Positions 1 to 64,000 of a stretch of 64,000 nucleotides of DNA are shown here, in pieces (positions within the stretch are counted from its first letter, which is position 1; each line of letters starts with the position of its first letter). The stretch lies in NCBI RefSeq assembly GCF_024171955.1, contig NZ_JAMTCS010000005.1, forward strand, positions 248,001 through 312,000, read 5' to 3'. The notes under the pieces are model-generated. The model saw only the letters and a list, made by a program, of their open reading frames with translations, was not told the DNA's origin and searched no databases. Both the position numbers and the translations under genes were made by a program. Source of the stretch: Promicromonospora thailandica (GTDB lineage Bacteria; Actinomycetota; Actinomycetes; Actinomycetales; Cellulomonadaceae).

Positions 1-1062
1 ATCCTTCAGGAGCCGTTCTATGGCTACCGCATGACGGCTCGTGTCCACGTTGATGTGAGATGCCCACTCGGCAGGTTGGTAGCGGGCGAGCATCGACAGG
101 GCATAGAGGACCGTCCACCAAGCCATCAGCGGATGAAGGCTGCGACTGTCGTCCGGTGCGACCGATGGAAAGAACTGCATAGACCCTATGTAGCGTCGCG
201 TCAGCGACTCGAGAAGCGCAGCCCTTTCCGCGACTGTGCCTGCGTGACCGCCAGGCAGTTGCCAATGCATCACGAGCTCGCCCCAGCCGTCATTATGGCG
301 ACTGAAGTCGGGAGCTGCGGCCGGCTCCCGGTCAACGCGTACGAAACTGTGGTAGCCCTGCGCCGCTGGGAACGCTTTGAGGTAGTTGTCCAAGGCCTGG
401 CGCCCATTGTCAGCGTCCATGACCCACGAGGGAAAGCCAACGACAGGCACGGACGCCAAAGGATGGTTTTCGGGGTACAGATTGCGGTATTCGATCCACA
501 AGGGCGTCCGCCGTGAGGCGTCCTCGCCGAGGAGCGGAGAGTGCTGATTCTCGGGTAGGAGGTCCCAGAGCACATTGAGGGGGATCGACGCCTTACCCCA
601 GACGGGGGAGTCAAGGAGTTCCGACAGTCGGACGTAACTACCGCTTCCGCCAGGTTTGCCGGTCTCGATCCTGACGTCAGAGAGCCCGCCAGCGAGCTCT
701 TTCGCGCTTATGCCGTGGCTACTCAGCTTCCAACCATCCCCAGGCCCGATGCTGGACGAAGCGGCAGTGATCGCACGCCCGGCCTGGCTGAGTCCATAGA
801 AGACGAGGAGTGGCTGTGTAGCTGGACCAACCGTCGCCGCCGCGCGGAACATCTGCTCGGCTTGCTCCAGGGCGAAGACGTATGTCGCCCGCCGCTCGTC
901 GACTACGACAGCCGGAGCTGGTGGGTTCCACCTCGTGGCTCGTAGTTGCTCCCAGACGCCATCGGTGTTGTTGTCGGCGTGCACATGCTGACCATGTGCT
1001 CGTTCAGGTGCGCTGTCAATCACGCTCCGGGCTCGATCCCCAATGTGGTCGGTAAGGTCCAT
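1..1062 (-). CDS. YaaC-like protein, 3' end cut off by the window
   Basis: An open frame runs from ATG at 1062 to the left edge without a stop (354 codons seen). An in-frame TGA lies six bases before this ATG, so the start is well fixed. I read the frame in several blocks; it holds F-Y-G-L-S-Q-A-G-R-A near residue 75 and P-L-W-I-E-Y-R-N-L-Y-P-E-N-H near residue 185. This layout resembles the YaaC family, first known from Bacillus subtilis and of unknown function. The gene begins 60 bases after the stop of the Ntn-hydrolase-like gene on the same strand, so the two are probably one transcript. No catalytic motif is obvious. The family call rests on remembered motifs. Confidence 0.75.
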   Translation of the reverse strand, partial: MDLTDHIGDRARSVIDSAPERAHGQHVHADNNTDGVWEQLRATRWNPPAPAVVVDERRATYVFALEQAEQMFRAAATVGPATQPLLVFYGLSQAGRAITAASSSIGPGDGWKLSSHGISAKELAGGLSDVRIETGKPGGSGSYVRLSELLDSPVWGKASIPLNVLWDLLPENQHSPLLGEDASRRTPLWIEYRNLYPENHPLASVPVVGFPSWVMDADNGRQALDNYLKAFPAAQGYHSFVRVDREPAAAPDFSRHNDGWGELVMHWQLPGGHAGTVAERAALLESLTRRYIGSMQFFPSVAPDDSRSLHPLMAWWTVLYALSMLARYQPAEWASHINVDTSRHAVAIERLLKD

Positions 1063-1122
1063 CTGTCAATGGCCGTGTTGGACCCCTGGCTCACGGGGAC
1101 TGGCCGCCAAGAGTCCGGCTCT

Positions 1123-1977
1123 CTAGAAGTTCCAGCCCTGCGGCTTGGGCCCATACACGACCTCTTGTCCGTGATCTTCAAGGGCGATCCGCACGAACTC
1201 GTCGGGCGTCGATGCGGGGACTGTAACCGACTCGTATGGATGTTCGTGGCGGAACAACCGTCCCGCGTTGGCGAGCGGATGGAGTAGTCCGATTGCGCCG
1301 CGGGTTCGTCCCCGGCCAGCGAAGACGATCAGTTCGGACACTGTGGGGTCTCCACCAGGTGGCACCTCCAGTGTGAGCTTGAGGTTGCCGTGCTCGAACC
1401 GTGCGCTCGTCACCTGCATCTCCGGCATCAGCGCCATGCGGTCGGGAGGAAACAGAAACCCCTCCGTTGGGGTACCCGACGCACGAATCGTGTATCCGCC
1501 CACGGTCGATACGGAGTCGAACGATGTCAGTCCTTGCTCCGATGACATGAGCAAGAACGGAACCTCTTGGCCCTCGCCCCACTGGTGGTACTTCTCCTGA
1601 AACTCACTGTAGGCGTCCCCGTCCCCACACCAGGCTCGTATACCGCCCGTGCGGGGCTCGACGTTCCCGTCCCGGACCATCCACAGCCGCGCCGGGTCCA
1701 GTGCAGCGATGACGAACTCCGCATGACGTTCGAGCCGGAGGCGCTCGAGCATCTCGTCGACGGTGACGTCGCGGACCTCGGTCAATAGACGGATGGTCCC
1801 GTGTGGATCGTTCCCGGCAACCCCGACGGCGAGGTCCGCACGAAGGATGACGATCTTGGCCAGGGCGTTTTCGTAGGTGTGTCTTGTCTTGGTCACGTCG
1901 CCGGCCCATGTGATCTTCGTGTCGGAAACCATCGTGATCCGGTCTCCGTCGTGGATGTCCGCGACTACAAGGGTCAT
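1123..1977 (-). CDS. HslV/proteasome-like Ntn-hydrolase fold protein
   Basis: With ATG at 1977 the protein has 284 residues and starts Met-Thr, so Met removal would expose an N-terminal Thr as in proteasome beta subunits and HslV. The first 65 residues follow the HslV order: a hydrophobic strand, V-S-D-T-K-I-T near residue 20 (where HslV has its G-D segment), A-L-A-K near residue 40 (the place of the catalytic Lys) and V-G-V-A-G-N near residue 52. The C-terminal half is unassigned. An upstream TTG at 1986 is also in frame, but it overlaps a TAGGGT -10 box, so the ATG is preferred. The YaaC-like gene follows in the same direction. The fold is inferred from motif order; peptidase activity is not shown, and no ATPase partner is visible. 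Confidence 0.6.
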   Translation of the reverse strand: MTLVVADIHDGDRITMVSDTKITWAGDVTKTRHTYENALAKIVILRADLAVGVAGNDPHGTIRLLTEVRDVTVDEMLERLRLERHAEFVIAALDPARLWMVRDGNVEPRTGGIRAWCGDGDAYSEFQEKYHQWGEGQEVPFLLMSSEQGLTSFDSVSTVGGYTIRASGTPTEGFLFPPDRMALMPEMQVTSARFEHGNLKLTLEVPPGGDPTVSELIVFAGRGRTRGAIGLLHPLANAGRLFRHEHPYESVTVPASTPDEFVRIALEDHGQEVVYGPKPQGWNF

Positions 1978-1985
1978 GCCTACCA

Positions 1986-1991
1986 ACCCTA
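1986..1991 (-). promoter_or_regulatory. -10 box TAGGGT for the Ntn-hydrolase/YaaC operon
   Basis: TAGGGT read on the minus strand lies 8 bases before ATG 1977. This places the transcription start at or within a base or two of the start codon, as in leaderless actinobacterial genes. Confidence 0.45.
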
Positions 1992-2089
1992 CTCGCGGCC
2001 TCCCTCGGCGACACGTGAGGGGCCAACAGTCCGACCCCCCGGGTGCCTCACTAAAGGCAGCGACCTATACTTCAATCTCCAATATTGTT

Positions 2090-2692
2090 ATGCTAGAAAC
2101 TGTTATGCTCCCCGTCACTCTAAGCACATTCGAGGCAACGTCAAGCTCCAAGCACCTCCCGAAACTCACGCCGTCTAAACTGAAGGCCATCGAAGAGTCT
2201 TGCGTCCTTGCGGTTAACGAGAAGGTCCAAATCCTGCTCCTCTTCTTGTATAAGAAGTGGATTGCCGAGGTTGCCATCGGCTTAGAACGCAAGGATGAAA
2301 GCACGCGCCTCTTAGACCAGCTCGGACTGCCTTGGTATATCGAAAGTTACCAAGGCCCATACGTTGAGCGTTGGGTTCAGGTCGGTGCCAACCAAGCTGT
2401 CCTCGATTACGTCCACGCGCGTCGTGGAGAACTGAGCGACTTAGAATCGGGCATCCTCTATGGATTTCCACCTACACATGTTCTCGGCTACGTGGGAATT
2501 ATCTCGAAGAAGCCAACGGCACCGAACAGTGTAGCCCTCTATATGTTGGCAGGCACGTACTCGAAGAACTTCCAGGATGCTGAAGTTAAGTATTTCAATG
2601 AAATCTGGTGGGAAGTCGAAAAGGTGAGCCCAGTAATCGCGGGGCAGGCGCAACAAGAATATGAGAGCCTGTATCGCCAAACTTCCGAGTAA
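2090..2692 (+). CDS. Unrecognised protein, low-GC gene
   Basis: About 200 residues from ATG 2090 (a second ATG at 2105 is possible). The longer open frame from 1877 is ignored because its first part is antisense to the Ntn-hydrolase gene. The sequence has K-L-T-P-S-K-L-K-A-I-E-E, an I-L-L-L-F-L-Y-K-K-W segment, and Y-G-F-P-P-T-H-V-L-G-Y-V in the middle. It looks like a soluble mixed helix/strand protein with no signal peptide. GC is close to 50 percent, far below the rest of the window, which suggests transfer from a different host. TATACT at 2066-2071 is a possible -10. The gene ends just before a strong hairpin at 2705-2741. I do not recognise the family. Confidence 0.6.
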   Translation: MLETVMLPVTLSTFEATSSSKHLPKLTPSKLKAIEESCVLAVNEKVQILLLFLYKKWIAEVAIGLERKDESTRLLDQLGLPWYIESYQGPYVERWVQVGANQAVLDYVHARRGELSDLESGILYGFPPTHVLGYVGIISKKPTAPNSVALYMLAGTYSKNFQDAEVKYFNEIWWEVEKVSPVIAGQAQQEYESLYRQTSE

Positions 2693-2704
2693 CTGAAGCT
2701 GCGG

Positions 2705-2741
2705 GCTCCGGCAAGCATCAGCGTTGAATGCCTGCCGGAGC
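2705..2741. terminator. Bidirectional hairpin between two convergent genes
   Basis: Arms GCTCCGGCA/TGCCGGAGC, extended by GCAT/ATGC with one bulged base on each side, close a 9-base loop. It sits between the stop at 2692 and the stop at 2753 of the opposing Cys-rich peptide gene, so it can end both transcripts. Confidence 0.7.
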
Positions 2742-2752
2742 TTGGCGACAAG

Positions 2753-2959
2753 CTAGTCGTGGTACCTGCACCCGTAAGTCGGGTTGTTGCAGTGAGCGTT
2801 TGGGTTGTTTGAGCTGCACCGAACACAGCGGCAGGTACACGTACCCATCCGCGGCGTCGAGATGATGGTGCGCAGCGGAGAAAAGGCCTTCAGTTCGATG
2901 CGCTTGTTCGGCGTGACGTCCGTCGGGACTGCCGCCAGGGCTGCTGTCATTGAAACCAC
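2753..2959 (-). CDS. Cys-rich small peptide, homologue of the 9304-9438 peptide
   Basis: 68 residues from GTG 2959; ATG at 2950 is an alternative and a much shorter start at the internal ATG before the Cys block is conceivable. The C-terminal third holds C-T-C-R-C-V-R-C, then A-H-C-N-N-P-T-Y-G-C. The peptide encoded at 9304-9438 has C-Y-C-N-C-D-T-C, then R-H-C-R-N-P-E-N-N-C. Both also have L-x-T-I exactly 12 residues before the first Cys. The shared pattern L-x-T-I-x8-C-x-C-x-C-x2-C-x(4-7)-H-C-x-N-P-x3-C makes chance unlikely. A hairpin lies 12 bases past the stop, which supports a real transcript end. The coding strand is that of the regulator and cupin genes. It could be a ribosomally made modified peptide precursor or a small metal-binding protein. 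No Shine-Dalgarno is obvious. Confidence 0.6.
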   Translation of the reverse strand: MVSMTAALAAVPTDVTPNKRIELKAFSPLRTIISTPRMGTCTCRCVRCSSNNPNAHCNNPTYGCRYHD

Positions 2960-3307
2960 ATCCAGTTCTTGCGTAGTCGCTACACGATGCAGAAGGTGCG
3001 TTCGCTTGGGCGAACGAGACTAGAGGCAGCTTCCGGTCTAGCGAGTACAGCCGTGTCCACGCACAGGCGGCTGACGATCGTGGGCGGAGGAACGGGACTC
3101 CGCTTCCTTAAATCTACAGTTCGCACCCGACGCGAATCCGGTGAATTCACCCTTGATGATGAAATATCACCCACTACGTTGACGGACTCCCCATGGCTGA
3201 TCGAGCAGGTGGTGGTCGGGAAATGGCAGCTGGCGGTCGGCTCGGCGGCACTGGGCATGCCCGGTGTGAGCCCTGCCATGCCTTGTTGGGAGTGGATTAG
3301 CCCTCAG
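2960..3307. other. Gene-free stretch, probable promoter of the Cys-rich peptide
   Basis: Open frames on both strands here (2969-3364 plus, 2980-3279 minus) have no recognisable domain and look like chance frames. The stretch is relatively AT-rich around 3145-3190. It could hold the promoter and leader for the minus-strand peptide gene. I see no hairpin that clearly ends the cupin transcript. Confidence 0.35.
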
Positions 3308-3664
3308 TCAAGCGGAAGGCCACCGAACGGTGACGACCACCGAGTCGGCTTCCGCCTGCCATGAGTGGTCGATGCCTGGACCCCAGACGACGTAGTCGCC
3401 CTGTCGCTCAAGTAGGGTGCTGCCGACGGTCAGGTCGAGCCGGAAGCGGCCGCTCACGAGCAGAAGCATCGTGGTGCGCCGATCGTCAGTGGTCCACTCG
3501 GGTCGTTGCTGACCCTCGGGGTGGACGCCCCACTTCACCTCGAGAGCGTCGGTGTTCCGCACCGCCGCCCCGGGGGTCTCGGGGGCGATGAAGTGACCCA
3601 GGAGCCAGCCGCGGTGCTGGTCCGCGTCGTCGGTGGCGTTGCCGCTGTACCAGGTGTCTGACAT
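3308..3664 (-). CDS. Cupin-like protein coupled to the XRE regulator
   Basis: 118 residues from ATG 3664, which overlaps the TGA of the upstream regulator as TGATG; an in-frame ATG at 3676 is also possible. The C-terminal half reads like the second half of a single cupin barrel: L-L-L-V-S-G-R-F-R-L-D-L, then G-D-Y-V-V-W-G-P-G-I-D-H-S-W, ending V-V-V-T-V-R-W. The G-x5-P-x-G-x2-H-x-W element is the usual second cupin motif. The overlap implies matched expression with the regulator, so it may bind a small ligand or help that regulator. An enzymatic role cannot be excluded. Confidence 0.65.
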   Translation of the reverse strand: MSDTWYSGNATDDADQHRGWLLGHFIAPETPGAAVRNTDALEVKWGVHPEGQQRPEWTTDDRRTTMLLLVSGRFRLDLTVGSTLLERQGDYVVWGPGIDHSWQAEADSVVVTVRWPSA

Positions 3665-5331
3665 CACGTTTCCCATTCGACGGGCGGCAGATCGACGCGC
3701 TCAGGTCCGATCTCGGTGAGGCGGCGGAAGCCCTGGAGTAGAGCAAACAGACCCTCGGTGCTCCATGCCGGTTCGTGCGCGAGTGTATCCAGCAGGAAGC
3801 GGTCTCGGCTGGAGTAGCGGCGCAGGTTGTTGGATTCCCAGTTGGCTTCGATCTGGCCTCCGAAACGGGTCCACCACTCCTCGTCGTCGATGACGACAAG
3901 GCTGGCGAACTCATAGTTGCCGGTCAGGAGGTTGTAGCCGAACCCGGTGCACTCCATGCGCCAGGTCCGCTCATCGGCACGTTCCATCAGCCACGCCATC
4001 GGCTCAGAAAGGCGGCTGAAGTGCATCGGGTCGGCCTGCCGGGACTCGGAGACCGTGGAGTCGACGTCAGCCCGCCCGAAGAGCTCTTCTTCCATCTCTC
4101 GCGCAAGTGTTGCCCCGATCGGCGCATCATCAGCGACGTCGACCAGTGGGCCGTGGAATCCCTTGGGTATCACGGAGAGTCGTCGGCTGCCGTTGAGTAC
4201 CTGGTTGGAACGTTCTTGGATCAGCAGCAGGTAGTCGCCATCGTGGCGCCAGGTCTTCGGTCGAGCGATCGCAGTTAGCGCGAGAGCACCGCCGGCGCAT
4301 AGCCGTGTGCCGACGTCGAGGACGGCTGACAGGTCGGGTAGGTAGCGGTCGCGCAGCGGAAGGTCACCCGGCAGCGGTCGCGGGTTGGTGGCGATGGCAT
4401 CCACCAGTTCGTTCTCAAGCAGGTCCAGTGTGAGGGCGTAATGGATGAAGTCCGCCTGGGCGAGACGGCCTTTCATCCCTGCTCGGCTGATCTTGAGGTC
4501 GATGAGACGGTACAGATCCCGGTTCACCATCGTTGTTCCGAAGCGCTCGACTTCCGCGGCTCGTCTCAGCGCCGCGTCACGGCCGGTGTCGTCAAGTGAC
4601 GGTCGGGCAACCGGTGCAGCATCGAGGCGGAGGCCGTCTACCTCCTTGCCGATCGGTAGAGCTAGGTCGAGCCAGTCTGGTCGGGTCAGGACGCTCGTGG
4701 ACAGTGTGCCGAGCTCTGTGCGCGCCGTGTATGGCCGCCAGCCGTCACGAAACTCGTAATAGCTCGCCAGAGCGGCGACGATCTCCCGCCGACCGACATC
4801 GGCACGAACGACTTGCGGCAGGACCTGCGGCCTAAGGTCTCCACCTTGCGACAGTGCCTCGACTCTTCGCTTCGCCTCCCCTGGGGCGAGTCCGGCAGCG
4901 TCGTCGATCCATCTGAGTGCTGCGTGCATCCCGGGCGAGATCGGGCGATTGCCCGCTGTGCTCGGCTGGCGCGGGTCTGACACCTCGACACCCGGCGCGA
5001 CCTTGCCTATCAGGATGGCGGGCTTGGCTTCGACGGCATTAGCGTGGTCCTGGCCCGACTCGACGCTCCGTGTGGTGTGCTCCAGACTTCGGCTGGGCGT
5101 CGGCTCGACGGTGAGAAGGTCAGCCAAATCGGCCAGGGTGACCTGGAGTGCCTCGGCCAGCATCGGGCGTGCCCACAGGGCCGGTGCGACCTCGCCCCGT
5201 TCCCAGCGCGCCACGGTTGTCCGGTCGATCTGGAGCTGTGCCGCCAAGGCCTCCTGGGACAGCCCGACCAGCTTTCGGCGCGCGACGAGCAGATCGCGTC
5301 GTCCCGGTGCTGGTGTTCGTCTGGTTCCCAA
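3664..5331 (-). CDS. XRE-family regulator with NUDIX-like C-terminal domain
   Basis: 555 residues from TTG 5331, with GGGGGAG as ribosome site directly before it. Residues 15-70 form an XRE helix-turn-helix (L-S-Q-E-A-L-A-A-Q-L, then R-T-T-V-A-R-W-E-R-G-E-V). The long middle part has no motif I can name. Near residue 415 there is A-R-E-M-E-E-E-L-F-G, close to the R-E-x2-E-E core of a Nudix box. Flanking strands fit a NUDIX-like fold but the full box is not conserved, so hydrolysis is uncertain and ligand sensing is more likely. The gene diverges from the lasso precursor across 223 bases and is translationally coupled to the cupin gene, so it is the best candidate regulator of the lasso operon. 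Confidence 0.7.
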   Translation of the reverse strand: MGTRRTPAPGRRDLLVARRKLVGLSQEALAAQLQIDRTTVARWERGEVAPALWARPMLAEALQVTLADLADLLTVEPTPSRSLEHTTRSVESGQDHANAVEAKPAILIGKVAPGVEVSDPRQPSTAGNRPISPGMHAALRWIDDAAGLAPGEAKRRVEALSQGGDLRPQVLPQVVRADVGRREIVAALASYYEFRDGWRPYTARTELGTLSTSVLTRPDWLDLALPIGKEVDGLRLDAAPVARPSLDDTGRDAALRRAAEVERFGTTMVNRDLYRLIDLKISRAGMKGRLAQADFIHYALTLDLLENELVDAIATNPRPLPGDLPLRDRYLPDLSAVLDVGTRLCAGGALALTAIARPKTWRHDGDYLLLIQERSNQVLNGSRRLSVIPKGFHGPLVDVADDAPIGATLAREMEEELFGRADVDSTVSESRQADPMHFSRLSEPMAWLMERADERTWRMECTGFGYNLLTGNYEFASLVVIDDEEWWTRFGGQIEANWESNNLRRYSSRDRFLLDTLAHEPAWSTEGLFALLQGFRRLTEIGPERVDLPPVEWET

Positions 5332-5373
5332 TGCTCCCCCTGAGCCGCCCCGCGTTTGCCCAGGTCAGCGTCC

Positions 5374-5405
5374 TGGTGCCACAACCTTGCTACAACCCTG
5401 CACCA
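5374..5405. promoter_or_regulatory. Candidate operator: tandem ACAACCYTGC inside an inverted repeat
   Basis: Two direct copies, ACAACCTTGC (5381-5390) and ACAACCCTGC (5392-5401), are 11 bases apart, about one helical turn. They sit inside the arms TGGTGC (5374-5379) and GCACCA (5400-5405). The site lies between the XRE regulator and the lasso precursor, where an autoregulatory or cluster operator is expected. Confidence 0.4.
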
Positions 5406-5554
5406 AACGAGCCCTGGGCGCGATGAAGTACGCCAGGTTCGATGGTCCCCAGAGCGCCGCGGAGCAATCGGCCGCGTGTTCTGGGTGTCGGCATCCGGCG
5501 GCACTCTGCCATCCCTTCCGCAGGGTCCTGCGGAGGCAGACCAGGAGGACGCAG

Positions 5555-5671
5555 ATGCAGGAGACGGAAACCTACAGCACCCCCGTGGTGGCCGACCTCG
5601 GCTCGGTCGCTGAGGTCACGCTCGGCAAGTACGCCGAGGACTCGCAGGACGAGGGCCGCTACTTCGAGTGA
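5555..5671 (+). CDS. Lasso peptide precursor
   Basis: 38 residues from ATG 5555, preceded by AGGAGG at optimal distance. The leader has Y-S-T-P (the Y-x2-P motif bound by the RRE protein) and ends V-T-L, with the conserved Thr next to last before the cut. The predicted core is GKYAEDSQDEGRYFE. Gly1 would form the macrolactam with Asp9 (a nine-residue ring), which leaves only six residues for loop and tail, near the short end for lasso peptides. Asp6-Ser7 inside the ring is a possible target of the isoaspartyl methyltransferase homologue. The core is strongly acidic, with E5, D6, D9, E10 and E15. The precursor role is well supported by the next three genes; the ring size and modified Asp are inference. 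Confidence 0.9.
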   Translation: MQETETYSTPVVADLGSVAEVTLGKYAEDSQDEGRYFE

Positions 5672-5679
5672 TCCACCGG

Positions 5680-5709
5680 GCGGGGGCGGTCCCAGCACGC
5701 CGCCCCCGC
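5680..5709 (+). terminator. Hairpin between precursor and cyclase, probable attenuator
   Basis: Perfect 10-bp arms GCGGGGGCGG/CCGCCCCCGC close a 10-base loop just after the precursor stop. Such a site usually lets more precursor than enzyme transcript accumulate by partial termination or by protecting the 3' end. Confidence 0.6.
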
Positions 5710-5736
5710 TCCTGCACAGACGAGAGGGGCACTGTC

Positions 5737-7551
5737 ATGGTCTGGCTCGCTGGAGCATCGGCCGCGATTCCCGGGCCAGGAGAAGCACGACTGCTGTGGG
5801 GTGGAGAGCGGCCTGTCTGGGTTGTCGATGAGCCGGGCCGACCTGAGACGGTCGTGCGCATGCTGGAGGACGGGACGTCCCGCCTTGCCGTCATCGGTGA
5901 CGTCTGGCTGTCGGGCGGTGACCTGGCCCGTGGGCTGGCGCACGTCCGGCGCAGCGACTGGCACGAGCTGACGCGCTGGCCAGGCTCGTACTGGGTGGTG
6001 GCGGACACCGGGACGAGCACGGTGGTTCTGACCGACCTGTGTGGGCAGCGCCCGGTCTACCACGCGCGTTTGGATGACATCGTCCTCTGGGCCACGCAGG
6101 CCAAGCCGCTCGCGCACGCTACGAAGGCCGCCGTCGACCAGGCCGGGATGGTGCGTCGGCTGGTGGTCCCCGCGCTCGGCGATCTGGTCGGTGCGCAGAC
6201 TACGTTCGCCGGCGTTCACCGCGTACCCGGTGGCCACGCCTTGACGTTGACTGCACGCTCGCGCCACGTCGATCCTTACGAGCCGGAGTCCCCGCCGATG
6301 ACGTTCACGGAGTCCGCCGTGCGGCTGCGGGACGCCTTAGCCACCGCTGTCGAGGCGCGCGCCACCAGTCCCGCCGAGACCATCACCGCCGACTTCTCGG
6401 GCGGGCTGGATTCGACCACGCTCGCTCTCCTGACGGCTCGGGCCGGGCGAGACGTGCTGGGCGTGACGCTCGCTGACCGGCTCAACCCGAACGACGATGT
6501 CTCGTACGCCGTTCTCGCTGCTACCGCCGAACCGCGACTGCGGCACGAGCTGGTAGCCCCTGAACCGCCGCCCACCTTCTTCAACGACTTGCTCAGCGCC
6601 CCGGTTACCGATCAGCCGCACTCGGATGCCGGGCGGTGGGCTCGCAAGTGGTCCTATCAGCGTCACGCCGTCGCGGCTGGCAGCACGCTCCACCTGACCG
6701 GGTCGGGCGGGGATCTGCTGCTTGCGACCCCCGCTACCTGCCTGGCGGACCTTGCGGCAGGTGGACACCACCTCACGTTGTGGCGGGCTGCCAGAGCGCG
6801 CGCCCGGCTCAGGCACCGGCCCGTCTACGACGTCGCCCAGAATGCCTACCAGTTGGCAGACACCTCCTATCCCGATGCGCTCCGCCAACTAGCAGCGGCC
6901 ATCCGGGTGGGCGGCCAGCGTGCACACGGGCGTCGGCCACTGCGCTGGCTGGCTCCAAGTGGTGTTGCCGCTTGGCTGACCCCCGATGCTCGGAACGGCC
7001 TGCTGACCACCATCTCTGACCTGGCGGCTGTCGCGCCGCGTGGCTACGGCTCGCTCAGCAGACGCCGAGCATGGGACGAGGTGCGCGAGTTCGGCACCTA
7101 CCAGGTCGAACTCAACACGCAGGCCGCCTCGCTCGGCCTACGGCTGCACGCCCCCTTCCTGGACAACGAAGTTGTCCGGGCGTGCATGGCGCTGCCGCCC
7201 TACCTCCATAACCATCCGCACCGCCAGAAGCCGCTCCTGGCTGCCGCTCTGCGCGGTCTGGTGCCGAACAGCCTGCTCGACCGCCGCACCAAGGGCGTCT
7301 ACGGCGCGGCCGGCTATGTGGGCATCGCCCGAAACATCGAGGTCATCCGGGGCTTGCTCGATGCGTCCGAGCTGGTCGCTACCGGCCTGCTCGACGCCGA
7401 TGCGGTGGCGCACGATCTCGAGCTCGCTGCCGCTGGCATCCCGACCCGCTTCGCGGCCCTGGAGTCGGTCATCACGACCGAACTGTGGCTCAGCCAGTAC
7501 CGCGCCGAGACCAGCGTCACGCCATGGGAGGTGACTGCTCATGCGCACTGA
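5737..7551 (+). CDS. Lasso cyclase, asparagine-synthetase-like
   Basis: 604 residues from ATG 5737, which has GAGAGG upstream; the longer frame from 5668 would run through the attenuator. The N-terminal half resembles the glutaminase-like domain of asparagine synthetase B but lacks a Cys nucleophile at position 2, as usual for lasso cyclases. The synthetase domain has the ATP pyrophosphatase loop D-F-S-G-G-L-D-S-T near residue 220 and further motifs such as L-H-A-P-F-L-D-N-E-V near residue 470. The enzyme would adenylate the ring-forming Asp side chain and join it to Gly1. The gene follows the precursor and overlaps the RRE gene. Confidence 0.92.
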   Translation: MVWLAGASAAIPGPGEARLLWGGERPVWVVDEPGRPETVVRMLEDGTSRLAVIGDVWLSGGDLARGLAHVRRSDWHELTRWPGSYWVVADTGTSTVVLTDLCGQRPVYHARLDDIVLWATQAKPLAHATKAAVDQAGMVRRLVVPALGDLVGAQTTFAGVHRVPGGHALTLTARSRHVDPYEPESPPMTFTESAVRLRDALATAVEARATSPAETITADFSGGLDSTTLALLTARAGRDVLGVTLADRLNPNDDVSYAVLAATAEPRLRHELVAPEPPPTFFNDLLSAPVTDQPHSDAGRWARKWSYQRHAVAAGSTLHLTGSGGDLLLATPATCLADLAAGGHHLTLWRAARARARLRHRPVYDVAQNAYQLADTSYPDALRQLAAAIRVGGQRAHGRRPLRWLAPSGVAAWLTPDARNGLLTTISDLAAVAPRGYGSLSRRRAWDEVREFGTYQVELNTQAASLGLRLHAPFLDNEVVRACMALPPYLHNHPHRQKPLLAAALRGLVPNSLLDRRTKGVYGAAGYVGIARNIEVIRGLLDASELVATGLLDADAVAHDLELAAAGIPTRFAALESVITTELWLSQYRAETSVTPWEVTAHAH

Positions 7552-7849
7552 GCCGTTGATATTCCTCAGGCCGCCGCGCTACGTGCGTGCCACGATCACC
7601 CGACAGGGCGGCATGGTGCTCGACCTGCGCGGGCGGGGACGCTGGCACGCCCTGAGCCCGGTCGCCGCGGTGTGGTGGCAGTGCCTGGCAACAGGCATGA
7701 GCGTCACCGCAACTGCCGAGCGCGTCGCCGCGCGGTATGGGGTCAGCCGGGAGCTGGCACAGCGCGACGGTGATGCGCTCGTCCGCGACCTCCACGGGCG
7801 CGGCCTGCTGCGACCACCCCGTCGCTCACGAAAGGACCGTGCGCTATGA
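7541..7849 (+). CDS. Lasso B1 protein, PqqD-like RiPP recognition element
   Basis: 102 residues; ATG 7541 overlaps the cyclase end by 11 bases. The small fold, with strands R-A-T-I-T-R-Q-G-G-M-V-L-D-L then W-H-A-L-S-P-V-A-A-V-W-W-Q-C-L, is the PqqD-like peptide-binding winged helix of split lasso B proteins. It would bind the Y-x2-P leader and deliver the precursor to B2 and the cyclase. Its place between cyclase and protease is the standard order. Confidence 0.9.
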   Translation: MRTEPLIFLRPPRYVRATITRQGGMVLDLRGRGRWHALSPVAAVWWQCLATGMSVTATAERVAARYGVSRELAQRDGDALVRDLHGRGLLRPPRRSRKDRAL

Positions 7850-8265
7850 GCATCGCCATGGCGACCCAGGTCGCACCGCCCCGCCCGGCACTCGGCCAGG
7901 CCGCGATGGCCGCCACCAGTCTGCTCGTGGCCGTGGGCATGCTGCGACTGCTGCCGCTGCGTGTCGTCCTCGCACTGGCAGGAGTCGTCCGGCAGGTAGC
8001 GCCCCGACATGCTTCGCTGGACACCGCCCGGGAGGTCATCACGGCCCGGGACTGGGCAGCCGCGCACTACCCAGGCCGAGCGACCTGCCTCGACCTCTCG
8101 CTCACTGCCTTCCTGATCGCTGCCTGCCGAGGACGCCACGTCAGCTGGTGCATCGGCTGCCGTTTCAACCCGAGCGAGTCGCACGCCTGGATCGAAGTCG
8201 ACGGCGAGCCAGTGGGTGAGTACGGCATGTTCGACGACCCGTTCCACGTGACCATCCGCCTGTGA
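7846..8265 (+). CDS. Lasso B2 leader peptidase, transglutaminase-like
   Basis: 139 residues from ATG 7846, overlapping the B1 stop by four bases. The catalytic set is visible: Cys in A-T-C-L-D-L-S-L near residue 86, His in E-S-H-A-W-I-E-V near residue 111, and an acidic residue after it in V-D-G-E. The N-terminal 50 residues are hydrophobic or helical, as in other B2 proteins. It removes the leader after the T-x pair, so that Gly1 is free for ring closure. Confidence 0.9.
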   Translation: MSIAMATQVAPPRPALGQAAMAATSLLVAVGMLRLLPLRVVLALAGVVRQVAPRHASLDTAREVITARDWAAAHYPGRATCLDLSLTAFLIAACRGRHVSWCIGCRFNPSESHAWIEVDGEPVGEYGMFDDPFHVTIRL

Positions 8266-8296
8266 TCCATCAGCTCCACGAAAGGAACCAACCCGA

Positions 8297-9295
8297 ATGA
8301 GCCCCAGCACGACCGACGCCGTGGACGCCGCTGCTCGCGCCATCCCCGCCGAGCTGTACCACGGGAAGGACGGCAAAGCGGTGCGCCCCTGCACCCCGGC
8401 GCCTGTCACGCTGCGCCACTTGCGGATGCTTGACGTACGACCAGGGATGCGTGTGCTGGAGATCGGCACCGGGTCGGGCTATTCGGCAGCACTCCTGTCC
8501 CACCTCGTCGGGCCGACGGGTGCCGTGGTCACAGTGGACATCTCGGCTGACCTCTCCGAGCGGGCGCGTGGCCTCTTCGCCGAACACGGGCATCGCGTAG
8601 AGGCCGTCCACGGCGATGGCCTGCACGGCTGGCGGGAAGGCGCACCGTTCGACCGCATCTTCGTCGGCACCACGCCGCCCCAGATCCCCACCGCCTGGCT
8701 CGACCAGCTCGCCCCTGGCGGTGAACTGATTGCCGGCTGCCTGCTGTCGTCGCTCCCCGGCGCCTATGCCGTCGCCCAGATCAGGAACACCACCCACGGT
8801 GAACCCGATGTCTTCGTTCACGCCGGCGGCTACACGCCAACCATCGGGGACGAGAAGCCACAGGCAGCTACCTACGTGACTGCTGACGATGACGACCGGT
8901 TCGACCTCGCGACCAACGCCGCGATCACCGAGGACGCCGCCCGCGAACTCCTGGCCGCCCTGCGCGTCGGCCGAGCCACCACCTGGACGACCGAGCCGGA
9001 CGACTACCTGCACCTCAAGAACTGGCTCATCGCCCGAGACCCCGAAGGGCTGCTCGTCGCCACCACCGAACTCGGGACGGGCATCGGGCTCGGGTCTCTT
9101 GGCGGCGAGCCGGACGCTGCCTTCGTGACGGGAGCACACCTGGTGACCCGTCCGGCCGACTCGGCCGTGGGTACCAAGCTGCACGACCTCATCACGGCAT
9201 GGCGCCTGGTCGGCTCGCCCGCCACCCACGAGCTCCCAGCGCGACTCGTCCGCTCGGAGAACGGCTACACCGTCACCGTCCAGCCACTTATTTAG
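8297..9295 (+). CDS. Protein-isoaspartate methyltransferase homologue of the lasso cluster
   Basis: 332 residues from ATG 8297 with AAAGGA upstream. The N-terminal 210 residues form a PCMT-type domain: motif I is V-L-E-I-G-T-G-S-G-Y-S-A near residue 54, then V-T-V-D-I and G-D-G-L-H-G-W. The roughly 120 extra C-terminal residues are absent from housekeeping PCMT but are typical of members linked to modified peptides. In known lasso systems (lihuanodin and cellulonodin-2 types) such enzymes methylate an Asp of the threaded peptide, which then cyclises to aspartimide. By analogy this one would act on the core encoded at 5555, most likely at Asp6. It belongs to the same operon, 31 bases after B2. 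Confidence 0.85.
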   Translation: MSPSTTDAVDAAARAIPAELYHGKDGKAVRPCTPAPVTLRHLRMLDVRPGMRVLEIGTGSGYSAALLSHLVGPTGAVVTVDISADLSERARGLFAEHGHRVEAVHGDGLHGWREGAPFDRIFVGTTPPQIPTAWLDQLAPGGELIAGCLLSSLPGAYAVAQIRNTTHGEPDVFVHAGGYTPTIGDEKPQAATYVTADDDDRFDLATNAAITEDAARELLAALRVGRATTWTTEPDDYLHLKNWLIARDPEGLLVATTELGTGIGLGSLGGEPDAAFVTGAHLVTRPADSAVGTKLHDLITAWRLVGSPATHELPARLVRSENGYTVTVQPLI

Positions 9296-9303
9296 GAGTC
9301 GTC

Positions 9304-9438
9304 ATGACACTCGTCAACGTGCTCGCCAGGCTCGGCACCATCCGGACCCGCACGACGCGCTTCCGCTGCTACTGCAACTGCGACACGTGCAAGGTCGGCC
9401 GTCACTGTCGGAATCCGGAGAACAACTGCGACTTCTGA
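9304..9438 (+). CDS. Cys-rich 44-residue peptide in the lasso operon
   Basis: ATG 9304 lies eight bases after the methyltransferase stop, with AGGAG just before it, so it is almost surely translated as the last gene of the lasso operon. A basic 20-residue N-terminal part (L-G-T-I-R-T-R-T-T-R) is followed by C-Y-C-N-C-D-T-C, then R-H-C-R-N-P-E-N-N-C-D-F. It shares the full Cys/His pattern with the peptide at 2753-2959. Six Cys plus one His in 23 residues could bind zinc or an Fe-S cluster, or be modified. It is not a second lasso precursor: no Y-x2-P and no Gly-to-acid core. Its role with the lasso enzymes is unknown. Confidence 0.8.
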   Translation: MTLVNVLARLGTIRTRTTRFRCYCNCDTCKVGRHCRNPENNCDF

Positions 9439-9464
9439 GTCAACGCTCCGATCGCCCCTCAAGG

Positions 9465-9496
9465 CAGTGGCGCCCACGCTTCGGCGGGCGCCACTG
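9465..9496 (+). terminator. Rho-independent terminator of the lasso operon
   Basis: Perfect 11-bp arms CAGTGGCGCCC/GGGCGCCACTG close a 10-base loop and are followed by TTTGCATTT. It lies 26 bases after the last peptide stop. Confidence 0.85.
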
Positions 9497-9979
9497 TTTG
9501 CATTTCTGGCGAACGACCCACTGCCATCGGAGCTCCGGTTCGGACTGGTGTTGCTCCGGCAGGTGGGATTGCGTCGGCTCACTAGAGATCGTCGGATAGG
9601 ACTCACGAAAGGAACGCAGATACGAAACCGGGCGGCTGCCCCGGCCGGACCCAGCGCACGCAACGGCACGCGATAGCGAAACGCTCCCAAGCCACGCGTC
9701 GGCCGAAACCGTCGGGCCGGGTTACCCACCGTGTAAATGATCGAGGCCAACTCTCGGAAGCACGCGCTTCAGCCTCGAATCGCCCCATTAGCTGGAGTAA
9801 TCTGCAGCCGGTCCCGACAACGTGCCGGCGCTCAATGCGTTGGTCGGCAGTCTGGGACGCCTTCAGTCACGGCCACAGGCACGGATGCCGGGTAGGTGGG
9901 TCGATCGATCCTGCGGCGCGCAGCGAGGTGCACCTCCGACAGGAGAACTCCACGGCATGCTGATAGTACGGCCTCCGTC
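9497..9979. other. Gene-free stretch after the lasso cluster
   Basis: Nothing coding is convincing on either strand; short open frames have no motif or ribosome site. The only clear signal is the -10 box at its right end for the next gene. Confidence 0.4.
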
Positions 9980-9985
9980 TAGCCT
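9980..9985 (+). promoter_or_regulatory. -10 box TAGCCT, leaderless GTG at 9992
   Basis: TAGCCT is followed by six bases and then GTG, so transcription would start at the start codon. There is no Shine-Dalgarno. Confidence 0.5.
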
Positions 9986-9991
9986 GGCACC

Positions 9992-10552
9992 GTGGAGGCT
10001 TATGAGCAGTTCGTCGCGCTGGCGCTCGAGGCAGAAGGGCTCGTGGTCTCCAGCGCACTGAAGTTCCCTGTAGCCAGGCAGACCCCGAGCGGCCTGCAGA
10101 CGCACGGCTACGAAGTGGATCTCATTGGAGCACGTGCAGACAAGCTTGTTCTTGCAACCGTGAAGTCCTTCTTCGGGTCGATCGGTGTCATGGCCGACCA
10201 CGTCAGCGGAGCGGGCGCAAACAAGACGCACACGAGCAGGTACAAGCTACTCAATGATGCTCCGCTTCGGAGCAAAGTCGTCACGTTGGCTGCAGAACGG
10301 TTTGGCTACGCCGTCAGCCAGGTCGAGTTGCGCCTGTATGTCGGAAAATTTGGCCCCAAAGATAACGAGGAACGGACCCGCGCTTGGTGCAAGAGTCAGG
10401 TCGTCGGTGCAGGCCCGATCAAGGTCCTTGGTGCGCCCGAAGTTGTCAAAGTAGTGCGCCACCTGGCGCGACCTAAGCAGTACCGCGATAGTGCTGTCCT
10501 CGCCACAATCAAGGTTCTCAACGCTGCAGGAGCTCTCGTAGAAGGCCCCTAG
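9992..10552 (+). CDS. Conserved hypothetical protein, possible restriction-like nuclease core
   Basis: 186 residues from GTG 9992. Residues 35-60 read T-H-G-Y-E-V-D-L-I-G, then L-V-L-A-T-V-K-S-F-F-G. This strand-turn-strand with an acidic pair followed by x-V-K recalls the D...(D/E)xK core of restriction-like nucleases, but the second acidic residue is replaced by Thr, so catalysis is doubtful. Q-V-V-G-A-G-P-I-K-V appears later. I recall similar proteins in many actinomycetes, with no known role. It is a single gene with its own leaderless promoter and sits next to a restriction-modification locus, so a defence link is plausible but unproven. Confidence 0.6.
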   Translation: MEAYEQFVALALEAEGLVVSSALKFPVARQTPSGLQTHGYEVDLIGARADKLVLATVKSFFGSIGVMADHVSGAGANKTHTSRYKLLNDAPLRSKVVTLAAERFGYAVSQVELRLYVGKFGPKDNEERTRAWCKSQVVGAGPIKVLGAPEVVKVVRHLARPKQYRDSAVLATIKVLNAAGALVEGP

Positions 10553-10909
10553 AAATCCCTAAAGCAGCTGGACCGGATCGCTAATTCGTCACATTTCGCC
10601 CGCACGGAGCCAAGGCCGCCTCTCTCCTTTGGGGATGAATACAGCGTGCGCGGCCTAATGATCCGACAATTGGCGACACGCGGCAACTTTCACGGCGCCC
10701 TTGGGCCGCCAGAGGTACCGTTACGTGGTAAGTTCCCCAGCGCAGTACCCATCGATCCCGGCAATCATGCAGGCCACGGGGCCCTTGGGTTGGGGCGCCC
10801 GTCCGGTTGGCGTGGGTCTCGACTTGCCTGGGCACCGTCTCTCGATGTTGTTGGTAGCCATCGCTGACGTGCGAAGGTCAAGTACCAAGAGTTGTGAGGA
10901 ACGAACTTC
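10553..10909. other. Gene-free stretch before the methyltransferases
   Basis: Short overlapping frames here show no domain. GTGAGGAA at 10893-10900 is the ribosome site of the next gene. No strong hairpin was seen. Confidence 0.4.
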
Positions 10910-12451
10910 GTGGATTACATCTTCAAGACGATCTACTTCCCCCGCGACCGCGTTCGCAGCGGTCAAGCAACGCGGGTAACCGTGAGCCTGCCGACGGTTG
11001 ATGGGCCAGCGGATCCGCCTGGGTTTGTCGATTACTTGGCCAGCTTGGGCAGTGCTGAGCTACGTGAGGCGCTCGGTGATCGCACGCTTGAAGATCTTGA
11101 ACAGATGGCTGCGCGCGAGGATCGCAGCTTCAGCAATGAGTGCGTACGACTCATTCGTGAATCGTTCGTCGCAGACACGCGGGGCAACGAACCGCGGACC
11201 GGCGCCATCACGCAAGCGTCAGTACCGTTCGGCGACGCCGCGCCCGGGGTGACATTCAAGGAGAGCAAGCGTCTCCCGATATTCGGCTGGTACCCGTACG
11301 TCGAGGGTTTCTCTGCGCCGTACGTCCACGAAGTGGTCAAGCGATATGGAGCTGGTCGCTCAATCTATGACCCGTTCGGCGGCTCCGGAACGACACAGCT
11401 CGCGGCATCTGTAGCCGGCATTCCCAGCTGGTACAGCGAAGTCAATCCGTTCATGCGATTTGTTGCAGACACAAAGATCGAGGCATCGAGAGCTGCGCGC
11501 AGCAACTTGGAGCGCACCGATGCCCGGCTCACTGAGTTCCAGACTCGGCTTACGACCGAGCTTCCGCAATGGGCATCGAAGGTGGACCTAGCGGGCTACC
11601 ACGAGGCGTTCCCAGGGCGAGACTTCTTCGTGGAGGGTCATATTCGCGAGCTGCTCGGTGCACTCGACCTGGCAAAGGAAGTGGCGGCGGAGGACGAGGC
11701 AGTCAGTTCGCTCCTGCGGCTGGCGGTGGCGGCGAACGCCGTCCACGCATCCAACATGACCCGACGAGCCGACCTAAGGCGCCGACGCGCTGACGAGTAC
11801 AAGACCCGCGTCGTCGACGTGCCTGTCATGGTCGGATCATCGGTCGAGCGCATGCTCGCCGACTTGCACCAGCACTCGGTCAATGCCGCGCCGACTACGT
11901 TCGTCTCCGCTGACTGCCGCCAGGCTCCATCGCAGTTCGACGGCGCCTTTGAGCTCGCCATTACGTCGCCGCCGTACCTCAATGGAACTAACTACTTCCG
12001 CAATACAAAGATCGAACTCTGGATGCTCGGGTTTATCGCATCGGAACGCGAGCTGGCTAATTTCCGTGGCCAGGCTGTTGCGGCGGGGATCAACAACGTA
12101 AACAAGAAGCGTCGGGAGTATCGAGTGTTCCCGGATGTTGAGTCAGTCGCTGAGCAGCTCGACGAACAAGCTACTGACCAAAGAATCCCACTTCTTATCC
12201 GACAGTACTTCTCAGACATGGCCGAAGTTATGGAATCTGTTCATCGAGTCCTTGAGCCAGCCGGCAGGTTCGTGTTTGACATCGGCGACTCAAAGTTTTA
12301 CGGCGTACACGTACCAACGGATCATCTCTTGGAGTCGATTGCGGAGACGGCTGGATTTGCGGTCGAGTCCAGCACGGTGTTGGCGCGACGGTACTCGCGG
12401 GACAAGTCTCCCTTGGTGCAGCGCGAACTCGTCTTCCGGAAGGACGCATGA
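10910..12451 (+). CDS. DNA methyltransferase 1 (amino-methylating, N4-C or N6-A)
   Basis: 513 residues from GTG 10910, preceded by GAGGAA. Motif I, D-P-F-G-G-S-G-T-T, lies at residue 154 and motif IV, T-S-P-P-Y, at residue 352, with about 190 residues between them that may hold the target recognition part. T-S-P-P-Y favours N4-cytosine methylation, but N6-adenine is not excluded. The first 110 residues have an unassigned domain, including A-R-E-D-R-S-F-S-N-E-C-V-R, which looks like a ribbon-helix-helix segment. The stop overlaps the start of methyltransferase 2 (ATGA). With the convergent HNH endonuclease it makes a plausible type II-like restriction-modification system. Confidence 0.85.
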   Translation: MDYIFKTIYFPRDRVRSGQATRVTVSLPTVDGPADPPGFVDYLASLGSAELREALGDRTLEDLEQMAAREDRSFSNECVRLIRESFVADTRGNEPRTGAITQASVPFGDAAPGVTFKESKRLPIFGWYPYVEGFSAPYVHEVVKRYGAGRSIYDPFGGSGTTQLAASVAGIPSWYSEVNPFMRFVADTKIEASRAARSNLERTDARLTEFQTRLTTELPQWASKVDLAGYHEAFPGRDFFVEGHIRELLGALDLAKEVAAEDEAVSSLLRLAVAANAVHASNMTRRADLRRRRADEYKTRVVDVPVMVGSSVERMLADLHQHSVNAAPTTFVSADCRQAPSQFDGAFELAITSPPYLNGTNYFRNTKIELWMLGFIASERELANFRGQAVAAGINNVNKKRREYRVFPDVESVAEQLDEQATDQRIPLLIRQYFSDMAEVMESVHRVLEPAGRFVFDIGDSKFYGVHVPTDHLLESIAETAGFAVESSTVLARRYSRDKSPLVQRELVFRKDA

Positions 12452-13611
12452 CGGTGACGCTCGATCAGCTCGATGACCGCCAATTGGCCAAGCAGATCTC
12501 GGCATTCGGCGCGGAGATGCCCTACCGCAAGGCTCCCTATAACAGCAGGGCGTGGGGAAATTCGCTGCACTCACTCTGCTCATACCAGGGCAAGCTCAAA
12601 CCCTCGATCGCCTACTGGCTTGTATCAACTTTTACTCAGCCAGGCGACCTCATTATGGACCCGCTCGCCGGTGTCGGCACCATTCCATTCGAGGCGGCGC
12701 TTCTCGGTCGACGGAGCATTGCGAATGACCTGAGCCCGCTTGCGGCGACGGTCTCTAAGGCGAAGGTCGCGCCACCGACCTTAAGCGAGGCTCTCGCGGC
12801 CGTCGATGGGCTTGCTGATGCAATGTCCGAGGTAAGACTATCGAAGTCCGACCAGGATGCGGCCGACTTTGGTCTGAACGCCACAGTGCGGGACTATTAC
12901 CACCCGGACACGCTTGACGAGGTTCTTAAGGCACGACGAGTCTTCCTCGAAGGGAAGTTGACAGCTGTCGGCGCCGATTTCGTATGGGCATCGCTCCTGC
13001 ATGTCTTGCACGGCAACCGCCCGTACGCTCTCTCTCGGACCTCACATCCGATCACTCCCTTTAGTCCGAAGGGTCCGTTCGAATACCGAGGTGTTATTGA
13101 TCGAACGAGAACTCGGATCGAACGCGCGCTGGCCACACCTTTGCCGGCAGAGTTTGTTCCTGGCCGCGGTATCCACGGGGATTTCAGACAACTCCCTTCG
13201 GCCGTCGACGACCTCGCTCAGGTTGACGCAATCATCACGTCTCCGCCGTTCTTGGGCATGAGGTTCGACCGTCCGAACTGGCTGCGTCTATGGTTCTGTG
13301 GATGGACTGCTGAGGATTTCCACGTCAGGTCGCTCGGCTTCCTGGAGCGTCAGCAGACCAAGTCCTTCGATTACTACAAGGATTTCTATGACGTCTCTGC
13401 CAAGCTGTTGCGTCCGGACGGCCTGCTTGTGATCCACGTTGGTTCAGGCACGAAGGATCGTCTCGTTGACGGCCTCCGGGATCTCGGCACCTCGCAGTTT
13501 CGGCTCGTGGGCGAGACTGTCGAGGACGTCGCGGCGTTGGAGCGCCACGGCCTCACTGACAAAGGCTCGCGCACGACGAGCCACCATCTGCTGTTCTTCA
13601 GGCGCGACTGA
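12448..13611 (+). CDS. DNA methyltransferase 2
   Basis: 387 residues; ATG 12448 overlaps the preceding stop by four bases. It has D-P-L-A-G-V-G-T at residue 71 and T-S-P-P-F at residue 264, the same order as methyltransferase 1, but the two proteins otherwise differ. Two coupled methyltransferases facing one nuclease usually protect the two strands of an asymmetric site. H-S-L-C-S-Y-Q-G-K-L-K-P near residue 42 matches a segment often seen before motif I in this class. No specificity can be read from the sequence. Confidence 0.85.
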   Translation: MTVTLDQLDDRQLAKQISAFGAEMPYRKAPYNSRAWGNSLHSLCSYQGKLKPSIAYWLVSTFTQPGDLIMDPLAGVGTIPFEAALLGRRSIANDLSPLAATVSKAKVAPPTLSEALAAVDGLADAMSEVRLSKSDQDAADFGLNATVRDYYHPDTLDEVLKARRVFLEGKLTAVGADFVWASLLHVLHGNRPYALSRTSHPITPFSPKGPFEYRGVIDRTRTRIERALATPLPAEFVPGRGIHGDFRQLPSAVDDLAQVDAIITSPPFLGMRFDRPNWLRLWFCGWTAEDFHVRSLGFLERQQTKSFDYYKDFYDVSAKLLRPDGLLVIHVGSGTKDRLVDGLRDLGTSQFRLVGETVEDVAALERHGLTDKGSRTTSHHLLFFRRD

Positions 13612-13624
13612 CAGCTCCCGATGT

Positions 13625-13655
13625 GGCCGCTAGAGTCCCTGGACACCTAGCGGCC
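13625..13655. terminator. Bidirectional hairpin between methyltransferase 2 and HNH endonuclease
   Basis: Arms GGCCGCTAG/CTAGCGGCC (9 bp) with a 13-base loop. It overlaps the last codons and stop of the HNH gene, whose stop TAG lies in the left arm. Confidence 0.6.
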
Positions 13656-15003
13656 GCTTGGCCAGCGCATCGACCAACTCCGCATGGACGTATTCGTCCG
13701 CAGCCTTGAGCTCCTCGAAAAGATCGACGTGCGGCATCAGCTCGCGCACCTTACGGGCTGTCGCAGCGAAAGTGCGCGGCTCCCACTCGCGCGCGAACGT
13801 CACGATGTCGAGCCTGATTCGCTCCAGCTCGTCCTGATTGACGGCCTTCGCAGTGAGCTCGGTGTACGGCAGTCCCGTAATCTGCGACAGCTCGCGCAGC
13901 TGGTGGTCGTTATAGAAGTCGACCGGGAACTTGTCGGTCTTCTGGTTGTTGTGCACAGCGCATAGGCAAGTGGCGAACTCGTCGATTGGCCAGAGGTACG
14001 CGAGCGGTCGCGTGTGATCCAGCTGAACCTCCGTGAGCTCAAGGCGCTTGCCGCAGTAGAAGCATTGCCGTCCGAACCGCTCCCAGATCTGGGACTTCAG
14101 CCCAGCGCCTTCGCGCTTTTTGTATTGCTGCAAACGCTCGGGGTCGCGTAGGAACAGCCGCCGCTCACGGGTGATGAGTGATGACTCGTGGAGCTGATCG
14201 GTGGTTCGGAGCGGGTTGAAGCTGTCGTTGATGCGCCACTTCTTGCAGGCTCGGCACTCGTTCTGGTGCTTGGTAGGCTTTGCGTTGTGCTTGTGAAATG
14301 CAAGCGTGCCCAGGCGGTCCGAATCGACGGGCAACATTCGCTGGCAGTAGGAGCACTTCTTAAGGGTGACGGTCTCACCAGGAACCTCGGTGAAGATCGT
14401 CGACTCCTCTTCGTCGAGATCGAGGCCAAGGGCAACATCCTGCACGAGGTAGAACGTCTCGGGAGCAAGGTGGGTCTTGTTAAGCTCCGAAACCGGAACA
14501 TCATCAACGAGCGCGTCAGGTAGCTCCAGGGGGCCCGCGGCGAGACCCCACAAACTAACATCAACGTCTCCGTGCCAAGCGAGCTCCACGATGACTTCGT
14601 CTGCAGTCACGGCCTCAAGCGCCACGCCAAAGCGGTTCCAGTGGTTGCCACCAAGTTGGACGTCCGTCTGGACCCACTCACCGTCCACTGCCAACGTTAC
14701 GGTGAGGCTCACAGGAGCCGAGGGATAGGCGTATGCACCGACACCTACCAGGTCGGTGTTCGTCATCTGGCTGCCCTGCGCAACAAGAACGAGTCGATGC
14801 GGCCCCTCGCCTCGGACGCAGAATGCCTGCCCCTGCGCCTCGTGGAGCTCCTGGTAGTCCCGCATGGAGGAGTAAACATCCTCGCGCGTCTGCTGTGCCA
14901 GCCTTCGCAATCTATGTGCCGCCCTCAGTCGTGTCCTAGTGGTAGACGTCGGACACCCAAGCCCGATGTCTGACGCGTCAAGCCTCGCACGAGACACTGA
15001 CAC
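13630..15003 (-). CDS. HNH endonuclease with three Cys pairs, probable restriction enzyme
   Basis: 457 residues from GTG 15003. The C-terminal half carries C-S-Y-C, C-R-A-C and C-F-Y-C pairs, then V-Q-L-D-H-T-R-P-L, and later C-A-V-H-N-N-Q-K. The D-H followed by N-N-x-K is an HNH (beta-beta-alpha metal) active site with zinc-binding Cys pairs. The N-terminal 200 residues are beta-rich (for example A-Y-P-S-A-P-V-S-L-T-V-T-L-A-V-D) and could recognise DNA. The gene runs toward the two methyltransferase genes and shares a terminator with them. It is the likely cutting subunit; a stand-alone nuclease role is the alternative. Confidence 0.8.
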   Translation of the reverse strand: MSVSRARLDASDIGLGCPTSTTRTRLRAAHRLRRLAQQTREDVYSSMRDYQELHEAQGQAFCVRGEGPHRLVLVAQGSQMTNTDLVGVGAYAYPSAPVSLTVTLAVDGEWVQTDVQLGGNHWNRFGVALEAVTADEVIVELAWHGDVDVSLWGLAAGPLELPDALVDDVPVSELNKTHLAPETFYLVQDVALGLDLDEEESTIFTEVPGETVTLKKCSYCQRMLPVDSDRLGTLAFHKHNAKPTKHQNECRACKKWRINDSFNPLRTTDQLHESSLITRERRLFLRDPERLQQYKKREGAGLKSQIWERFGRQCFYCGKRLELTEVQLDHTRPLAYLWPIDEFATCLCAVHNNQKTDKFPVDFYNDHQLRELSQITGLPYTELTAKAVNQDELERIRLDIVTFAREWEPRTFAATARKVRELMPHVDLFEELKAADEYVHAELVDALAKRPLGVQGL

Positions 15004-15184
15004 TCTGGCAGCAAGTTAGCGGGTGATCCCGTTCGCCTCGTGCCTCTCCGCTACGCACATCGCGCACCAAGGACTGGTCGACGCTTGCTTCGTGCGGAGG
15101 GTCGACCCGCCGGCCCAATGCTCGGACAGGGAGCCTTGCTGCACCAGACACGTCGTTGACCGTGGGACGGCAGCATCTGTCAGC

Positions 15185-15841
15185 ATGGCCGGCATGCCGA
15201 GAGAGATGAGAGTTGCCGGGCGTGTCGTCGGGGATCCGTTCAAAGAACTCGCCGAGTACGGGCAGCGCTACTGGGACACAGTCGCCCGGTACGACCTGGC
15301 TGGCGCCGCTGATCCGGTGGCCCTAAGCGCTGCAGAAGTAGCACGGACGCGTGTCATCGGGAGTCGCATCTCCAACGCGCAGAGCAACTGGTTCGTGAGG
15401 AGGTCCATCACCGCACCATGGGACCTCGTACCACCGAGCGTGAGCCTCGCCGATGCCGATCCAGCCCTCGACGATGGCTTGTACACGGCGGCAAACGCGC
15501 TCTACGAGCACTTTCGGTCGGATGCGCCCACAGGGATCGCCAGGGCAAAGATCCATAAGGTTCTGCACCTCAAGCGTCCTGGCCTCATCCCGGTCCTTGA
15601 CTCGCATCTATTGCGTTCCTACGCCACGCCGGCGACTGAAGCGGCCCGGCGCTATCCGCAGCTTGGTGCTACTCGTTTGTACTGGGCCGCGATCCGAGAG
15701 GATCTGATCGATGAGACGAATGCGGCCGTACTTGGGCAAGTCCGCGGCGCGCTGGCCAGCCACGACGAGCCCCGGGTTCAGGCAGTATCACGCCTCACGG
15801 ACCTTCGGTTGCTCGATGTTGTTGCTTGGCGAACTGCCTAG
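15185..15841 (+). CDS. DUF6308-like protein
   Basis: About 218 residues from ATG 15185 (ATG 15194 also possible); the longer frame from 15023 runs through the promoter region of the divergent HNH gene. It has the run K-I-H-K-V-L-H-L-K-R-P-G-L-I-P-V-L-D-S, which I associate with the DUF6308 family of unknown function. It looks soluble and alpha-helical. It follows the restriction-modification genes but has its own direction and likely its own promoter. The family call rests on memory of that motif. Confidence 0.6.
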   Translation: MAGMPREMRVAGRVVGDPFKELAEYGQRYWDTVARYDLAGAADPVALSAAEVARTRVIGSRISNAQSNWFVRRSITAPWDLVPPSVSLADADPALDDGLYTAANALYEHFRSDAPTGIARAKIHKVLHLKRPGLIPVLDSHLLRSYATPATEAARRYPQLGATRLYWAAIREDLIDETNAAVLGQVRGALASHDEPRVQAVSRLTDLRLLDVVAWRTA

Positions 15842-15927
15842 CTGCGGTCGTGACGACCACCACGCATCCATCGGTGACGAGATCCCGTCCCGCAACGATC
15901 GTCCGAACGTCCTGGCTCTCGCCCTGG

Positions 15928-16878
15928 CTATGGCCACTCCTTAAGCGGTGGTGGGAATGATGGATCGGGCGACATGTAGGCAACATTGCTAGCTATAATT
16001 ACTACAGATTGCCACCCGACCGCGTCAAACGCGATGGATCCGCGGGCGACTATTCTGCCAAAGACAGTCGCGAGATGGGCGGGAGTCGGTGGGGCGGGGA
16101 TCGGAAGAAGCGCGGTTGACTTCTTGCAGACGATAACCATTACCAGGCACTTCTCGTAGCCAGGTTCCGAGGTGATTATTTGAAAGGCGAACTCCTGCAG
16201 GAATTCCGTGCGGCCCAGAACCTGCTTGAACACTTGGCGTCCTTGGGTCAAGACAGGGGTGGAAGCAAAATCCGAGGTTCTTTCGAACAGATCAGGCAGT
16301 CGCACGGCGACAGGGCCTTGGTCCAGGGCGTATGTGCCTTCAGTGTCAAGCCACGATTGATCCATGTCGAGTGCTTGGATTGATTGGTGAAAGATTTCGG
16401 GTGGCTGTACCCAATTGATATACTTCTCCACTTTGCTTCGTAAGTGTGATGCGATGCTGCCCGAATCGATCAACTTGTTCCGCACATCCTGAGAGAGCTG
16501 TGCACTGAACTCATCAGTCCCGAACCTGCGAGCAAATAGCGTGCTTGCAATAGGACTCCAAGATCGAACATCCTCCTTGGCTACATCCAGCCAGATTGTG
16601 ATGAGGCGACTTCTTGGCCCCACCTCAAGCCAACTGTCAAACTCCGCGGGAGCCCAGATTTTTGCTGGATTGAAGAAGGCTTTTGATAGAACAACAATGC
16701 CGACCCGGGAATTATTCATACCCCTATCGAGCTGTTCACGCAAACTGCGCCCAGATTCGAGTTCGTTGTCGTCGTACCAGACTCGAAATCCTTCATTGCG
16801 CAGTTCTTCGACTATTGCGCGGACGGTTGGCTTATCCTCCCAGGCGTGTGCCAGGTAGACATCAAACTCGAAGGTCAT
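15928..16878 (-). CDS. TIR-domain protein with unknown C-terminal domain
   Basis: 316 residues from ATG 16878. Residues 4-135 form a TIR domain: F-D-V-Y-L-A-H-A-W-E-D-K, then F-R-V-W-Y-D-D-N-E-L, then V-G-I-V-V-L-S-K-A-F-F, then W-A-P-A-E-F-D-S-W. The Glu in A-E-F fits the catalytic position of NAD-cleaving bacterial TIRs. Residues 140-316 have no name I can give; they may sense phage infection. The gene is transcribed from a leaderless promoter (TAGGAT). No SAVED, STING or Argonaute gene is adjacent. The AAA_13 gene is divergent across 378 bases, so a two-gene system is possible but not shown. Confidence 0.8.
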   Translation of the reverse strand: MTFEFDVYLAHAWEDKPTVRAIVEELRNEGFRVWYDDNELESGRSLREQLDRGMNNSRVGIVVLSKAFFNPAKIWAPAEFDSWLEVGPRSRLITIWLDVAKEDVRSWSPIASTLFARRFGTDEFSAQLSQDVRNKLIDSGSIASHLRSKVEKYINWVQPPEIFHQSIQALDMDQSWLDTEGTYALDQGPVAVRLPDLFERTSDFASTPVLTQGRQVFKQVLGRTEFLQEFAFQIITSEPGYEKCLVMVIVCKKSTALLPIPAPPTPAHLATVFGRIVARGSIAFDAVGWQSVVIIASNVAYMSPDPSFPPPLKEWP

Positions 16879-16884
16879 TCGGTA

Positions 16885-16890
16885 ATCCTA
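16885..16890 (-). promoter_or_regulatory. -10 box TAGGAT, leaderless TIR gene
   Basis: TAGGAT on the minus strand is followed by six bases and then ATG 16878, the expected leaderless spacing. Confidence 0.55.
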
Positions 16891-17244
16891 GCGTCCAACC
16901 ACGCTGATGGCGAGGATGAAAATACTCGGTTTATTGGATCGAATGCTTTGCGGGAATACTGTCCAAGTTCGATCGTCGGGCTCAATGGGTAGGCCGCTCA
17001 GTGGTAATATCGCGAAAACCAGGGCAGGGGGTGGGCCGCTCAGCGGGGGCGTGGGAGGCGTGGCTGCCAGTGCCGGGTTGGCCGCCGCGGATAGAAGAAC
17101 CGCCGAGCGGGCGATCGACTAGCTGGACCAAGGATGTGACGACGACCCCTCATTACACGCCTCGGCTCGGGTGAACTCTTCCTGATGGTGCCAAAATCGA
17201 AGCTTCCAATCGTCTTCCTCCTGGGGTCTGTCCCTGCTCGTGGC
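16891..17244. other. Gene-free stretch between TIR and AAA_13 genes
   Basis: A 71-codon frame at 16907-17122 starts inside the TIR promoter region and is Gly/Ala-rich by chance. Two partly similar segments, GTAGGCCGCTCAGTGG and GTGGGCCGCTCAGCGG, start near 16988 and 17031. No gene is supported. Confidence 0.4.
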
Positions 17245-17250
17245 TAGCGT
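17245..17250 (+). promoter_or_regulatory. -10 box TAGCGT, leaderless AAA_13 gene
   Basis: TAGCGT is followed by CAGACC and then ATG 17257, the same six-base spacing as for the TIR gene. Confidence 0.5.
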
Positions 17251-17256
17251 CAGACC

Positions 17257-19545
17257 ATGCTTCGACGACTCGACATCAAGGACCAATGGCGGTCTCTAGA
17301 CAAGGGCTTCTGGCCCGACGACCTTCCGTCGGGCAGCCGCACGGTGGTGTATGGCCACAACGGCAGCGGGAAGTCGACACTGTCCGAGCTCCTCCTGAGC
17401 CTCGCCGAAGGCACCAGCGCCACTAGCGTCGCTTGGGAGGACGAGAACAGGCGCCGTACCAACGTCAGTATGGGCGGAGCCGGACCCTCGACGTCCATGG
17501 CGGTCTTCACCCGTAAGTGGGTAGAAACGAACCTGTCGGCGTTTCTCGGCGGCGCGGGCGCTTCAGCCATCGTGACGCTGGGGAAGGAGGCTATCGACGC
17601 TAAGGAGGAGGAAGCCCGACTCGTCGAGGAGATCGGCGGGCTGCGGGACGAGGCGAAAGAAGCCGCCAAGCAGCGGAGGGTAGCCGACGACAAGGTTGGC
17701 AAGTTGGCGCGGGAAGTCCAGGACCGCATCGTCTTTGAGCTCAGGGAGTTTGACTACAAGCGCTTCACGAAGCATCGCTATTCTGTAACTAAAGTCCAGG
17801 AGGAGTTGCGCAAGTACAAGGGCGACTTCCCCAACGACAACGCCCACGCAGACGCTTTGAAGCGGCTAGGTGAAGGTGCACCATCGGCGGTGCGAGAGGT
17901 TACTGCGCCACCCGCTGGCGTCGTTAACGACCTGACTAGCCTGGCGGGGCTGCTGGCCGAAACGCCCACCCGAGTTGCCATCCAAGCGTTGGAACGCAAT
18001 CCGTCAGCTCAGACGTGGGTCGAGCGAGGCGTTGCTCTGCACGAAGGGCTCGACCACTGCCTCTTCTGTGCTGGGGAGATCGACAGCGACCGTCGTGACC
18101 AGTTGGCTCGCCACTTCGACGAGAGCTGGCTCCAGATCCGCGGTAGGGCGAGGGCGATGCTCACCGCTGTCAATGGCGAGAGGCAGGCTCTCGCCGACTG
18201 GCACGCTGCACTGCCGGCCACGACGAGTCTGGCTAGCGACCTGCAAGCGGTCTACGAGGGAGCCGCGCAACAGGCCAAGACCGACGTCGACGACCGTGTC
18301 GCTGCGCTTGCGACCATTGAAACGGTGCTCGACGCCAAGGCCGCCGACCCCAGCGCCACGCCCGAAGCCCCGGACTGGTCAGTGCTTGGCACTACACCGT
18401 CCGCCACCGTCCTCACTCAGGCGGTTGCCGAGCACAACAACCAGGTGCGTCGCCACGCGGAGGCTACCGCCGAGCGAATGCAAATCGTCCTCGATCACCT
18501 GGTCGGTTCACAGAGTGAGGCCTTCCGGAGGCTCGAGGAGCAGGCCAAGGAACTGGCTGCACAGAGCGAGACGGCCGAGAGGTCTGCGGAGTTGGCAGAT
18601 CGACGCCTCGATGAAGTGCGTCAGTCTCGGTTCACTACCAAGGACATGGCCGACACTCTGACTCGCGATCTCGCTCGCGTGTATGGCAAAGACCATCTCA
18701 GTGTGGCGGTCACGCCTGACGGCAAGTCATATGCTTGCCGCCGTGGAGACAAGCCAGGCACGGACCTCAGCGACGGCGAGCGAACCACTCTGTCGTTGCT
18801 CTACTTCCTGCGGAAGCTGGAGGACGAGCAAGTTCCCGGGCTCGACCAAGCACAGCGCATCGTGGTGATCGACGATCCGTCGAGCTCGCTTGACCGGGAA
18901 GCGCTCTTTGCGACTCATCAGTGGCTAATCGACACACTCAAGGGCTTCGGCCAGTACATCGTCCTGACCCACGACTTCAGCTTGCTCCGGCTGTTCATCA
19001 AGTCTCACAAGAACGCCTGGGGCAGATCAATGATGCAGATCAAGAAGGGCGACGTCGAAGAAGTCCGCTTCCCAAAGGTCTCGTTCTTGGAGATGTACGC
19101 GGCCGCGGTTGACGGCGAGCGTCGTTCCCGCGTTGGCAAACTTCCACGTGTCCTGCTCAACAACACGTCGGAGTACGGCTATCTCTTCTCGATGGTCATG
19201 GCGGGGATCACCGACTCCGAGGACCACGAGCGTCTGTTCCTCCTGCCCAACGCTGCTCGCCGTGTTCTTGAGGTGTTCGCCAGCTACAAGGCTCCGCACC
19301 GCACCGACTTCCTGCAGCAACTCGAGATCCTCGTCGAGGCTCAGGAGGGCGAGCCGTACCGAGACGTCTACGACTTCTGCAACCGCTTCTCCCACGGCGA
19401 GGGCAGCGAGAGCATCGACGTACTCGACGCCCGTGCTGTCCATGGGCAGATCCGCAGGTGCATGGAGTTCCTGCGCGCGATCGATAGCCAGCACTTCGAG
19501 CGCATGTGCTCCGCGACTGGAGCCGACCCGACCATGCTCCCGTAG
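17257..19545 (+). CDS. AAA_13 / RloC-like ABC-type ATPase with CxxC hook
   Basis: 762 residues from ATG 17257. Walker A is G-H-N-G-S-G-K-S-T near residue 33. Coiled-coil arms follow, with C-L-F-C at 268-271 at the tip, in the place of a zinc hook. The ABC signature L-S-D-G-E-R-T is at residue 504 and Walker B R-I-V-V-I-D-D-P-S-S-S-L-D near 534. The C-terminal 180 residues include N-R-F-S-H-G-E-G, common in AAA_13 proteins. RloC and PrrC in this group cleave tRNA anticodons on phage infection. I could not place the Arg-Glu-His nuclease triad with certainty, so tRNase activity is inference. It seems to be a single-gene unit next to a TIR gene. Confidence 0.8.
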   Translation: MLRRLDIKDQWRSLDKGFWPDDLPSGSRTVVYGHNGSGKSTLSELLLSLAEGTSATSVAWEDENRRRTNVSMGGAGPSTSMAVFTRKWVETNLSAFLGGAGASAIVTLGKEAIDAKEEEARLVEEIGGLRDEAKEAAKQRRVADDKVGKLAREVQDRIVFELREFDYKRFTKHRYSVTKVQEELRKYKGDFPNDNAHADALKRLGEGAPSAVREVTAPPAGVVNDLTSLAGLLAETPTRVAIQALERNPSAQTWVERGVALHEGLDHCLFCAGEIDSDRRDQLARHFDESWLQIRGRARAMLTAVNGERQALADWHAALPATTSLASDLQAVYEGAAQQAKTDVDDRVAALATIETVLDAKAADPSATPEAPDWSVLGTTPSATVLTQAVAEHNNQVRRHAEATAERMQIVLDHLVGSQSEAFRRLEEQAKELAAQSETAERSAELADRRLDEVRQSRFTTKDMADTLTRDLARVYGKDHLSVAVTPDGKSYACRRGDKPGTDLSDGERTTLSLLYFLRKLEDEQVPGLDQAQRIVVIDDPSSSLDREALFATHQWLIDTLKGFGQYIVLTHDFSLLRLFIKSHKNAWGRSMMQIKKGDVEEVRFPKVSFLEMYAAAVDGERRSRVGKLPRVLLNNTSEYGYLFSMVMAGITDSEDHERLFLLPNAARRVLEVFASYKAPHRTDFLQQLEILVEAQEGEPYRDVYDFCNRFSHGEGSESIDVLDARAVHGQIRRCMEFLRAIDSQHFERMCSATGADPTMLP

Positions 19546-19579
19546 CTGTGTCCGCATCATTGGGACGATCCATGCCGCT

Positions 19580-20908
19580 CTACCAGTTGCTGGTCTCGCG
19601 GTAGGAGAGGGCGCCGTCACCCCAAGCGGGGTCTTCCCCCGGAAAGCCGCTCGGCGGCTCCGCCCCGTCGTACTCCCATTGATCTGGGGGCGGCCCTGCC
19701 GCACCTATGGCAAAGCACCAGCCACTCACCGTACGGCGCCAGGCGTACCACGCTTGGCCGTCCTCTCGGATCTTCATCGTGATCCCGTGGCTCGCGGGCA
19801 GGCCATGACGATCCTGCTCACCATCGAGGAATGCAAGGACTCGCTTCCGATAGCGCCCACCCTGGTTGATGTACCAGCCTCGTTGCCACATGGAGAGGCG
19901 CTGCAAGGTGGCCGTAGTCTCTTTGAACTCCCGCCGATCAAGTCGTCGACCGCGGTCGTCAGTCCCGTCGACGCCTGCGTAGCGCTTCAAGCGCTCCTGC
20001 TCGTCGGCGGCTGCCTGTTCCTTGGCTTCTCTCCGCTCCTTGCGGTCCTTCTGGGCCTGGTGGAACCTCGACACGACGTTCCACGCCGCCTTGAAGCTCG
20101 GCGTCTCGGCGATCTGCTTGCCCCAGTAAATGTCGAAGTGGTGGACCGTCTTCCCGCGGATGTTCAGCCTCACGATGAGTACGATCTTGGCGCGGACCCG
20201 ACTCCGGCGAGTGCCCTTGTTATCGAACTCGATCCAGCCAAACGCCAGCTCGTAGTTCGAGTAGAGACTCAGCGCGTAGAGGAATGGCAGAAGACCGACA
20301 GTCATCCAGATTGGTAGAGCCAGTTCGAGGAGGATCGCACGGCCGTCGAGTTCATTCCATCCCACGATGATCTGCTGGATGTTGTAGGCGAGAAGGCCGA
20401 TGCCGATGATTGCAAGGATGCCTTCAGTAAGGCGCTTCGCCTGCCTGTGTTCGGCCTTGCGCGCAGCGACGACCCCCACGACGGCGACCACAGCAACGAA
20501 CGGCTGAAGGAGCAGTTCTGCGACGAGCGGCAGGACGAACAGATTTGTTAAGAACTCAAGAAACACCGAGATTCCCACCACAGCACCGATTCGATTTCGG
20601 ATGTAGTGCCGCTCCTTCGTGACCTTGCTGATGTTCAACAATAGGACGAAGCCTGTGACGAAGAACCAAACGATTGTCTCCTTGAGGAGGCTCCAGCTCC
20701 AGAGGGATACGAGCGAGCCCAGCCACGCTTCGAGCGCAACGTAGCCCATCAGGAGGCCGACGACGATCAGGATCCTCCGCTCGAGGAAACTCCGAAGAGG
20801 ACTCCGGAGACCAGCTCGCGCCTTCCTGTTCGAGAGAATCACAACCACCAGCACTACAAGCCAAAAGACTGACGCCCACTCACGGTTATCGAGCACTAAG
20901 CATTCCAC
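19580..20908 (-). CDS. Polytopic membrane protein with charged cytoplasmic tail, unknown
   Basis: 442 residues from GTG 20908, with AAAGG just before it. The first 220 residues hold about six membrane segments, such as F-W-L-V-V-L-V-V-V-I-L and A-V-V-A-V-V-G-V-V-A-A. A long soluble part follows, with a charged helix near residues 290-330 (K-D-R-K-E-R-R-E-A-K-E-Q-A-A) and a Trp-rich C-terminal region (W-Q-R-G-W-Y-I-N-Q, W-Y-A-W-R-R). I know no family. It converges on the AAA_13 gene with a 34-base gap. In a defence island a membrane effector role would be reasonable, but this is inference. Confidence 0.6.
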   Translation of the reverse strand: MECLVLDNREWASVFWLVVLVVVILSNRKARAGLRSPLRSFLERRILIVVGLLMGYVALEAWLGSLVSLWSWSLLKETIVWFFVTGFVLLLNISKVTKERHYIRNRIGAVVGISVFLEFLTNLFVLPLVAELLLQPFVAVVAVVGVVAARKAEHRQAKRLTEGILAIIGIGLLAYNIQQIIVGWNELDGRAILLELALPIWMTVGLLPFLYALSLYSNYELAFGWIEFDNKGTRRSRVRAKIVLIVRLNIRGKTVHHFDIYWGKQIAETPSFKAAWNVVSRFHQAQKDRKERREAKEQAAADEQERLKRYAGVDGTDDRGRRLDRREFKETTATLQRLSMWQRGWYINQGGRYRKRVLAFLDGEQDRHGLPASHGITMKIREDGQAWYAWRRTVSGWCFAIGAAGPPPDQWEYDGAEPPSGFPGEDPAWGDGALSYRETSNW

Positions 20909-21055
20909 CCTTTCGAGTGAGCGTGGAATTGGATCAATTGGTCACTCGCTGTGATTATATTTCCTTGCGGTTTACCAGTCCGCCAGCTCCAACTACGCGA
21001 GAATGGCATCGGCCACCTCTGACACCCCAGATGTCACGCCGAGTCAGAAAATCGC

Positions 21056-21763
21056 TTAGTGCGTCCAGAGAGTGGCTGAGAACGAAACTCGAGCGCTGCC
21101 ATCGTGGACAAAATCTGTGACAACGAGACGTGCTGTCGCACCACCCGAAGTGACCGTGCACAGCACATCTCCTACCTTCAAAGGAGTATTGTCAAAGTTT
21201 ATCTCAGTAATTGCATCGGCACCTACTGCCTTTTCTTGACAGGCGGCAGGGTCATCTGCGGGAGGCGCCAGTCTTGAGGTAAACATGGCAACGCTACGCA
21301 CTCCACTGAGATAGCCCAGTCCTGTGCTGAGATCCGGGTCGTTCGGGGTGGTGCTGTGGGCATCCTCGATGGCGAACCACTCATCGGTCAAAACGTCAAA
21401 CGTCATATCTTGTTCGGTAGTTGCGTCCAGATCCACGGTGGGATAGCGGTCCTGTTGCTCGTTCCGGGTACGAATGCTGTCGAGAACGAATTCCCTGTCC
21501 GCGTAGATCAACTCAAAATGCTCGACGGGTGAGCTGGCCTTTGGAGAAGAGGGACCGAAACTCGGCGTTCTCCCATTTTGGCTCGACTCGACCGCCGATG
21601 GTTCAGACTCGGTCACAGTGGGCGCACTTTGTGTGTCCGAATCATCCTTGGTGAGAGCATCCTCAACAAGGACGCTGACAACCGCGGCCATCACTGCTGC
21701 AAGGATCGCCACGATGCCGCCAACCACTAAGGATCGCCTGGAAGCACCTGAACTATCAGACAT
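21056..21763 (-). CDS. Membrane-anchored extracytoplasmic protein, unknown
   Basis: 235 residues from ATG 21763. A short basic N-terminus (R-R-S-L-V-V-G-G-I-V-A-I-L-A-A) leads into one membrane segment without a cleavage site or lipobox. A Ser/Thr/Pro-rich linker follows to about residue 75, then a compact domain with two Cys (A-A-C-Q-E-K and V-L-C-T-V-T) that may form a disulfide outside the cell. It is leaderless from TAGATT. No family is recognised. Confidence 0.6.
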   Translation of the reverse strand: MSDSSGASRRSLVVGGIVAILAAVMAAVVSVLVEDALTKDDSDTQSAPTVTESEPSAVESSQNGRTPSFGPSSPKASSPVEHFELIYADREFVLDSIRTRNEQQDRYPTVDLDATTEQDMTFDVLTDEWFAIEDAHSTTPNDPDLSTGLGYLSGVRSVAMFTSRLAPPADDPAACQEKAVGADAITEINFDNTPLKVGDVLCTVTSGGATARLVVTDFVHDGSARVSFSATLWTH

Positions 21764-21769
21764 ATCCTC

Positions 21770-21775
21770 AATCTA
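21770..21775 (-). promoter_or_regulatory. -10 box TAGATT, leaderless gene at 21763
   Basis: TAGATT on the minus strand is followed by GAGGAT and then ATG; the GAGGAT could also serve as a ribosome site if transcription starts further up. Confidence 0.5.
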
Positions 21776-21871
21776 CGGCTAAAGGCTGAACCGATCTACT
21801 TATCACTTCGAGTTCACCCGATGGCCGATGGCTACATCGACAGCGCCGAGCTGGCCGGCTTCGTGGAGGTG

Positions 21872-22333
21872 TCATGGCATGCGGCGTACGGTCACTGACC
21901 CTCGCAGCTTCATCCCCGCTCGCTTCAACGCCCTAACCACCGTGCTGCCGTCCACACCCAGCTTCTTTCCAATCTGGTTGGTGCTGAGCCCTCGCCGGTA
22001 GAGCTCCTTAGCGCTTTCCACGCGAGCTGGTGTCATCTTGAGCACCGGCCGCTTGGCGACACCTGCTGTCTTGAGATGGTGGTCCACGGTCTGGCGATGC
22101 ACGCCGAACTTTCGTGCGAGGCTCATCTCGGTCTCGCCTAGCCGGTACAGCTCGACCAGCTCTGCCACCTCGTCCGGTGACAACATGCGGTGCTCGCGCA
22201 CGTTCGTTGCTACGGCCGGGTCTGCGGGAGCGGGCGTGACCTGCGAGAGTACTGAGCGACGAGGATCGTCCAGCGCAGCCAGCAGCTGCTCCAGGGCTCC
22301 GCCTCTGTTCGAAAGTGAGTCACAGAGGCGCAC
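21872..22333 (-). CDS. Small protein with two recombinase-type HTH segments
   Basis: Up to 153 residues from GTG 22333; ATG 22189 would give a 105-residue form starting M-L-S-P-D-E-V. It has two similar helix-turn-helix units: E-M-S-L-A-R-K-F-G-V-H-R-Q-T-V-D, and S-T-N-Q-I-G-K-K-L-G-V-D-G-S-T-V-V. These resemble the C-terminal HTH of serine recombinases, but no resolvase catalytic domain is present. It may be a regulator or a leftover of a mobile element at the island edge. Confidence 0.6.
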   Translation of the reverse strand: MRLCDSLSNRGGALEQLLAALDDPRRSVLSQVTPAPADPAVATNVREHRMLSPDEVAELVELYRLGETEMSLARKFGVHRQTVDHHLKTAGVAKRPVLKMTPARVESAKELYRRGLSTNQIGKKLGVDGSTVVRALKRAGMKLRGSVTVRRMP

Positions 22334-22348
22334 AGCTCAGTGGCCTTG

Positions 22349-22402
22349 GAGAACGACCTGAGGGACCGGATCCGGGCGGATCCGGTCCCTCAGGTCGTTC
22401 TC
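22349..22402. terminator. 26-bp perfect hairpin at the island/core junction
   Basis: Two 26-base arms, GAGAACGACCTG...GATCCG and its exact complement, are separated by only GG. It lies 18 bases after the ehuA stop and likely ends the ehu operon transcript; it also separates it from the HTH gene. Confidence 0.8.
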
Positions 22403-22420
22403 AAAGGGTTCCCGTGAGAG

Positions 22421-23200
22421 TCAGAGCACCGCGCGGAGGAACTCCTGGGTGCGCTCGTTCTTCGGCGAGGTGAAGATCTCCTCCGGGTGCGCCTCCTCGA
22501 TGATCTTGCCGCCGTCGAACATCAGCACCCGGTTGGAGACCTCGCGGGCGAACTGCATCTCGTGCGTGACGATCAGCATGGTGATGTCCGTGGTCTCCGC
22601 GATGTTCCGGAGCACGGCGAGCACGTCGGCGACGAGCTCGGGGTCGAGCGCCGATGTCACCTCGTCCAGCAGCAGGATCTCCGGCTCCATGGCCAGCGCC
22701 CGGGCGATGGCGACGCGCTGCTGCTGCCCGCCCGAGAGCTGGGTGGTCCGGGCGTCCCGCTTGTCGGCCAGGCCCACCTTGTCCAGCAGGTCCTCGGCCG
22801 TGGCGACCGCCTCGGCACGGGGCACCCCGAGCACGTGGATCGGGGCCTCGATGATGTTCTCCAGCACCGTCATGTTCGGGAACAGGTTGAACTGCTGGAA
22901 CACCATGCCGACGCGACGCCGCACGAGGCTGCGCCGCTTCTCGGGGATCGCGACACGCTTGCCGCCGCGGATCTCGTGCGTGTACGGCTGCCCGTCGACG
23001 AGGATCAGGCCGTCGTTCGCCTCCTCCAGCGTCATGAGCAGGCGCAGGATGGTCGTCTTGCCGGAGCCCGACGGTCCGATCAGGGTGACCCGGTCGCCGG
23101 CGGCGACCGAGAAGTCCAGCCCGTCGAGCACGACGTTGTCGCCGAAGCGCTTGCCGACGCCCTGGAACTGGATGGCGGGGGTGGTGGCGGTCTCAGGCAA
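22421..23200 (-). CDS. ehuA: Ectoine-type amino acid ABC transporter, ATPase
   Basis: 259 residues from TTG 23200, with GGAG seven bases upstream; its start overlaps the ehuD stop by eight bases. Walker A is G-P-S-G-S-G-K-T-T near residue 42, the Q-loop is F-Q-Q-F-N-L-F-P, the signature L-S-G-G-Q-Q-Q-R and Walker B I-L-L-L-D-E-V-T-S-A-L-D. The short insert Q-P-Y-T-H-E before the Q-loop matches what I recall of EhuA-type ATPases of actinomycetes. It powers uptake by EhuC/D with EhuB. The polar amino acid family is certain; the ectoine substrate is inferred from overall likeness. Confidence 0.85.
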   Translation of the reverse strand: MPETATTPAIQFQGVGKRFGDNVVLDGLDFSVAAGDRVTLIGPSGSGKTTILRLLMTLEEANDGLILVDGQPYTHEIRGGKRVAIPEKRRSLVRRRVGMVFQQFNLFPNMTVLENIIEAPIHVLGVPRAEAVATAEDLLDKVGLADKRDARTTQLSGGQQQRVAIARALAMEPEILLLDEVTSALDPELVADVLAVLRNIAETTDITMLIVTHEMQFAREVSNRVLMFDGGKIIEEAHPEEIFTSPKNERTQEFLRAVL

Positions 23201-23840
23201 GGCGGTTCTCCAATCGGCGGACCAGCAGCGAGGTCGGGTAGCTCACCAGCAGGAAGAGCAGGCCGACCATGGTGATCGCCTCGATGTAGCGGAAGTTGTT
23301 CCCGCCGTACTGCTGGGCGGCCGTGTACATCTCGACCACCCCGATCGCGAACAGGAACGGCGTCTCCTTGAACATGGAGATCGCGTAGTTGCCCAGCCCG
23401 GGCAGCGTGTTGCGGATGGCCTGCGGCAGCACGACGGCGGTCCACGTGCGGCGCCGGGGCAGGTCCAGCGCGACGGCGGCCTCCCACTGACCCCTCGGCA
23501 CCGCGTCGATACCGGCCCGGTAGACCTCGGACATGTACGTCGCGTAGTGGACGCCCAGCACCACGCAGCCGATCGCGAGCGACGGGAACTGCGTGAAGAC
23601 CAGGTTCGCGAAGACGAGCTGGACCAGCAACGGGGTGGACCGGACGAACTCGACCAGGACGGCGACCGGGACGGTCACGACGCGCAGGCCCGACCGGCGC
23701 ACGACCGCGACGAACAGACCGAGGACCGCGGCGATCACCATGCCGACGACGGTCGCGAGGACGGTGATCCACAGGCCGTCGACCAGCGCGGGCAGCACGG
23801 CCGCGGCGTGGTCCCAGCTCCATGCCTCTGTCTCAGTCAT
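23193..23840 (-). CDS. ehuD: Ectoine-type ABC transporter permease EhuD
   Basis: 215 residues from ATG 23840, which has GGGAGG upstream and overlaps the ehuC stop; the longer frame from 23954 is not used. Four to five membrane segments are visible. The loop Y-R-A-G-I-D-A-V-P-R-G-Q-W-E-A-A is the ATPase-coupling EAA motif of polar amino acid permeases. It pairs with EhuC in the membrane. Confidence 0.85.
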   Translation of the reverse strand: MTETEAWSWDHAAAVLPALVDGLWITVLATVVGMVIAAVLGLFVAVVRRSGLRVVTVPVAVLVEFVRSTPLLVQLVFANLVFTQFPSLAIGCVVLGVHYATYMSEVYRAGIDAVPRGQWEAAVALDLPRRRTWTAVVLPQAIRNTLPGLGNYAISMFKETPFLFAIGVVEMYTAAQQYGGNNFRYIEAITMVGLLFLLVSYPTSLLVRRLENRLA

Positions 23841-24615
23841 CCTGGGCACCTCCCTTCGCGGCGGGTACGGCGGCCGGGGGCGGGGCGACGGAGGCGGCGG
23901 TCGCGGACGCCGGCGGCGCCAGACGGAGCACCTCGCGCAGCGACGGTCCGGCACCGATCCGGTGCTTGGCCCGGACCTCGATCGCGTTCATGACCAGCGT
24001 GAGCAGGTAGGCCACCGCGAAGTAGAGCAGCAGGCCCACCGTGTAGGAGAACACCGTCTCCGAGGAGCGCTGGCGCAGCTCGCCGATGAAGAAGTTGAGG
24101 TCGTGCAGGCTGATGTACGCGGCGAGCGCGGAACCCTTGACGAGCTGGATGAGCAGGTTGGTGAACATCGGCATCATCAGCGGCCACGCCTGCGGCATGA
24201 TCACGCGGCGGAGCCGGTGCACCGGGCCGAGGTCGAGCGCGGTCGCGGCCTCCCACTGGCCCCGCGGCACGGAGTTGATCGAGCCCCGCACCACCTCGGA
24301 GGCGTACGCCCCGTAGTTGAGGCCCAGCGCGACGATGCCGCACGCGAGCGGGTCGAGCTCGACGTAGAACGGCGGGAGCGGCAGCACGTAGTACATCCAG
24401 AAGATCTGCACCACGAGTGACGTGCCGCGGAAGAACTCGACGACGATGCGGGACGGGACCCGCGCCCAGCGCGTCCGTGCCCGCGAGGCGAGCCCCAGCG
24501 TGAACGCGACGACCAGCGCGAGCAACGCCCCGCCGACGGTGAGCTCGAGCGTGACGAGGATGCCCTCGCCGAGCTGCGGCAGCAGCTCGGCGAGGATCTG
24601 CGGATTGTCTGACAC
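23833..24615 (-). CDS. ehuC: Ectoine-type ABC transporter permease EhuC
   Basis: 260 residues from ATG 24615. It has the same fold as EhuD, with EAA loop V-R-G-S-I-N-S-V-P-R-G-Q-W-E-A-A near residue 110. F-F-R-G-T-S-L-V-V-Q-I-F-W is typical of the family. A 40-residue Ala/Pro-rich cytoplasmic tail follows the last membrane segment. It is nine bases from the ehuB stop. Confidence 0.85.
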   Translation of the reverse strand: MSDNPQILAELLPQLGEGILVTLELTVGGALLALVVAFTLGLASRARTRWARVPSRIVVEFFRGTSLVVQIFWMYYVLPLPPFYVELDPLACGIVALGLNYGAYASEVVRGSINSVPRGQWEAATALDLGPVHRLRRVIMPQAWPLMMPMFTNLLIQLVKGSALAAYISLHDLNFFIGELRQRSSETVFSYTVGLLLYFAVAYLLTLVMNAIEVRAKHRIGAGPSLREVLRLAPPASATAASVAPPPAAVPAAKGGAQDD

Positions 24616-24623
24616 GTGCCCGG

Positions 24624-25565
24624 TCAGCCGTCCAGGCCGAGCTCCGGAGCCAGCTCGGTGGCCAGCGACTCCAGGTCACCCTCGCAGAGCTTCTCGGTGG
24701 TCAGACCCTCGACGGGGCGCTCGGCCGCCGTGAACCCGAACGGGCCTACGACCTCCAGCCACCGCTCCTCGTCCGAGACGATCTCCGCGAGCTTCTCGTT
24801 GTAGGCGTCGCGCAGCGCCTCCTGCCCCTTGGGGAAGACCTCGGCGCCGGCGCCGATCTGCGGCACGCCGTCGATCTCGGCCACGAACGAGTCGGTCACC
24901 TCGACCGGGGCGTCGGTCTTCTCCTCCAGCGTCTTGAGCGAGATCGCGGTCAGGGCCAGGGCGTCGGCGCGGCCGGAGGTGACGGCGTCGAGGCCGTCCT
25001 GCGCGGTGCCGACCTCGATCTTGTCGATCTCGAGGTCGTTGGCGTAGCCCGCCTCGATGGCCCCGCTGAGCACGGCGAGCTTGACCCCGGCGTCCTTGGC
25101 GGACTGCATGTCCGTCAGGTTGTCGGGGTTGCCCTCCGGCACGAGGAACGACGTCGTGTACATGATCTGCGGCTCGGAGAACAGCGCCTGGTCGCACCGC
25201 TCCGGGAGGATCGACATGCCCGCGCTGACGGCGTCGTACCGGCCGGCGGTCAGGCCCGGGATGAGCGAGTTCCACTCGGTCTGGACACCCTCGACGCCCT
25301 CGACGCCGAGCTCCCCGAAGATCTCCCGGTCCAGGGCGATCGTGGCGCCGGTGAGCTCACCGGCGTCCTCGAAGCTGTACGGCTCCTCGCCGTTGAAGGC
25401 GACGGTGATCGAACCGTCGTCCTGGAGCTCCTGGAGCTTGTCGGTGCCGCTGCCGCCGTTCGCGTCCGGGGCGGTCGAGGAGCAGGCGGCCAGGGCGGCC
25501 AGCGTGAGCGCGGACCCTGCGGCGATGACGGCCCGGCGGAGCGGGCGGACGCTTGAAGTAGACAT
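24624..25565 (-). CDS. ehuB: Ectoine-type solute-binding lipoprotein EhuB
   Basis: 313 residues from ATG 25565. A basic start (S-S-V-R-P-L-R-R) and a hydrophobic stretch lead to lipobox L-A-A-C, so it is a lipid-anchored binding protein. The mature part has V-A-F-N-G-E-E-P-Y-S-F-E-D, then S-A-G-M-S-I-L-P-E-R-C, and F-V-A-E-I-D-G-V-P-Q-I-G-A-G-A, all as I recall from EhuB of streptomycetes. It is first in the operon and diverges from the GntR regulator across a palindromic operator. Uptake of ectoine or hydroxyectoine as osmoprotectant or nutrient is likely; another polar amino acid is the alternative. Confidence 0.85.
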   Translation of the reverse strand: MSTSSVRPLRRAVIAAGSALTLAALAACSSTAPDANGGSGTDKLQELQDDGSITVAFNGEEPYSFEDAGELTGATIALDREIFGELGVEGVEGVQTEWNSLIPGLTAGRYDAVSAGMSILPERCDQALFSEPQIMYTTSFLVPEGNPDNLTDMQSAKDAGVKLAVLSGAIEAGYANDLEIDKIEVGTAQDGLDAVTSGRADALALTAISLKTLEEKTDAPVEVTDSFVAEIDGVPQIGAGAEVFPKGQEALRDAYNEKLAEIVSDEERWLEVVGPFGFTAAERPVEGLTTEKLCEGDLESLATELAPELGLDG

Positions 25566-25681
25566 GATTCCCTTCACGCCACCCGGCGCCGTCGGCAAAG
25601 CCTGGGTGGGCTGGAGTTCACGGACGAGTGGCACCGTAGCGCGACATCGGACGATCGGACAATCTAGCGTTCGACATTAGT

Positions 25682-25693
25682 ATTGTCTACAAT
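25682..25693. promoter_or_regulatory. GntR-type operator ATTGT-CT-ACAAT
   Basis: This perfect 5-2-5 palindrome between ehuB and the divergent GntR gene fits the T-G-T-n-n-A-C-A style sites of FCD-type GntR proteins. Nearby TATTGTCTAC-type sequence may be part of the promoter. Confidence 0.55.
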
Positions 25694-25801
25694 CCACAAG
25701 TTCACCCGGCCGACACCCGTTCGAACCTGGCCGGCGCCGCACAGCAGCCCGCGCACCGGGGATGATGTCGTCATCGACGTGCGCTCATGGAAGGAGCACC
25801 G

Positions 25802-26578
25802 ATGTCCCACCCGTCGCGGGCGACCCTGGCGACCGCCCCGTCGTTCTCGCGTGTGGCGCGCCCCTCGACCGTGGACCTGATCCAGACCGAGCTGCGCAAC
25901 GCCATCTACGCCGGGGTGCTCGCCGTCGGATCGCCGATCCGGGAGGTCGAGGTGGCCACCCAGCTCGGCGTGAGCCGCGGCCCGCTGCGGGAGGCGGCCC
26001 AGCGGCTGGTCCAGGAGGGCCTGCTCGTGGCGACGCCGGGACGCGGCATGCGGGTGGCGACGATCGGCGCCGACCGGCTGCCCGCGCTCTACGAGGCGCG
26101 CAAGTCCGTGGAGACCACGGCCGCGCGGCTCCTGGTCCGGTCGGGCGACGACGCCGCGGTCGACGGCGTGCGCCGCGCCTACGAGGAGCTCGTCGCCGCC
26201 GCGGCCACGGAGGACGCCCGGCAGATCGGCGGAGCGGACCTCACCCTGCACTGGACGCTCGTCGCGGCGGCCGGCAACCCGTGGCTGACCCGCTGGATGA
26301 CGACGCTCATCGTCGAGGTGCGGATCGCCACGTTCACGGTGAGCGAGGAGTACGTGGTGCGCGCGGACTCGGCGCAGTCGCACGCCACGATCGTCGAGCG
26401 TCTCGAGGCCCGCGACGAGGAGGGCCTCGTGCGGGTCCTCACCGACATGCTCGACGGCACCGTCGCGCGGCTGCTGGGCCGCGAGGACGACGCCGTCGAG
26501 ACGTTCGAGGAACCTGCCGACGCGCCCGAGATCACCCTCGGCCCGATCGACGCGCCGGACGAGCCCCCGATCGGCTGA
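25802..26578 (+). CDS. GntR/FCD-family regulator, probable ehu regulator
   Basis: 258 residues from ATG 25802, with AAGGAG upstream (an ATG at 25787 lacks one). Residues 20-85 form a GntR winged helix (L-R-N-A-I-Y-A-G-V-L, then Q-L-G-V-S-R-G-P-L-R-E-A). The FCD ligand domain follows, with conserved His near residue 150 (L-T-L-H-W-T-L-V) and S-H-A-T-I-V near 205. A 30-residue acidic Pro-rich tail is unusual. It is divergent from ehuB, and the operator lies between them. Confidence 0.85.
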   Translation: MSHPSRATLATAPSFSRVARPSTVDLIQTELRNAIYAGVLAVGSPIREVEVATQLGVSRGPLREAAQRLVQEGLLVATPGRGMRVATIGADRLPALYEARKSVETTAARLLVRSGDDAAVDGVRRAYEELVAAAATEDARQIGGADLTLHWTLVAAAGNPWLTRWMTTLIVEVRIATFTVSEEYVVRADSAQSHATIVERLEARDEEGLVRVLTDMLDGTVARLLGREDDAVETFEEPADAPEITLGPIDAPDEPPIG

Positions 26579-26587
26579 CGGAGGGGG

Positions 26588-27787
26588 TCAGACCCAGGCG
26601 GACGGGTCGGCCAGCACCCGGGCGAGCACCTCGCGGGCCCCGCCGGTGAGCGCCGCATGGGGGCCGGCCTGGGCGGCCCGCACCTGCAGATCGACGAAGG
26701 GCGCAGCGAGCACGCGCTCGGTGAGCGCGGCCTCGACGTCGGCGCGCAGCCACGGCAGCAGCTCGGTGTAGGCGCCGCCGAGCACGATCGTGCCGATGTC
26801 GATGAGGTTCACGAAGTCCGCGAGCGCCGAGCCGAGCGCGCGTCCGGCGGGCAGGTCGGCGTCGTCCGCCCGCAGGCGTGCCACCAGGTCGGCGAGCGGG
26901 GCGTCGGCCGGCAGGCCGGCCGCGCGCATCATCGCCTCCTTGCCCGCGTACTGCTCCAGGCAGCCGAAGGCGCCGCACGAGCAGCGCGGCCCGGCCGGGT
27001 CGACGACGACGTGCCCGATCTCGCCGTTCCAGCCCCGTTCCCCGAGGAAGAGCCTGCGGTCGACGACGATCGCCGCACCGATGCCGACGTCGCCGGAGAC
27101 GAAGACGAACGAGTCGGGTGCGGCGACGTCCGACCCGCCCGCGAGCTCGGCGAGCGCCGCGAGCTTGGCCTCGTTGGCCACCTGCACGTCGAGGTCGAGG
27201 CCGAGGAGCGGCACGGGTTCGATCGAGGACCAGCCGAGGTTGGGGGCCACCTGGAGCGTGCCCGCGCGCGGGTCGACGAGGCCGGGCAGCGCGAGCCGGG
27301 CGCCGGCCACGGTCATGCCGGAGGCGGTGACCTCGTCGGACAGCTCGCGGGCGAGGGCACCGAGACGGGCCAGCACCGCCGTCGGGTCGCTGTCGTGGAA
27401 GGAGCCGGGGACCACGCGCTCGGCGACGACGTCGCCCGTGAGATCCAGCACACGCGCGCCGAGGTAGTCGACGTTCACCTCGAGCCCGAGGCCGACGACG
27501 GTCCGCGGCGCGGGCACCAGCGGGACGGCGGGCCGGCCGGCGCGCCCCCCGGTCACCGCCGGCAGCTCGCGCACGAGCCCGGCGGCCACGAGCTGGTCCA
27601 CCAGGGTGGACACCGTGGCGCGGGCGAGGCCGGTCGCGGTGGCGACGCCCGCGCGGGACAGTGGTTCAGGCACCTCGAACACGGCGCGGGCGACGAGCTC
27701 CAGGTTGTGCTCGCGCAGGGAGTGCTGGCGGGCCGCGGCCGGACCTGGGCGCGTGGTGGTCTCGTGGGCGGTCCCGGCTGTGGTCAC
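26588..27787 (-). CDS. ROK-family repressor, XylR type
   Basis: 399 residues from GTG 27787. The much longer frame to 30340 is antisense to xylA and xylB. An N-terminal winged helix (G-L-A-R-A-T-V-S-T-L-V-D-Q-L) is followed by the ROK domain with zinc motif C-S-C-G-A-F-G-C-L-E-Q-Y near residue 265. V-G-I-G-A-A-I-V-V and W-N-G-E-I-G-H are sugar-binding parts; the ATP site of true kinases is degenerate. It is divergent from xylA, so it most likely represses xylose genes until the sugar binds. Confidence 0.85.
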   Translation of the reverse strand: MTTAGTAHETTTRPGPAAARQHSLREHNLELVARAVFEVPEPLSRAGVATATGLARATVSTLVDQLVAAGLVRELPAVTGGRAGRPAVPLVPAPRTVVGLGLEVNVDYLGARVLDLTGDVVAERVVPGSFHDSDPTAVLARLGALARELSDEVTASGMTVAGARLALPGLVDPRAGTLQVAPNLGWSSIEPVPLLGLDLDVQVANEAKLAALAELAGGSDVAAPDSFVFVSGDVGIGAAIVVDRRLFLGERGWNGEIGHVVVDPAGPRCSCGAFGCLEQYAGKEAMMRAAGLPADAPLADLVARLRADDADLPAGRALGSALADFVNLIDIGTIVLGGAYTELLPWLRADVEAALTERVLAAPFVDLQVRAAQAGPHAALTGGAREVLARVLADPSAWV

Positions 27788-27815
27788 GCCTTGACTGTAG
27801 CCGAACCCCGGGTAA

Positions 27816-27834
27816 TAGTTCAGTCGTACAACTA
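27816..27834. promoter_or_regulatory. Candidate ROK/XylR operator TAGTT-9-AACTA
   Basis: Inverted half sites TAGTT (27816-27820) and AACTA (27830-27834) lie in the 90-base space between the repressor gene and xylA, where a XylR operator belongs. Confidence 0.5.
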
Positions 27835-27877
27835 ATGCGGCGCCGCATGCCGGGGCCGCCCTCGACGAGGAGACCCC

Positions 27878-29032
27878 GTGAGCGACATCAAGTACTCCTT
27901 CGGCCTGTGGACCGTCGGCTGGCCCGCCAACGACCCGTTCGGTACGGCGACCCGCCCCGACCTGGACCCGGCCGAGTCCGTCCGGAAGCTCGCCGACCTC
28001 GGCGCCTGGGGCTTCACGTTCCACGACAACGACGTCTACCCCTTCGGCTCCGGCGACGCCGAGCGCCAGAAGCACATCGACTCCGTCAAGAAGGCCGCCG
28101 CCGACACCGGGCTGGTCTGCGAGATGGTCACCACCAACACCTTCACGCACCCCGTCTTCAAGGACGGCGCGTTCACGTCCAACAACCGCGACGTGCGCCG
28201 CTTCGGCCTGCGCAAGGTGCTGCGCAACGTGGACCTGGCGGCCGACATGGGCGCGTCCACGTTCGTCATGTGGGGTGGCCGCGAGGGCACCGAGTACGAC
28301 AACTCGAAGGACCTCAACGCCGCGCACGCGCGCTACGCGGAGGGCATCGACACCGTCGCGTCCTACATCAAGGAGAAGGGCTACGGGCTCAAGATCGCCC
28401 TCGAGCCCAAGCCCAACGAGCCGCGCGGCGACATCTTCCTGCCGACGATCGGCCACGCCATCGCGCTGATCGACTCGCTCGACAACGCCGACATCGTGGG
28501 CCTCAACCCGGAGACGGGCCACGAGCAGATGGCCGGCCTCAACTACACGCACGGCATCGCCCTGGCGCTGCACGTGGGCAAGCTGTTCCACATCGACCTC
28601 AACGGCCAGCACGGCCCGAAGTACGACCAGGACCTGGTCTTCGGCCACGGCGACCTGCTCTCGGCGTTCTTCACGGTGGACCTGCTGGAGAACGGCTTCC
28701 CGAACGGCGGCCCGCGCTACGAGGGCCCGCGCCACTTCGACTACAAGCCCTCGCGCACCGAGCACCTCGACGGCGTGTGGGAGTCGGCCAAGGCCAACAT
28801 GAAGACCTACGACATGCTGGCCGCCAAGGCGAAGCAGTACCGCGAGGACCCCGAGGTCCAGGCGGCGTTCGAGCACGCGGGCATCTTCGAGCTCGGGCAG
28901 CCGACGCTCGCCGAGGGCGAGTCGTTCGACTCCTTCCTCGCCGAGGCCGACCCCGACGTCGACGCCCTGGCCGAGCGGGACTACGGCCTGGTGCGCCTGC
29001 ACCAGCTCGCCCTGAACCACCTGATCGGCTGA
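27878..29032 (+). CDS. xylA: Xylose isomerase
   Basis: 384 residues from GTG 27878 with GAGGAGA upstream. Catalytic and metal residues are in place: F-H-D-N-D near residue 50, L-E-P-K-P near 176, N-P-E-T-G-H-E near 212, and [15 protein letters not shown] near 240-255. Length and Trp pattern match the class I enzymes of actinomycetes. It converts xylose to xylulose (and glucose to fructose) in the cytoplasm. A long hairpin separates it from xylB. Confidence 0.97.
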
Positions 29033-29060
29033 CGATCGGCGGGGCTCACCCCGCCCCCCT

Positions 29061-29128
29061 CCCCTTCGAGACCGAGGTTTCTTCGCTCTGGACGACTCCA
29101 GAGCGAAGAAACCTCGGTCTCGAAGGGG
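29061..29128. terminator. 31-bp perfect hairpin between xylA and xylB
   Basis: Arms at 29061-29091 and 29098-29128 are exact complements with loop ACGACT. This is far longer than a normal terminator. It would reduce readthrough into xylB or protect the xylA message. Confidence 0.85.
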
Positions 29129-29209
29129 ATCCGCTCTGCCGGCGGCCGCTGCCGTCGGAGCCACGCTGTACCGTGGCTGCCGCCTTCCCCCGAACCTTCT
29201 GGAGCACCG

Positions 29210-30688
29210 ATGCCCCTCGTCGCCGGCGTGGACACCTCCACGCAGTCCTGCAAGATCGTCGTGCGCGACGCCGAGACCGGCGCCCTGGTCCGCACCGGGT
29301 CCGCCAAGCACCCGGACGGCACGGAGGTGGACCCCCGCCACTGGTGGGACGCCTTCCAGGAGGCGGCCGCGGCGGCCGGCGGCCTGGCCGACGTCGCCGC
29401 GCTGGCCGTGGGCGGTCAGCAGCACGGCATGGTCGCGCTCGACGCCGAGGGCAACGTCGTCCGCGACGCGCTGCTGTGGAACGACACGCGCTCCGCGGCG
29501 GCCGCGGAGGAGCTGATCACCGAGCTCGGCGACGGCGACCGCGACGCCGGCGCCCAGGCGTGGGCGGACGCCGTCGGCTCCGTGCTCGTGGCCTCGCTGA
29601 CGGTCACCAAGCTGCGCTGGCTGCGCGACAACGAGCCGGAGAACGCCGCGCGCGTCGCCGCCGTGGCGCTCCCCCACGACTGGCTGTCGTGGCGCATCGC
29701 CGGGTACGGCCCGGCGGGCGACCCGACGGCCCCGCTCGGCCCGCAGCTCGACGCACTGTTCACCGACCGCTCGGACGCGTCCGGCACCGGCTACTACGAC
29801 GCCGCCTCCGGACAGTACCGGCCTGACCTGCTCGAACGCGCCCTGGGCCGCACCGACGTGGTGCTGCCGCGCGTCGTCGGGCCGGCCGAGGCGGGCGCCG
29901 TCGCGCACCCGGACGTGGCGGGTTCGGCCGTCGGCGGCGGGGCGCTGATCGGGCCCGGCGCCGGCGACAACGCGGGCGCGTCCCTCGGCCTTGGCATGAC
30001 CCCGGGTGACATCGCGATCTCGATCGGCACGTCGGGCGTGGTCTCCGCCGTCGCGCCGGAGCGCACGGCCGACGGGTCCGGTGCGATCAACGGTTTCGCC
30101 GACGCCACGGGCAACGCGCTCATGCTGGCCGTCACCCTGAACGCCGCCCGCGTGCTCGACGCCGCGCGCGAGGTGCTCGACGTCGACTTCGACGAGCTGG
30201 CCGAGCTCGCGCTCCAGGCCCCGCCCGGGTCCGACGGGCTCGTGCTCGTGCCGTACCTGGAGGGCGAGCGCACCCCCAACCGGCCCGACGCGACCGGAAC
30301 CCTGCACGGCATCCGCCTGGCCACCTCGACCCGCCCGCACCTGGCCCGCGCCTACATCGAGGGCATGCTGTCCGGCCTCGCCGACGGGCTGGACGCGCTG
30401 CGCGCGCAGGGCGTGGCCGTCGAGCGCGTGATGCTCATCGGCGGGGCGGCGCAGTCGCCGGCCGTGCAGCAGATCGCGCCGCAGGTCTTCGGCCTGCCGA
30501 TCGGCATCCCCGAACCGGGCGAGTACGTGGCCGACGGCGCCGCGCGGCAGGCCGCCTGGACGCTCGCCGCGGCGTCGGACGCCGGCGCGGACGCACCCGC
30601 CTGGTCGACGACGATCGCGACGACCCTGCCGGCCGACCCGCGACCGGTCATCCGCGAGCAGTACGCCGCGGTGCGCGACCTGGTCTGA
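29210..30688 (+). CDS. xylB: Xylulokinase
   Basis: 492 residues from ATG 29210 with GGAGC upstream. FGGY-family features: [10 protein letters not shown] near the start, G-G-Q-Q-H-G-M with the catalytic region near residue 70, L-L-W-N-D-T-R-S, and I-S-I-G-T-S-G-V near residue 265. [10 protein letters not shown] marks the C-terminal ATP site. It phosphorylates xylulose to xylulose 5-phosphate. TACCGT near 29168 may be a separate -10. Confidence 0.95.
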
Positions 30689-30704
30689 CCGCCCCCAACC
30701 CCGC

Positions 30705-30806
30705 CGAGATAGAACTGCAGCGAGATAGAACTGCAGCGAAGTAGAACCAGAGCGGTAGCTGCGGTTCTACCTCGCTGCGGTTCTATCTCGCTGCAGTTCT
30801 ACTTCG
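30705..30806. terminator. Composite hairpin of three direct and three inverted 16-bp units
   Basis: CGAGATAGAACTGCAG occurs at 30705 and 30721, then a variant CGAAGTAGAACCAGAG at 30737. After six bases come CTGCGGTTCTACCTCG (30759), CTGCGGTTCTATCTCG (30775) and CTGCAGTTCTACTTCG (30791), near-complements of the left units. It lies between convergent xylB and dfrA; the last unit covers the dfrA stop. Confidence 0.8.
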
Positions 30807-31320
30807 GCAGTGAACGGTGGTAGGTCAGGTGGCGGAACCGGAGGCCCGAGCGCGACGTCGTCCATCCCGTCGTGGACACGACCGTCCACTCCGGGCCGAT
30901 CTCCGGGGCGAACGCGTCCCCCTCGACCTCCGTGTTGATCTCGCTCACCTCGAGCACGTCGGCGATCGGCAGCGTCTCGTCGTAGATCTGCGCACCGCCC
31001 ATCACCCAGATCTCCTCGCCGCCGGGGGCGTCGGCGGCCACCGCGAGCGCCTCGCCGAGCGTGGTGACCGGCACCACGTCGCCGTCGGCGTCCGGGACGC
31101 CCTGCGCGCCGCGTGACGAGACCACGATGTTGGTGCGGCCGGGCAGCGGCCGGCGCGGCAGCGACTCCCACGTGAGCCGGCCCATGACGACCGGGTGCCC
31201 GGCCGTGACGCCCTTGAAGTGCGCGAAGTCCTCCGGCACGCGCCACGGGATGTCGCCGCCGGCGCCGATCACCGGCCGGCCCGCGGCGTCGCGCGCCTGC
31301 CCCCAGATGAGCCCGATCAT
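30799..31320 (-). CDS. folA: Dihydrofolate reductase
   Basis: 173 residues from ATG 31320; the longer frame to 32364 is antisense-frame noise. M-I-G-L-I-W-G-Q-A opens the fold; I-P-W-R-V-P-E-D with the catalytic Asp position, V-V-M-G-R-L-T-W-E-S-L-P, and I-W-V-M-G-G-A-Q-I-Y are the usual folate and NADPH sites. ATG overlaps the thyA stop (TGATG), so the two are coupled. It regenerates tetrahydrofolate used by thymidylate synthase. Confidence 0.95.
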   Translation of the reverse strand: MIGLIWGQARDAAGRPVIGAGGDIPWRVPEDFAHFKGVTAGHPVVMGRLTWESLPRRPLPGRTNIVVSSRGAQGVPDADGDVVPVTTLGEALAVAADAPGGEEIWVMGGAQIYDETLPIADVLEVSEINTEVEGDAFAPEIGPEWTVVSTTGWTTSRSGLRFRHLTYHRSLPK

Positions 31321-32123
31321 CAGACGGCGATCGGGGCCTTGATGGTGGGGTGCGAGACGTACCCCAGCACCTCGACGTCCTCGTACTCGTAGTCGAAGAT
31401 CGAGTCGCGCGGCGCGAGCCGCAGGGACGGGTAGGGGTACGGGTCGCGCGCGAGCTGCGTCTCGACCTGCTCCACGTGGTTGTCGTAGATGTGCACGTCG
31501 CCGCCGGTCCACACGAACTCGCCGACCTCGAGCCCGGTCTGGGCCGCGACCATGTGGGTGAGCAGCGCGTAGGACGCGATGTTGAACGGCACGCCGAGGA
31601 ACAGGTCGGCCGAGCGCTGGTAGAGCTGGCAGCTCAGCTTCCCGTCGGCCACGTAGAACTGGAACAGCGCGTGGCAGGGTGGCAGCGCCATGTCGTCCAC
31701 CTCGGCCGGGTTCCACGCCGTGACGACGTGGCGCCGGGAGTCCGGGTTGGTGCGGATCTGCTCGACGACCTTGGCGATCTGGTCCACGTGCCCGCCGTCG
31801 GGCGTGGGCCAGGAGCGCCACTGCACGCCGTAGACCGGGCCGAGCTCGCCCGACTCGTCGGCCCAGTCGTCCCAGATCTTGACTCCCCGCTCCTGCAGCC
31901 AGCGCACGTTGGAGTCGCCGCGCAGGAACCACAACAGCTCGTACACCACGGACTTGAGGTGCACGCGCTTGGTGGTGACCAGGGGGAAGCCCTTGGCCAG
32001 GTCGTACCGGATCTGCCGCCCGAACACGCTGCGCGTGCCGGTACCGGTGCGGTCGCCCTTGCGGGTGCCGGTCGCGAGCACGTCGCGGAGCAGGTCCTCG
32101 TACGGGGTCTCGATCTCGGTCAT
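31320..32123 (-). CDS. thyA: Thymidylate synthase
   Basis: 267 residues from ATG 32123, close to the E. coli length. Catalytic Cys is in [10 protein letters not shown] near residue 150; [18 protein letters not shown] and H-I-Y-D-N-H are folate and dUMP contacts. It makes dTMP from dUMP and methylene-tetrahydrofolate. It is transcribed from a leaderless TAGGCT promoter and coupled to folA. Confidence 0.97.
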
Positions 32124-32129
32124 GCGGCA

Positions 32130-32135
32130 AGCCTA
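32130..32135 (-). promoter_or_regulatory. -10 box TAGGCT, leaderless thyA
   Basis: TAGGCT on the minus strand is followed by TGCCGC and then ATG 32123. Confidence 0.6.
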
Positions 32136-32246
32136 TGCCGGACGGCGCGGGCGCCGGCGGACCGTCCGCCCGGCGCGCGTCCGCACCGTCGTGGAGGGCA
32201 GGCGGCTCGCCTGACATACTCGGCGGCACCGACGAGGAGGAAAAGC

Positions 32247-32873
32247 ATGGCTGAGCAGGTGGGTTCACGGGTCCGGCGGTCGCCCGTGCTGTGGGTGGCG
32301 CTGGTCGCGGTGGCGCTGGCCGCGGCGATCCGGCTCGCGGGCGGCATCGCCGGGACGTCGGCACTGTGGCCGGTCGCGATCGGCATCGTCGCGGTGGCGG
32401 TCATCGTGGTGCTCGTCTACGCGCTGCTGGACCGGAGCGCCCGGGGTGCCGTGCGGCGTGTGTCGGCGCTGCGTCCCGGCGCGCCGGTGCACCTCACGGT
32501 CCCCGCCACGGAGCTCGTGGAGACGGCGGCCCGGCTGGGTGTGGACCAGCGCGCCGTCCGGCCGGACGGGTCCCGGTACACCGTGGTCGCCGTGCTCCCC
32601 GACCGGGTCGAGATCTGGGACCGCGACGGCCGGCAGCCGCTCTGGTCCGTGCCGCCGCCGCGCGGCGCCGGCGACGTCCGCGTGGTGCTCACCCGGATCG
32701 GGCTCAGCTCGATGGACGCCCTGCGCATCGGGTCGGACGGCGACCAGAACGCCCTCCTCGTGCGGCCCGTTCCGACGCCGGTCTGGCGTGACCTGAGCCG
32801 GCGGCACCGGCAGGCCGCCATGGAGCAGCTCGTCCGCGACCTCGGCCACGACCCGGCGCACGTGCTCGTCTGA
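32247..32873 (+). CDS. Two-TM membrane protein, unknown
   Basis: 208 residues from ATG 32247 with GAGGAGG upstream; the open frame continues leftward antisense to thyA but is not coding there. Two membrane helices lie within residues 12-62 (L-W-V-A-L-V-A-V-A-L-A-A, then V-A-V-A-V-I-V-V-L-V-Y). The rest is a soluble beta-rich domain (R-Y-T-V-V-A-V-L-P-D-R-V-E-I-W-D). I recognise no family. It is convergent with the next gene. Confidence 0.7.
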   Translation: MAEQVGSRVRRSPVLWVALVAVALAAAIRLAGGIAGTSALWPVAIGIVAVAVIVVLVYALLDRSARGAVRRVSALRPGAPVHLTVPATELVETAARLGVDQRAVRPDGSRYTVVAVLPDRVEIWDRDGRQPLWSVPPPRGAGDVRVVLTRIGLSSMDALRIGSDGDQNALLVRPVPTPVWRDLSRRHRQAAMEQLVRDLGHDPAHVLV

Positions 32874-32891
32874 CGGCGTGCCGGGCCGGGG

Positions 32892-33596
32892 TCAGCCCTG
32901 CTGCTGCGCCCGCAGCTCCCGGAGCTGGCGACCTCGCCGCCGGTACAGCGCGCCCGTGGTGATGATCGCCGCCGCCGCGAGCGCCCCGATCACCGCGCCC
33001 CAGCCGGTGCCGCCGCGGAACGCCGGCCCGTCGACGTCGAGGATGCGCTCGCCCGCGTGCGCCGCCGCCGACGTGCCCAGCACGATGCCGAGGGTGAGCA
33101 GGTTCGGCACCGCGAACAGCGCCGCCACCAGCACGAACCCGCCGCGCACGGCCCACGTCCGGTTCGGCATGGCGGCCTGGGCCAGGAACAGCAGGGGGAC
33201 GAGCGTGAACACCGCGCCCGTGACCAGGCCCCACCACGCGCCCGCGGCGAACGAGCCGTCCACCGCGTTGCCGATCACCTGGGCCCACCAGCGCGGCAGG
33301 AACGCCGACAGGAAGAGGTAGACCAGCCACACGGCCACGATCACGGCCACCACACCGGCCAGGCGCTTGGCCATGTCGCGCCAGTCGGGGCGCCAGCGGG
33401 CGGCCGGGGGCGTGCCCGGGGTCGTGGCCGGGGGCGTGCCCGGGGTGGCGTGCTCGGGAACGGGCGCGCCGCCCTGTTCGGCACCACCGTGTTCGGCACC
33501 ACCGTGTTCGGCACCACCGTGCATCGCACCGTCCAGGCGGTCCTCGCCCGACGACGGGCCCGTGGCCGCCGGTCCGCCGCTCGCGTTCTCCGCCAT
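32892..33596 (-). CDS. Membrane protein with His/Glu repeat N-terminus
   Basis: 234 residues from ATG 33596. The first 75 residues are disordered, with three E-H-G-G-A-type repeats and Pro/Thr runs. About five membrane segments follow (V-V-A-V-I-V-A-V-W-L-V-Y-L-F-L, W-W-G-L-V-T-G-A-V-F-T-L-V-P, and others). R-R-R-G-R-Q-L-R-E-L ends the protein in the cytoplasm. No family is recognised. Confidence 0.7.
   Translation of the reverse strand: MAENASGGPAATGPSSGEDRLDGAMHGGAEHGGAEHGGAEQGGAPVPEHATPGTPPATTPGTPPAARWRPDWRDMAKRLAGVVAVIVAVWLVYLFLSAFLPRWWAQVIGNAVDGSFAAGAWWGLVTGAVFTLVPLLFLAQAAMPNRTWAVRGGFVLVAALFAVPNLLTLGIVLGTSAAAHAGERILDVDGPAFRGGTGWGAVIGALAAAAIITTGALYRRRGRQLRELRAQQQG
33475..33519. repeat. 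Three 15-bp tandem units inside the membrane protein gene
   Basis: TGTTCGGCACCACCG is repeated three times without a gap; on the coding strand it gives the E-H-G-G-A repeats. Copy number can change by slippage without shifting the frame. Confidence 0.8.
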
Positions 33597-33782
33597 GGAA
33601 CCGATCGTCGCAGCGTGCGGGCGGCTCCGCCCGCCGAACGGTCGCCGCACACCGACCCGCGTCGTGTGACGCGCGGAACGGGAACGCCAGGGGCCTTGTC
33701 CGCGTTGAACTGCAGGCCGACCGACCGGGCCGCACGACCCGGCTCCGTGAACGTGTCGGTGACCAGTGGAAGGATGATCCCT

Positions 33783-34265
33783 ATGACGGAGCAGACCACC
33801 ACCCCGGGTGCGACGAGCACCGCGGAGCCCGCGACCCCTTCGCCCACCGACCCGCTGTGGGTCGAGCGCAACGGCACCCGCACCTACACGGGCTTCTCGG
33901 CCCGCGGCGCGCGCGTCGAGATCGGCCCGGCGAGCGCCGGTGCGGTGTTCACACCCGGCGAGCTGCTGAAGATCGCGCTCGCGGCGTGCGCCGGCATGAG
34001 CAGCGACAAGGCGTTCTCGCGCCGCCTGGGCGACGACTACCGGACGACGATCCGCGTCGAGGACCCGAAGCTCGTCGAGGAGGACCGGTACCCGGTGCTC
34101 ACCGAGAAGTTCGAGATCGACCTCTCGATGCTCGACGACGACGAGCGGGCGAAGCTCCTGACGATCGCGCAGCGCTCGATCGACAAGGCCTGCACCGTCG
34201 GGCGCACGCTCAAGGCGGGCGCCCAGATCCCGGACGCGCAGTTCGAGCAGCCGACAGGAGGCTGA
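33783..34265 (+). CDS. OsmC-family peroxiredoxin-like protein
   Basis: 160 residues from ATG 33783, chosen because GGAAGG lies nine bases upstream; ATG 33774 is too close to it. It has T-P-G-E-L-L-K-I-A-L-A-A-C-A-G-M, the first Cys region of OsmC/Ohr proteins, and a second Cys in D-K-A-C-T-V-G-R-T near residue 140. Such proteins reduce organic hydroperoxides. The N-terminal 25 residues are a Thr/Pro-rich extension. One base separates it from the next gene. Confidence 0.85.
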   Translation: MTEQTTTPGATSTAEPATPSPTDPLWVERNGTRTYTGFSARGARVEIGPASAGAVFTPGELLKIALAACAGMSSDKAFSRRLGDDYRTTIRVEDPKLVEEDRYPVLTEKFEIDLSMLDDDERAKLLTIAQRSIDKACTVGRTLKAGAQIPDAQFEQPTGG

Positions 34266-34266
34266 C

Positions 34267-35046
34267 ATGGCTGATGACAAGAAGCTGACCGCCGCCGAGC
34301 AGAACGGCCGGGCGACGCCGGGCGACGCCGTCCTGAAGCCGGACCACTCGCTCGAGGTCACACCGGCGGACTGGGCGAGCTACAAGCCCGACGGTCCGCT
34401 GGACTACCTGGTCAACCGCGCCGTGACCATCCCGTCGGCGACGATCCACAAGCATGTGGACAAGGTGCGCGCCCGGAACCCGGGCGCCACCCCGGCGGAG
34501 GTCGTGCGGCTCCTGGAGAAGGAGTACCTGCGGGTCATCCAGACGACGGGTGGCGCGGTCGGCGCGGCCGCGGCCATCCCGGCGGTCGGCACGGCGGCGA
34601 GCATCGCCCTGTCCACGAGCGACGTCGCGACCTTCTTCGCGTCGTCGGCGGCGTTCTCGCTCGCCGTGGCGGACGTGCACGGCATCGACGTGCAGGACGT
34701 GCCGCGCCGTCGGGCGCTCCTGCTCGCGACCGTGCTCGGCGACAAGGGCGCGCAGGACGTCGAGGACGCCATCGGTGGCTCGGGTGTGGCATGGGGCAAG
34801 GTGCTGCTCACGAGCATGCCGCGCACCACGCTGCACCGCGTGAACAAGGCGCTGACGCACCGGTTCGTGCAGCGTCAGGTGGCCAAGCAGGGCAGCCTGA
34901 TGCTGGGCCGCATCCTGCCGTTCGGCGTCGGCGCCGTGGTCGGCTGGTTCGGCGCGCGGGCGCTCGGCCACACCGTGATCGCCCAGTCCCGCATCGCGTT
35001 CGGCACCCCGCCGGACCGCTTCCCCCGGGTGATCGAGCAGAAGTAG
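34267..35046 (+). CDS. EcsC-like protein
   Basis: 259 residues from ATG 34267, just after the OsmC gene, with AGGAGG overlapping its end. The centre is Gly/Ala-rich and hydrophobic (T-T-G-G-A-V-G-A-A-A-A-I-P-A-V-G, then D-V-A-T-F-F-A-S-S), as in EcsC-type proteins. F-G-V-G-A-V-V-G-W-F-G-A-R lies near the C-terminus. Its function is unknown; co-expression with OsmC suggests a stress role. Confidence 0.65.
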   Translation: MADDKKLTAAEQNGRATPGDAVLKPDHSLEVTPADWASYKPDGPLDYLVNRAVTIPSATIHKHVDKVRARNPGATPAEVVRLLEKEYLRVIQTTGGAVGAAAAIPAVGTAASIALSTSDVATFFASSAAFSLAVADVHGIDVQDVPRRRALLLATVLGDKGAQDVEDAIGGSGVAWGKVLLTSMPRTTLHRVNKALTHRFVQRQVAKQGSLMLGRILPFGVGAVVGWFGARALGHTVIAQSRIAFGTPPDRFPRVIEQK

Positions 35047-35111
35047 CACCCCATCCGGGTGCGAGTGGGCCCGATATATGCTGTTGACCGGCACGATCGC
35101 GGGACCGGCTC

Positions 35112-35117
35112 TAGGCT
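35112..35117 (+). promoter_or_regulatory. -10 box TAGGCT, leaderless rocD
   Basis: TAGGCT is followed by seven bases and ATG 35125; no ribosome site is present. Confidence 0.55.
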
Positions 35118-35124
35118 GCGACCC

Positions 35125-36966
35125 ATGGCGGACACGACGCACGGCGCACTCGCCCCGACGTACCAGCCCCTGCCGATCACCATCGCGCGAGCGCAGGGCA
35201 CGCACGTGTGGGACACCGACGGCAACGAGTTCCTCGACTTCCTGTCGGGGTACTCGGCCCTGAACTTCGGGCACCTGCACCAAGGGCTCGTCGCCGCCGC
35301 GATGTCCCAGCTACGTCAGGTGACGCTGACGTCCCGCGCGTTCGACCACGACCGGCTCGAGGAGTTCGCGCAGCGGCTCGTCGAGGTGGTCGGTCCGCTG
35401 ACCACCGGCGGCGAGGACAGCCTCGTCGTGCCGATGAACACCGGCGCCGAGGCCGTGGAGACCGCGATCAAGGCGGTCCGCAAGTGGGGCTACGACGTGC
35501 GTGGCGTGCCGGCCGACCAGGCGACGATCGTGGTCGCGGGCGGCAGCTTCCACGGCCGCACCACCACGCTGGTCGGTCTCTCGGACGACCCGGTCACCCG
35601 CGACGGCTTCGGCCCGTTCGCCCCCGGCTTCCGCCGGGTTCCCTTCGGTGACCTCGCCGCGGTCGCCGACGCCGTGGACGACACCACCGTGGCCGTGCTC
35701 ATGGAGCCGGTGCAGGGCGAGGCGGGCGTCGTGGTGCCGCCCGACGACTTCTGGCCCGGCCTGCGCGAGCTCACGACCAGTCGTGGCATCGCCCTGGTGG
35801 CCGACGAGGTCCAGTCCGGCCTGGGCCGTGCGGGGGCGACGCTCGCGTGCGAGCTGTGGGGCGTGCAGCCCGACCTGGTCTGCCTCGGCAAGGCTCTGGG
35901 CGGCGGGATCGTGCCGGTCTCGGCGGTGGTCGGCCGGCCCGACATCCTCGGCGTGCTGACCCCGGGCACGCACGGCTCGACGTTCGGCGGCAACCCGCTG
36001 GCCTGTGCCGTGGGCGTCGCGGCGCTCGACCTGCTCTCGACCGGGCAGTACCAGGCGCGGGCCGCGGCGTCCGGCCAGGTGCTCAAGGAGCGGCTCGACG
36101 CCCTGGTGGAGCGCGGCCTGCTGACCGCGGCCCGGACCGTCGGGCTGTGGGCGGGCGTGGACGTCGACCCCACGCTCGGCACCGGCCGCGACCTGTGCGA
36201 GGCCCTGCTGGAGCGCGGCGTGCTCGCCACGGACACGCACGGCGCGACGATCCGCCTGTCACCGCCTCTGTCGATCGTGCAGCCGGAGCTCGAGATGGCG
36301 CTCGACATCCTGGAGGAGTCGCTCGTGTCGCTCCGCGAGGAACGCGACGCGACGGGGGCCGCGGCGGGCGGCGCGGAGACGACGGGCGCGCCGGAACCCG
36401 AGGCGGAGGCGTCCGGCTCGTCCGACGACGAACCGCGGACCGCCGACGCGCAGGGTGACGCCGGGCCGCCCGAGAACGGAACGCCTGAGCACGCGACACC
36501 CGCTGACGGGACGACCGAGAACCCGAGCAGCGCAGTGGCCGCGGACGCCACAGATGCCGAGCCGACGGCGGCGGATCCCGACCCCGCTCCCGACGCCGCA
36601 GCAGCCGGCGCTCCCGGCGCCGCTGACGGCGCCCACGCCGAGGCCGTCGTCGACGGAGCACCTGAGACCGACGCACCTGAGACCGACGCACCTGAGGCCG
36701 ACGCGGCGCCCGAGGCCGACGCCGGCACTCCCGCAGCGCCCGAGACCGAGCCCGACGCCGCCCCCGACGCCCGCCCCGCCGCGGAGACCCCCGAGGACGC
36801 CCCGTCCGCAGCACCCGCCAAGCGACGCGCCCCGTCCGCCAAGCGCCGTCAGGGCTCGCCCCGCCGCGGCTCGACCGCGGCCGCCGCCGACGCCGGCGAC
36901 AGTCCTGCCGAGACACCGGCCGAGGGCCCGGGCGGGCGCTCCGAACTGTCACCGACCGCCGGCTGA
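35125..36966 (+). CDS. rocD: Ornithine aminotransferase with a 200-residue acidic/basic tail
   Basis: 613 residues from ATG 35125. Residues 1-405 are a class III aminotransferase of RocD type: N-T-G-A-E-A-V-E-T-A-I-K, then S-F-H-G-R-T, then A-D-E-V-Q-S-G-L-G-R, then L-G-K-A-L-G-G-G with the PLP Lys, then G-S-T-F-G-G-N-P. It would convert ornithine and 2-oxoglutarate to glutamate semialdehyde. Residues from about 406 to the end are a low-complexity tail rich in Ala, Pro, Glu and Asp that ends in a basic Lys/Arg/Ser/Pro block near residue 575. Normal RocD ends near 400, so the tail is odd; the frame is clean, with no sign of a sequencing shift. Confidence 0.88.
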   Translation: MADTTHGALAPTYQPLPITIARAQGTHVWDTDGNEFLDFLSGYSALNFGHLHQGLVAAAMSQLRQVTLTSRAFDHDRLEEFAQRLVEVVGPLTTGGEDSLVVPMNTGAEAVETAIKAVRKWGYDVRGVPADQATIVVAGGSFHGRTTTLVGLSDDPVTRDGFGPFAPGFRRVPFGDLAAVADAVDDTTVAVLMEPVQGEAGVVVPPDDFWPGLRELTTSRGIALVADEVQSGLGRAGATLACELWGVQPDLVCLGKALGGGIVPVSAVVGRPDILGVLTPGTHGSTFGGNPLACAVGVAALDLLSTGQYQARAAASGQVLKERLDALVERGLLTAARTVGLWAGVDVDPTLGTGRDLCEALLERGVLATDTHGATIRLSPPLSIVQPELEMALDILEESLVSLREERDATGAAAGGAETTGAPEPEAEASGSSDDEPRTADAQGDAGPPENGTPEHATPADGTTENPSSAVAADATDAEPTAADPDPAPDAAAAGAPGAADGAHAEAVVDGAPETDAPETDAPEADAAPEADAGTPAAPETEPDAAPDARPAAETPEDAPSAAPAKRRAPSAKRRQGSPRRGSTAAAADAGDSPAETPAEGPGGRSELSPTAG

Positions 36967-36969
36967 GCG

Positions 36970-36975
36970 TAGGCT
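36970..36975 (+). promoter_or_regulatory. -10 box TAGGCT, leaderless aminotransferase gene
   Basis: TAGGCT is followed by seven bases and GTG 36983. GGGAG just before the GTG could also act as a ribosome site for readthrough from rocD. Confidence 0.5.
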
Positions 36976-36982
36976 CCGGGAG

Positions 36983-38257
36983 GTGACCACTACGACGTCG
37001 TCCCCCGCTACCGCAACGCTCCCGCCGCTGGCCGAGCTCCAGCAGGCTTACGCCGAGCTCCAGGCCCGTGGCCTGAAGCTGGATCTCACGCGCGGCAAGC
37101 CCTCGGCCCAGCAGCTCGACCTCGCCGAGCCGATGCTCGACCTGCCCGGTGCGGGCACGCACACGGACGACGCGGGCACGGACACGCGCAACTACGGCGG
37201 GCTGGACGGCGGGCTCGCGATCCGCCGCATCTTCGCCGAGCTGCTGGACGTGCCGGTGGAGCAGCTCCTCGCGGGCGGCAACGCGTCGCTGACGCTGATG
37301 CACGACGTCGTCGCGTACGCCGAGCTGTTCGGCTTCCCCGAGTCCCCGAAGCCGTGGGCGCGCGAGGAGACGGTGCGGTGGATCTGCCCGGTGCCGGGCT
37401 ACGACCGGCACTTCACGATCTGCGAGGCGCTCGGCATCGAGATGATCCCCGTGCCGATGACCGTGGACGGGCCCGACGCCGAGGCGGTGGCCGCGCTCGT
37501 CGCCGACGACCCCACGGTCAAGGGCATGTGGGTGGTGCCGACGTACTCCAACCCGGACGGTGCGGTCATCACCGAGGACGTCGCCCGCGCGCTCGTCTCG
37601 ATGCCTGCCGCCGCGCCGGACTTCCGCATCCTGTGGGACAACGCGTACGCCGTCCACCACCTGACCGACGACGAGGTGACCAGCCCGAACGCGCTCGCGC
37701 TGGCCGCGCAGGCCGGGAACCCGGACCGCGTGGTCATGTTCGCCAGCACCTCGAAGATCACGTTCGCCGGCGCGGGCGTCTCGTTCCTCGCCGGGTCGCC
37801 CGCGACCATCGCCTGGTACAAGAAGCACCTGTCGGCGGCGTCGATCGGCCCGGACAAGATCAACCACCTGCGGCACGCGATGTTCTTCGGCTCCGCCGAC
37901 GGAGTGCGCGAGCACATGCGCAAGCACCGCGAGATCCTGGCGCCCAAGTTCGAGGCTGTGGTGCAGATCCTGGCCGAGCGACTGGGCGCGTACGGCATCG
38001 CGTCGTGGACCGAGCCCAAGGGCGGCTACTTCGTGTCGCTCGACGTGGCGCCGGGCACGGCGTCGCGCGTCGTGGAGCTCGCCAAGGATGCCGGCATCGC
38101 GCTGACGCCCGCCGGCGCGACGCACCCGTACGGCAAGGACCCGGAGAACATGAACGTGCGCCTCGCGCCGTCGATGCCGCCGCTGGACGAGGTCCGCACG
38201 GCGATGGACGGCGTCGCGACCTGCGTGCTCCTGGCCGCGGCCGAGTCCCGCTCCTGA
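36983..38257 (+). CDS. Class I aminotransferase, aspartate aminotransferase type Ic
   Basis: 424 residues from GTG 36983; the frame further left overlaps the rocD tail and is not coding. L-D-L-T-R-G-K-P-S-A-Q-Q-L-D opens the fold, N-Y-G-G-L-D-G holds the substrate region, N-A-S-L-T-L-M-H the cofactor phosphate site, and S-T-S-K-I-T-F-A-G-A-G the PLP Lys near residue 255. N-P-D-G-A-V and N-V-R-L-A-P-S fit the distinct actinobacterial aspartate aminotransferases. It exchanges amino groups between aspartate and 2-oxoglutarate. Confidence 0.85.
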   Translation: MTTTTSSPATATLPPLAELQQAYAELQARGLKLDLTRGKPSAQQLDLAEPMLDLPGAGTHTDDAGTDTRNYGGLDGGLAIRRIFAELLDVPVEQLLAGGNASLTLMHDVVAYAELFGFPESPKPWAREETVRWICPVPGYDRHFTICEALGIEMIPVPMTVDGPDAEAVAALVADDPTVKGMWVVPTYSNPDGAVITEDVARALVSMPAAAPDFRILWDNAYAVHHLTDDEVTSPNALALAAQAGNPDRVVMFASTSKITFAGAGVSFLAGSPATIAWYKKHLSAASIGPDKINHLRHAMFFGSADGVREHMRKHREILAPKFEAVVQILAERLGAYGIASWTEPKGGYFVSLDVAPGTASRVVELAKDAGIALTPAGATHPYGKDPENMNVRLAPSMPPLDEVRTAMDGVATCVLLAAAESRS

Positions 38258-38267
38258 CTGACCCACG

Positions 38268-38317
38268 AACGCGTCAGACCCTCAGGCCACCGGAGTGGCC
38301 TGAGGGTCTGACGCGTT
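38268..38317. terminator. 23-bp perfect hairpin between convergent genes
   Basis: Arms AACGCGTCAGACC...GCCAC (38268-38290) and its complement (38295-38317) close loop CGGA; the outer bases GACCC/GGGTC extend the stem. It serves both the aminotransferase and the stress protein gene. Its core CAGACCCTCAGGCCAC recurs, slightly changed, at 56760. Confidence 0.85.
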
Positions 38318-38324
38318 TCGCGGG

Positions 38325-39281
38325 TCAGTCCGGGCAGTGCTTGTTGACGACCAGGACCGGGCAGGCCGAGTGGTGCAGCACCGCCTGGCTCGTCGAGCCC
38401 AGGAGCAGCCCGCGGAACCCGCCGCGGCCGCGCGAGCCCACCACCACCAGGTCGGACGCCGTCGAGAACTCGGTGAGCAGCTCGGCGCCGGTGCCGTCGA
38501 GCACGATCCGCCGGATGCGCAGCCCGGGGTTCTGGGCCTCGTACCGGTCCACCAGCACGTCCATGCCTGCACCGATGTCCGCGAGCACCTGCTCGCGGTC
38601 GATCGACGACGGCAACCATGCCAGGATCCCGGCGTTCCCGACCGGCACGCCCGTGACGGCGGTCAGCTCAGCGCCCCACGCGGTGGCCTGGGTGATCGCG
38701 TGCTGCAGCGCACGCTCGGCCTGCGGCGAGCCGTCGACGCCGACGACGATGCGCCGCACCTCGCGGACCTCTCCCGGCCCCGACGTGCCGGCGGGCTCGG
38801 CCTCGGCCTCCCCGGGCTCGCCCCAGGACACGCCGCGGTTGGCCTCCGCCCGCAGCGGCACGACGACGACGGGACACTGCGCGTGCGCGGGCAGCGCGGA
38901 CGAGACCGTGCCGAGCAGCCGCTCCGTGAACCCGCCCCGGCCACGCGTGCCGACCACGGCGAGCCCGTAGTCGCCCGAGAGCTCCACGAGCACGCCGGCG
39001 GCGTCGCCGGTCGCGACCTCCGTGGTGGCACGCACCCCGGCGTCGGCCACCCGGGCCTCCGCCTCGGCCAGGACGGACTTCGCGCCCTCCTGGATGGTGG
39101 TGTCGTCGAGCGCGGCGTAGCCGCCGTCGAGGGATGCCGCCGTGAACGAGGGCAGCGAGTAGCTGCAGACGATGTGCAGCGACCATCCCACGCGGTGCGC
39201 GTAGGCGGTGGCCCAGTCCAGCGCGTGCAGGCTCGCGGCCGATCCGTCCACCCCGACCAGTACGACCTCGGATCGTGTCAT
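38325..39281 (-). CDS. Universal stress protein, tandem domains
   Basis: 318 residues from ATG 39281. Two Usp domains: each starts V-G-V-D-G-S (residues 9 and 177) and ends with the ATP loop G-x2-G-x9-G-S (G-T-R-G-R-G-G-F, then G-S-R-G-R-G-G-F). Thus both look able to bind ATP. An acidic linker joins them. Actinobacterial tandem Usp proteins act in dormancy and hypoxia responses. Confidence 0.92.
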   Translation of the reverse strand: MTRSEVVLVGVDGSAASLHALDWATAYAHRVGWSLHIVCSYSLPSFTAASLDGGYAALDDTTIQEGAKSVLAEAEARVADAGVRATTEVATGDAAGVLVELSGDYGLAVVGTRGRGGFTERLLGTVSSALPAHAQCPVVVVPLRAEANRGVSWGEPGEAEAEPAGTSGPGEVREVRRIVVGVDGSPQAERALQHAITQATAWGAELTAVTGVPVGNAGILAWLPSSIDREQVLADIGAGMDVLVDRYEAQNPGLRIRRIVLDGTGAELLTEFSTASDLVVVGSRGRGGFRGLLLGSTSQAVLHHSACPVLVVNKHCPD

Positions 39282-39402
39282 CGGCAGCCCTTTCCTCTGC
39301 GGTGCACCCTTGCACCTCCCACGCTACCGGCGGCGGGGCCGTCGTGGGACGTCAGTCGCAGGAAACCGGCCCACCCGCCGCGACCTGCACGGCGGCACAG
39401 CA

Positions 39403-39454
39403 GAGCGCCTGCCCGGCCGCACCCCGGCGCAGGGGTGACGGCGGACAGGCGCTC
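39403..39454 (-). terminator. Hairpin after the NlpC/P60 gene
   Basis: Arms GAGCGCCTG (39403-39411) and CAGGCGCTC (39446-39454) flank a loop that is itself GC-rich. It lies 16 bases after the stop at 39471. Confidence 0.6.
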
Positions 39455-39470
39455 GGCTCGCGCGGCTGGA

Positions 39471-40265
39471 TCAGCCCAGGCGGATGAAGGTGGGGTTCGA
39501 CTGCCAGATGGGGCGGAAGTCGACGACGGTGCCCGGCTTGGACGCGTCGATCATCGTGTTGCCACCCGCGTAGATCGAGACGTGCCCGGGGGTCCACATC
39601 AGGTCGCCCGGCTGCGCCTGCGACGCCGGCACGACCGTGCCGTAGCCGGCCTGGGCCGACGACGAGTGCGGCAGCGCGATGCCGAGCTGGCCGTACACGT
39701 ACTGGGTGAAGCCGGAGCAGTCCATGCCGCTCGGGCTGGCGCCGCCCGAGACGTACGGGACGCCGATGTAGCGGCTCGCGATGGAGATCACGGAGTTGCC
39801 GATCGCCGACGCGGGGATGTCGACCGACGTCGACGCGGTGCTGGCGGCCGTGGCCGCGGCCTCTGCCGCCTCGGCGGCGGCGGCCTCGGCAGCCTCCTCC
39901 GCCTCCTGGGCGGCGAGCTCTGCCTGGTACTCCTCGTTGTCGGCGGCCGAGACCACGGAGACCGCGGACTTCTCGACATCGAGCTGGGCGTCCGGGGCGA
40001 CGGTGACCACAGGGGCGTTCGACAGGGCCTCGCGGGCCTGCGTCGTCAGCGCGTTGAGGTCGACCGAGTTCATCTTGGCGTGGCCGGTCTCCATCGGGGC
40101 GGCCTGGGCGGCCATGGCGCCACCGAACGTCGAGACGAGGAGCGCTCCACCGGCGGCGGCGACCGCGGTACGGCGACCGACGGCGGCGTTCTGGGCGAGC
40201 TCGGTGAGCGGCGTCACGGGGCGTCGCGCCGCACGATGGCGTGCGCGGGTCGTACGTGCAGTCAC
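39471..40265 (-). CDS. Secreted NlpC/P60 peptidoglycan endopeptidase
   Basis: 264 residues from GTG 40265, with AAGGAGAGG upstream; the longer frame runs into the riboswitch. A signal peptide (R-R-T-A-V-A-A-A-G-G-A-L-L-V-S) ends near A-Q-A-A. An Ala/Glu coiled segment (residues 115-145) precedes the NlpC/P60 domain, with catalytic Cys in G-M-D-C-S-G-F near residue 181 and His in T-P-G-H-V-S-I-Y near 229. It cuts peptide cross-links in the cell wall. Control by a c-di-AMP riboswitch ties it to osmotic state and resuscitation. Confidence 0.92.
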   Translation of the reverse strand: MTARTTRARHRAARRPVTPLTELAQNAAVGRRTAVAAAGGALLVSTFGGAMAAQAAPMETGHAKMNSVDLNALTTQAREALSNAPVVTVAPDAQLDVEKSAVSVVSAADNEEYQAELAAQEAEEAAEAAAAEAAEAAATAASTASTSVDIPASAIGNSVISIASRYIGVPYVSGGASPSGMDCSGFTQYVYGQLGIALPHSSSAQAGYGTVVPASQAQPGDLMWTPGHVSIYAGGNTMIDASKPGTVVDFRPIWQSNPTFIRLG

Positions 40266-40283
40266 GTAGTACCTCTCCTTGTA

Positions 40284-40452
40284 CGCCTTCGAGGTCAGCT
40301 GTCGGGTTCGGGTGGGAGAAATCACCCGGCCGTGCGTCCCGAAGGACTGCCCGGCTTCACCCCGAGGACGCACCCTGGCGCCCGATGGTGGGTCCCCCGC
40401 CTCTGTCATGCGGTCGTCTTGGGGCCCCGGCCGGTGACAGAGTTCGGCGTCC
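40284..40452 (-). ncRNA. ydaO-type c-di-AMP riboswitch
   Basis: On the minus strand the leader of the NlpC/P60 gene reads GCCGAACTCTGTCACC, later GACAGAGGCGGGGGACCCA, then CTCGGGGTGAA, and ends with CCCGAACCCGACAGCTGACC and TCGAAGGCG. These blocks and their order match the ydaO/yuaA riboswitch before rpfA and NlpC genes of actinomycetes. Binding of c-di-AMP normally turns expression off. The 5' and 3' limits are approximate. Confidence 0.88.
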
Positions 40453-40607
40453 GTCCGAGGACTCTCGCGGATCAACTCCATGAGAGCGCTCTGAACGTAC
40501 CGGACGTCACCCGCGATGTCACGTTCCGGCAACGAATGCCATGACGTGTCGGACCTGCGGTGGCATCTTCCCGGCAAACCGGGCGTCCGGACCGGCCCCG
40601 GCGGCGC

Positions 40608-41324
40608 TCAGGCGGTCGCGACGAAGAGGTGCCGCGCCAGGTCCTCGCCCAGCTCGAGCGCCGTCGCGGCACCGTCCACGGTCACGGTGTAGATGCCGTC
40701 GCGGTACATCGCCGTGATGCGCGAGCCCGGCACCAGGCCGGCGTCCGCCAGGCGCGCGAGCAGCTCGACGTCGGTCTGCAGCGGCTCGGCGATCCGGGTG
40801 AGGGACGCCGCGAGCGGCTCGCCCCGCACGCCCTTCTTCGCCGCGGCCTCGAACGCCGACGGCAGCGAGATCACGCCGGACAGGAACGGCACGTCGGTGT
40901 AGGCCTCGCCGAGCTCGGACAGGCCGGGGATCGGGTTGCCGTACGGGTCGTGGTGCGGGTGGTCCAGCAGGCCGACCAGGCGCTTCTCCACCAGGTCGCT
41001 CATCACGTGCTCCCAGCGGCAGGCCTCGACGTGCACGTGCTCCCAGTCGAGCTTGATGACGTCCGTCAGCAGGCGCTCCGCGAGCCGGTGCTTGCGCATG
41101 ACCCGCATCGCCTTGTCGTGGCCCTGCTCGGTCAGCTCGAGGTGCCGGTCGCCGGTGACGATCACGAGGCCGTCGCGCTCCATGCGCGCGACCGTCTGCG
41201 ACACCGTCGGCCCGGAGTGGCCCAGACGCTCCGCGATGCGCGCGCGCAGAGGCGTGATGCCTTCCTCGTCGAGCTCGTAGATGGTCTTGAGATACATCTC
41301 GGTGGTGTCGATCAGATCCGTCAC
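40608..41324 (-). CDS. DtxR/IdeR-family metal-dependent repressor
   Basis: 238 residues from GTG 41324 with GGGAG upstream. Residues 1-75 are the DtxR winged helix (E-M-Y-L-K-T-I-Y-E-L, then G-P-T-V-S-Q-T-V-A-R-M-E-R-D-G-L). Metal ligands fit: E-H-V-H-V-E-A-C-R-W-E-H-V-M near residues 95-108, and H-P-H-H-D-P-Y-G-N-P. An SH3-like C-terminal domain follows. It likely controls iron uptake and storage genes. It diverges from serC. Confidence 0.92.
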   Translation of the reverse strand: MTDLIDTTEMYLKTIYELDEEGITPLRARIAERLGHSGPTVSQTVARMERDGLVIVTGDRHLELTEQGHDKAMRVMRKHRLAERLLTDVIKLDWEHVHVEACRWEHVMSDLVEKRLVGLLDHPHHDPYGNPIPGLSELGEAYTDVPFLSGVISLPSAFEAAAKKGVRGEPLAASLTRIAEPLQTDVELLARLADAGLVPGSRITAMYRDGIYTVTVDGAATALELGEDLARHLFVATA

Positions 41325-41395
41325 GTCTGCTCCCGTCGTGCGCCCAGCCGCCAGGTCGCCCTGGACACGTACGGCCCGGGCGTCGGCCCAGGTTC

Positions 41396-42517
<1,122 letters not shown>

Positions 42518-42636
42518 CCAGGCCGATCACGTCCGCAATATCCCTTCGGCGCCGGGTTCCCCGTATTGTCCGAGGCACCGGAACTCTGTAACGTTTCCGC
42601 AACAGAGGGAACCATTTCGAGGGGCTGTTCAACACC

Positions 42637-43488
42637 ATGCCAGTGATCGACCACTTCACATTCGGGATCGTGACGCCTCTGCTGGCGTACGCGATCTCGT
42701 GCACCGGCGCAGCGACGGGCCTCGCGTGCACGTCCCGCGCCCGAGGGGCCTCAGGCGGTGCGCGCGCGGCATGGCTCATCTTCGGCGCCATCGCCATCGG
42801 CGGTACCGGCATCTGGGTGATGCACTTCGTCGCCATGCTCGGCTTCTCCGCCTCCGGTGTGACCATCAGGTACGACATCCCTCAGACCCTGCTGAGCGCG
42901 GCGATCGCCATCGTCGTGGTCGGCGCGGGTCTCTTCATCACGGAGCTGGGCAAGCGCAAGCTCCCGGCGATGCTGGTCGGCGGGGCCCTCGCGGGCGCCG
43001 GCGTGGCCGCCATGCACTACATGGGCATGGAGGCCATGAACATGTCGGCGGAGGTCACCTACAACCCCGTCTACGTGGTCGCCTCCGTGGTGATCGCCGT
43101 CGTGGCGGCCACCGCAGCGCTGTGGTGCACCGTCCACATCCGCGGGACGCTCGCCACGATCATCGCCACCCTGGTGATGGGCGTGGCCGTGACCGGCATG
43201 CACTACACGGGGATGGCCGGCGTGTCCGTCATCAACCCCGTGAACAGCGTGCCCGCCGGCGCGTCGACCATGCAGCTGCTCGTGCCGCTCGTCATGGCCG
43301 TCAGCGTCGTCACGTTCCTGCTCATCCTCGGCATCGGCCTCTGGCCCACCGAGGAGGAGCTGCGCACCCAGGCCGAGTTCGAGAACCGGCTCAAGGCGCA
43401 CACGGAGCAGGGCGCGCGGTACGAGACCGTCCCGCAGGAGCTGCAGCCGAGCGCCGCGCAGTTCGCGCAGACGAACCGCTCGGTCTGA
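42637..43488 (+). CDS. MHYT-domain membrane sensor without output domain
   Basis: 283 residues from ATG 42637 with GAGGGG upstream. Seven membrane helices carry the M-H-Y-T type motifs: W-V-M-H-F-V-A-M near residue 69, A-A-M-H-Y-M-G-M near 126 and G-M-H-Y-T-G-M near 188. The three Met-His pairs are thought to bind copper or sense oxygen-type gases. Most family members have a GGDEF/EAL or other output domain; this one ends with a 50-residue soluble tail only. Confidence 0.85.
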   Translation: MPVIDHFTFGIVTPLLAYAISCTGAATGLACTSRARGASGGARAAWLIFGAIAIGGTGIWVMHFVAMLGFSASGVTIRYDIPQTLLSAAIAIVVVGAGLFITELGKRKLPAMLVGGALAGAGVAAMHYMGMEAMNMSAEVTYNPVYVVASVVIAVVAATAALWCTVHIRGTLATIIATLVMGVAVTGMHYTGMAGVSVINPVNSVPAGASTMQLLVPLVMAVSVVTFLLILGIGLWPTEEELRTQAEFENRLKAHTEQGARYETVPQELQPSAAQFAQTNRSV

Positions 43489-43506
43489 GCTCGCACCGCA
43501 CAGTCG

Positions 43507-43547
43507 CGACGCAGCGCCCGGTCCCTCGTGGGCCGGGCGCTGTGTCG
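43507..43547 (+). terminator. Hairpin after the MHYT gene
   Basis: Arms CGACGCAGCGCCCGG/CCGGGCGCTGTGTCG (15 bp with one mismatch) close an 11-base loop. Confidence 0.75.
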
Positions 43548-43568
43548 TGTGACCACACCCACGTACCG

Positions 43569-43592
43569 TTAGCCGTGCTAATGATCTAGACT
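43569..43592 (+). promoter_or_regulatory. MarR promoter with operator TTAGC-CGT-GCTAA
   Basis: TTAGCCGTGCTAA (43569-43581) is a perfect 5-3-5 palindrome just upstream of -10 box TAGACT (43587-43592), which is seven bases from ATG 43600. This arrangement fits autorepression by the MarR protein. Confidence 0.6.
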
Positions 43593-43599
43593 GCTGTAG

Positions 43600-44046
43600 A
43601 TGTCGTCGAGCTCCCAGAAGCGCGGCCGTAACCCGGCCACCGTCGGGGGCGACCTGCGCGTCGCCCTCACCCGGATCTCCCGCCGCCTGCGCGCCGAACG
43701 AGGCGAGGCCGACCTCCCCGAGGGCCAGTTCGGGATCCTGACGGTGCTGCACAAGCACGGCGAGATGTCCCCCGGCTCCCTCGCCGAGCACGAACGGGTC
43801 CGGCCGCCGTCGATGACCAGGGCCGTGAACACCCTGGCGGAGCTCGGCCTCGTCGAGAAGGTGGAGCACGCGACCGACCGCCGCCAGGTCGTCGTCCGCC
43901 TCACCCCCGCAGGCGCCCGCGAGGTCGCCGAGACCAGGCGACGCCGCGACGCCTGGCTGACCAAACAGCTGTCCACCCTGACCGGAGAGGAGAGAGAGAT
44001 CCTTGCGGGAGCCAGCGAGCTCCTGATCAGGATCGCCGCTCGATGA
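43600..44046 (+). CDS. MarR-family regulator
   Basis: 148 residues from ATG 43600. It is a winged helix with L-P-E-G-Q-F-G-I-L-T-V-L, then P-P-S-M-T-R-A-V-N-T-L as recognition helix, and the wing D-R-R-Q-V-V-V-R-L-T. It overlaps the MFS gene (ATGA), so it most likely represses this exporter until a drug or metabolite binds. Confidence 0.9.
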   Translation: MSSSSQKRGRNPATVGGDLRVALTRISRRLRAERGEADLPEGQFGILTVLHKHGEMSPGSLAEHERVRPPSMTRAVNTLAELGLVEKVEHATDRRQVVVRLTPAGAREVAETRRRRDAWLTKQLSTLTGEEREILAGASELLIRIAAR

Positions 44047-45350
44047 GCGCAACCTTCGCCAGCCTGAAATACCGCAACTACCGTCTCTGGTTCGCCAGCG
44101 CCCTCGTCGCCAACATCGGCACGTGGATGCAGCGCGTGGCGCAGGACTGGGTCGTCCTGACCGTCCTCACCAACAACTCCGGCGTCGCCGTCGGTATCGT
44201 CACGGCGCTGCAGTTCATCCCCCACATCTTCCTGTCCGCGTGGGCCGGCCTGCTCGCCGACCGCGTCGACCGCCGCAAGCTCCTGATGACCACGCAGGGC
44301 GGCATGGGCGTGCTGGGCCTCGGGCTCGGTGCGCTGGTGCTGTCCGGCGCCGCGGAGCTGTGGCACGTGTACGTGTTCGCCGGCCTGCTCGGTGTGGTGA
44401 GCGCGATCGACGGGCCGGTGCGCCAGACCTTCGTCGCCGAGCTCGTGCCGGCCCAGCGCCTCGCGAACGCCGTCGGGCTCAACTCGACGAACTTCAACGC
44501 CGCCCGCCTGATCGGCCCGGGCCTGGCCGGCCTGCTGATCGCCGCCGTCGGCACGGGCTGGGTGTTCATCATCAACGGCGTCGCCTTCGGCGCCGTGATC
44601 CTGGCCCTGACCCGGATGCGCGACCTGCGCGTGCAGCCCACGGCGTCGCGCGCCAAGGGGCAGATCCGCGAGGGCCTGTCCTACATCCGCCGGCGCAGCG
44701 ACATCGTGGTGATCATGGTCGTCATGGGCGTGGTGTCCACGTTCGGCCTGAACTTCCAGCTCACGTCGGCCATGATGGCGCGCGTCGAGTTCGGCCGAGG
44801 TGCCGGCGAGTACGGCATCCTCGGCTCGGTGCTGGCGATCGGCTCGCTCGCGGGTGCGCTGATGGCCGCCCGGCGCGAGCGGCCCCGCGTGCGGCTCGTG
44901 CTCGGCGCCGCGTTCGCGTTCGCGATCTCGATGGGCGTCCAGGCGCTCATGCCGACCTACGTGGGTTACCTCATCATGTGCATCCCGGTCGGGTTCGCCT
45001 CGCTCACCATGCTGACCTCGGCCAACGCCGCGATCCAGCTCTCGGTGGCGCCGGAGATGCGCGGCCGCGTCATGTCGCTCTACATGATGGTGCTGCTCGG
45101 CACCACGCCCCTGGGCTCCCCGGTCGTGGGCTGGATCGGCGAGGCCTTCGGCCCGCGGTACGCCGTCGGCATCGGCGCGGTGGCCACGCTGCTCGTCGCC
45201 GCGGTCGCGACCGTCTGGGCCTACCGCACCTGGCACGTGCGGGTGCGTGCCCGCCTCTCGCGCACCCGCCGCATCCCGCGTCCGTACCTCCAGGTCACCT
45301 ACCCGGAGACGCCGACGCCGGAGCCGACCGCCCAGGCCCTGGCGGCCTGA
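44043..45350 (+). CDS. MFS exporter
   Basis: 435 residues from ATG 44043. Twelve membrane helices are likely; N-Y-R-L-W-F-A-S-A and G-L-L-A-D-R-V-D-R-R-K-L-L (motif A between helices 2 and 3) place it in the MFS_3 / enterobactin exporter (EntS) group. T-W-M-Q-R-V-A-Q-D-W-V-V-L is typical of that group. It is coupled to MarR, suggesting efflux of a toxic compound. Confidence 0.88.
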   Translation: MSATFASLKYRNYRLWFASALVANIGTWMQRVAQDWVVLTVLTNNSGVAVGIVTALQFIPHIFLSAWAGLLADRVDRRKLLMTTQGGMGVLGLGLGALVLSGAAELWHVYVFAGLLGVVSAIDGPVRQTFVAELVPAQRLANAVGLNSTNFNAARLIGPGLAGLLIAAVGTGWVFIINGVAFGAVILALTRMRDLRVQPTASRAKGQIREGLSYIRRRSDIVVIMVVMGVVSTFGLNFQLTSAMMARVEFGRGAGEYGILGSVLAIGSLAGALMAARRERPRVRLVLGAAFAFAISMGVQALMPTYVGYLIMCIPVGFASLTMLTSANAAIQLSVAPEMRGRVMSLYMMVLLGTTPLGSPVVGWIGEAFGPRYAVGIGAVATLLVAAVATVWAYRTWHVRVRARLSRTRRIPRPYLQVTYPETPTPEPTAQALAA

Positions 45351-45410
45351 CGGGCGTGGGCCGCGCCGGCGCCCGCCCGCGGCGCCCGAGCCCGCGGCCG
45401 CGCCCGCGCC

Positions 45411-45463
45411 AACCCAGCCATTGTGCCCAGATTCCCCCGGCATTCTGGGCGCAATGGCTGGGT
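45411..45463. terminator. Hairpin after the MFS gene, twin of 46555-46616
   Basis: Arms starting ACCCAGCCATTGTGCCCAGA and ending TCTGGGCGCAATGGCTGGGT pair over 20 bases with one G-T pair. The same words recur in the hairpin at the end of the next gene. Confidence 0.75.
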
Positions 45464-45579
45464 GGACGGGGCGGTGTAGGCGTGGGCGGAGCGTGACCAC
45501 ATTGGCGCTGCCGGCGCGGTTGTCCACAGATCAGGGCTGGGGGGTGTGATCCCGGTCGACCGGCTGGTGGAGTGGTGGC

Positions 45580-46605
45580 GTGTCCACGACCTCAACCATC
45601 CCGGCGGCCGCCGTGCGCCTCGCCCGGCGCCAGGCCGGGCTGCTGTCCGTCCTCCAGTGCGAGGAGCTCGGCATCGGCCGGGACGTGCGACGTCGGATGG
45701 TGCGCCAGGGGCGCTGGTCCAGCCCCGCCCGCGGGGTCGTCGACACCGATCCCGTACCGCTGGACGGCCGGGTCCGGGACGACTGGTTCCGGCACGCTGC
45801 GTGGTGGCGCACGTGGTTCGCCCTGCTCGTGCACGGGCCGGACGCCGTCGCCACGGGCTGCTGCGCGCTCGTCCTGCACGGCGTCGCCGGCCTGCCCCGG
45901 GACTTCCCGCTCGAGGTCGCGCGCGAGGACGGCTCACCGCGGCGGACACGGTACGGCGTCCCGGTCGTGCTGTACGAGCCGTTCCCCGTGGTGTCCCGGA
46001 GCGGACGGACGGTCGCCCAGCTCGACCACGCCGCCGCCCAGGCGCTGCCACGGCTCTCGCGGCAGAACGCGCTCGCTGTGCTCGACGACCTCGCGCGCTC
46101 GCACGGGTTCGACCCGGACAGGCTGGCCGCCCTGCACGAACTGGTCCGCCGACGGCGCGGCGCCGCCCGGCTGCACGAGCTGTTCCCGCTGGTCGACCCG
46201 CGTTCCGAGTCACCCGCCGAGTCGTTCGCACGCCTCTCGTGCATCGACAACGGCGTGCCCCCGGACAGCGTCCAGGCGGCGATCTCGCACCGGGGCCGGA
46301 TCATCGCCCGCGTCGACTTCCTGTGGCGGCTGCCGGACGGACGCTACCTGGTAGTCGAGATCGACGGCGTCGGGCCGCACAGCACGCCGCAGGCGCTGGT
46401 CCGTGACGCCCCGCGGCAGAACCAGCTGCTCGCGACGGGCCGCGTGATCATGCTGCGCTTCAAGCCCGCGGACAACGCCCGCCCGGGCGGCGTCGGCGCG
46501 CAGATCGCGGCGACGCTGCGGGCCCACGGCTGGACGCGCCCCACCTCCGCAACGCGCCAACCCAGTCATCATGCCCAGATCCACCCCGGATCCTGGGCAC
46601 AATGA
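45580..46605 (+). CDS. AbiEi-type HTH plus DUF559 nuclease-like protein
   Basis: 341 residues from ATG 45580. The first 55 residues (A-R-R-Q-A-G-L-L-S-V-L-Q-C-E-E-L-G) are the wing-helix of AbiEi-type antitoxins. Residues 205-315 resemble the DUF559/Vsr-like fold, with S-P-A-E-S-F-A-R, then V-D-F-L-W, and Y-L-V-V-E-I-D-G-V (an E-x-D strand). Such two-domain proteins are abundant in actinomycetes, without proven function and usually without a toxin partner. The last 19 residues are encoded by the left and right arms of a terminator hairpin, so the normal stop may have been overrun. Confidence 0.75.
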   Translation: MSTTSTIPAAAVRLARRQAGLLSVLQCEELGIGRDVRRRMVRQGRWSSPARGVVDTDPVPLDGRVRDDWFRHAAWWRTWFALLVHGPDAVATGCCALVLHGVAGLPRDFPLEVAREDGSPRRTRYGVPVVLYEPFPVVSRSGRTVAQLDHAAAQALPRLSRQNALAVLDDLARSHGFDPDRLAALHELVRRRRGAARLHELFPLVDPRSESPAESFARLSCIDNGVPPDSVQAAISHRGRIIARVDFLWRLPDGRYLVVEIDGVGPHSTPQALVRDAPRQNQLLATGRVIMLRFKPADNARPGGVGAQIAATLRAHGWTRPTSATRQPSHHAQIHPGSWAQ

Positions 46606-46616
46606 CTGGGTTGGCG
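46555..46616. terminator. Long hairpin at the end of the AbiEi/DUF559 gene
   Basis: Arms start CGCCAACCCAGTCAT and end ATGACTGGGTTGGCG; they pair over about 28 bases with one mismatch and a short loop. The gene's stop (46603-46605) lies inside the right arm. Confidence 0.8.
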
Positions 46617-46638
46617 GAGAACTACGGCGGCAGCGGCC

Positions 46639-48102
46639 TCAGATGCCGAACGCCGAGCGGATCGGGCCCATCAGGAAGTAGACGACGAACAGCGCCGCCG
46701 CGACCCACAGCAGCGGGTGGACCCGGCGGGTCTTGCCGACGGCGATCTTGATCAGCACGAACGAGATCACGCCCGCCCCGATGCCCACCGTGATCGAGTA
46801 CGCGAACGGCATCAGCACCATGGTGAGGAACGCCGGGATGGCGACCTCGAGGTCGGTCCAGTCGATGCCCGTGACCTGGACGACCATGAGGAAGCCGACG
46901 ATCACGAGCGCGGGCGTCGCGGCCTCGTGCGGCACCACCGTGACGAGCGGCGACAGGAACGTGGTCAGCAGGAACGCGACGCCGGTCGTCACCGCCGCCA
47001 GGCCCGTGCGGGCGCCGTCGCCCACGCCGGACGCCGACTCGACGTACGCCGTGTTGGACGACACCGACCCGACACCGCCGCCGACCGCGGCCAGCGAGTC
47101 GACCACGAGGATCTGCGTGGTGCGGGGCGGGTTGCCCTTCTCGTCGAGCAGCTTGGCCTCACCACCGATGGCGACCATGGTGCCCATCGTGTCGAAGAAG
47201 TCGGCGATGAGCAGCGTGAACACCAGGAGGATCACGGCGACGGGACCGATCGCCTCCCACGAGCCCAGCAGCGAGAACTGGCCGATGAGCGAGAAGTCGG
47301 GCAGCTGCACGACCGACTCCGGCAGAGCGGGCACGTTGAGGGCCCAGCCGCCCGGGTTGTCCTCGCTGCGCCCGCCGATGCCGCCGATGGCCTCCACGAT
47401 GACGGCCAGCACGGTGGAGACCACGATCGCGATGAGGATGCCGCCGCGCACCTTGCGCACCACGAGCACGGCCGCCAGCAGCACCCCGATCGCGAACACG
47501 AGCAGCGGCCAGGCGCCGAGCGAGCCGCCCATGCCGAGCTCGGTCGGCGTGGCCAGCGAGGCCGGGATGCGCACGAAGCCGGCGTCGTACACGCCGATGA
47601 ACGTGATGAACAGGCCGATGCCCACGCTGATCGCGATCTTCAGCTCGCGCGGCACCGCGCGGAACACCGCCTCGCGGAAGCCGGTCACCACGAGGAGCAG
47701 GATGACCAGACCCTCCATGACGACGATGCCCATGGCGTCGGCCCAGGTCATCCCGGGCAGGGCGGCCACGGAGAACGCGACGACGGCGTTCAGCCCGAGC
47801 CCGGCCGCGAGCGCCAGGGGGAAGTTCGCGACGACGCCCATGAGGATCGACATGACGCCGGCCACGAGCGCGGTGGCCGCGGCGATGGCGGTGAGGTCAC
47901 CTCCCTCGGTGCCGCCGCCGAGGAACTGGCCGGTGCCGTCGGGCACGTTGCCGAGGATGAGCGGGTTGAGCACGACGATGTAGCTCATCGTGAAGAAGGT
48001 GACGAGCCCGCCGCGCACCTCCGTCCACACCGTGGACCCGCGTTCGCTGATCTTGAAGAACCGGTCGACGGCGCCGCGCGCCTGGGCCTGGTCGTGAGCC
48101 AT
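46639..48102 (-). CDS. NCS2 purine permease (PbuG/AzgA type)
   Basis: 487 residues from ATG 48102. About 12 membrane segments. T-F-F-T-M-S-Y-I-V-V-L-N-P opens the protein, G-L-G-L-N-A-V-V-A-F and F-F-D-T-M-G-T-M-V-A-I-G-G are substrate motifs of AzgA-like carriers, and S-S-N-T-A-Y-V-E-S is also conserved. It imports adenine, guanine or hypoxanthine with protons. No purine riboswitch fits in the 19 bases before it. Confidence 0.9.
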   Translation of the reverse strand: MAHDQAQARGAVDRFFKISERGSTVWTEVRGGLVTFFTMSYIVVLNPLILGNVPDGTGQFLGGGTEGGDLTAIAAATALVAGVMSILMGVVANFPLALAAGLGLNAVVAFSVAALPGMTWADAMGIVVMEGLVILLLVVTGFREAVFRAVPRELKIAISVGIGLFITFIGVYDAGFVRIPASLATPTELGMGGSLGAWPLLVFAIGVLLAAVLVVRKVRGGILIAIVVSTVLAVIVEAIGGIGGRSEDNPGGWALNVPALPESVVQLPDFSLIGQFSLLGSWEAIGPVAVILLVFTLLIADFFDTMGTMVAIGGEAKLLDEKGNPPRTTQILVVDSLAAVGGGVGSVSSNTAYVESASGVGDGARTGLAAVTTGVAFLLTTFLSPLVTVVPHEAATPALVIVGFLMVVQVTGIDWTDLEVAIPAFLTMVLMPFAYSITVGIGAGVISFVLIKIAVGKTRRVHPLLWVAAALFVVYFLMGPIRSAFGI

Positions 48103-48121
48103 GCTCCGATGCTCCTCTTCG

Positions 48122-50203
48122 TTACCTGATGTTGCTCGACGTGCCGCGCACGGCGTCGGTCAGCATGCGCTCGACCGAACGGACCTGGCTGAGCACGTAG
48201 TCCGCACTGAGGTGGTGGTAGTCCCGGTAGACGGGGTGTTGGACGTCGCCCACGCGGCACCTGGTGTCGTCGCAGGTCTCGGACCAGACCCCGTCCCAGA
48301 CGGTCACACCGTACGCGGCCCATATTTCGGCGCTGATACGCGGGAGCTCGCCGTTGGACCGTTCGGCCTCGGCGCGGCTCATGCTGCAGTCGCCCAGGCC
48401 GGGCCAGGGCCGGGTGAGGCACTCGAGCGGGTCGAGGTCGAGCTTCGGGTTGTCCTGGACGGCCACGACGTTCGGGGTGAGGGCGGTGAGCCGGGCGAAC
48501 AGCTCGTCGTTCGCCGTGGTCCAGGCGTCGAGCGCCTCCTGGTCGTGCACGCGGGAGCCGTCGGGGCGCTGCATGCGGCCGCCGTAGATCTGGGCCTGGC
48601 TGACGACGACGGCGTCGGGCCGCAGGTCCTCGACGAGCCGCAGCGACTCGGCCTGGAAGTCGTCGCAGGGGCCGCGGTCGGTGGGCTGCACCACGCCGAC
48701 CTCGGCGGCGGGGCAGCCGTGCCGCCAGCGGACGGCGAGGCGCAGGCCGGCGTCCTGGGCCGCGGCGTCGAACGCGGGGATCCACTGCATGGCGTGCGAG
48801 TCGCCCAGCAGCAGCACGGTGGAGGAAGCGTCGACGTCGCCGAGCAGGCAGAGCTCGATGTCGGACGCCGTCCGGCTGGTGGCGGCGCACCCGTACGACG
48901 AGGGTTCGGCTCGCGTGGCCGCCGCGGTGGCGTACGGCTCGTGCTGCAGCACCTCCGCCGTCGCGACCCGGGTGCCCGCGGCGAAGCCGCCCACGACGAT
49001 CCCGATGGCGAGCGTGACGGCGGCGGTGCGACGCCAGGACCGCAGGGCGCGGCTGAACCGGACGGGGTTCTCGACCCAGCGGTAGGTGGCCACGGCGGCG
49101 CCGAGCGCGGCGACGGACGCGAGCACCTTGATCCAGACCGCGTCGTCCTGCACGGCGGCGGTCGTGAGCACCACGAAGGGCCAGTGCCAGAGGTACCAGG
49201 AGTAGGAGACGTCGCCGAAGCGCTGCAGGAGCGGCAGGCCGAGCACGCGGTCCACCCACGTGCCCGACGCCGGGACGCTGCCCGCGGCGAGCACGAGCAG
49301 CGCGCCGCCCACGGGCAGCAGCGCGACGGTGCCCGGGAAGGGGTCGGTCTCGCGCACGACCGCGAACGACAGCGCGAGGAGCGCGATCCCGGCGGTGCCG
49401 AGCAGGGTGCGCAGCACCCAGGGCCGCAGCGGCACGGCACGGGCGAGGCGGTCCCAGGGCAGGGTCGCGACGAGCGCCGCGCCCGCGAACTCCCAGGCCC
49501 GCGTGGGCAGCACGTAGAACGCCCAGTCGGGTGCGGTCGCCGTCAGCCAGGCGGAGAACGCGAGCGAGACCACGAACGTGCCGCCGAACAGGAGCCGCAG
49601 CGTGCGCAGCGCGGGCAGGTTCGAACGCCGCGCGACGGCGACGGCGAGCAGCACGAGCAGCGGCCAGAAGAGGTAGAACTGCTCCTCGATGCCGAGCGAC
49701 CACGTGTGCAGGTAGGGGCTCGGGGTCGCGGACTCGGAGAAGTAGTCCTGCCCCTGGTACGGGAACAGCAGGTTGGAGACGAAGAGCATGGCGGCGGCGC
49801 CGTGCGCGGCCAGCCTGCCCCAGACCAGCGGCGACAGCAGCACCAGGCAGGCGAGCAGGGTGACCATGACCACGAGCGCGAGCGCCGGGACGAGCCGTCG
49901 CATGCGCCGGGTCCAGAACGCGACGAGGTCGACGGTGCCGGTGCGGTCCACCTCGCGCAGCAGCAGGGAGCTGATGAGGTAGCCGGAGATCACGTAGAAG
50001 ACGTCGACGCCCGTGAACCCGCCGGGGACCGCGATACCCGCGTGGTAGACGACGACGGCGAGCACGGCGACCGCCCGCAGGCCGTTGATGTCCGTCCGGA
50101 ACGAGTGGCCGGAGCCCTGGCCGGGGCCGGCGTCCCGCCCCGGGCTGCGAGGTTCCGGAGCGGGTCCGGATCGGTCGACGGCGGGGGTCGTCGCCTGCGC
50201 CAA
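48122..50203 (-). CDS. Acyltransferase-3 / SGNH surface-polysaccharide acylase
   Basis: About 693 residues from TTG 50203, which has AGGAG five bases upstream; ATG 50248 gives 15 more residues. The first 380 residues are an OafA-type acyltransferase with ten or more membrane helices (R-T-D-I-N-G-L-R-A-V-A-V, F-F-type V-D-V-F-Y-V-I-S-G-Y, and H-T-W-S-L-G-I-E-E-Q-F-Y). An external SGNH domain follows, with L-L-L-G-D-S-H-A near residue 475 and D-Y-H-H-L-S near the end, giving Ser, Asp and His. It likely adds acetyl or similar groups to cell-wall or exopolysaccharide. Confidence 0.9.
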   Translation of the reverse strand: MAQATTPAVDRSGPAPEPRSPGRDAGPGQGSGHSFRTDINGLRAVAVLAVVVYHAGIAVPGGFTGVDVFYVISGYLISSLLLREVDRTGTVDLVAFWTRRMRRLVPALALVVMVTLLACLVLLSPLVWGRLAAHGAAAMLFVSNLLFPYQGQDYFSESATPSPYLHTWSLGIEEQFYLFWPLLVLLAVAVARRSNLPALRTLRLLFGGTFVVSLAFSAWLTATAPDWAFYVLPTRAWEFAGAALVATLPWDRLARAVPLRPWVLRTLLGTAGIALLALSFAVVRETDPFPGTVALLPVGGALLVLAAGSVPASGTWVDRVLGLPLLQRFGDVSYSWYLWHWPFVVLTTAAVQDDAVWIKVLASVAALGAAVATYRWVENPVRFSRALRSWRRTAAVTLAIGIVVGGFAAGTRVATAEVLQHEPYATAAATRAEPSSYGCAATSRTASDIELCLLGDVDASSTVLLLGDSHAMQWIPAFDAAAQDAGLRLAVRWRHGCPAAEVGVVQPTDRGPCDDFQAESLRLVEDLRPDAVVVSQAQIYGGRMQRPDGSRVHDQEALDAWTTANDELFARLTALTPNVVAVQDNPKLDLDPLECLTRPWPGLGDCSMSRAEAERSNGELPRISAEIWAAYGVTVWDGVWSETCDDTRCRVGDVQHPVYRDYHHLSADYVLSQVRSVERMLTDAVRGTSSNIR

Positions 50204-50308
50204 GGTGTCTCCTGCGGTCGGTCCGGACGGGTGCGCGGCACACACCATAACGGGCGCGGGCGGTCCCGCCGTCCGGGGTCCGGGCCCGCTGTGGAAAACC
50301 GTGCCCCG

Positions 50309-50974
50309 TCAGCCGATGAACACGTGGGAGCAGACCAGCACGGGCTCGGCGTCCGTGCCGCCGTCGCGCACGCAGCCGATCGCGCTGCGCACGAGGTCGA
50401 CGCTGACCAGGTTGTCGCGGTGGCTCGGTGAGTCGAGCCAGGCCTGCACCACGTCCTGCGGGGGCCGGTCGGTGCGGCTGAGGTTCTCCGCCGCGACGGT
50501 GCCGCCGGGGCACCGTCGCTGGACGGGCGGCAGCGGAGCGTGCACCAGCTCGGCCGCACCGATCAGCGCAGCTGCCCGGTCCTCGGCGACGGCTTCGAGA
50601 CAGGGGTCGTGCTGCAGCGGACGTGCGCCGAGCTGGGTCCGGGCCGCGTTCACGCCGTCCTCGAGGGCGGCCGCGTACTGGGCCCGATCGGCCAGGTCGG
50701 TCTCGGCGGGCGGGGTCCAGGCGGGCTGTGGTCCGGGCGTCGGCGCGGTGTGCGTCGGTGCGGTGTGCGTCGGTGCGGTTCCGCGGTCGTCGAACGACTT
50801 GTCGGGGCTCGCCGTCCGCCCGGATTCCTGCGGGGGCGCGAGCTGCTGCGCGGGGCCGGGCCCCGAGCAGCCGCAGAGCAGCGCGCCCGTCAGGAGCAGT
50901 CCCGCGACGCGGGCCGGGACATGGTGCACGACGTCGATTCGACACCGCCGCCGGGCCGTCCACAACCGGAGCAC
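50309..50974 (-). CDS. CAP-domain lipoprotein 1
   Basis: 221 residues from GTG 50974. A signal peptide ends in lipobox L-C-G-C. A Thr/Pro linker with A-P-T-H-T repeats (residues 65-85) leads to a CAP/SCP domain: Y-A-A-A-L-E-D-G-V-N-A-A-R, then L-V-H-A-P-L, A-A-E-N-L-S, and W-L-D-S-P-S-H-R-D-N-L. The two His and the Glu of the CAP cavity are present. Cys at 124 and later may form disulfides. It is a paralogue of the next gene upstream. Function of bacterial CAP proteins is poorly known. Confidence 0.88.
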   Translation of the reverse strand: MLRLWTARRRCRIDVVHHVPARVAGLLLTGALLCGCSGPGPAQQLAPPQESGRTASPDKSFDDRGTAPTHTAPTHTAPTPGPQPAWTPPAETDLADRAQYAAALEDGVNAARTQLGARPLQHDPCLEAVAEDRAAALIGAAELVHAPLPPVQRRCPGGTVAAENLSRTDRPPQDVVQAWLDSPSHRDNLVSVDLVRSAIGCVRDGGTDAEPVLVCSHVFIG

Positions 50975-50994
50975 CGCCGACGCCCTTGCCCGCG

Positions 50995-51110
50995 CCCACT
51001 GCAGACTTCCTCACGCCCGGCCGTCGACTGCAGACTTCGTCCCAGCCCGAACACCCCGGGCGCAACAAACACTGCAGTCGACGGCTGGCTGAGAGGAAGT
51101 CTGCAGTGGG
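50995..51110. terminator. Nested hairpin between the two CAP genes, built of repeated words
   Basis: Outer arms CCCACTGCAGACTTCCTC (50995-51012) and complement (51093-51110); inner arms CCGTCGACTGCAG (51021-51033) and complement (51072-51084). The word ACTGCAGACTTC occurs twice on the left side. Confidence 0.75.
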
Positions 51111-51136
51111 CGGTGACGGGGGCCGTCATGCCCCGG

Positions 51137-51958
51137 TCAGGCCAGGAAGACGTGGGCGCAGATCATGACCGGGGCGGACGGCGCGCCGCCGTCGGGCACG
51201 CAGGCGATGGCGCCGCGGGTCAGGTCGCCGTTGAGGATGTTGGCACGGTGGCCCTCGGAGTCCATCCAACCCTGCGCCGCCTCGGCCGGGCTCCAGCCGC
51301 CCTTGGCCAGGTTCTCGGCGACGGCCACGGTGGGGCAGCGCTGGAAGATCGGGTCCAGCGGCGCGTGCGCCAGCTCCTGGCCGATCAGGGCCTGCGCCCG
51401 TTCGAGGGCGACGTCGTAGGCACACGTGTCGTGAACCAGGGTCGGCAGTCCGTTGGCGGTGCGGTGCCCGTTGACGGCGTCCTCCAGGGCTGCGGCGTAC
51501 TGGACGGAGTCGGTCAGATCAGGTGCGGTGCCACCGTCCGAGCCCCCGCCGGACCCCGACCCCGATTCCTCGTCCGAACCCCCATCAGCCCCGGACGCCG
51601 ACCCCGCATCGGACTCCCCCGGCCGCGGATCCCGCTCCGAACCCCGGGAGGCCGAGCCGCTGGGCGCCGGCTGCACGTCCACCGCCGCGGACTCCTGCGG
51701 GCGCTCGCCCGTGATCGCGCCCACCGACGTCGGGCGCGGCGACGGCGCCCGCTCCACGGGGGCGGCTACACCGACCACGCCGGGTGCGATGCCCGGCGCG
51801 GGCATCGGCTCCGCCCCCGGCATCATGAGGCCCGCGCAGCCGGTGAGCAGCCCGGTACAGGCGGCCAGGAGCGCGCGGCTGAGGGCCCTGCCCGGGGTGC
51901 GCCCCGGGCGGGTCGCGGACGACGTCGTACGGTGTGCTGGGGACACAAGTGCGGACAA
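51137..51958 (-). CDS. CAP-domain lipoprotein 2
   Basis: 273 residues; the ORF starts at 51958. A signal peptide ends in lipobox L-T-G-C. A roughly 120-residue linker rich in Pro, then Ser/Gly/Asp/Glu, is followed by the CAP domain: Y-A-A-A-L-E-D-A-V-N-G-H-R, L-A-H-A-P-L, V-A-E-N-L-A and W-M-D-S-E-G-H-R-A-N-I-L. It aligns with CAP lipoprotein 1 over the whole domain, so a tandem duplication is likely. Confidence 0.88.
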   Translation of the reverse strand: MSALVSPAHRTTSSATRPGRTPGRALSRALLAACTGLLTGCAGLMMPGAEPMPAPGIAPGVVGVAAPVERAPSPRPTSVGAITGERPQESAAVDVQPAPSGSASRGSERDPRPGESDAGSASGADGGSDEESGSGSGGGSDGGTAPDLTDSVQYAAALEDAVNGHRTANGLPTLVHDTCAYDVALERAQALIGQELAHAPLDPIFQRCPTVAVAENLAKGGWSPAEAAQGWMDSEGHRANILNGDLTRGAIACVPDGGAPSAPVMICAHVFLA

Positions 51959-52161
51959 TACCGACGTTCACCCCGCTGCGGAACGCCCCGTGGGCGCAGA
52001 TCCAGAGCAGGGCACGCCGCAGGGAGGCAGTTCCCGGATCGCGCAGGCCGGAATTCCGGGACATCACAACGACCGGACGATTCGGGTCGCACGCGGACCA
52101 TTCATCGCATATTTTTGCCACGCACCAGCGACACCATTCCAGCGACCAGCTGAGGTTTCCC

Positions 52162-53109
52162 ATGCCCGGATCGAGCGCCGAGAGCCTGCCCTGGGGCGAC
52201 CACCGCCTGGCTTTCGTGGGCGGCCTGCACCGCAGTGGCGCCACGCTTATTGCCCGAATTATTGCCGCTAGCCCGAATGCCTCTGGATTGACCGGAACCG
52301 GCGCCCGCACGCACGAGGGGCAGCATATTCAGGACACCTATCTCGGCGGACCGGGCAATACGTCCGAATGGTCTTTCCACCCGCACGCGCACCTCACCGA
52401 GGAGGACGCACAGCGGACGCCGGAGGCCGGCGCGCGACTCTGGGCCAGCTGGTCGCCGCACTGGAACCTCGACCGCGAGGTGCTCGTCGAGAAGTCGTCA
52501 CCCAACCTGGCCCGGATGCGCTACTTCCAGGAGATCTTCCCGGGATCGCGGTTCGTCGTCGTCACGCGGCACCCCGTGGTGCAGGCCCTCGCGGTGCGCA
52601 AGTGGGCCGCCCGGACCCGCGGCCGGTTCACCTACGGCTTCCCGCGTCTCGTGGAGCACTGGGTGCACGCGCACGACGTGTTCGCGGAGGACGCCCTGCG
52701 CATCGAGAGCCTGCTCGTGCTGCGCTACGAGCACCTGATGCGTGACCCGGAGGCAGAGCTGGGCCGGCTCGCGAAGTTCCTGGGCATCGAGCTCGGCACC
52801 GGCGCTGTGGACGCCGTCGACGCCGGGCGGACCAACCGGTACGCCGAGCTGTGGCGCACGGGCGGCCGGGCGGAGCTCGCCGGGCGCATGCGCCACCACG
52901 TGACCCGCCTCGGGTCCCGGCAGGGCACGCCGCGCGCGGACCTGCTCCGCGACGTCACGGACGCCGCGCTCCTGCCGCGGTACCGCAACGTCGTGGGGGA
53001 GCACCTCGGCGAGCGCATCCGCGCCCACGGCTACGACCTGGACACGTTCGACGAGGCGGCGCCGTGGTCCCCGGTGGTGCGTGTCCCGACGCTGACGGCC
53101 GACCGATGA
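52162..53109 (+). CDS. Sulfotransferase-like protein 1
   Basis: 315 residues from ATG 52162 with GAGG upstream. The PAPS 5' loop is F-V-G-G-L-H-R-S-G-A-T-L near residue 17 and the 3'-phosphate strand F-V-V-V-T-R-H-P-V near 133; L-V-L-R-Y-E-H-L-M follows. It should transfer sulfate from PAPS to a carbohydrate or small molecule. The first 60 codons are clearly less GC-rich than the rest, as is the 200-base upstream space. It overlaps gene 2 by four bases and sits left of the exopolysaccharide genes. Confidence 0.8.
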   Translation: MPGSSAESLPWGDHRLAFVGGLHRSGATLIARIIAASPNASGLTGTGARTHEGQHIQDTYLGGPGNTSEWSFHPHAHLTEEDAQRTPEAGARLWASWSPHWNLDREVLVEKSSPNLARMRYFQEIFPGSRFVVVTRHPVVQALAVRKWAARTRGRFTYGFPRLVEHWVHAHDVFAEDALRIESLLVLRYEHLMRDPEAELGRLAKFLGIELGTGAVDAVDAGRTNRYAELWRTGGRAELAGRMRHHVTRLGSRQGTPRADLLRDVTDAALLPRYRNVVGEHLGERIRAHGYDLDTFDEAAPWSPVVRVPTLTADR

Positions 53110-54038
53110 GTACCGTCCGCCGCGTCGTCCACGTGACGGGCACGGACCCCGCCGGCACCGGCACGCTCGCGGGCGTGCTGCGCGCGTTCGGCCTGCGCGT
53201 GCCCGGGCCGGAGACCTCGGCGCACGGCCCGCAGTGGGTCGGCGACCTCCACGAGGGGCTGCTGCGCGCGGCCGACGTGCGGACGTCGGACCCGCGTCCG
53301 CTGGCCTGGCACCTGGTGGACCGGGCCGCCGTCGAGGCGAACGCGGCGGGCCGGATGCGGGCCTGGCTCGAGACCCAGACGGCGCAGCACGGCGACCTGG
53401 TGATCACCGACCCGCGGCTGCTGTGGTTCCTCGAGACCTGGCTGGAGGCCGCGACGCGCGCAGGCGTCCGCGCGTCGTGCCTCACGCTGCTGCGCCCGCC
53501 CGCCGAGGCGGTGGCCGCCGCGGCCGCCGACGCCGCAGGCCGCGACCTGGTGGACCACGTGGCCGGATGGGTCAACCTCATGCTGGGCACCGAGCTTGCG
53601 ACCCGGACGACGCCGCGGGCCTTCGTGCGGCACGCTGACCTGCTGCACGACTGGGACGAGCCGGTGTTCGCCGCGGCGGCAGCCCTCGACCTGCCGATGG
53701 TCCACCCGGGCGACCTGGCCGCCGTCCACCGCGTGGACGCGCTCATCGACCCCACGCGCCGCCCGGCCACGACCACGTGGGACGACGTGCCCGTCCCGGG
53801 CCCGCTACGGACCCTCGCCGACGACACGTGGGCCGCGCTCGACGCGCTCCCCGAGCACGACGACGCCGGCACACGCGCCGAGTTCGACCGGCTCCGCGCG
53901 CTGTACCCCTACGTGCACCGCAAGGTCACGGCGTCGCCGGCCCGGCGGTTCGCGCGCATGATGCCGCCCGAGGTGCCGCACACGGTGCGGCGGGGCGTCG
54001 CCGGGATGCTCCGGCGGTCGCCGGACCCCACAGGCTGA
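53106..54038 (+). CDS. Sulfotransferase-like protein 2, degenerate PAPS loop
   Basis: 310 residues; ATG 53106 overlaps the preceding stop (ATGA). It opens V-V-H-V-T-G-T-D-P-A-G-T-G-T-L, at the place of the PAPS loop but without the usual Arg-Ser-Gly. D-L-V-I-T-D-P-R-L-L-W-F-L-E and L-L-R-P-P-A-E-A-V take the place of the core strands. The C-terminal 50 residues are basic (P-A-R-R-F-A-R-M). It may be a partner subunit or use another donor. Assignment leans on the neighbour. Confidence 0.6.
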   Translation: MSTVRRVVHVTGTDPAGTGTLAGVLRAFGLRVPGPETSAHGPQWVGDLHEGLLRAADVRTSDPRPLAWHLVDRAAVEANAAGRMRAWLETQTAQHGDLVITDPRLLWFLETWLEAATRAGVRASCLTLLRPPAEAVAAAAADAAGRDLVDHVAGWVNLMLGTELATRTTPRAFVRHADLLHDWDEPVFAAAAALDLPMVHPGDLAAVHRVDALIDPTRRPATTTWDDVPVPGPLRTLADDTWAALDALPEHDDAGTRAEFDRLRALYPYVHRKVTASPARRFARMMPPEVPHTVRRGVAGMLRRSPDPTG

Positions 54039-54045
54039 AGCGCCC

Positions 54046-54381
54046 TCAGGCCGGGCGCGGCGCGTACATGATGACGGCGACGCCGACCAGGCAGATCAGC
54101 GCCCCCGTGACGTCCCACCGGTCGGGCCGGAAGCCGTCGACGACCATGCCCCACGCCAGCGACCCGGCCACGAACACCCCGCCGTAGGCGGCCAGGATGC
54201 GGCCGAAGCTCGCGTCGGGCTGCAGGCTCGCGAAGAACCCGTAGATCCCGAGCGCGACCACGCCGGCGCCGATCCAGACCCAGCCGCGGTGCTCGCGCAC
54301 GCCCTGCCACACGAGCCACGCCCCGCCGATCTCGAACAGCGCGGCGCCCAGGAACAGGACCACCGACTTGAGCAGCATCAT
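54046..54381 (-). CDS. YnfA/UPF0060 family membrane protein
   Basis: About 111 residues from ATG 54381 (54378 is equivalent); the frame to 54423 adds an unlikely start. Four membrane helices with [10 protein letters not shown], then [10 protein letters not shown], then A-A-Y-G-G-V-F-V match YnfA, a small multidrug-resistance-like protein. It diverges from arsC, and the palindrome at 54419 lies between them, so it may be co-regulated. Confidence 0.88.
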
Positions 54382-54418
54382 GCGGCCGACGGTAGACGGC
54401 CCTCCGGCCTTGTGCCGT

Positions 54419-54434
54419 GACATCGATGGATGTC
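54419..54434. promoter_or_regulatory. Candidate ArsR operator GACATC-GATG-GATGTC
   Basis: A perfect 6-4-6 inverted repeat 42 bases upstream of arsC, in the divergent ynfA-arsC space. Confidence 0.5.
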
Positions 54435-54475
54435 AATATGAGCTGCCCGTCCCCCGCCGCAGCCCCGGAGCGACC

Positions 54476-54901
54476 ATGAGCACCACCGAGACCACCAAGC
54501 CGTCCGCCCTGTTCGTGTGCGTGCACAACGCGGGCCGCTCCCAGATGGCCGCGGGATTCCTGCGCGCGCTGTCGGGTGGCGCCGTCGAGGTGCGGTCGGC
54601 CGGGTCGATGCCCGCCGCGATGATCAATCCCGTTGCCGTGGAGGCGATGCTCGAGAAGGGCATCGACATCCGCGCCGAGACGCCGAAGGTGCTGACCGCC
54701 GAGGCGGTCGAGGCGTCGGACGCCGTCATCACCATGGGCTGCGGCGACGCCTGCCCGTACTACCCCGGCAAGGACTACCAGGACTGGGAGCTCGACGACC
54801 CGGCCGGCCAGGGCATCGAGGCGGTGCGGCCGATCCGGGACGAGATCGAGCGGCGCGTGCGCGGGCTCCTCGCTCAGCTCGGCGTGGAGCCCGTCGCGTA
54901 G
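54476..54901 (+). CDS. arsC: Arsenate reductase, LMW-phosphatase type
   Basis: 141 residues from ATG 54476. The P-loop is C-V-H-N-A-G-R-S (C-x5-R-S) near residue 16. Later Cys occur in T-M-G-C-G-D-A-C-P-Y near residue 88, where thioredoxin- or mycothiol-linked ArsC proteins have their resolving residues. It reduces arsenate to arsenite. It is convergent with the FAD oxidoreductase, three bases apart. Confidence 0.92.
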   Translation: MSTTETTKPSALFVCVHNAGRSQMAAGFLRALSGGAVEVRSAGSMPAAMINPVAVEAMLEKGIDIRAETPKVLTAEAVEASDAVITMGCGDACPYYPGKDYQDWELDDPAGQGIEAVRPIRDEIERRVRGLLAQLGVEPVA

Positions 54902-54904
54902 CGC

Positions 54905-56278
54905 CTAGCGGCGCGCGCCGATCGTGACCGGCTGCGGGCCGGACGGCGTGGCGCAGCACCCGCCGTCGACGTCGACCGGAACACCGGCCGGGACGACGCC
55001 GTCCGCGTCCGCGGCGAGCGACCGGTCCGAGGAGCAGACGCCGGTCTGCGGCAGGTTCAGCTCGACGGCGTCGGCGGCGGCCCGGTCCCCGGCGAGCGCC
55101 GCGACCACGGACCGCACCTGCTCGTAGCCGGTGGCCAGCAGGAACGTGGGCGCCCGGCCGTACGACTTCATGCCCACGAGGTAGAAGCCGTCGTCGGGGT
55201 GCGCGAGCTCCGCCTCGCCGTGCGCGGGCACGGTGCCGCAGGAGTGGAGGTTCGGGTCGATGAGGGGCGCGATGCGGCGCGGCGCCTCGACCACCGGGTC
55301 CAGGTCGAGACGGATCTCGCGCAGCATGGCCAGGTCGGGCCGGAAACCGGTCGCGTTGACGATCGTGTGCACCGCGAGGTCCAGGGCGGCGTCCGCTGTC
55401 GTGCCCAGCACCCGGACGGCGTCCGGCGCGGCGGGCTCCAGGCGCTCGATCGCGACCTCGGTGAGCAGCTCCACGGCGCCAGCCTCGACGGCGTCGCGCA
55501 GGCGGGTGCCGAGCAGGCCGCGGGCGGGCAGCTCGTCGTCGGCCCCGCCGCCGTAGAGACGCCGGGGCGACGCGCCCCGGATCGCCCAGACGATCCGCGT
55601 GGCGGGCTCCTCGCGCCGCAGCTCGACCAGGCTGAGCAGCGTGTTCGCGGCCGAGTGCCCCATGCCGACCACGAGGGTCGTACGCCCGGAGAACCGCTCC
55701 CGGTCGGCACCGAGCACGTCGGGCAGGGCTCCGGCCAGGTGCCCGGCCGCGCGCTCCTCCCCGATCGCCGGCAGGCCCGAGGGGCCGAGCGGGTTCGGCG
55801 TGCCGAGCGTGCCGGAGGCGTCGATGACGGCGCGCGCCCGGACCTCGTGGACCTCCGTGCCGGTCGTGTGGCGCACCAGGTACGGGCGCTGCTCCCGGTC
55901 CCGTGACCGGGTCCGGTCGGCCCCGTCGCGGGCCACTGCCACGACGCGCGTTCCGTAGCGGACACGCTCGCCGAGCACGTCGGACAGGGGCGCCAGGTAC
56001 TTCTCGACCAGGTCGGCGCCGGTGGGCAGCGCGTCGGGGTCAGGGTGGGTCCAGCCGGTGCGCGCGAGCAGGCGGCGGGCGGCGGCGTCGACGTCGTACC
56101 GCCACGGCGAGAACAGGCGCACGTGCCCCCAGGAGGCGACGGCCGCGGCGGGGCCGGGACCGGCCTCCAGCACGAGCGGCTCCAGGCCGCGTTCCAGCAG
56201 GTGTGCTGCGGCGGCGAGGCCTACCGGCCCGGCCCCGATGACGACGACGGGCAGGTTCTCGTTGGGTGCTGGGGGCAT
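54905..56278 (-). CDS. FAD/NAD(P) oxidoreductase of the arsenic module
   Basis: 457 residues from ATG 56278 with GAGGAG upstream; the frame to 56614 is antisense to arsR. FAD site V-V-V-I-G-A-G-P-V-G-L-A-A near residue 10, NADPH site T-L-V-V-G-M-G-H-S-A-A-N near residue 202, and N-A-T-G-F-R-P near residue 330. Such flavoproteins, sometimes called ArsO, are common in actinobacterial ars loci. The C-terminus has C-S-S-D and D-G-G-C-C-A-T, a Cys pair that might bind arsenic. The reaction is not known with certainty. Confidence 0.85.
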   Translation of the reverse strand: MPPAPNENLPVVVIGAGPVGLAAAAHLLERGLEPLVLEAGPGPAAAVASWGHVRLFSPWRYDVDAAARRLLARTGWTHPDPDALPTGADLVEKYLAPLSDVLGERVRYGTRVVAVARDGADRTRSRDREQRPYLVRHTTGTEVHEVRARAVIDASGTLGTPNPLGPSGLPAIGEERAAGHLAGALPDVLGADRERFSGRTTLVVGMGHSAANTLLSLVELRREEPATRIVWAIRGASPRRLYGGGADDELPARGLLGTRLRDAVEAGAVELLTEVAIERLEPAAPDAVRVLGTTADAALDLAVHTIVNATGFRPDLAMLREIRLDLDPVVEAPRRIAPLIDPNLHSCGTVPAHGEAELAHPDDGFYLVGMKSYGRAPTFLLATGYEQVRSVVAALAGDRAAADAVELNLPQTGVCSSDRSLAADADGVVPAGVPVDVDGGCCATPSGPQPVTIGARR

Positions 56279-56305
56279 GGCCGACTCCTCAGATCGAACT
56301 TCTTC

Positions 56306-56328
56306 GATATGTTCCCGCACAACATATC
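56306..56328. promoter_or_regulatory. Candidate ArsR operator GATATGTT-7-AACATATC
   Basis: Perfect 8-bp arms with a 7-base spacer between the divergent FAD oxidoreductase and arsR. It differs in sequence and spacing from the arsC-side palindrome. Confidence 0.65.
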
Positions 56329-56360
56329 CACACACTTCGATACGTGGCAAGATGTGTGTC

Positions 56361-56732
56361 ATGGCCACCACGCTCACGCTGACGGACGTCTCACGCCCCG
56401 CACCGGAGTCCGGCGCGTGCTGCGCGCCCCTGGTGCGCGAGGCCGCGGACCCGCAGACCGCCGCCGACCTGGCGCGCGTGTTCAAGGCCCTGGGTGACCC
56501 CACCCGGGTGCGGCTGCTGTCCATCGTCGCGGCGCACGACGGCGGCGAGGCGTGCGTCTGCGACCTCACCGAACCCGTCGGCCTGTCCCAGCCGACGGTG
56601 AGCCACCACCTCAAGCTGCTCGTCGACGCCGGCCTGCTGGCGCGGGAGCAGCGGGGGAAGTGGGCGTACTACTCGGTGGTGCCGGGGGCGCTGAACCGGC
56701 TGGGGGCGCTGTTGACGGAGGCGGCGGGCTGA
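56361..56732 (+). CDS. arsR: ArsR-family repressor
   Basis: 123 residues from ATG 56361 (ATG 56352 is possible). Winged helix with A-L-G-D-P-T-R-V-R-L-L, then S-Q-P-T-V-S-H-H-L-K-L-L. E-A-C-V-C-D-L near residue 55 is the classic C-V-C arsenite site, and an extra Cys pair, G-A-C-C-A, lies near the N-terminus. It should leave its operators when arsenite binds. Confidence 0.92.
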   Translation: MATTLTLTDVSRPAPESGACCAPLVREAADPQTAADLARVFKALGDPTRVRLLSIVAAHDGGEACVCDLTEPVGLSQPTVSHHLKLLVDAGLLAREQRGKWAYYSVVPGALNRLGALLTEAAG

Positions 56733-56759
56733 GGTCGCTCATCACCCACCCATCGACGT

Positions 56760-56800
56760 GTCAGCCCCTCAGGCCACCCGAGCGGCCTGAGTGTCTGACA
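56760..56800 (+). terminator. Hairpin after arsR, related to 38268-38317
   Basis: Arms TGTCAGCCCCTCAGGCC and GGCCTGAGTGTCTGACA pair over 17 bases with one to two mismatches; the words TCAG and CCTCAGGCCACC are shared with the hairpin at 38268. Confidence 0.75.
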
Positions 56801-56889
56801 GCGGAGGGGCGGGACCAGTCGCCGCGCAGCAACCGGCGTGGTCTCCTGGAAGCCGGCCCGCCGAGGTAGCCGCAGCATCGAGGAGTCCC

Positions 56890-57681
56890 GTGCCCGTCAC
56901 CGTTGTTCACTGGAACCCCCGCCGGCCGGTGCTGCGCGGCACGCTCGGCCGGGTCGTGCCGTGGCGGCGGGCGGTCAACAACTTCGGGGACCTCCTGGGG
57001 CCGCTGATCGTCGCGCGGCTCGTGGCCGACAACGAGCTCGTGGAGTCCGACAGCCCCCGCCGGCTGCTCGCCGTCGGGTCGATCCTGAACCTCGCGCGGG
57101 CCGGCGACGTCCTGTGGGGCATCGGCGCGAACGGCAAGACGCTCGACCAGACGGCGCCGTACCGCGAGCTCGACGTCCGCGCCGTCCGCGGGCCGCTCAC
57201 CAGGGAGTTCCTCAGGCAGAAGGGCTACGACGTACCCGCGGTCTACGGCGATCCGGGGCTGCTGGTAGGCCGCCTGTGGCCGCGGGAGGACGTCGCGCGA
57301 GGGACCCGCCCCCGTGCGGTCACCGTCATCCCGAACCTGCACGACCTGCACCACGCCCGGAACCGCTCGGACGCCGTCGCCCCGACCACCGAGCTGTGGA
57401 AGACGCTCGCCGCCATCGCGGCCAGCGACCTGGTGGTCGGCAGCTCGTTGCACGCGATAGTCGTGGCCGAGAGTTTCGGCGTGCCCGCCCGTCTGGTCAG
57501 CTCGTCGGTCGAACCGCCCTTCAAGTATGAGGACTACTACCGTGGCACCGGGCGGCCGGACTTCCGGCCCGCACCCGATGTCGACACAGCCGTCGACTGG
57601 GGTGGCGAGCCGCTGCCGTCGTGGGACCCGGGACCGCTCCTGGCGGCGTTCCCCCGCGACCTGTGGAAACCGGCGTCCTGA
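56890..57681 (+). CDS. Polysaccharide pyruvyltransferase family protein
   Basis: 263 residues from GTG 56890, with GAGGAG before it. It has N-N-F-G-D-L-L-G-P-L-I near residue 31, then L-A-V-G-S-I-L, V-R-G-P-L-T-R-E, V-Y-G-D-P-G-L-L, and V-V-G-S-S-L-H-A-I near 185: the order seen in CsaB/WcaK-type pyruvyltransferases. It likely adds a pyruvate ketal to an exopolysaccharide sugar. The flippase gene is convergent, four bases away. Confidence 0.85.
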   Translation: MPVTVVHWNPRRPVLRGTLGRVVPWRRAVNNFGDLLGPLIVARLVADNELVESDSPRRLLAVGSILNLARAGDVLWGIGANGKTLDQTAPYRELDVRAVRGPLTREFLRQKGYDVPAVYGDPGLLVGRLWPREDVARGTRPRAVTVIPNLHDLHHARNRSDAVAPTTELWKTLAAIAASDLVVGSSLHAIVVAESFGVPARLVSSSVEPPFKYEDYYRGTGRPDFRPAPDVDTAVDWGGEPLPSWDPGPLLAAFPRDLWKPAS

Positions 57682-57685
57682 GACC

Positions 57686-59179
57686 TCAACCCGCGGCGAC
57701 CCGCTCCCTGCGCAGGAGGGAACGCGTTCGGGCGACGTCGCGCAGGTCCCGGCGGAAAGCGGGCCAGACCAGCGCCTCGAGCGCCAGGGCCGCGACCGCC
57801 GTCGCGAGCGCCAGCCCGATGGCGGCCCACGGCGCCTCCGGGCCGACCAGGCGGACGACGCCCGCCGCGCACAGAGCAGCGACGCCGTGCGCGGCGAGGG
57901 TGCGGCACCCGCTCAGCAGCCACTGCCGCGCCGGCAGGCCCGCCGCCCGTCCAGCCCACCACAGCGACACGGGCCACAGCAGCGCGGACGTCGTCCCGTA
58001 GGCGACCGCCACGCCCATGACGCCCCACAGGCTGCCGAGGACCACGGCGAGCACGACCAGCGGGCGCGACCAGAGGGCGAAGCGGAACTGCGACCGCATC
58101 CTCCCGGTCGCCATGAAGACCCAGCCCGAGGTGAACGTCGCCGCCTGGAACACGCCGCCCAGCGCGAGGACGGCGAAGAGCGGTGCCACGTCGAGCCAGC
58201 GCTGCCCCAGGACGACCTCGACGACGGGCTCGGCCACGGCCGCCGTCAGCATCATCGCCGGCGCGAGCAGGTTCAGGAGGATCACCTGGCCGCGGACCAC
58301 GAACGCGCCGAAGGCTGCGGCGTCGTCCTGCAGGCGGGACAGGACGGGCATGGCCACGCGCGTGACGGGGTACTGCAGCTGCCGGACCGGGAGCATCATC
58401 ATCCGGAAGGCCCGGTCATAGATGCCTGCTGACACCGTGCCGAACCGGGCCCCGACCACGACGGTGTCGGCGTTCATGCTCGCGTAGGTGAGCAGCTGGG
58501 CGCCGAGCTGGTGCAGGCCGTAGGAGATGAACGACCTGACGGACTCCTGCCGTCGGGGCAGGCCGGGCAGCCAGCGGGCGGCGACGACCGAGCCGACCGC
58601 GAGGACCCCGGCCGTGACGAGCTGCTGTGCGACGAGCGCCCAGTACGAACCGTCGAGGACCGCCACCCCGACCGCGACGACCAGCCCCACGGCTGATGCG
58701 GCCACGTCGATCACCACGATCGACGTGAACCGCAGGTCCCGCATGAGCGATGCCCGGAACTGTGCCGCCAGGCCGCCCAGCAGGAACGGGACCGCCAGCC
58801 ACCGGGTGATGTCCACCAGAACCGGTTCCCCGTAGAACGCTGCCAGGGCGGGCGCGCCCGCCACGACGACAGCGGCTGCCGCCGCACCGCACGCCAGATT
58901 CAGCCAGAACAGGTTGTCGCGCTGGCCACGGGTGATGGACGGCGCCTGGACGGCGGCCCGCGACAGCCCGAAGTCCTGGAGGATGGTCGCGGCCCCGACC
59001 ACCGCACCGATCATGGCGACGTAGCCGTAGTCGGTGGGGCCGAGCAGCCGCGCCAGGACGATGATCGACGCCGCCTGGAGCAGCGCGCGGATTCCCTGAC
59101 CCGCCAGCGTGACGACCCCTCCACGGGCCGCGCTGCGCCCGAGTGCCTCGACGCGAGGCCGGGTCTGCGGCGCGCTCAT
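57686..59179 (-). CDS. Polysaccharide flippase, Wzx/MOP family
   Basis: 497 residues from ATG 59179. About 12-14 membrane segments; A-R-L-L-G-P-T-D-Y-G-Y-V-A near residue 45 is the hallmark of polysaccharide transporters of the PST group. S-Y-G-L-H-Q-L-G-A-Q marks the start of the second half. It moves lipid-linked repeat units across the membrane. Thirteen bases separate it from the glycosyltransferase upstream. Confidence 0.9.
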   Translation of the reverse strand: MSAPQTRPRVEALGRSAARGGVVTLAGQGIRALLQAASIIVLARLLGPTDYGYVAMIGAVVGAATILQDFGLSRAAVQAPSITRGQRDNLFWLNLACGAAAAAVVVAGAPALAAFYGEPVLVDITRWLAVPFLLGGLAAQFRASLMRDLRFTSIVVIDVAASAVGLVVAVGVAVLDGSYWALVAQQLVTAGVLAVGSVVAARWLPGLPRRQESVRSFISYGLHQLGAQLLTYASMNADTVVVGARFGTVSAGIYDRAFRMMMLPVRQLQYPVTRVAMPVLSRLQDDAAAFGAFVVRGQVILLNLLAPAMMLTAAVAEPVVEVVLGQRWLDVAPLFAVLALGGVFQAATFTSGWVFMATGRMRSQFRFALWSRPLVVLAVVLGSLWGVMGVAVAYGTTSALLWPVSLWWAGRAAGLPARQWLLSGCRTLAAHGVAALCAAGVVRLVGPEAPWAAIGLALATAVAALALEALVWPAFRRDLRDVARTRSLLRRERVAAG

Positions 59180-59192
59180 CCGGTGCGCTCCC

Positions 59193-60209
59193 TCACGACC
59201 GGGTCCGGCTCAGCACCCGCCGGTAGACGTCGGCGTGGCGCCTGCCCACCGTGTCCCAGTCGCGGCCCCTGAGGTCGGGGCTGCCTCCGGACCTGACGGT
59301 CGCCGCCGCCCGGTCGACCGCAGCCTCGAGCGCCTGGGCCGTCAGGTCGCCGTCGAACAGCAGCACCCACTCGGTGCCCGCCTCGCCGCGCAGAGCCTCG
59401 GACGACGGGGTGCGGGGCATGAGCACCGGCCGGTCGAGCGACAGGGCCACGAGGGCGACCCCCGAGTTGTGCAGCTCGCGGTAGGGCAGCACCACGAGCT
59501 CGGCGGCGCACACCTCGCGCGCCAGCGTGTCGTCCGGCACGAAGGACAGGGACAGGGTGACCCGGGCGTCCCGGGCGGCGCGCGTCTCGACCTCCCGGCG
59601 CATGGCGTCGTCGATCGGCTTGCCGACGATCCGCAACGACAGGTCGGGACGGTCCAGCGCGGTGAAGGTGTCGATCAGCCGGTCCACGCCCTTGTACGGC
59701 CGGATCATGCCGAACTGCAGGACGCGGCCGGGCACCGGTGGCCCGTCGTGGCGGCCGAACCGGTCGCGGTAGTGGCCGTGCAGGATCACCGACGAGGCCG
59801 CGCCCGGCGGCAGCTCCGTCGTGGGGTTGAGGGCGATCCAGTGCGCCGTGCGCCGGTCCAGGGCAGCGAGCAGCCGCCGCTCCCCCGGGTCGCCTGCTTC
59901 GTGCGGCGCGAGGTTGTGGGCGGTCCGGACCAGCGGGGTCCGGGTGGCCCACAGTCGGAGCAGCAGCATCCGGGTCAGGAACCGTTTCACGGCCGAGCCG
60001 AGCCGGGTCGGGTGGCGGACGAGCGACTCCGGCCAGTGCAGCTGGAAGACGTCGTACGACCCGACCAGCGCGCGCGGCCAGGAGAAGGTGCGGACCGAGA
60101 CCTCGGGCGGCGCAGTTGCGATCATCTGGTCGACGTACCTGGTCGTGCCGTCCGGGGGGCGGAGTGAATGGAGCACCCGGATCCCGTCCGTCGGATGGGC
60201 TGCGGTCAC
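59193..60209 (-). CDS. Glycosyltransferase, GT-B fold
   Basis: 338 residues from the ATG/GTG at 60209, overlapping the kinase stop. D-V-F-Q-L-H-W-P-E and R-T-A-H-N-L-A-P-H are N-terminal motifs; L-Q-F-G-M-I-R-P-Y-K-G-V-D and L-V-V-L-P-Y-R-E-L-H-N-S-G-V-A mark the donor-binding half. The E-x7-E motif is replaced by H-N-S-G-V, as in GT4-like mannosyltransferases. It likely adds a sugar to the lipid-linked unit. Confidence 0.82.
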   Translation of the reverse strand: MTAAHPTDGIRVLHSLRPPDGTTRYVDQMIATAPPEVSVRTFSWPRALVGSYDVFQLHWPESLVRHPTRLGSAVKRFLTRMLLLRLWATRTPLVRTAHNLAPHEAGDPGERRLLAALDRRTAHWIALNPTTELPPGAASSVILHGHYRDRFGRHDGPPVPGRVLQFGMIRPYKGVDRLIDTFTALDRPDLSLRIVGKPIDDAMRREVETRAARDARVTLSLSFVPDDTLAREVCAAELVVLPYRELHNSGVALVALSLDRPVLMPRTPSSEALRGEAGTEWVLLFDGDLTAQALEAAVDRAAATVRSGGSPDLRGRDWDTVGRRHADVYRRVLSRTRS

Positions 60210-61774
60210 CCGTCGTCCTTCAGGTCGGCCCGCACGTCCCTGGGCCCTACGCTCTCGCGGTCGACCAGCACGAACGGCTGCGCTTCGGGCAGGCCGGCGG
60301 GCACCTCAGCAGACACGGGTCGCGCCTCCCCACCGGCGAACCACCGGTGGGGGCGCACGTGCCGAGGAGCTCCGTCCTCGACCGGGAGCTCGTCCTCGGG
60401 GCGGTTGCCGGCCTCGTGGAGTGGCGCGTACCCGTAGTCGCCGTAGTGGTAGCCGCCCTGCTCCTCGAGGGCGAGCCGGTTGATGACGATCCCGTGCACC
60501 TTCGCGCCCACCTTGGCCAGGGAGTCGAGTGCGCCGGCGAGCTGCTGCCGGTGGGTGAGACCCGCCCCGATCACGATCACCGCCCCACCGATCAGCTTGG
60601 CCAGCACGGCGCCGTCGGTCACCGGGAGCAACGGGGCCGTGTCGACGATGACCACGTCGTAGCGTTCTCCGAGCTCGTCCATCAGGGAGGTCATCGCGGC
60701 CGACCCGAGCAGCTCGCTCGGGTTCGGCGGGATCTGCCCCGACGCGAGCACGTGCAGGTTGCGGTGTCCCCAGGGCTGGATCGCGTCATCGAGCGACGCC
60801 CGCCCGATGAGCACCGTCGTCAGACCGACCGCACCCTCCAGCCCCAGGTAGTTCGAGACAGAGGGACGGCGCAGATCGGCGTCGACCACGAGGACCCGGG
60901 AACCTGCGTCGGCGAGCGTGATGGCGAGATTGACGCTGGTGGTCGACTTCCCTTCGCCGGGTAGCGCCGAGGAGATGACGAACGTCCGCGGCCCGCCCCC
61001 GGCCTCCAGGAACTGCAGGTTGGTGCGCAGGCTTCGGAACGCCTCGGCCCGGGGGCTGTGCGGGCTCCCCTGGATGATCAGCGGATGGTCGGCCGCGTCC
61101 TCTTCGTAGGCGATGGCCCCGATCACCGAGGCGTCGGTGACCGCCGCGACGTGCGCTGCCGAACGGATGCGGGTGTCGAGCAGGTCTCGGAGCACGGCCA
61201 GCCCCACTCCGAGCAGCAGCCCGAGGGCGATGCCGAGCGCCAGGTTGAGTCCGGCCCGCGGTGCGACCGGATCCGTCGGGATGGCCGCCTCACGTACCGT
61301 GCTGATCTGGACAGGCGAGTCCTCCTCCGAGCCGGTCGCCTGCTCGAGCTCCTGCACCACGGTGGCCAGGCTCTCGGCGACGCCGTTGGCGATCCTCGCG
61401 ACCAGGTCGGGAGACTCGTCCCGCACCGTGATGTCGATCAGCACCGTCTTGGCGGGCTGCTCGGCGGACACGCTGGACGCGAGCTCGTACGGCGTGCTGT
61501 CCAGCCCGAGCTCCTCGATCACCGGTTCCAGTACCCGCGGGCTCGTCGCGAGCGCCGCGTACGACTCGACCTGGCGGCCCGTGTAGGCACTGCCCTGCGC
61601 GAGCTCGTTGACGGACGCGCCGCCACGGACCGAGACGTACACCTGGGACGTCGCCTGGTAGACGGAAGTGGTGAGCATCGTGACGAGAAGCGCGGCGCAC
61701 ACACCGACTGCCGCTGTCGCGGTGATCGACAGCCAACGCTTTCGAAGAATTCCGATGTATTCGGATAATCCCAT
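60206..61774 (-). CDS. Wzc-type chain-length determinant and tyrosine autokinase
   Basis: 522 residues from ATG 61774. A Wzz domain with two membrane helices (residues 14-35 and about 175-195) is fused to a BY-kinase: Walker A is A-L-P-G-E-G-K-S-T-T near 275, Walker A' V-L-V-V-D-A-D-L-R-R-P and Walker B V-V-I-V-D-T-A-P-L. G-G-Y-H-Y-G-D-Y-G-Y is the Tyr cluster for autophosphorylation, but a 60-residue tail follows it. It controls polymer length and export. Confidence 0.92.
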   Translation of the reverse strand: MGLSEYIGILRKRWLSITATAAVGVCAALLVTMLTTSVYQATSQVYVSVRGGASVNELAQGSAYTGRQVESYAALATSPRVLEPVIEELGLDSTPYELASSVSAEQPAKTVLIDITVRDESPDLVARIANGVAESLATVVQELEQATGSEEDSPVQISTVREAAIPTDPVAPRAGLNLALGIALGLLLGVGLAVLRDLLDTRIRSAAHVAAVTDASVIGAIAYEEDAADHPLIIQGSPHSPRAEAFRSLRTNLQFLEAGGGPRTFVISSALPGEGKSTTSVNLAITLADAGSRVLVVDADLRRPSVSNYLGLEGAVGLTTVLIGRASLDDAIQPWGHRNLHVLASGQIPPNPSELLGSAAMTSLMDELGERYDVVIVDTAPLLPVTDGAVLAKLIGGAVIVIGAGLTHRQQLAGALDSLAKVGAKVHGIVINRLALEEQGGYHYGDYGYAPLHEAGNRPEDELPVEDGAPRHVRPHRWFAGGEARPVSAEVPAGLPEAQPFVLVDRESVGPRDVRADLKDDG

Positions 61775-62020
61775 GACGCTCCCCTGGCATTCGAGTCAAT
61801 ATGGGCAGAACCGAGATTGCGGGCCGCCGACCTACGCGTCACGAGCGGCCAGATCTCGCCGATGCGCCCCGAGCGCGCGCAGTCTCACCGCTATCACTAT
61901 GGTGGTTTTCACTCGATTGCGCCCGCGATAACTCACTACTTCCTTCTGCATGTATTTGCGCCCCTCGTGCGCGGCGAAAAACGCACTGGAATTCATGGAT
62001 GAGAACTCTGGAGGATCTGA
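61775..62020. promoter_or_regulatory. Divergent promoter region of the polysaccharide cluster
   Basis: 246 bases between wzc-type gene and GT2 gene, much lower in GC than its surroundings (for example around 61890-61960). It ends with GGAGG before ATG 62021. No clear palindromic operator was found. Confidence 0.5.
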
Positions 62021-62863
62021 ATGGCTCGTGCACCGTACGCAGCCCCCCGGGTCTCCGTGGTGCTGCCGACGTACAACCGCGAGGCGGTCCTGCCGACCGC
62101 GATCGCGACCGTCCTGGACCAGACCGTCCCCGTGCACGAGCTCCTGGTGGTCGACGACGGGTCGACGGACGGCACCGCGGCCGTCGTGGACCGGATCGCC
62201 GGACATGACCCGCGCGTCCGCTACCTCCATCAGCCGAACAGCGGCGCGTCGGCTGCCCGCAACCGTGGCATCGCCGAGGCATCCGGCGACGTGATCGCTT
62301 TCCAGGACAGCGACGACCTCTGGCGGCTCACGTTCCTGGAGACGCTGCTTCCCCACCTCGGCCCGGACCGGCTCGTCTTCGGCTCCCACGTGCTGCACTC
62401 GCGCGACGGCAGCTCGCACGTGGTCCCCCGGGGCATGGTCACCGACCCGGTGCGGGTGCTTCGGCGACGCAACATAGCGTCCACGCAGACGATCGTCGCC
62501 GACGCCGGTTTGCTGGCCCGGATCGGCTTCGACACCGCACTGCGGCGCTTCCAGGACTGGGACCTCTGCCTCGCCGTGCTGGCGGTCCCCGGTGCCCGGG
62601 TCGTCCACGTACCTCGTGTCGTCGCGGACGTGCGGCGGGAGGCCGACAGCATCTCGGAGGGCTCGGCCGCCGTGCGGGACCAGGCGCTCCGCACCGTCTT
62701 CCGCAAGCACCGCCGCCAGTTCCTGCGCGACCCGGTCGCGCTCGCGCGAATCGTCCTGCGCGCCTGGGGGCGTCCGTTCCTGCGCGGCCTCGTCGGCCTC
62801 GATCCACCGCGCCCGAGGCCGCGTACAGGTCCCGTCCCCGTGGCGCCAGGGCCCCGGTCGTGA
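62021..62863 (+). CDS. Family 2 glycosyltransferase
   Basis: 280 residues from ATG 62021. GT-A core: V-S-V-V-L-P-T-Y-N-R near residue 11, V-V-D-D-G-S-T-D-G near 43, N-S-G-A-S-A-A-R-N-R-G near 73, and the D-x-D site Q-D-S-D-D-L-W near 94. F-Q-D-W-D-L-C-L is the second acidic region. It transfers a sugar from a nucleotide donor in exopolysaccharide assembly. It overlaps the polymerase gene by four bases. Confidence 0.92.
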   Translation: MARAPYAAPRVSVVLPTYNREAVLPTAIATVLDQTVPVHELLVVDDGSTDGTAAVVDRIAGHDPRVRYLHQPNSGASAARNRGIAEASGDVIAFQDSDDLWRLTFLETLLPHLGPDRLVFGSHVLHSRDGSSHVVPRGMVTDPVRVLRRRNIASTQTIVADAGLLARIGFDTALRRFQDWDLCLAVLAVPGARVVHVPRVVADVRREADSISEGSAAVRDQALRTVFRKHRRQFLRDPVALARIVLRAWGRPFLRGLVGLDPPRPRPRTGPVPVAPGPRS

Positions 62864-64000
62864 GCGTCGCCGGACCGGTGCACGCACCGGAGAGCACGGA
62901 CACGGAGGACGGCCTCGCGGCCGACGCCTCCGGCGGGGCACCGACACGCGCAGCCCGACTGACGACCGCCGCGACCGTCGTCCTCGTGCTCGGGATGCTG
63001 GTCAGCTTCAAGCTGACCGGCCGCTTCGCCGTCTCGAACGTGGCCCAGGTCGTGGCGCTCGTCCTGCTGTTCATGGCGCACCCCCGTCTGCTGCACCCCA
63101 AGGACGTCGGCCTCCTCCTCCTCGGTCTCGGCTCGGTCGCCGCCGCTGCGTACTCGGTCTCGGCCCAGTACGGCTACGTGATCCGTCTGGAGCACACGCT
63201 GTTCTTCGCCCTCGTCGCGCTGCACCTGGTGGCCATGTACCGGGTGTGCCGCGACCGGGGGAACGGCCCGGCGGTGGCCGAGGGTCTCCGCAGGGCGATC
63301 CCGGTGGCGCTCGTCCTGATCCTCGTGCTGCTGGCACTCGACCTGGCGTCCGGCACGGCACGCCGGCGGCTCGGTTTCGACGACAAGTCGCACGCCTCCG
63401 TCGCGCTCTGCTTCCTCGCCTTCGCCACCCTGCGGTTCAGCAGGTCACCGCTGCGGATCATCACGTCCCTGGTGTTCTTCGTCGTGAGCCTGCTGACCAT
63501 CTCGCGGCTGCCGTACCTGTTCGCGCCGACGTACCTCCTCGCCTTCGTCCTCGAATACCGGAACATCCGAGCGCGTGCCGCCCACGCCTGGCAGGTGTAC
63601 GGCGCGCACCTCCTGCTCCTCGCCGCCGTCGCGGCACCCGTCGTGATCGCGGTGCGGGCCGGGGACTACTTCGACTCGTTCCGGCGCCTGGTGGAGAGCG
63701 ACGACGTCACCGGACGGTCGACGGATGCCCACCTGCTGCTCCTGCAGTACGCAGCGGAGCTGAAGATCGACAGCGTCGCGAACCTGCTGCTCGGTGTGAC
63801 GCCCGGCGGCTTCTCCGAGGTGACGTACCGCAGCGGCATCGACGTCAGCGAGCTCGCCGTGACCGACCCGGCCGCCTTCGAGAAGTTCGTGCTCGGCGAC
63901 GCCCCGATGCACTCCGCGGTGGGGTCCGTCGCGCTCGAGTTCCCGTTGTGGGTGGCGCTGCTGTTCCTGACAGTCTCGGTGGTCACGTTCGTTCGTCTGG
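62860..64000 (+). CDS. O-antigen ligase / Wzy-like polymerase, 3' end cut off
   Basis: 380 codons seen from GTG 62860 (GTGA overlap with GT2) to the right edge, without stop. At least eight membrane helices (V-V-L-V-L-G-M-L-V-S-F-K, A-L-V-L-I-L-V-L-L-A-L, and others) surround a large external loop near residues 270-350 with V-T-G-R-S-T-D-A-H. This topology is that of Wzy polymerases and O-antigen ligases. It would join repeat units moved by the flippase. Confidence 0.8.
   Translation, partial: MSVAGPVHAPESTDTEDGLAADASGGAPTRAARLTTAATVVLVLGMLVSFKLTGRFAVSNVAQVVALVLLFMAHPRLLHPKDVGLLLLGLGSVAAAAYSVSAQYGYVIRLEHTLFFALVALHLVAMYRVCRDRGNGPAVAEGLRRAIPVALVLILVLLALDLASGTARRRLGFDDKSHASVALCFLAFATLRFSRSPLRIITSLVFFVVSLLTISRLPYLFAPTYLLAFVLEYRNIRARAAHAWQVYGAHLLLLAAVAAPVVIAVRAGDYFDSFRRLVESDDVTGRSTDAHLLLLQYAAELKIDSVANLLLGVTPGGFSEVTYRSGIDVSELAVTDPAAFEKFVLGDAPMHSAVGSVALEFPLWVALLFLTVSVVTFVRL

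Follow-up and report, generated by a model that had tools for sequence, protein, structure and literature searches.

Prokaryotic metallothioneins of the SmtA type (Pfam PF02069) act beside SmtB, and a copper metallothionein of mycobacteria, MymT, is small and Cys-rich. Small Cys peptides of a different kind are the type II pamtides (cysimiditides), which are described, in the available parts of the two reports, as carrying CxxCxGxG-D-CxxCxGxG with a conserved Asp (PMC10787088, PMC13001092). The lassimiditides (cellulonodin-2, lihuanodin) have the core motif DTAD, some with Ser at position 7, and a PIMT homologue with WxxxGxP, according to the accessible text of the source (PMC13001092).

The window considered here, the whole stretch of 64,000 nucleotides of Promicromonospora thailandica that was analysed (contig NZ_JAMTCS010000005.1, forward strand, positions 248,001 to 312,000), encodes two small Cys/His peptides in and beside a lasso peptide cluster. 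We put a probability of about 0.6 on the reading that both belong to an undescribed family, most likely folding around one or two soft metal ions, and we infer a new metallothionein-like family. The features to which the argument refers are:

2705-2741, hairpin between the minus-strand peptide and a convergent plus-strand frame (by eye)
2753-2959, minus strand, 68-aa Cys/His peptide frame (P0001); alternative starts ATG 2950 and ATG 2848 (31 aa)
3267-9496, block conserved in genome G097 (3267-4999 at 95%, 5045-9496 at 90%)
3308-3676, minus strand, small protein weakly similar to cupins (PF07883 at E 0.017, short of the cut-off)
3664-5331, minus strand, helix-turn-helix regulator, divergent from the lasso operon (PF01381 4.8e-9)
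5555-5671, plus strand, lasso precursor with the predicted core GKYAEDSQDEGRYFE (D6-S7-x-D9), scoring 26 bits for the NF033521 lasso leader (cut-off 19)
5668-7551, plus strand, lasso macrolactam cyclase (NF033561 340 bits, cut-off 300)
7541-7849, plus strand, PqqD-like leader-binding protein, B1 (PF05402 1.6e-10)
7846-8265, plus strand, lasso B2 protein (NF033537 75 bits, cut-off 33)
8297-9295, plus strand, PIMT-type O-methyltransferase (PF01135 2.8e-32), with WxxxGxP in its C-terminal part
9304-9438, plus strand, Cys/His peptide of 44 aa (P0002), the final gene in the lasso operon, starting 8 nt past the methyltransferase stop
9465-9496, plus strand, terminator-like hairpin 3' of the plus-strand peptide (by eye)

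The genes at 5555-9295 agree with the lassimiditides in both of the features by which these are described in the available text: the core reads D6-S7-x-D9, within D6-[T/S]7-x-D9, and the PIMT homologue has its WxxxGxP, as WRLVGSP, at residue 302 of 332 (PMC13001092). On the strength of this match they are probably a new lassimiditide (aspartimide lasso) cluster, for which an aspartimide is predicted; the cluster differs in adding a Cys/His peptide gene after the methyltransferase and a divergent regulator-cupin pair. The frames of the lasso block include none recognised as a transporter gene, and no metal gene was seen in the window's cluster. G097 is the only other genome in which we found the lasso cluster, and a comparison of window positions 1-20000 with 19.9 kb of G097 (L046) gave 3267-9496 as the sole match in the compared stretches, so that the flanks differ between the two genomes. 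The lasso precursor protein is identical in G097, and the true start of the cyclase is probably ATG 5737, where the G097 frame starts. The regulator and cupin-like genes (3308-5331) are also adjacent in G117 (L201), at 73% and 88% protein identity; since a tblastn search with the lasso proteins found no match in 15 kb of that locus, the pair seems to be a separate module. A pair of neighbouring DNA methylase-like genes lies to the right of the lasso block, at 10910-13611; they match PF01555 and the PADLOC models for type II methyltransferases, the latter with a best E of 3.6e-141.

Both peptides had been picked out in a sequence-only reading of this DNA, and both frames are present, at 2753-2959 and 9304-9438. 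That reading had made the plus-strand peptide the last gene of the lasso operon with a good ribosome site, which agrees with a start 8 nt downstream of the methyltransferase stop codon (TAGGAGTCGTCATG) and with the ribosome site as judged by eye; it had also correctly placed the minus-strand peptide next to a hairpin (2705-2741) and on the strand of the regulator (3664-5331) and the weak cupin (3308-3676). The motif it gave the two peptides in common stands in part. The Cys/His block, C-x-C-x-C-x2-C-x(4 or 7)-H-C-x-N-P-x3-C, occurs in full twice in the window and not once in 200 simulated windows of the same dinucleotide frequencies, but L-x-T-I, ahead of the block, is no better than in shuffled sequences: with the peptides held in Cys register, 21% of 20,000 shuffles reach the N-terminal score and 28% reach 3 identities, and L-x-T-I as extra homology was accordingly rejected. 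The spacing, said to be identical from Leu to the fourth Cys, is indeed equal that far; the gap to His-Cys that follows is 7 residues in one peptide and 4 in the other. BLASTP of one window peptide against the other reaches E = 0.013 only. Because the N-terminal likeness lies within the shuffle range, the Cys/His block is the sole evidence that the two are related.

The plus-strand peptide has a homologue in G097 that is 93% identical and occupies the same place after the methyltransferase. Between the two genomes its pN/pS is 0.118 (44 codons; 8.5 synonymous and 3.5 nonsynonymous changes), to be compared with 0.13 for the methyltransferase, 0.27 for B2 and 0.26 for the PqqD-like protein; every Cys is retained, including two whose codons are swapped between TGC and TGT. 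The comparison shows a gene under purifying selection that, in both genomes, is translated together with the lasso methyltransferase. The AlphaFold2 model is weak overall (mean pLDDT 67, pTM 0.37; five models 52-67; N-terminal half 49), with moderate confidence in the Cys half (mean pLDDT 76-85), and a Foldseek search with the fold model found no relative in the PDB.

That such peptides lie at both edges of the lasso cluster is true of this genome only, since the conserved block in G097 has the plus-strand peptide alone. The minus-strand frame sits outside that block (3267-9496) and has no match in G097 at E 0.1; the DNA around it (1100-3266) has none in 12 other genomes of the genus. Across 200 genomes of the host family no close homologue appeared, the best other match (E 7e-4, 37% identity) having an internal stop, and by eye no clear Shine-Dalgarno sequence precedes either GTG 2959 or ATG 2950. 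The frame could thus be a decayed or silent copy, leaving the plus-strand peptide as the only working gene of the two, as its position outside the block, the indistinct ribosome site and the lack of close homologues would have it; we consider this possible but doubtful, as the frame is open, has a GC3 of 0.77 and carries the complete Cys/His block. Decay here would be compatible with the metal-peptide reading, and the minus-strand peptide is a family relative outside the lasso block, whether expressed or not. The GC content is 52% at 2001-2700 as against 68% in the lasso block, which suggests recently acquired DNA beside this peptide.

Relatives of the lasso methyltransferase, aligned over most of its length, allowed us to sample six further loci (L188-L193). 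Cyclase-like and B2-like frames stand next to a WxxxGxP methyltransferase in L188, L189, L191 and L192, with a D-[T/S]-x-D precursor in L188, L189 and L192; for L190 the methyltransferase alone is shown, and for L193 a B2-like frame alone. The Cys block is present in the frames of none of the six (0/6), the flagged frames in L188 and L190 being without it, and among the 29 loci kept from the search for methyltransferase relatives, whose context is mostly unknown, the only Cys/His block is the window's own. In L188, from genome G604, the core GRYAEDSMDQERYFE is much like that of the window and the precursor is 50% identical, and there is no Cys/His peptide. Six other methyltransferase loci without the peptide, one of them with a very similar lasso core, mark it as an accessory and not as a standard part of such clusters. 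G117 (L202, 7065-8057) and G077 (L203, 6718-7674) also encode PIMT homologues, which share 48% identity with the lasso methyltransferase and have no tblastn match to the other lasso proteins near them.

A single-sequence search match, L050, led to the mycobacterial members of the family; the other single-sequence matches in family and class genomes, apart from the window's own and G097, were judged to be chance. A scan of a genome collection (84,980 species, as described by the tool) with a DNA pattern of the block then gave 72 loci; the pattern needs an AAC codon before CC and so misses members with AAT or without Asn-Pro. The full block is in frame in 53 of them, comprising 51 from Mycobacteriaceae, one from Nocardioides and one from a doubtful MAG. 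For the remaining 19 the full block is not in frame, and partly in-frame loci from Planctomycetota, Tyzzerella, Enterobacter, Prochlorococcus and Nitrospira were judged to be chance, as were 11 pattern loci in viral contigs; L092, an actinobacterial MAG locus with a longer gap, is a doubtful member. Three viral loci (L177, L179, L182) have in common one AT-rich frame with the full block and no Met in the part printed, L185 being looser. In plasmids and phages the minus-strand peptide found matches at E 1 or worse only, and a mycobacterial member found none. Recombinase-like and transposase-like frames lie close to the Nocardioides member, and one mycobacterial member is flanked by a DNA methyltransferase-like and a Ppx-like gene (L097, L111; by eye).

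As the pattern demands Cys, His, Asn and Pro, the fixity of these residues in the 51 loci is partly by construction, and the same limit applies to the alignment of homologues that had been proposed as a check on the Cys/His set, in which six Cys and one His are invariant across 28 members. A profile search that demands none of these residues (394 class genomes, E 0.001) found members in 13 genomes besides the window's, all of one genus: six Cys and His-Cys are retained in 13/13, while Pro varies and Asn does so once (HCHNIGSGC, HCYDRANNC). Within 200 genomes of the host family (E 0.01) the profile found members in two, the window genome with two and G097 with one; the search profiles contain the window peptides, whose own scores are circular, and all three family-genome matches are also in the profile.

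NCBIfam gave no match for the 28 members at E 0.1, and Pfam at the same threshold gave only two isolated weak matches, one member each, to yeast metallothionein (E 0.058) and a CCCH zinc finger (E 0.049). PF02069 matched none of the 28 members at E 0.1, none of five members at E 10 and neither window peptide at E 1. Searches of openly licensed articles in PubMed Central, by subject and by exact peptide strings, found no description of the family, and the literature search found nothing relevant on a lasso peptide with a metallothionein. The sequence-only reading had proposed a new peptide family and had tied this to the same Cys spacing occurring in other genomes; with the block carried by 51 loci of Mycobacteriaceae and one of Nocardioides, and neither a Pfam nor an NCBIfam model for it, the proposal is upheld. 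On sequence criteria, these searches show that the two peptides belong to an uncatalogued actinobacterial family of tiny Cys/His peptides, mainly mycobacterial. As judged by such comparisons the family is absent from the libraries searched, and it resembles metallothioneins in kind, not in sequence.

Around the mycobacterial members a simple GC3 rule served to call gene frames, which single-linkage BLASTP clustering at E 1e-10 then sorted into groups; the neighbourhood set of 55 loci adds L046 and L055 from other searches, L055 looking the same as L127. At 17/51 loci the directly upstream, co-directional gene belongs to a single BLASTP cluster, and at 16/51 a divergent gene beyond it belongs to a second; one representative of each was scanned. 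The former is an ArsR/SmtB repressor (NF033788 87.6 bits, cut-off 55), with NmtR as its best PDB match (2lkp, E 2.2e-46) and, by eye, D-x-H-x10-H-x2-H; the latter, scoring above cut-off for TIGR01525 and TIGR01512, is a P-type ATPase for heavy metals. The arrangement is limited to related species and may therefore go back to a single inherited event. A CoA ligase-like gene (by eye) ends at most 400 nt upstream at 20/51 loci, the NmtR gene being present there in 0/20. Similar sequence upstream of the peptide (around ctattgtgaag and atatgttgatg; by eye) recurs in many species regardless of the NmtR gene, and thus may be the peptide's own promoter; the NmtR/ATPase intergenic sequence has no clear resemblance to it. 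Some of the loci also have nearby an Lgt-like gene (14/51) and, within 3 kb, a radical SAM gene that carries an HMPTM zinc ribbon (9/51), as noted for L100 and L112. A 234-aa neighbour (16/51) that looked ZIP-like by eye had no match in Pfam at E 0.01 or NCBIfam at E 1 and no useful one in the PDB, and was left unused as evidence. The suggestion that the peptide is a metal-binding helper is favoured, short of proof, by the Cys/His set and by the NmtR-like (17/51) and P-type ATPase (16/51) neighbours.

Other roles for the peptide draw on its place in the lasso operon. It might be a second substrate of the lasso PIMT homologue, folded around zinc and converted at the Asp of D27-T28, which lies in the Cys core between Cys3 and Cys4, to aspartimide or isoaspartate, much like the type II pamtides, Cys peptides which, in the available text, require zinc if their PIMT homologue is to modify them (PMC10787088, PMC13001092). 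Its gene directly follows, and is co-translated with, the PIMT homologue in two genomes, and D27-T28 is retained in G097. The locus resembles the described type II systems in encoding a small Cys peptide beside a PIMT homologue but has neither CxxCxGxG-D-CxxCxGxG, with no CxxCxGxG motif at all, nor a conserved Asp: 7/28 distinct cores, the minus-strand peptide included, are without Asp (one of the 28 being a doubtful viral frame). The methyltransferase, moreover, already has a fitting substrate in the lasso peptide, with D6-S7-x-D9 and WxxxGxP as in the lassimiditides of the accessible source (PMC13001092), and the related G604 cluster does without such a peptide. The PIMT gene stands beside the peptide gene in the window and G097, and at the mycobacterial loci the neighbour clusters that were examined included no recognisable one. 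We regard a second substrate as unlikely, and rate slightly lower still a hybrid cluster, in which one PIMT serving two substrates, the lasso peptide and a zinc-folded Cys/His peptide, would found a further class of metal-folded aspartimide peptides.

Less probable again is a second RiPP precursor, exported after an unlinked or shared enzyme has modified its cysteines: a small Cys-rich peptide within a RiPP operon invites the idea, but the mycobacterial neighbour clusters examined include no general modifying enzyme, the neighbours there looking like CoA ligase, Ppx and enolase (by eye), DUF4383, NmtR and the ATPase, with radical SAM genes at just 9/51 loci, and the lasso block shows no transporter frame. 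The sequence-only reading's alternative of a second modified product is unsupported as a general rule for lasso clusters, since most of the family is without adjacent lasso genes and the six loci of related methyltransferases are without the peptide. We give the lowest probability to a cysteine-responsive attenuator, a frame through which ribosomes would sense cysteine and which would yield no working peptide. Tiny Cys-rich ORFs of mycobacteria, which the family members also are, have been reported before cysA2, Rv0485 and nirA and proposed as attenuators in the part of the source available (PMC4633059); those lie upstream of the genes concerned, and an attenuator would have its Cys codons clustered, whereas here the cysteines are spaced and not in a run, His-Cys is retained in 13/13 profile matches, and the plus-strand gene closes its operon, ahead of a hairpin.

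For the family as a whole we return to metal binding. Soft metal ions (such as zinc, cobalt, nickel, cadmium or copper) would be held by C-x-C-x-C-x2-C, H-C and the last Cys, and the peptide would buffer or carry the metal. The members are small and Cys/His-rich and in one mycobacterial group stand beside an ArsR/SmtB-type sensor and a metal ATPase, where the peptide may work with the NmtR-type sensor and efflux ATPase as SmtA does beside SmtB; they differ from SmtA in that most are of 31-49 aa, with another order of Cys and no profile match. To MymT they are alike in description, as small mycobacterial Cys-rich peptides. In the lasso cluster the plus-strand peptide would serve as an accessory buffer for metal, produced each time the lasso peptide is. 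Being short and patterned, the peptide lends itself, in synthetic form, to direct tests of metal binding and of PIMT modification alike. If the family does bind metal, many mycobacteria would possess an uncatalogued metal-handling peptide, and a lasso cluster would have an unexpected accessory gene.
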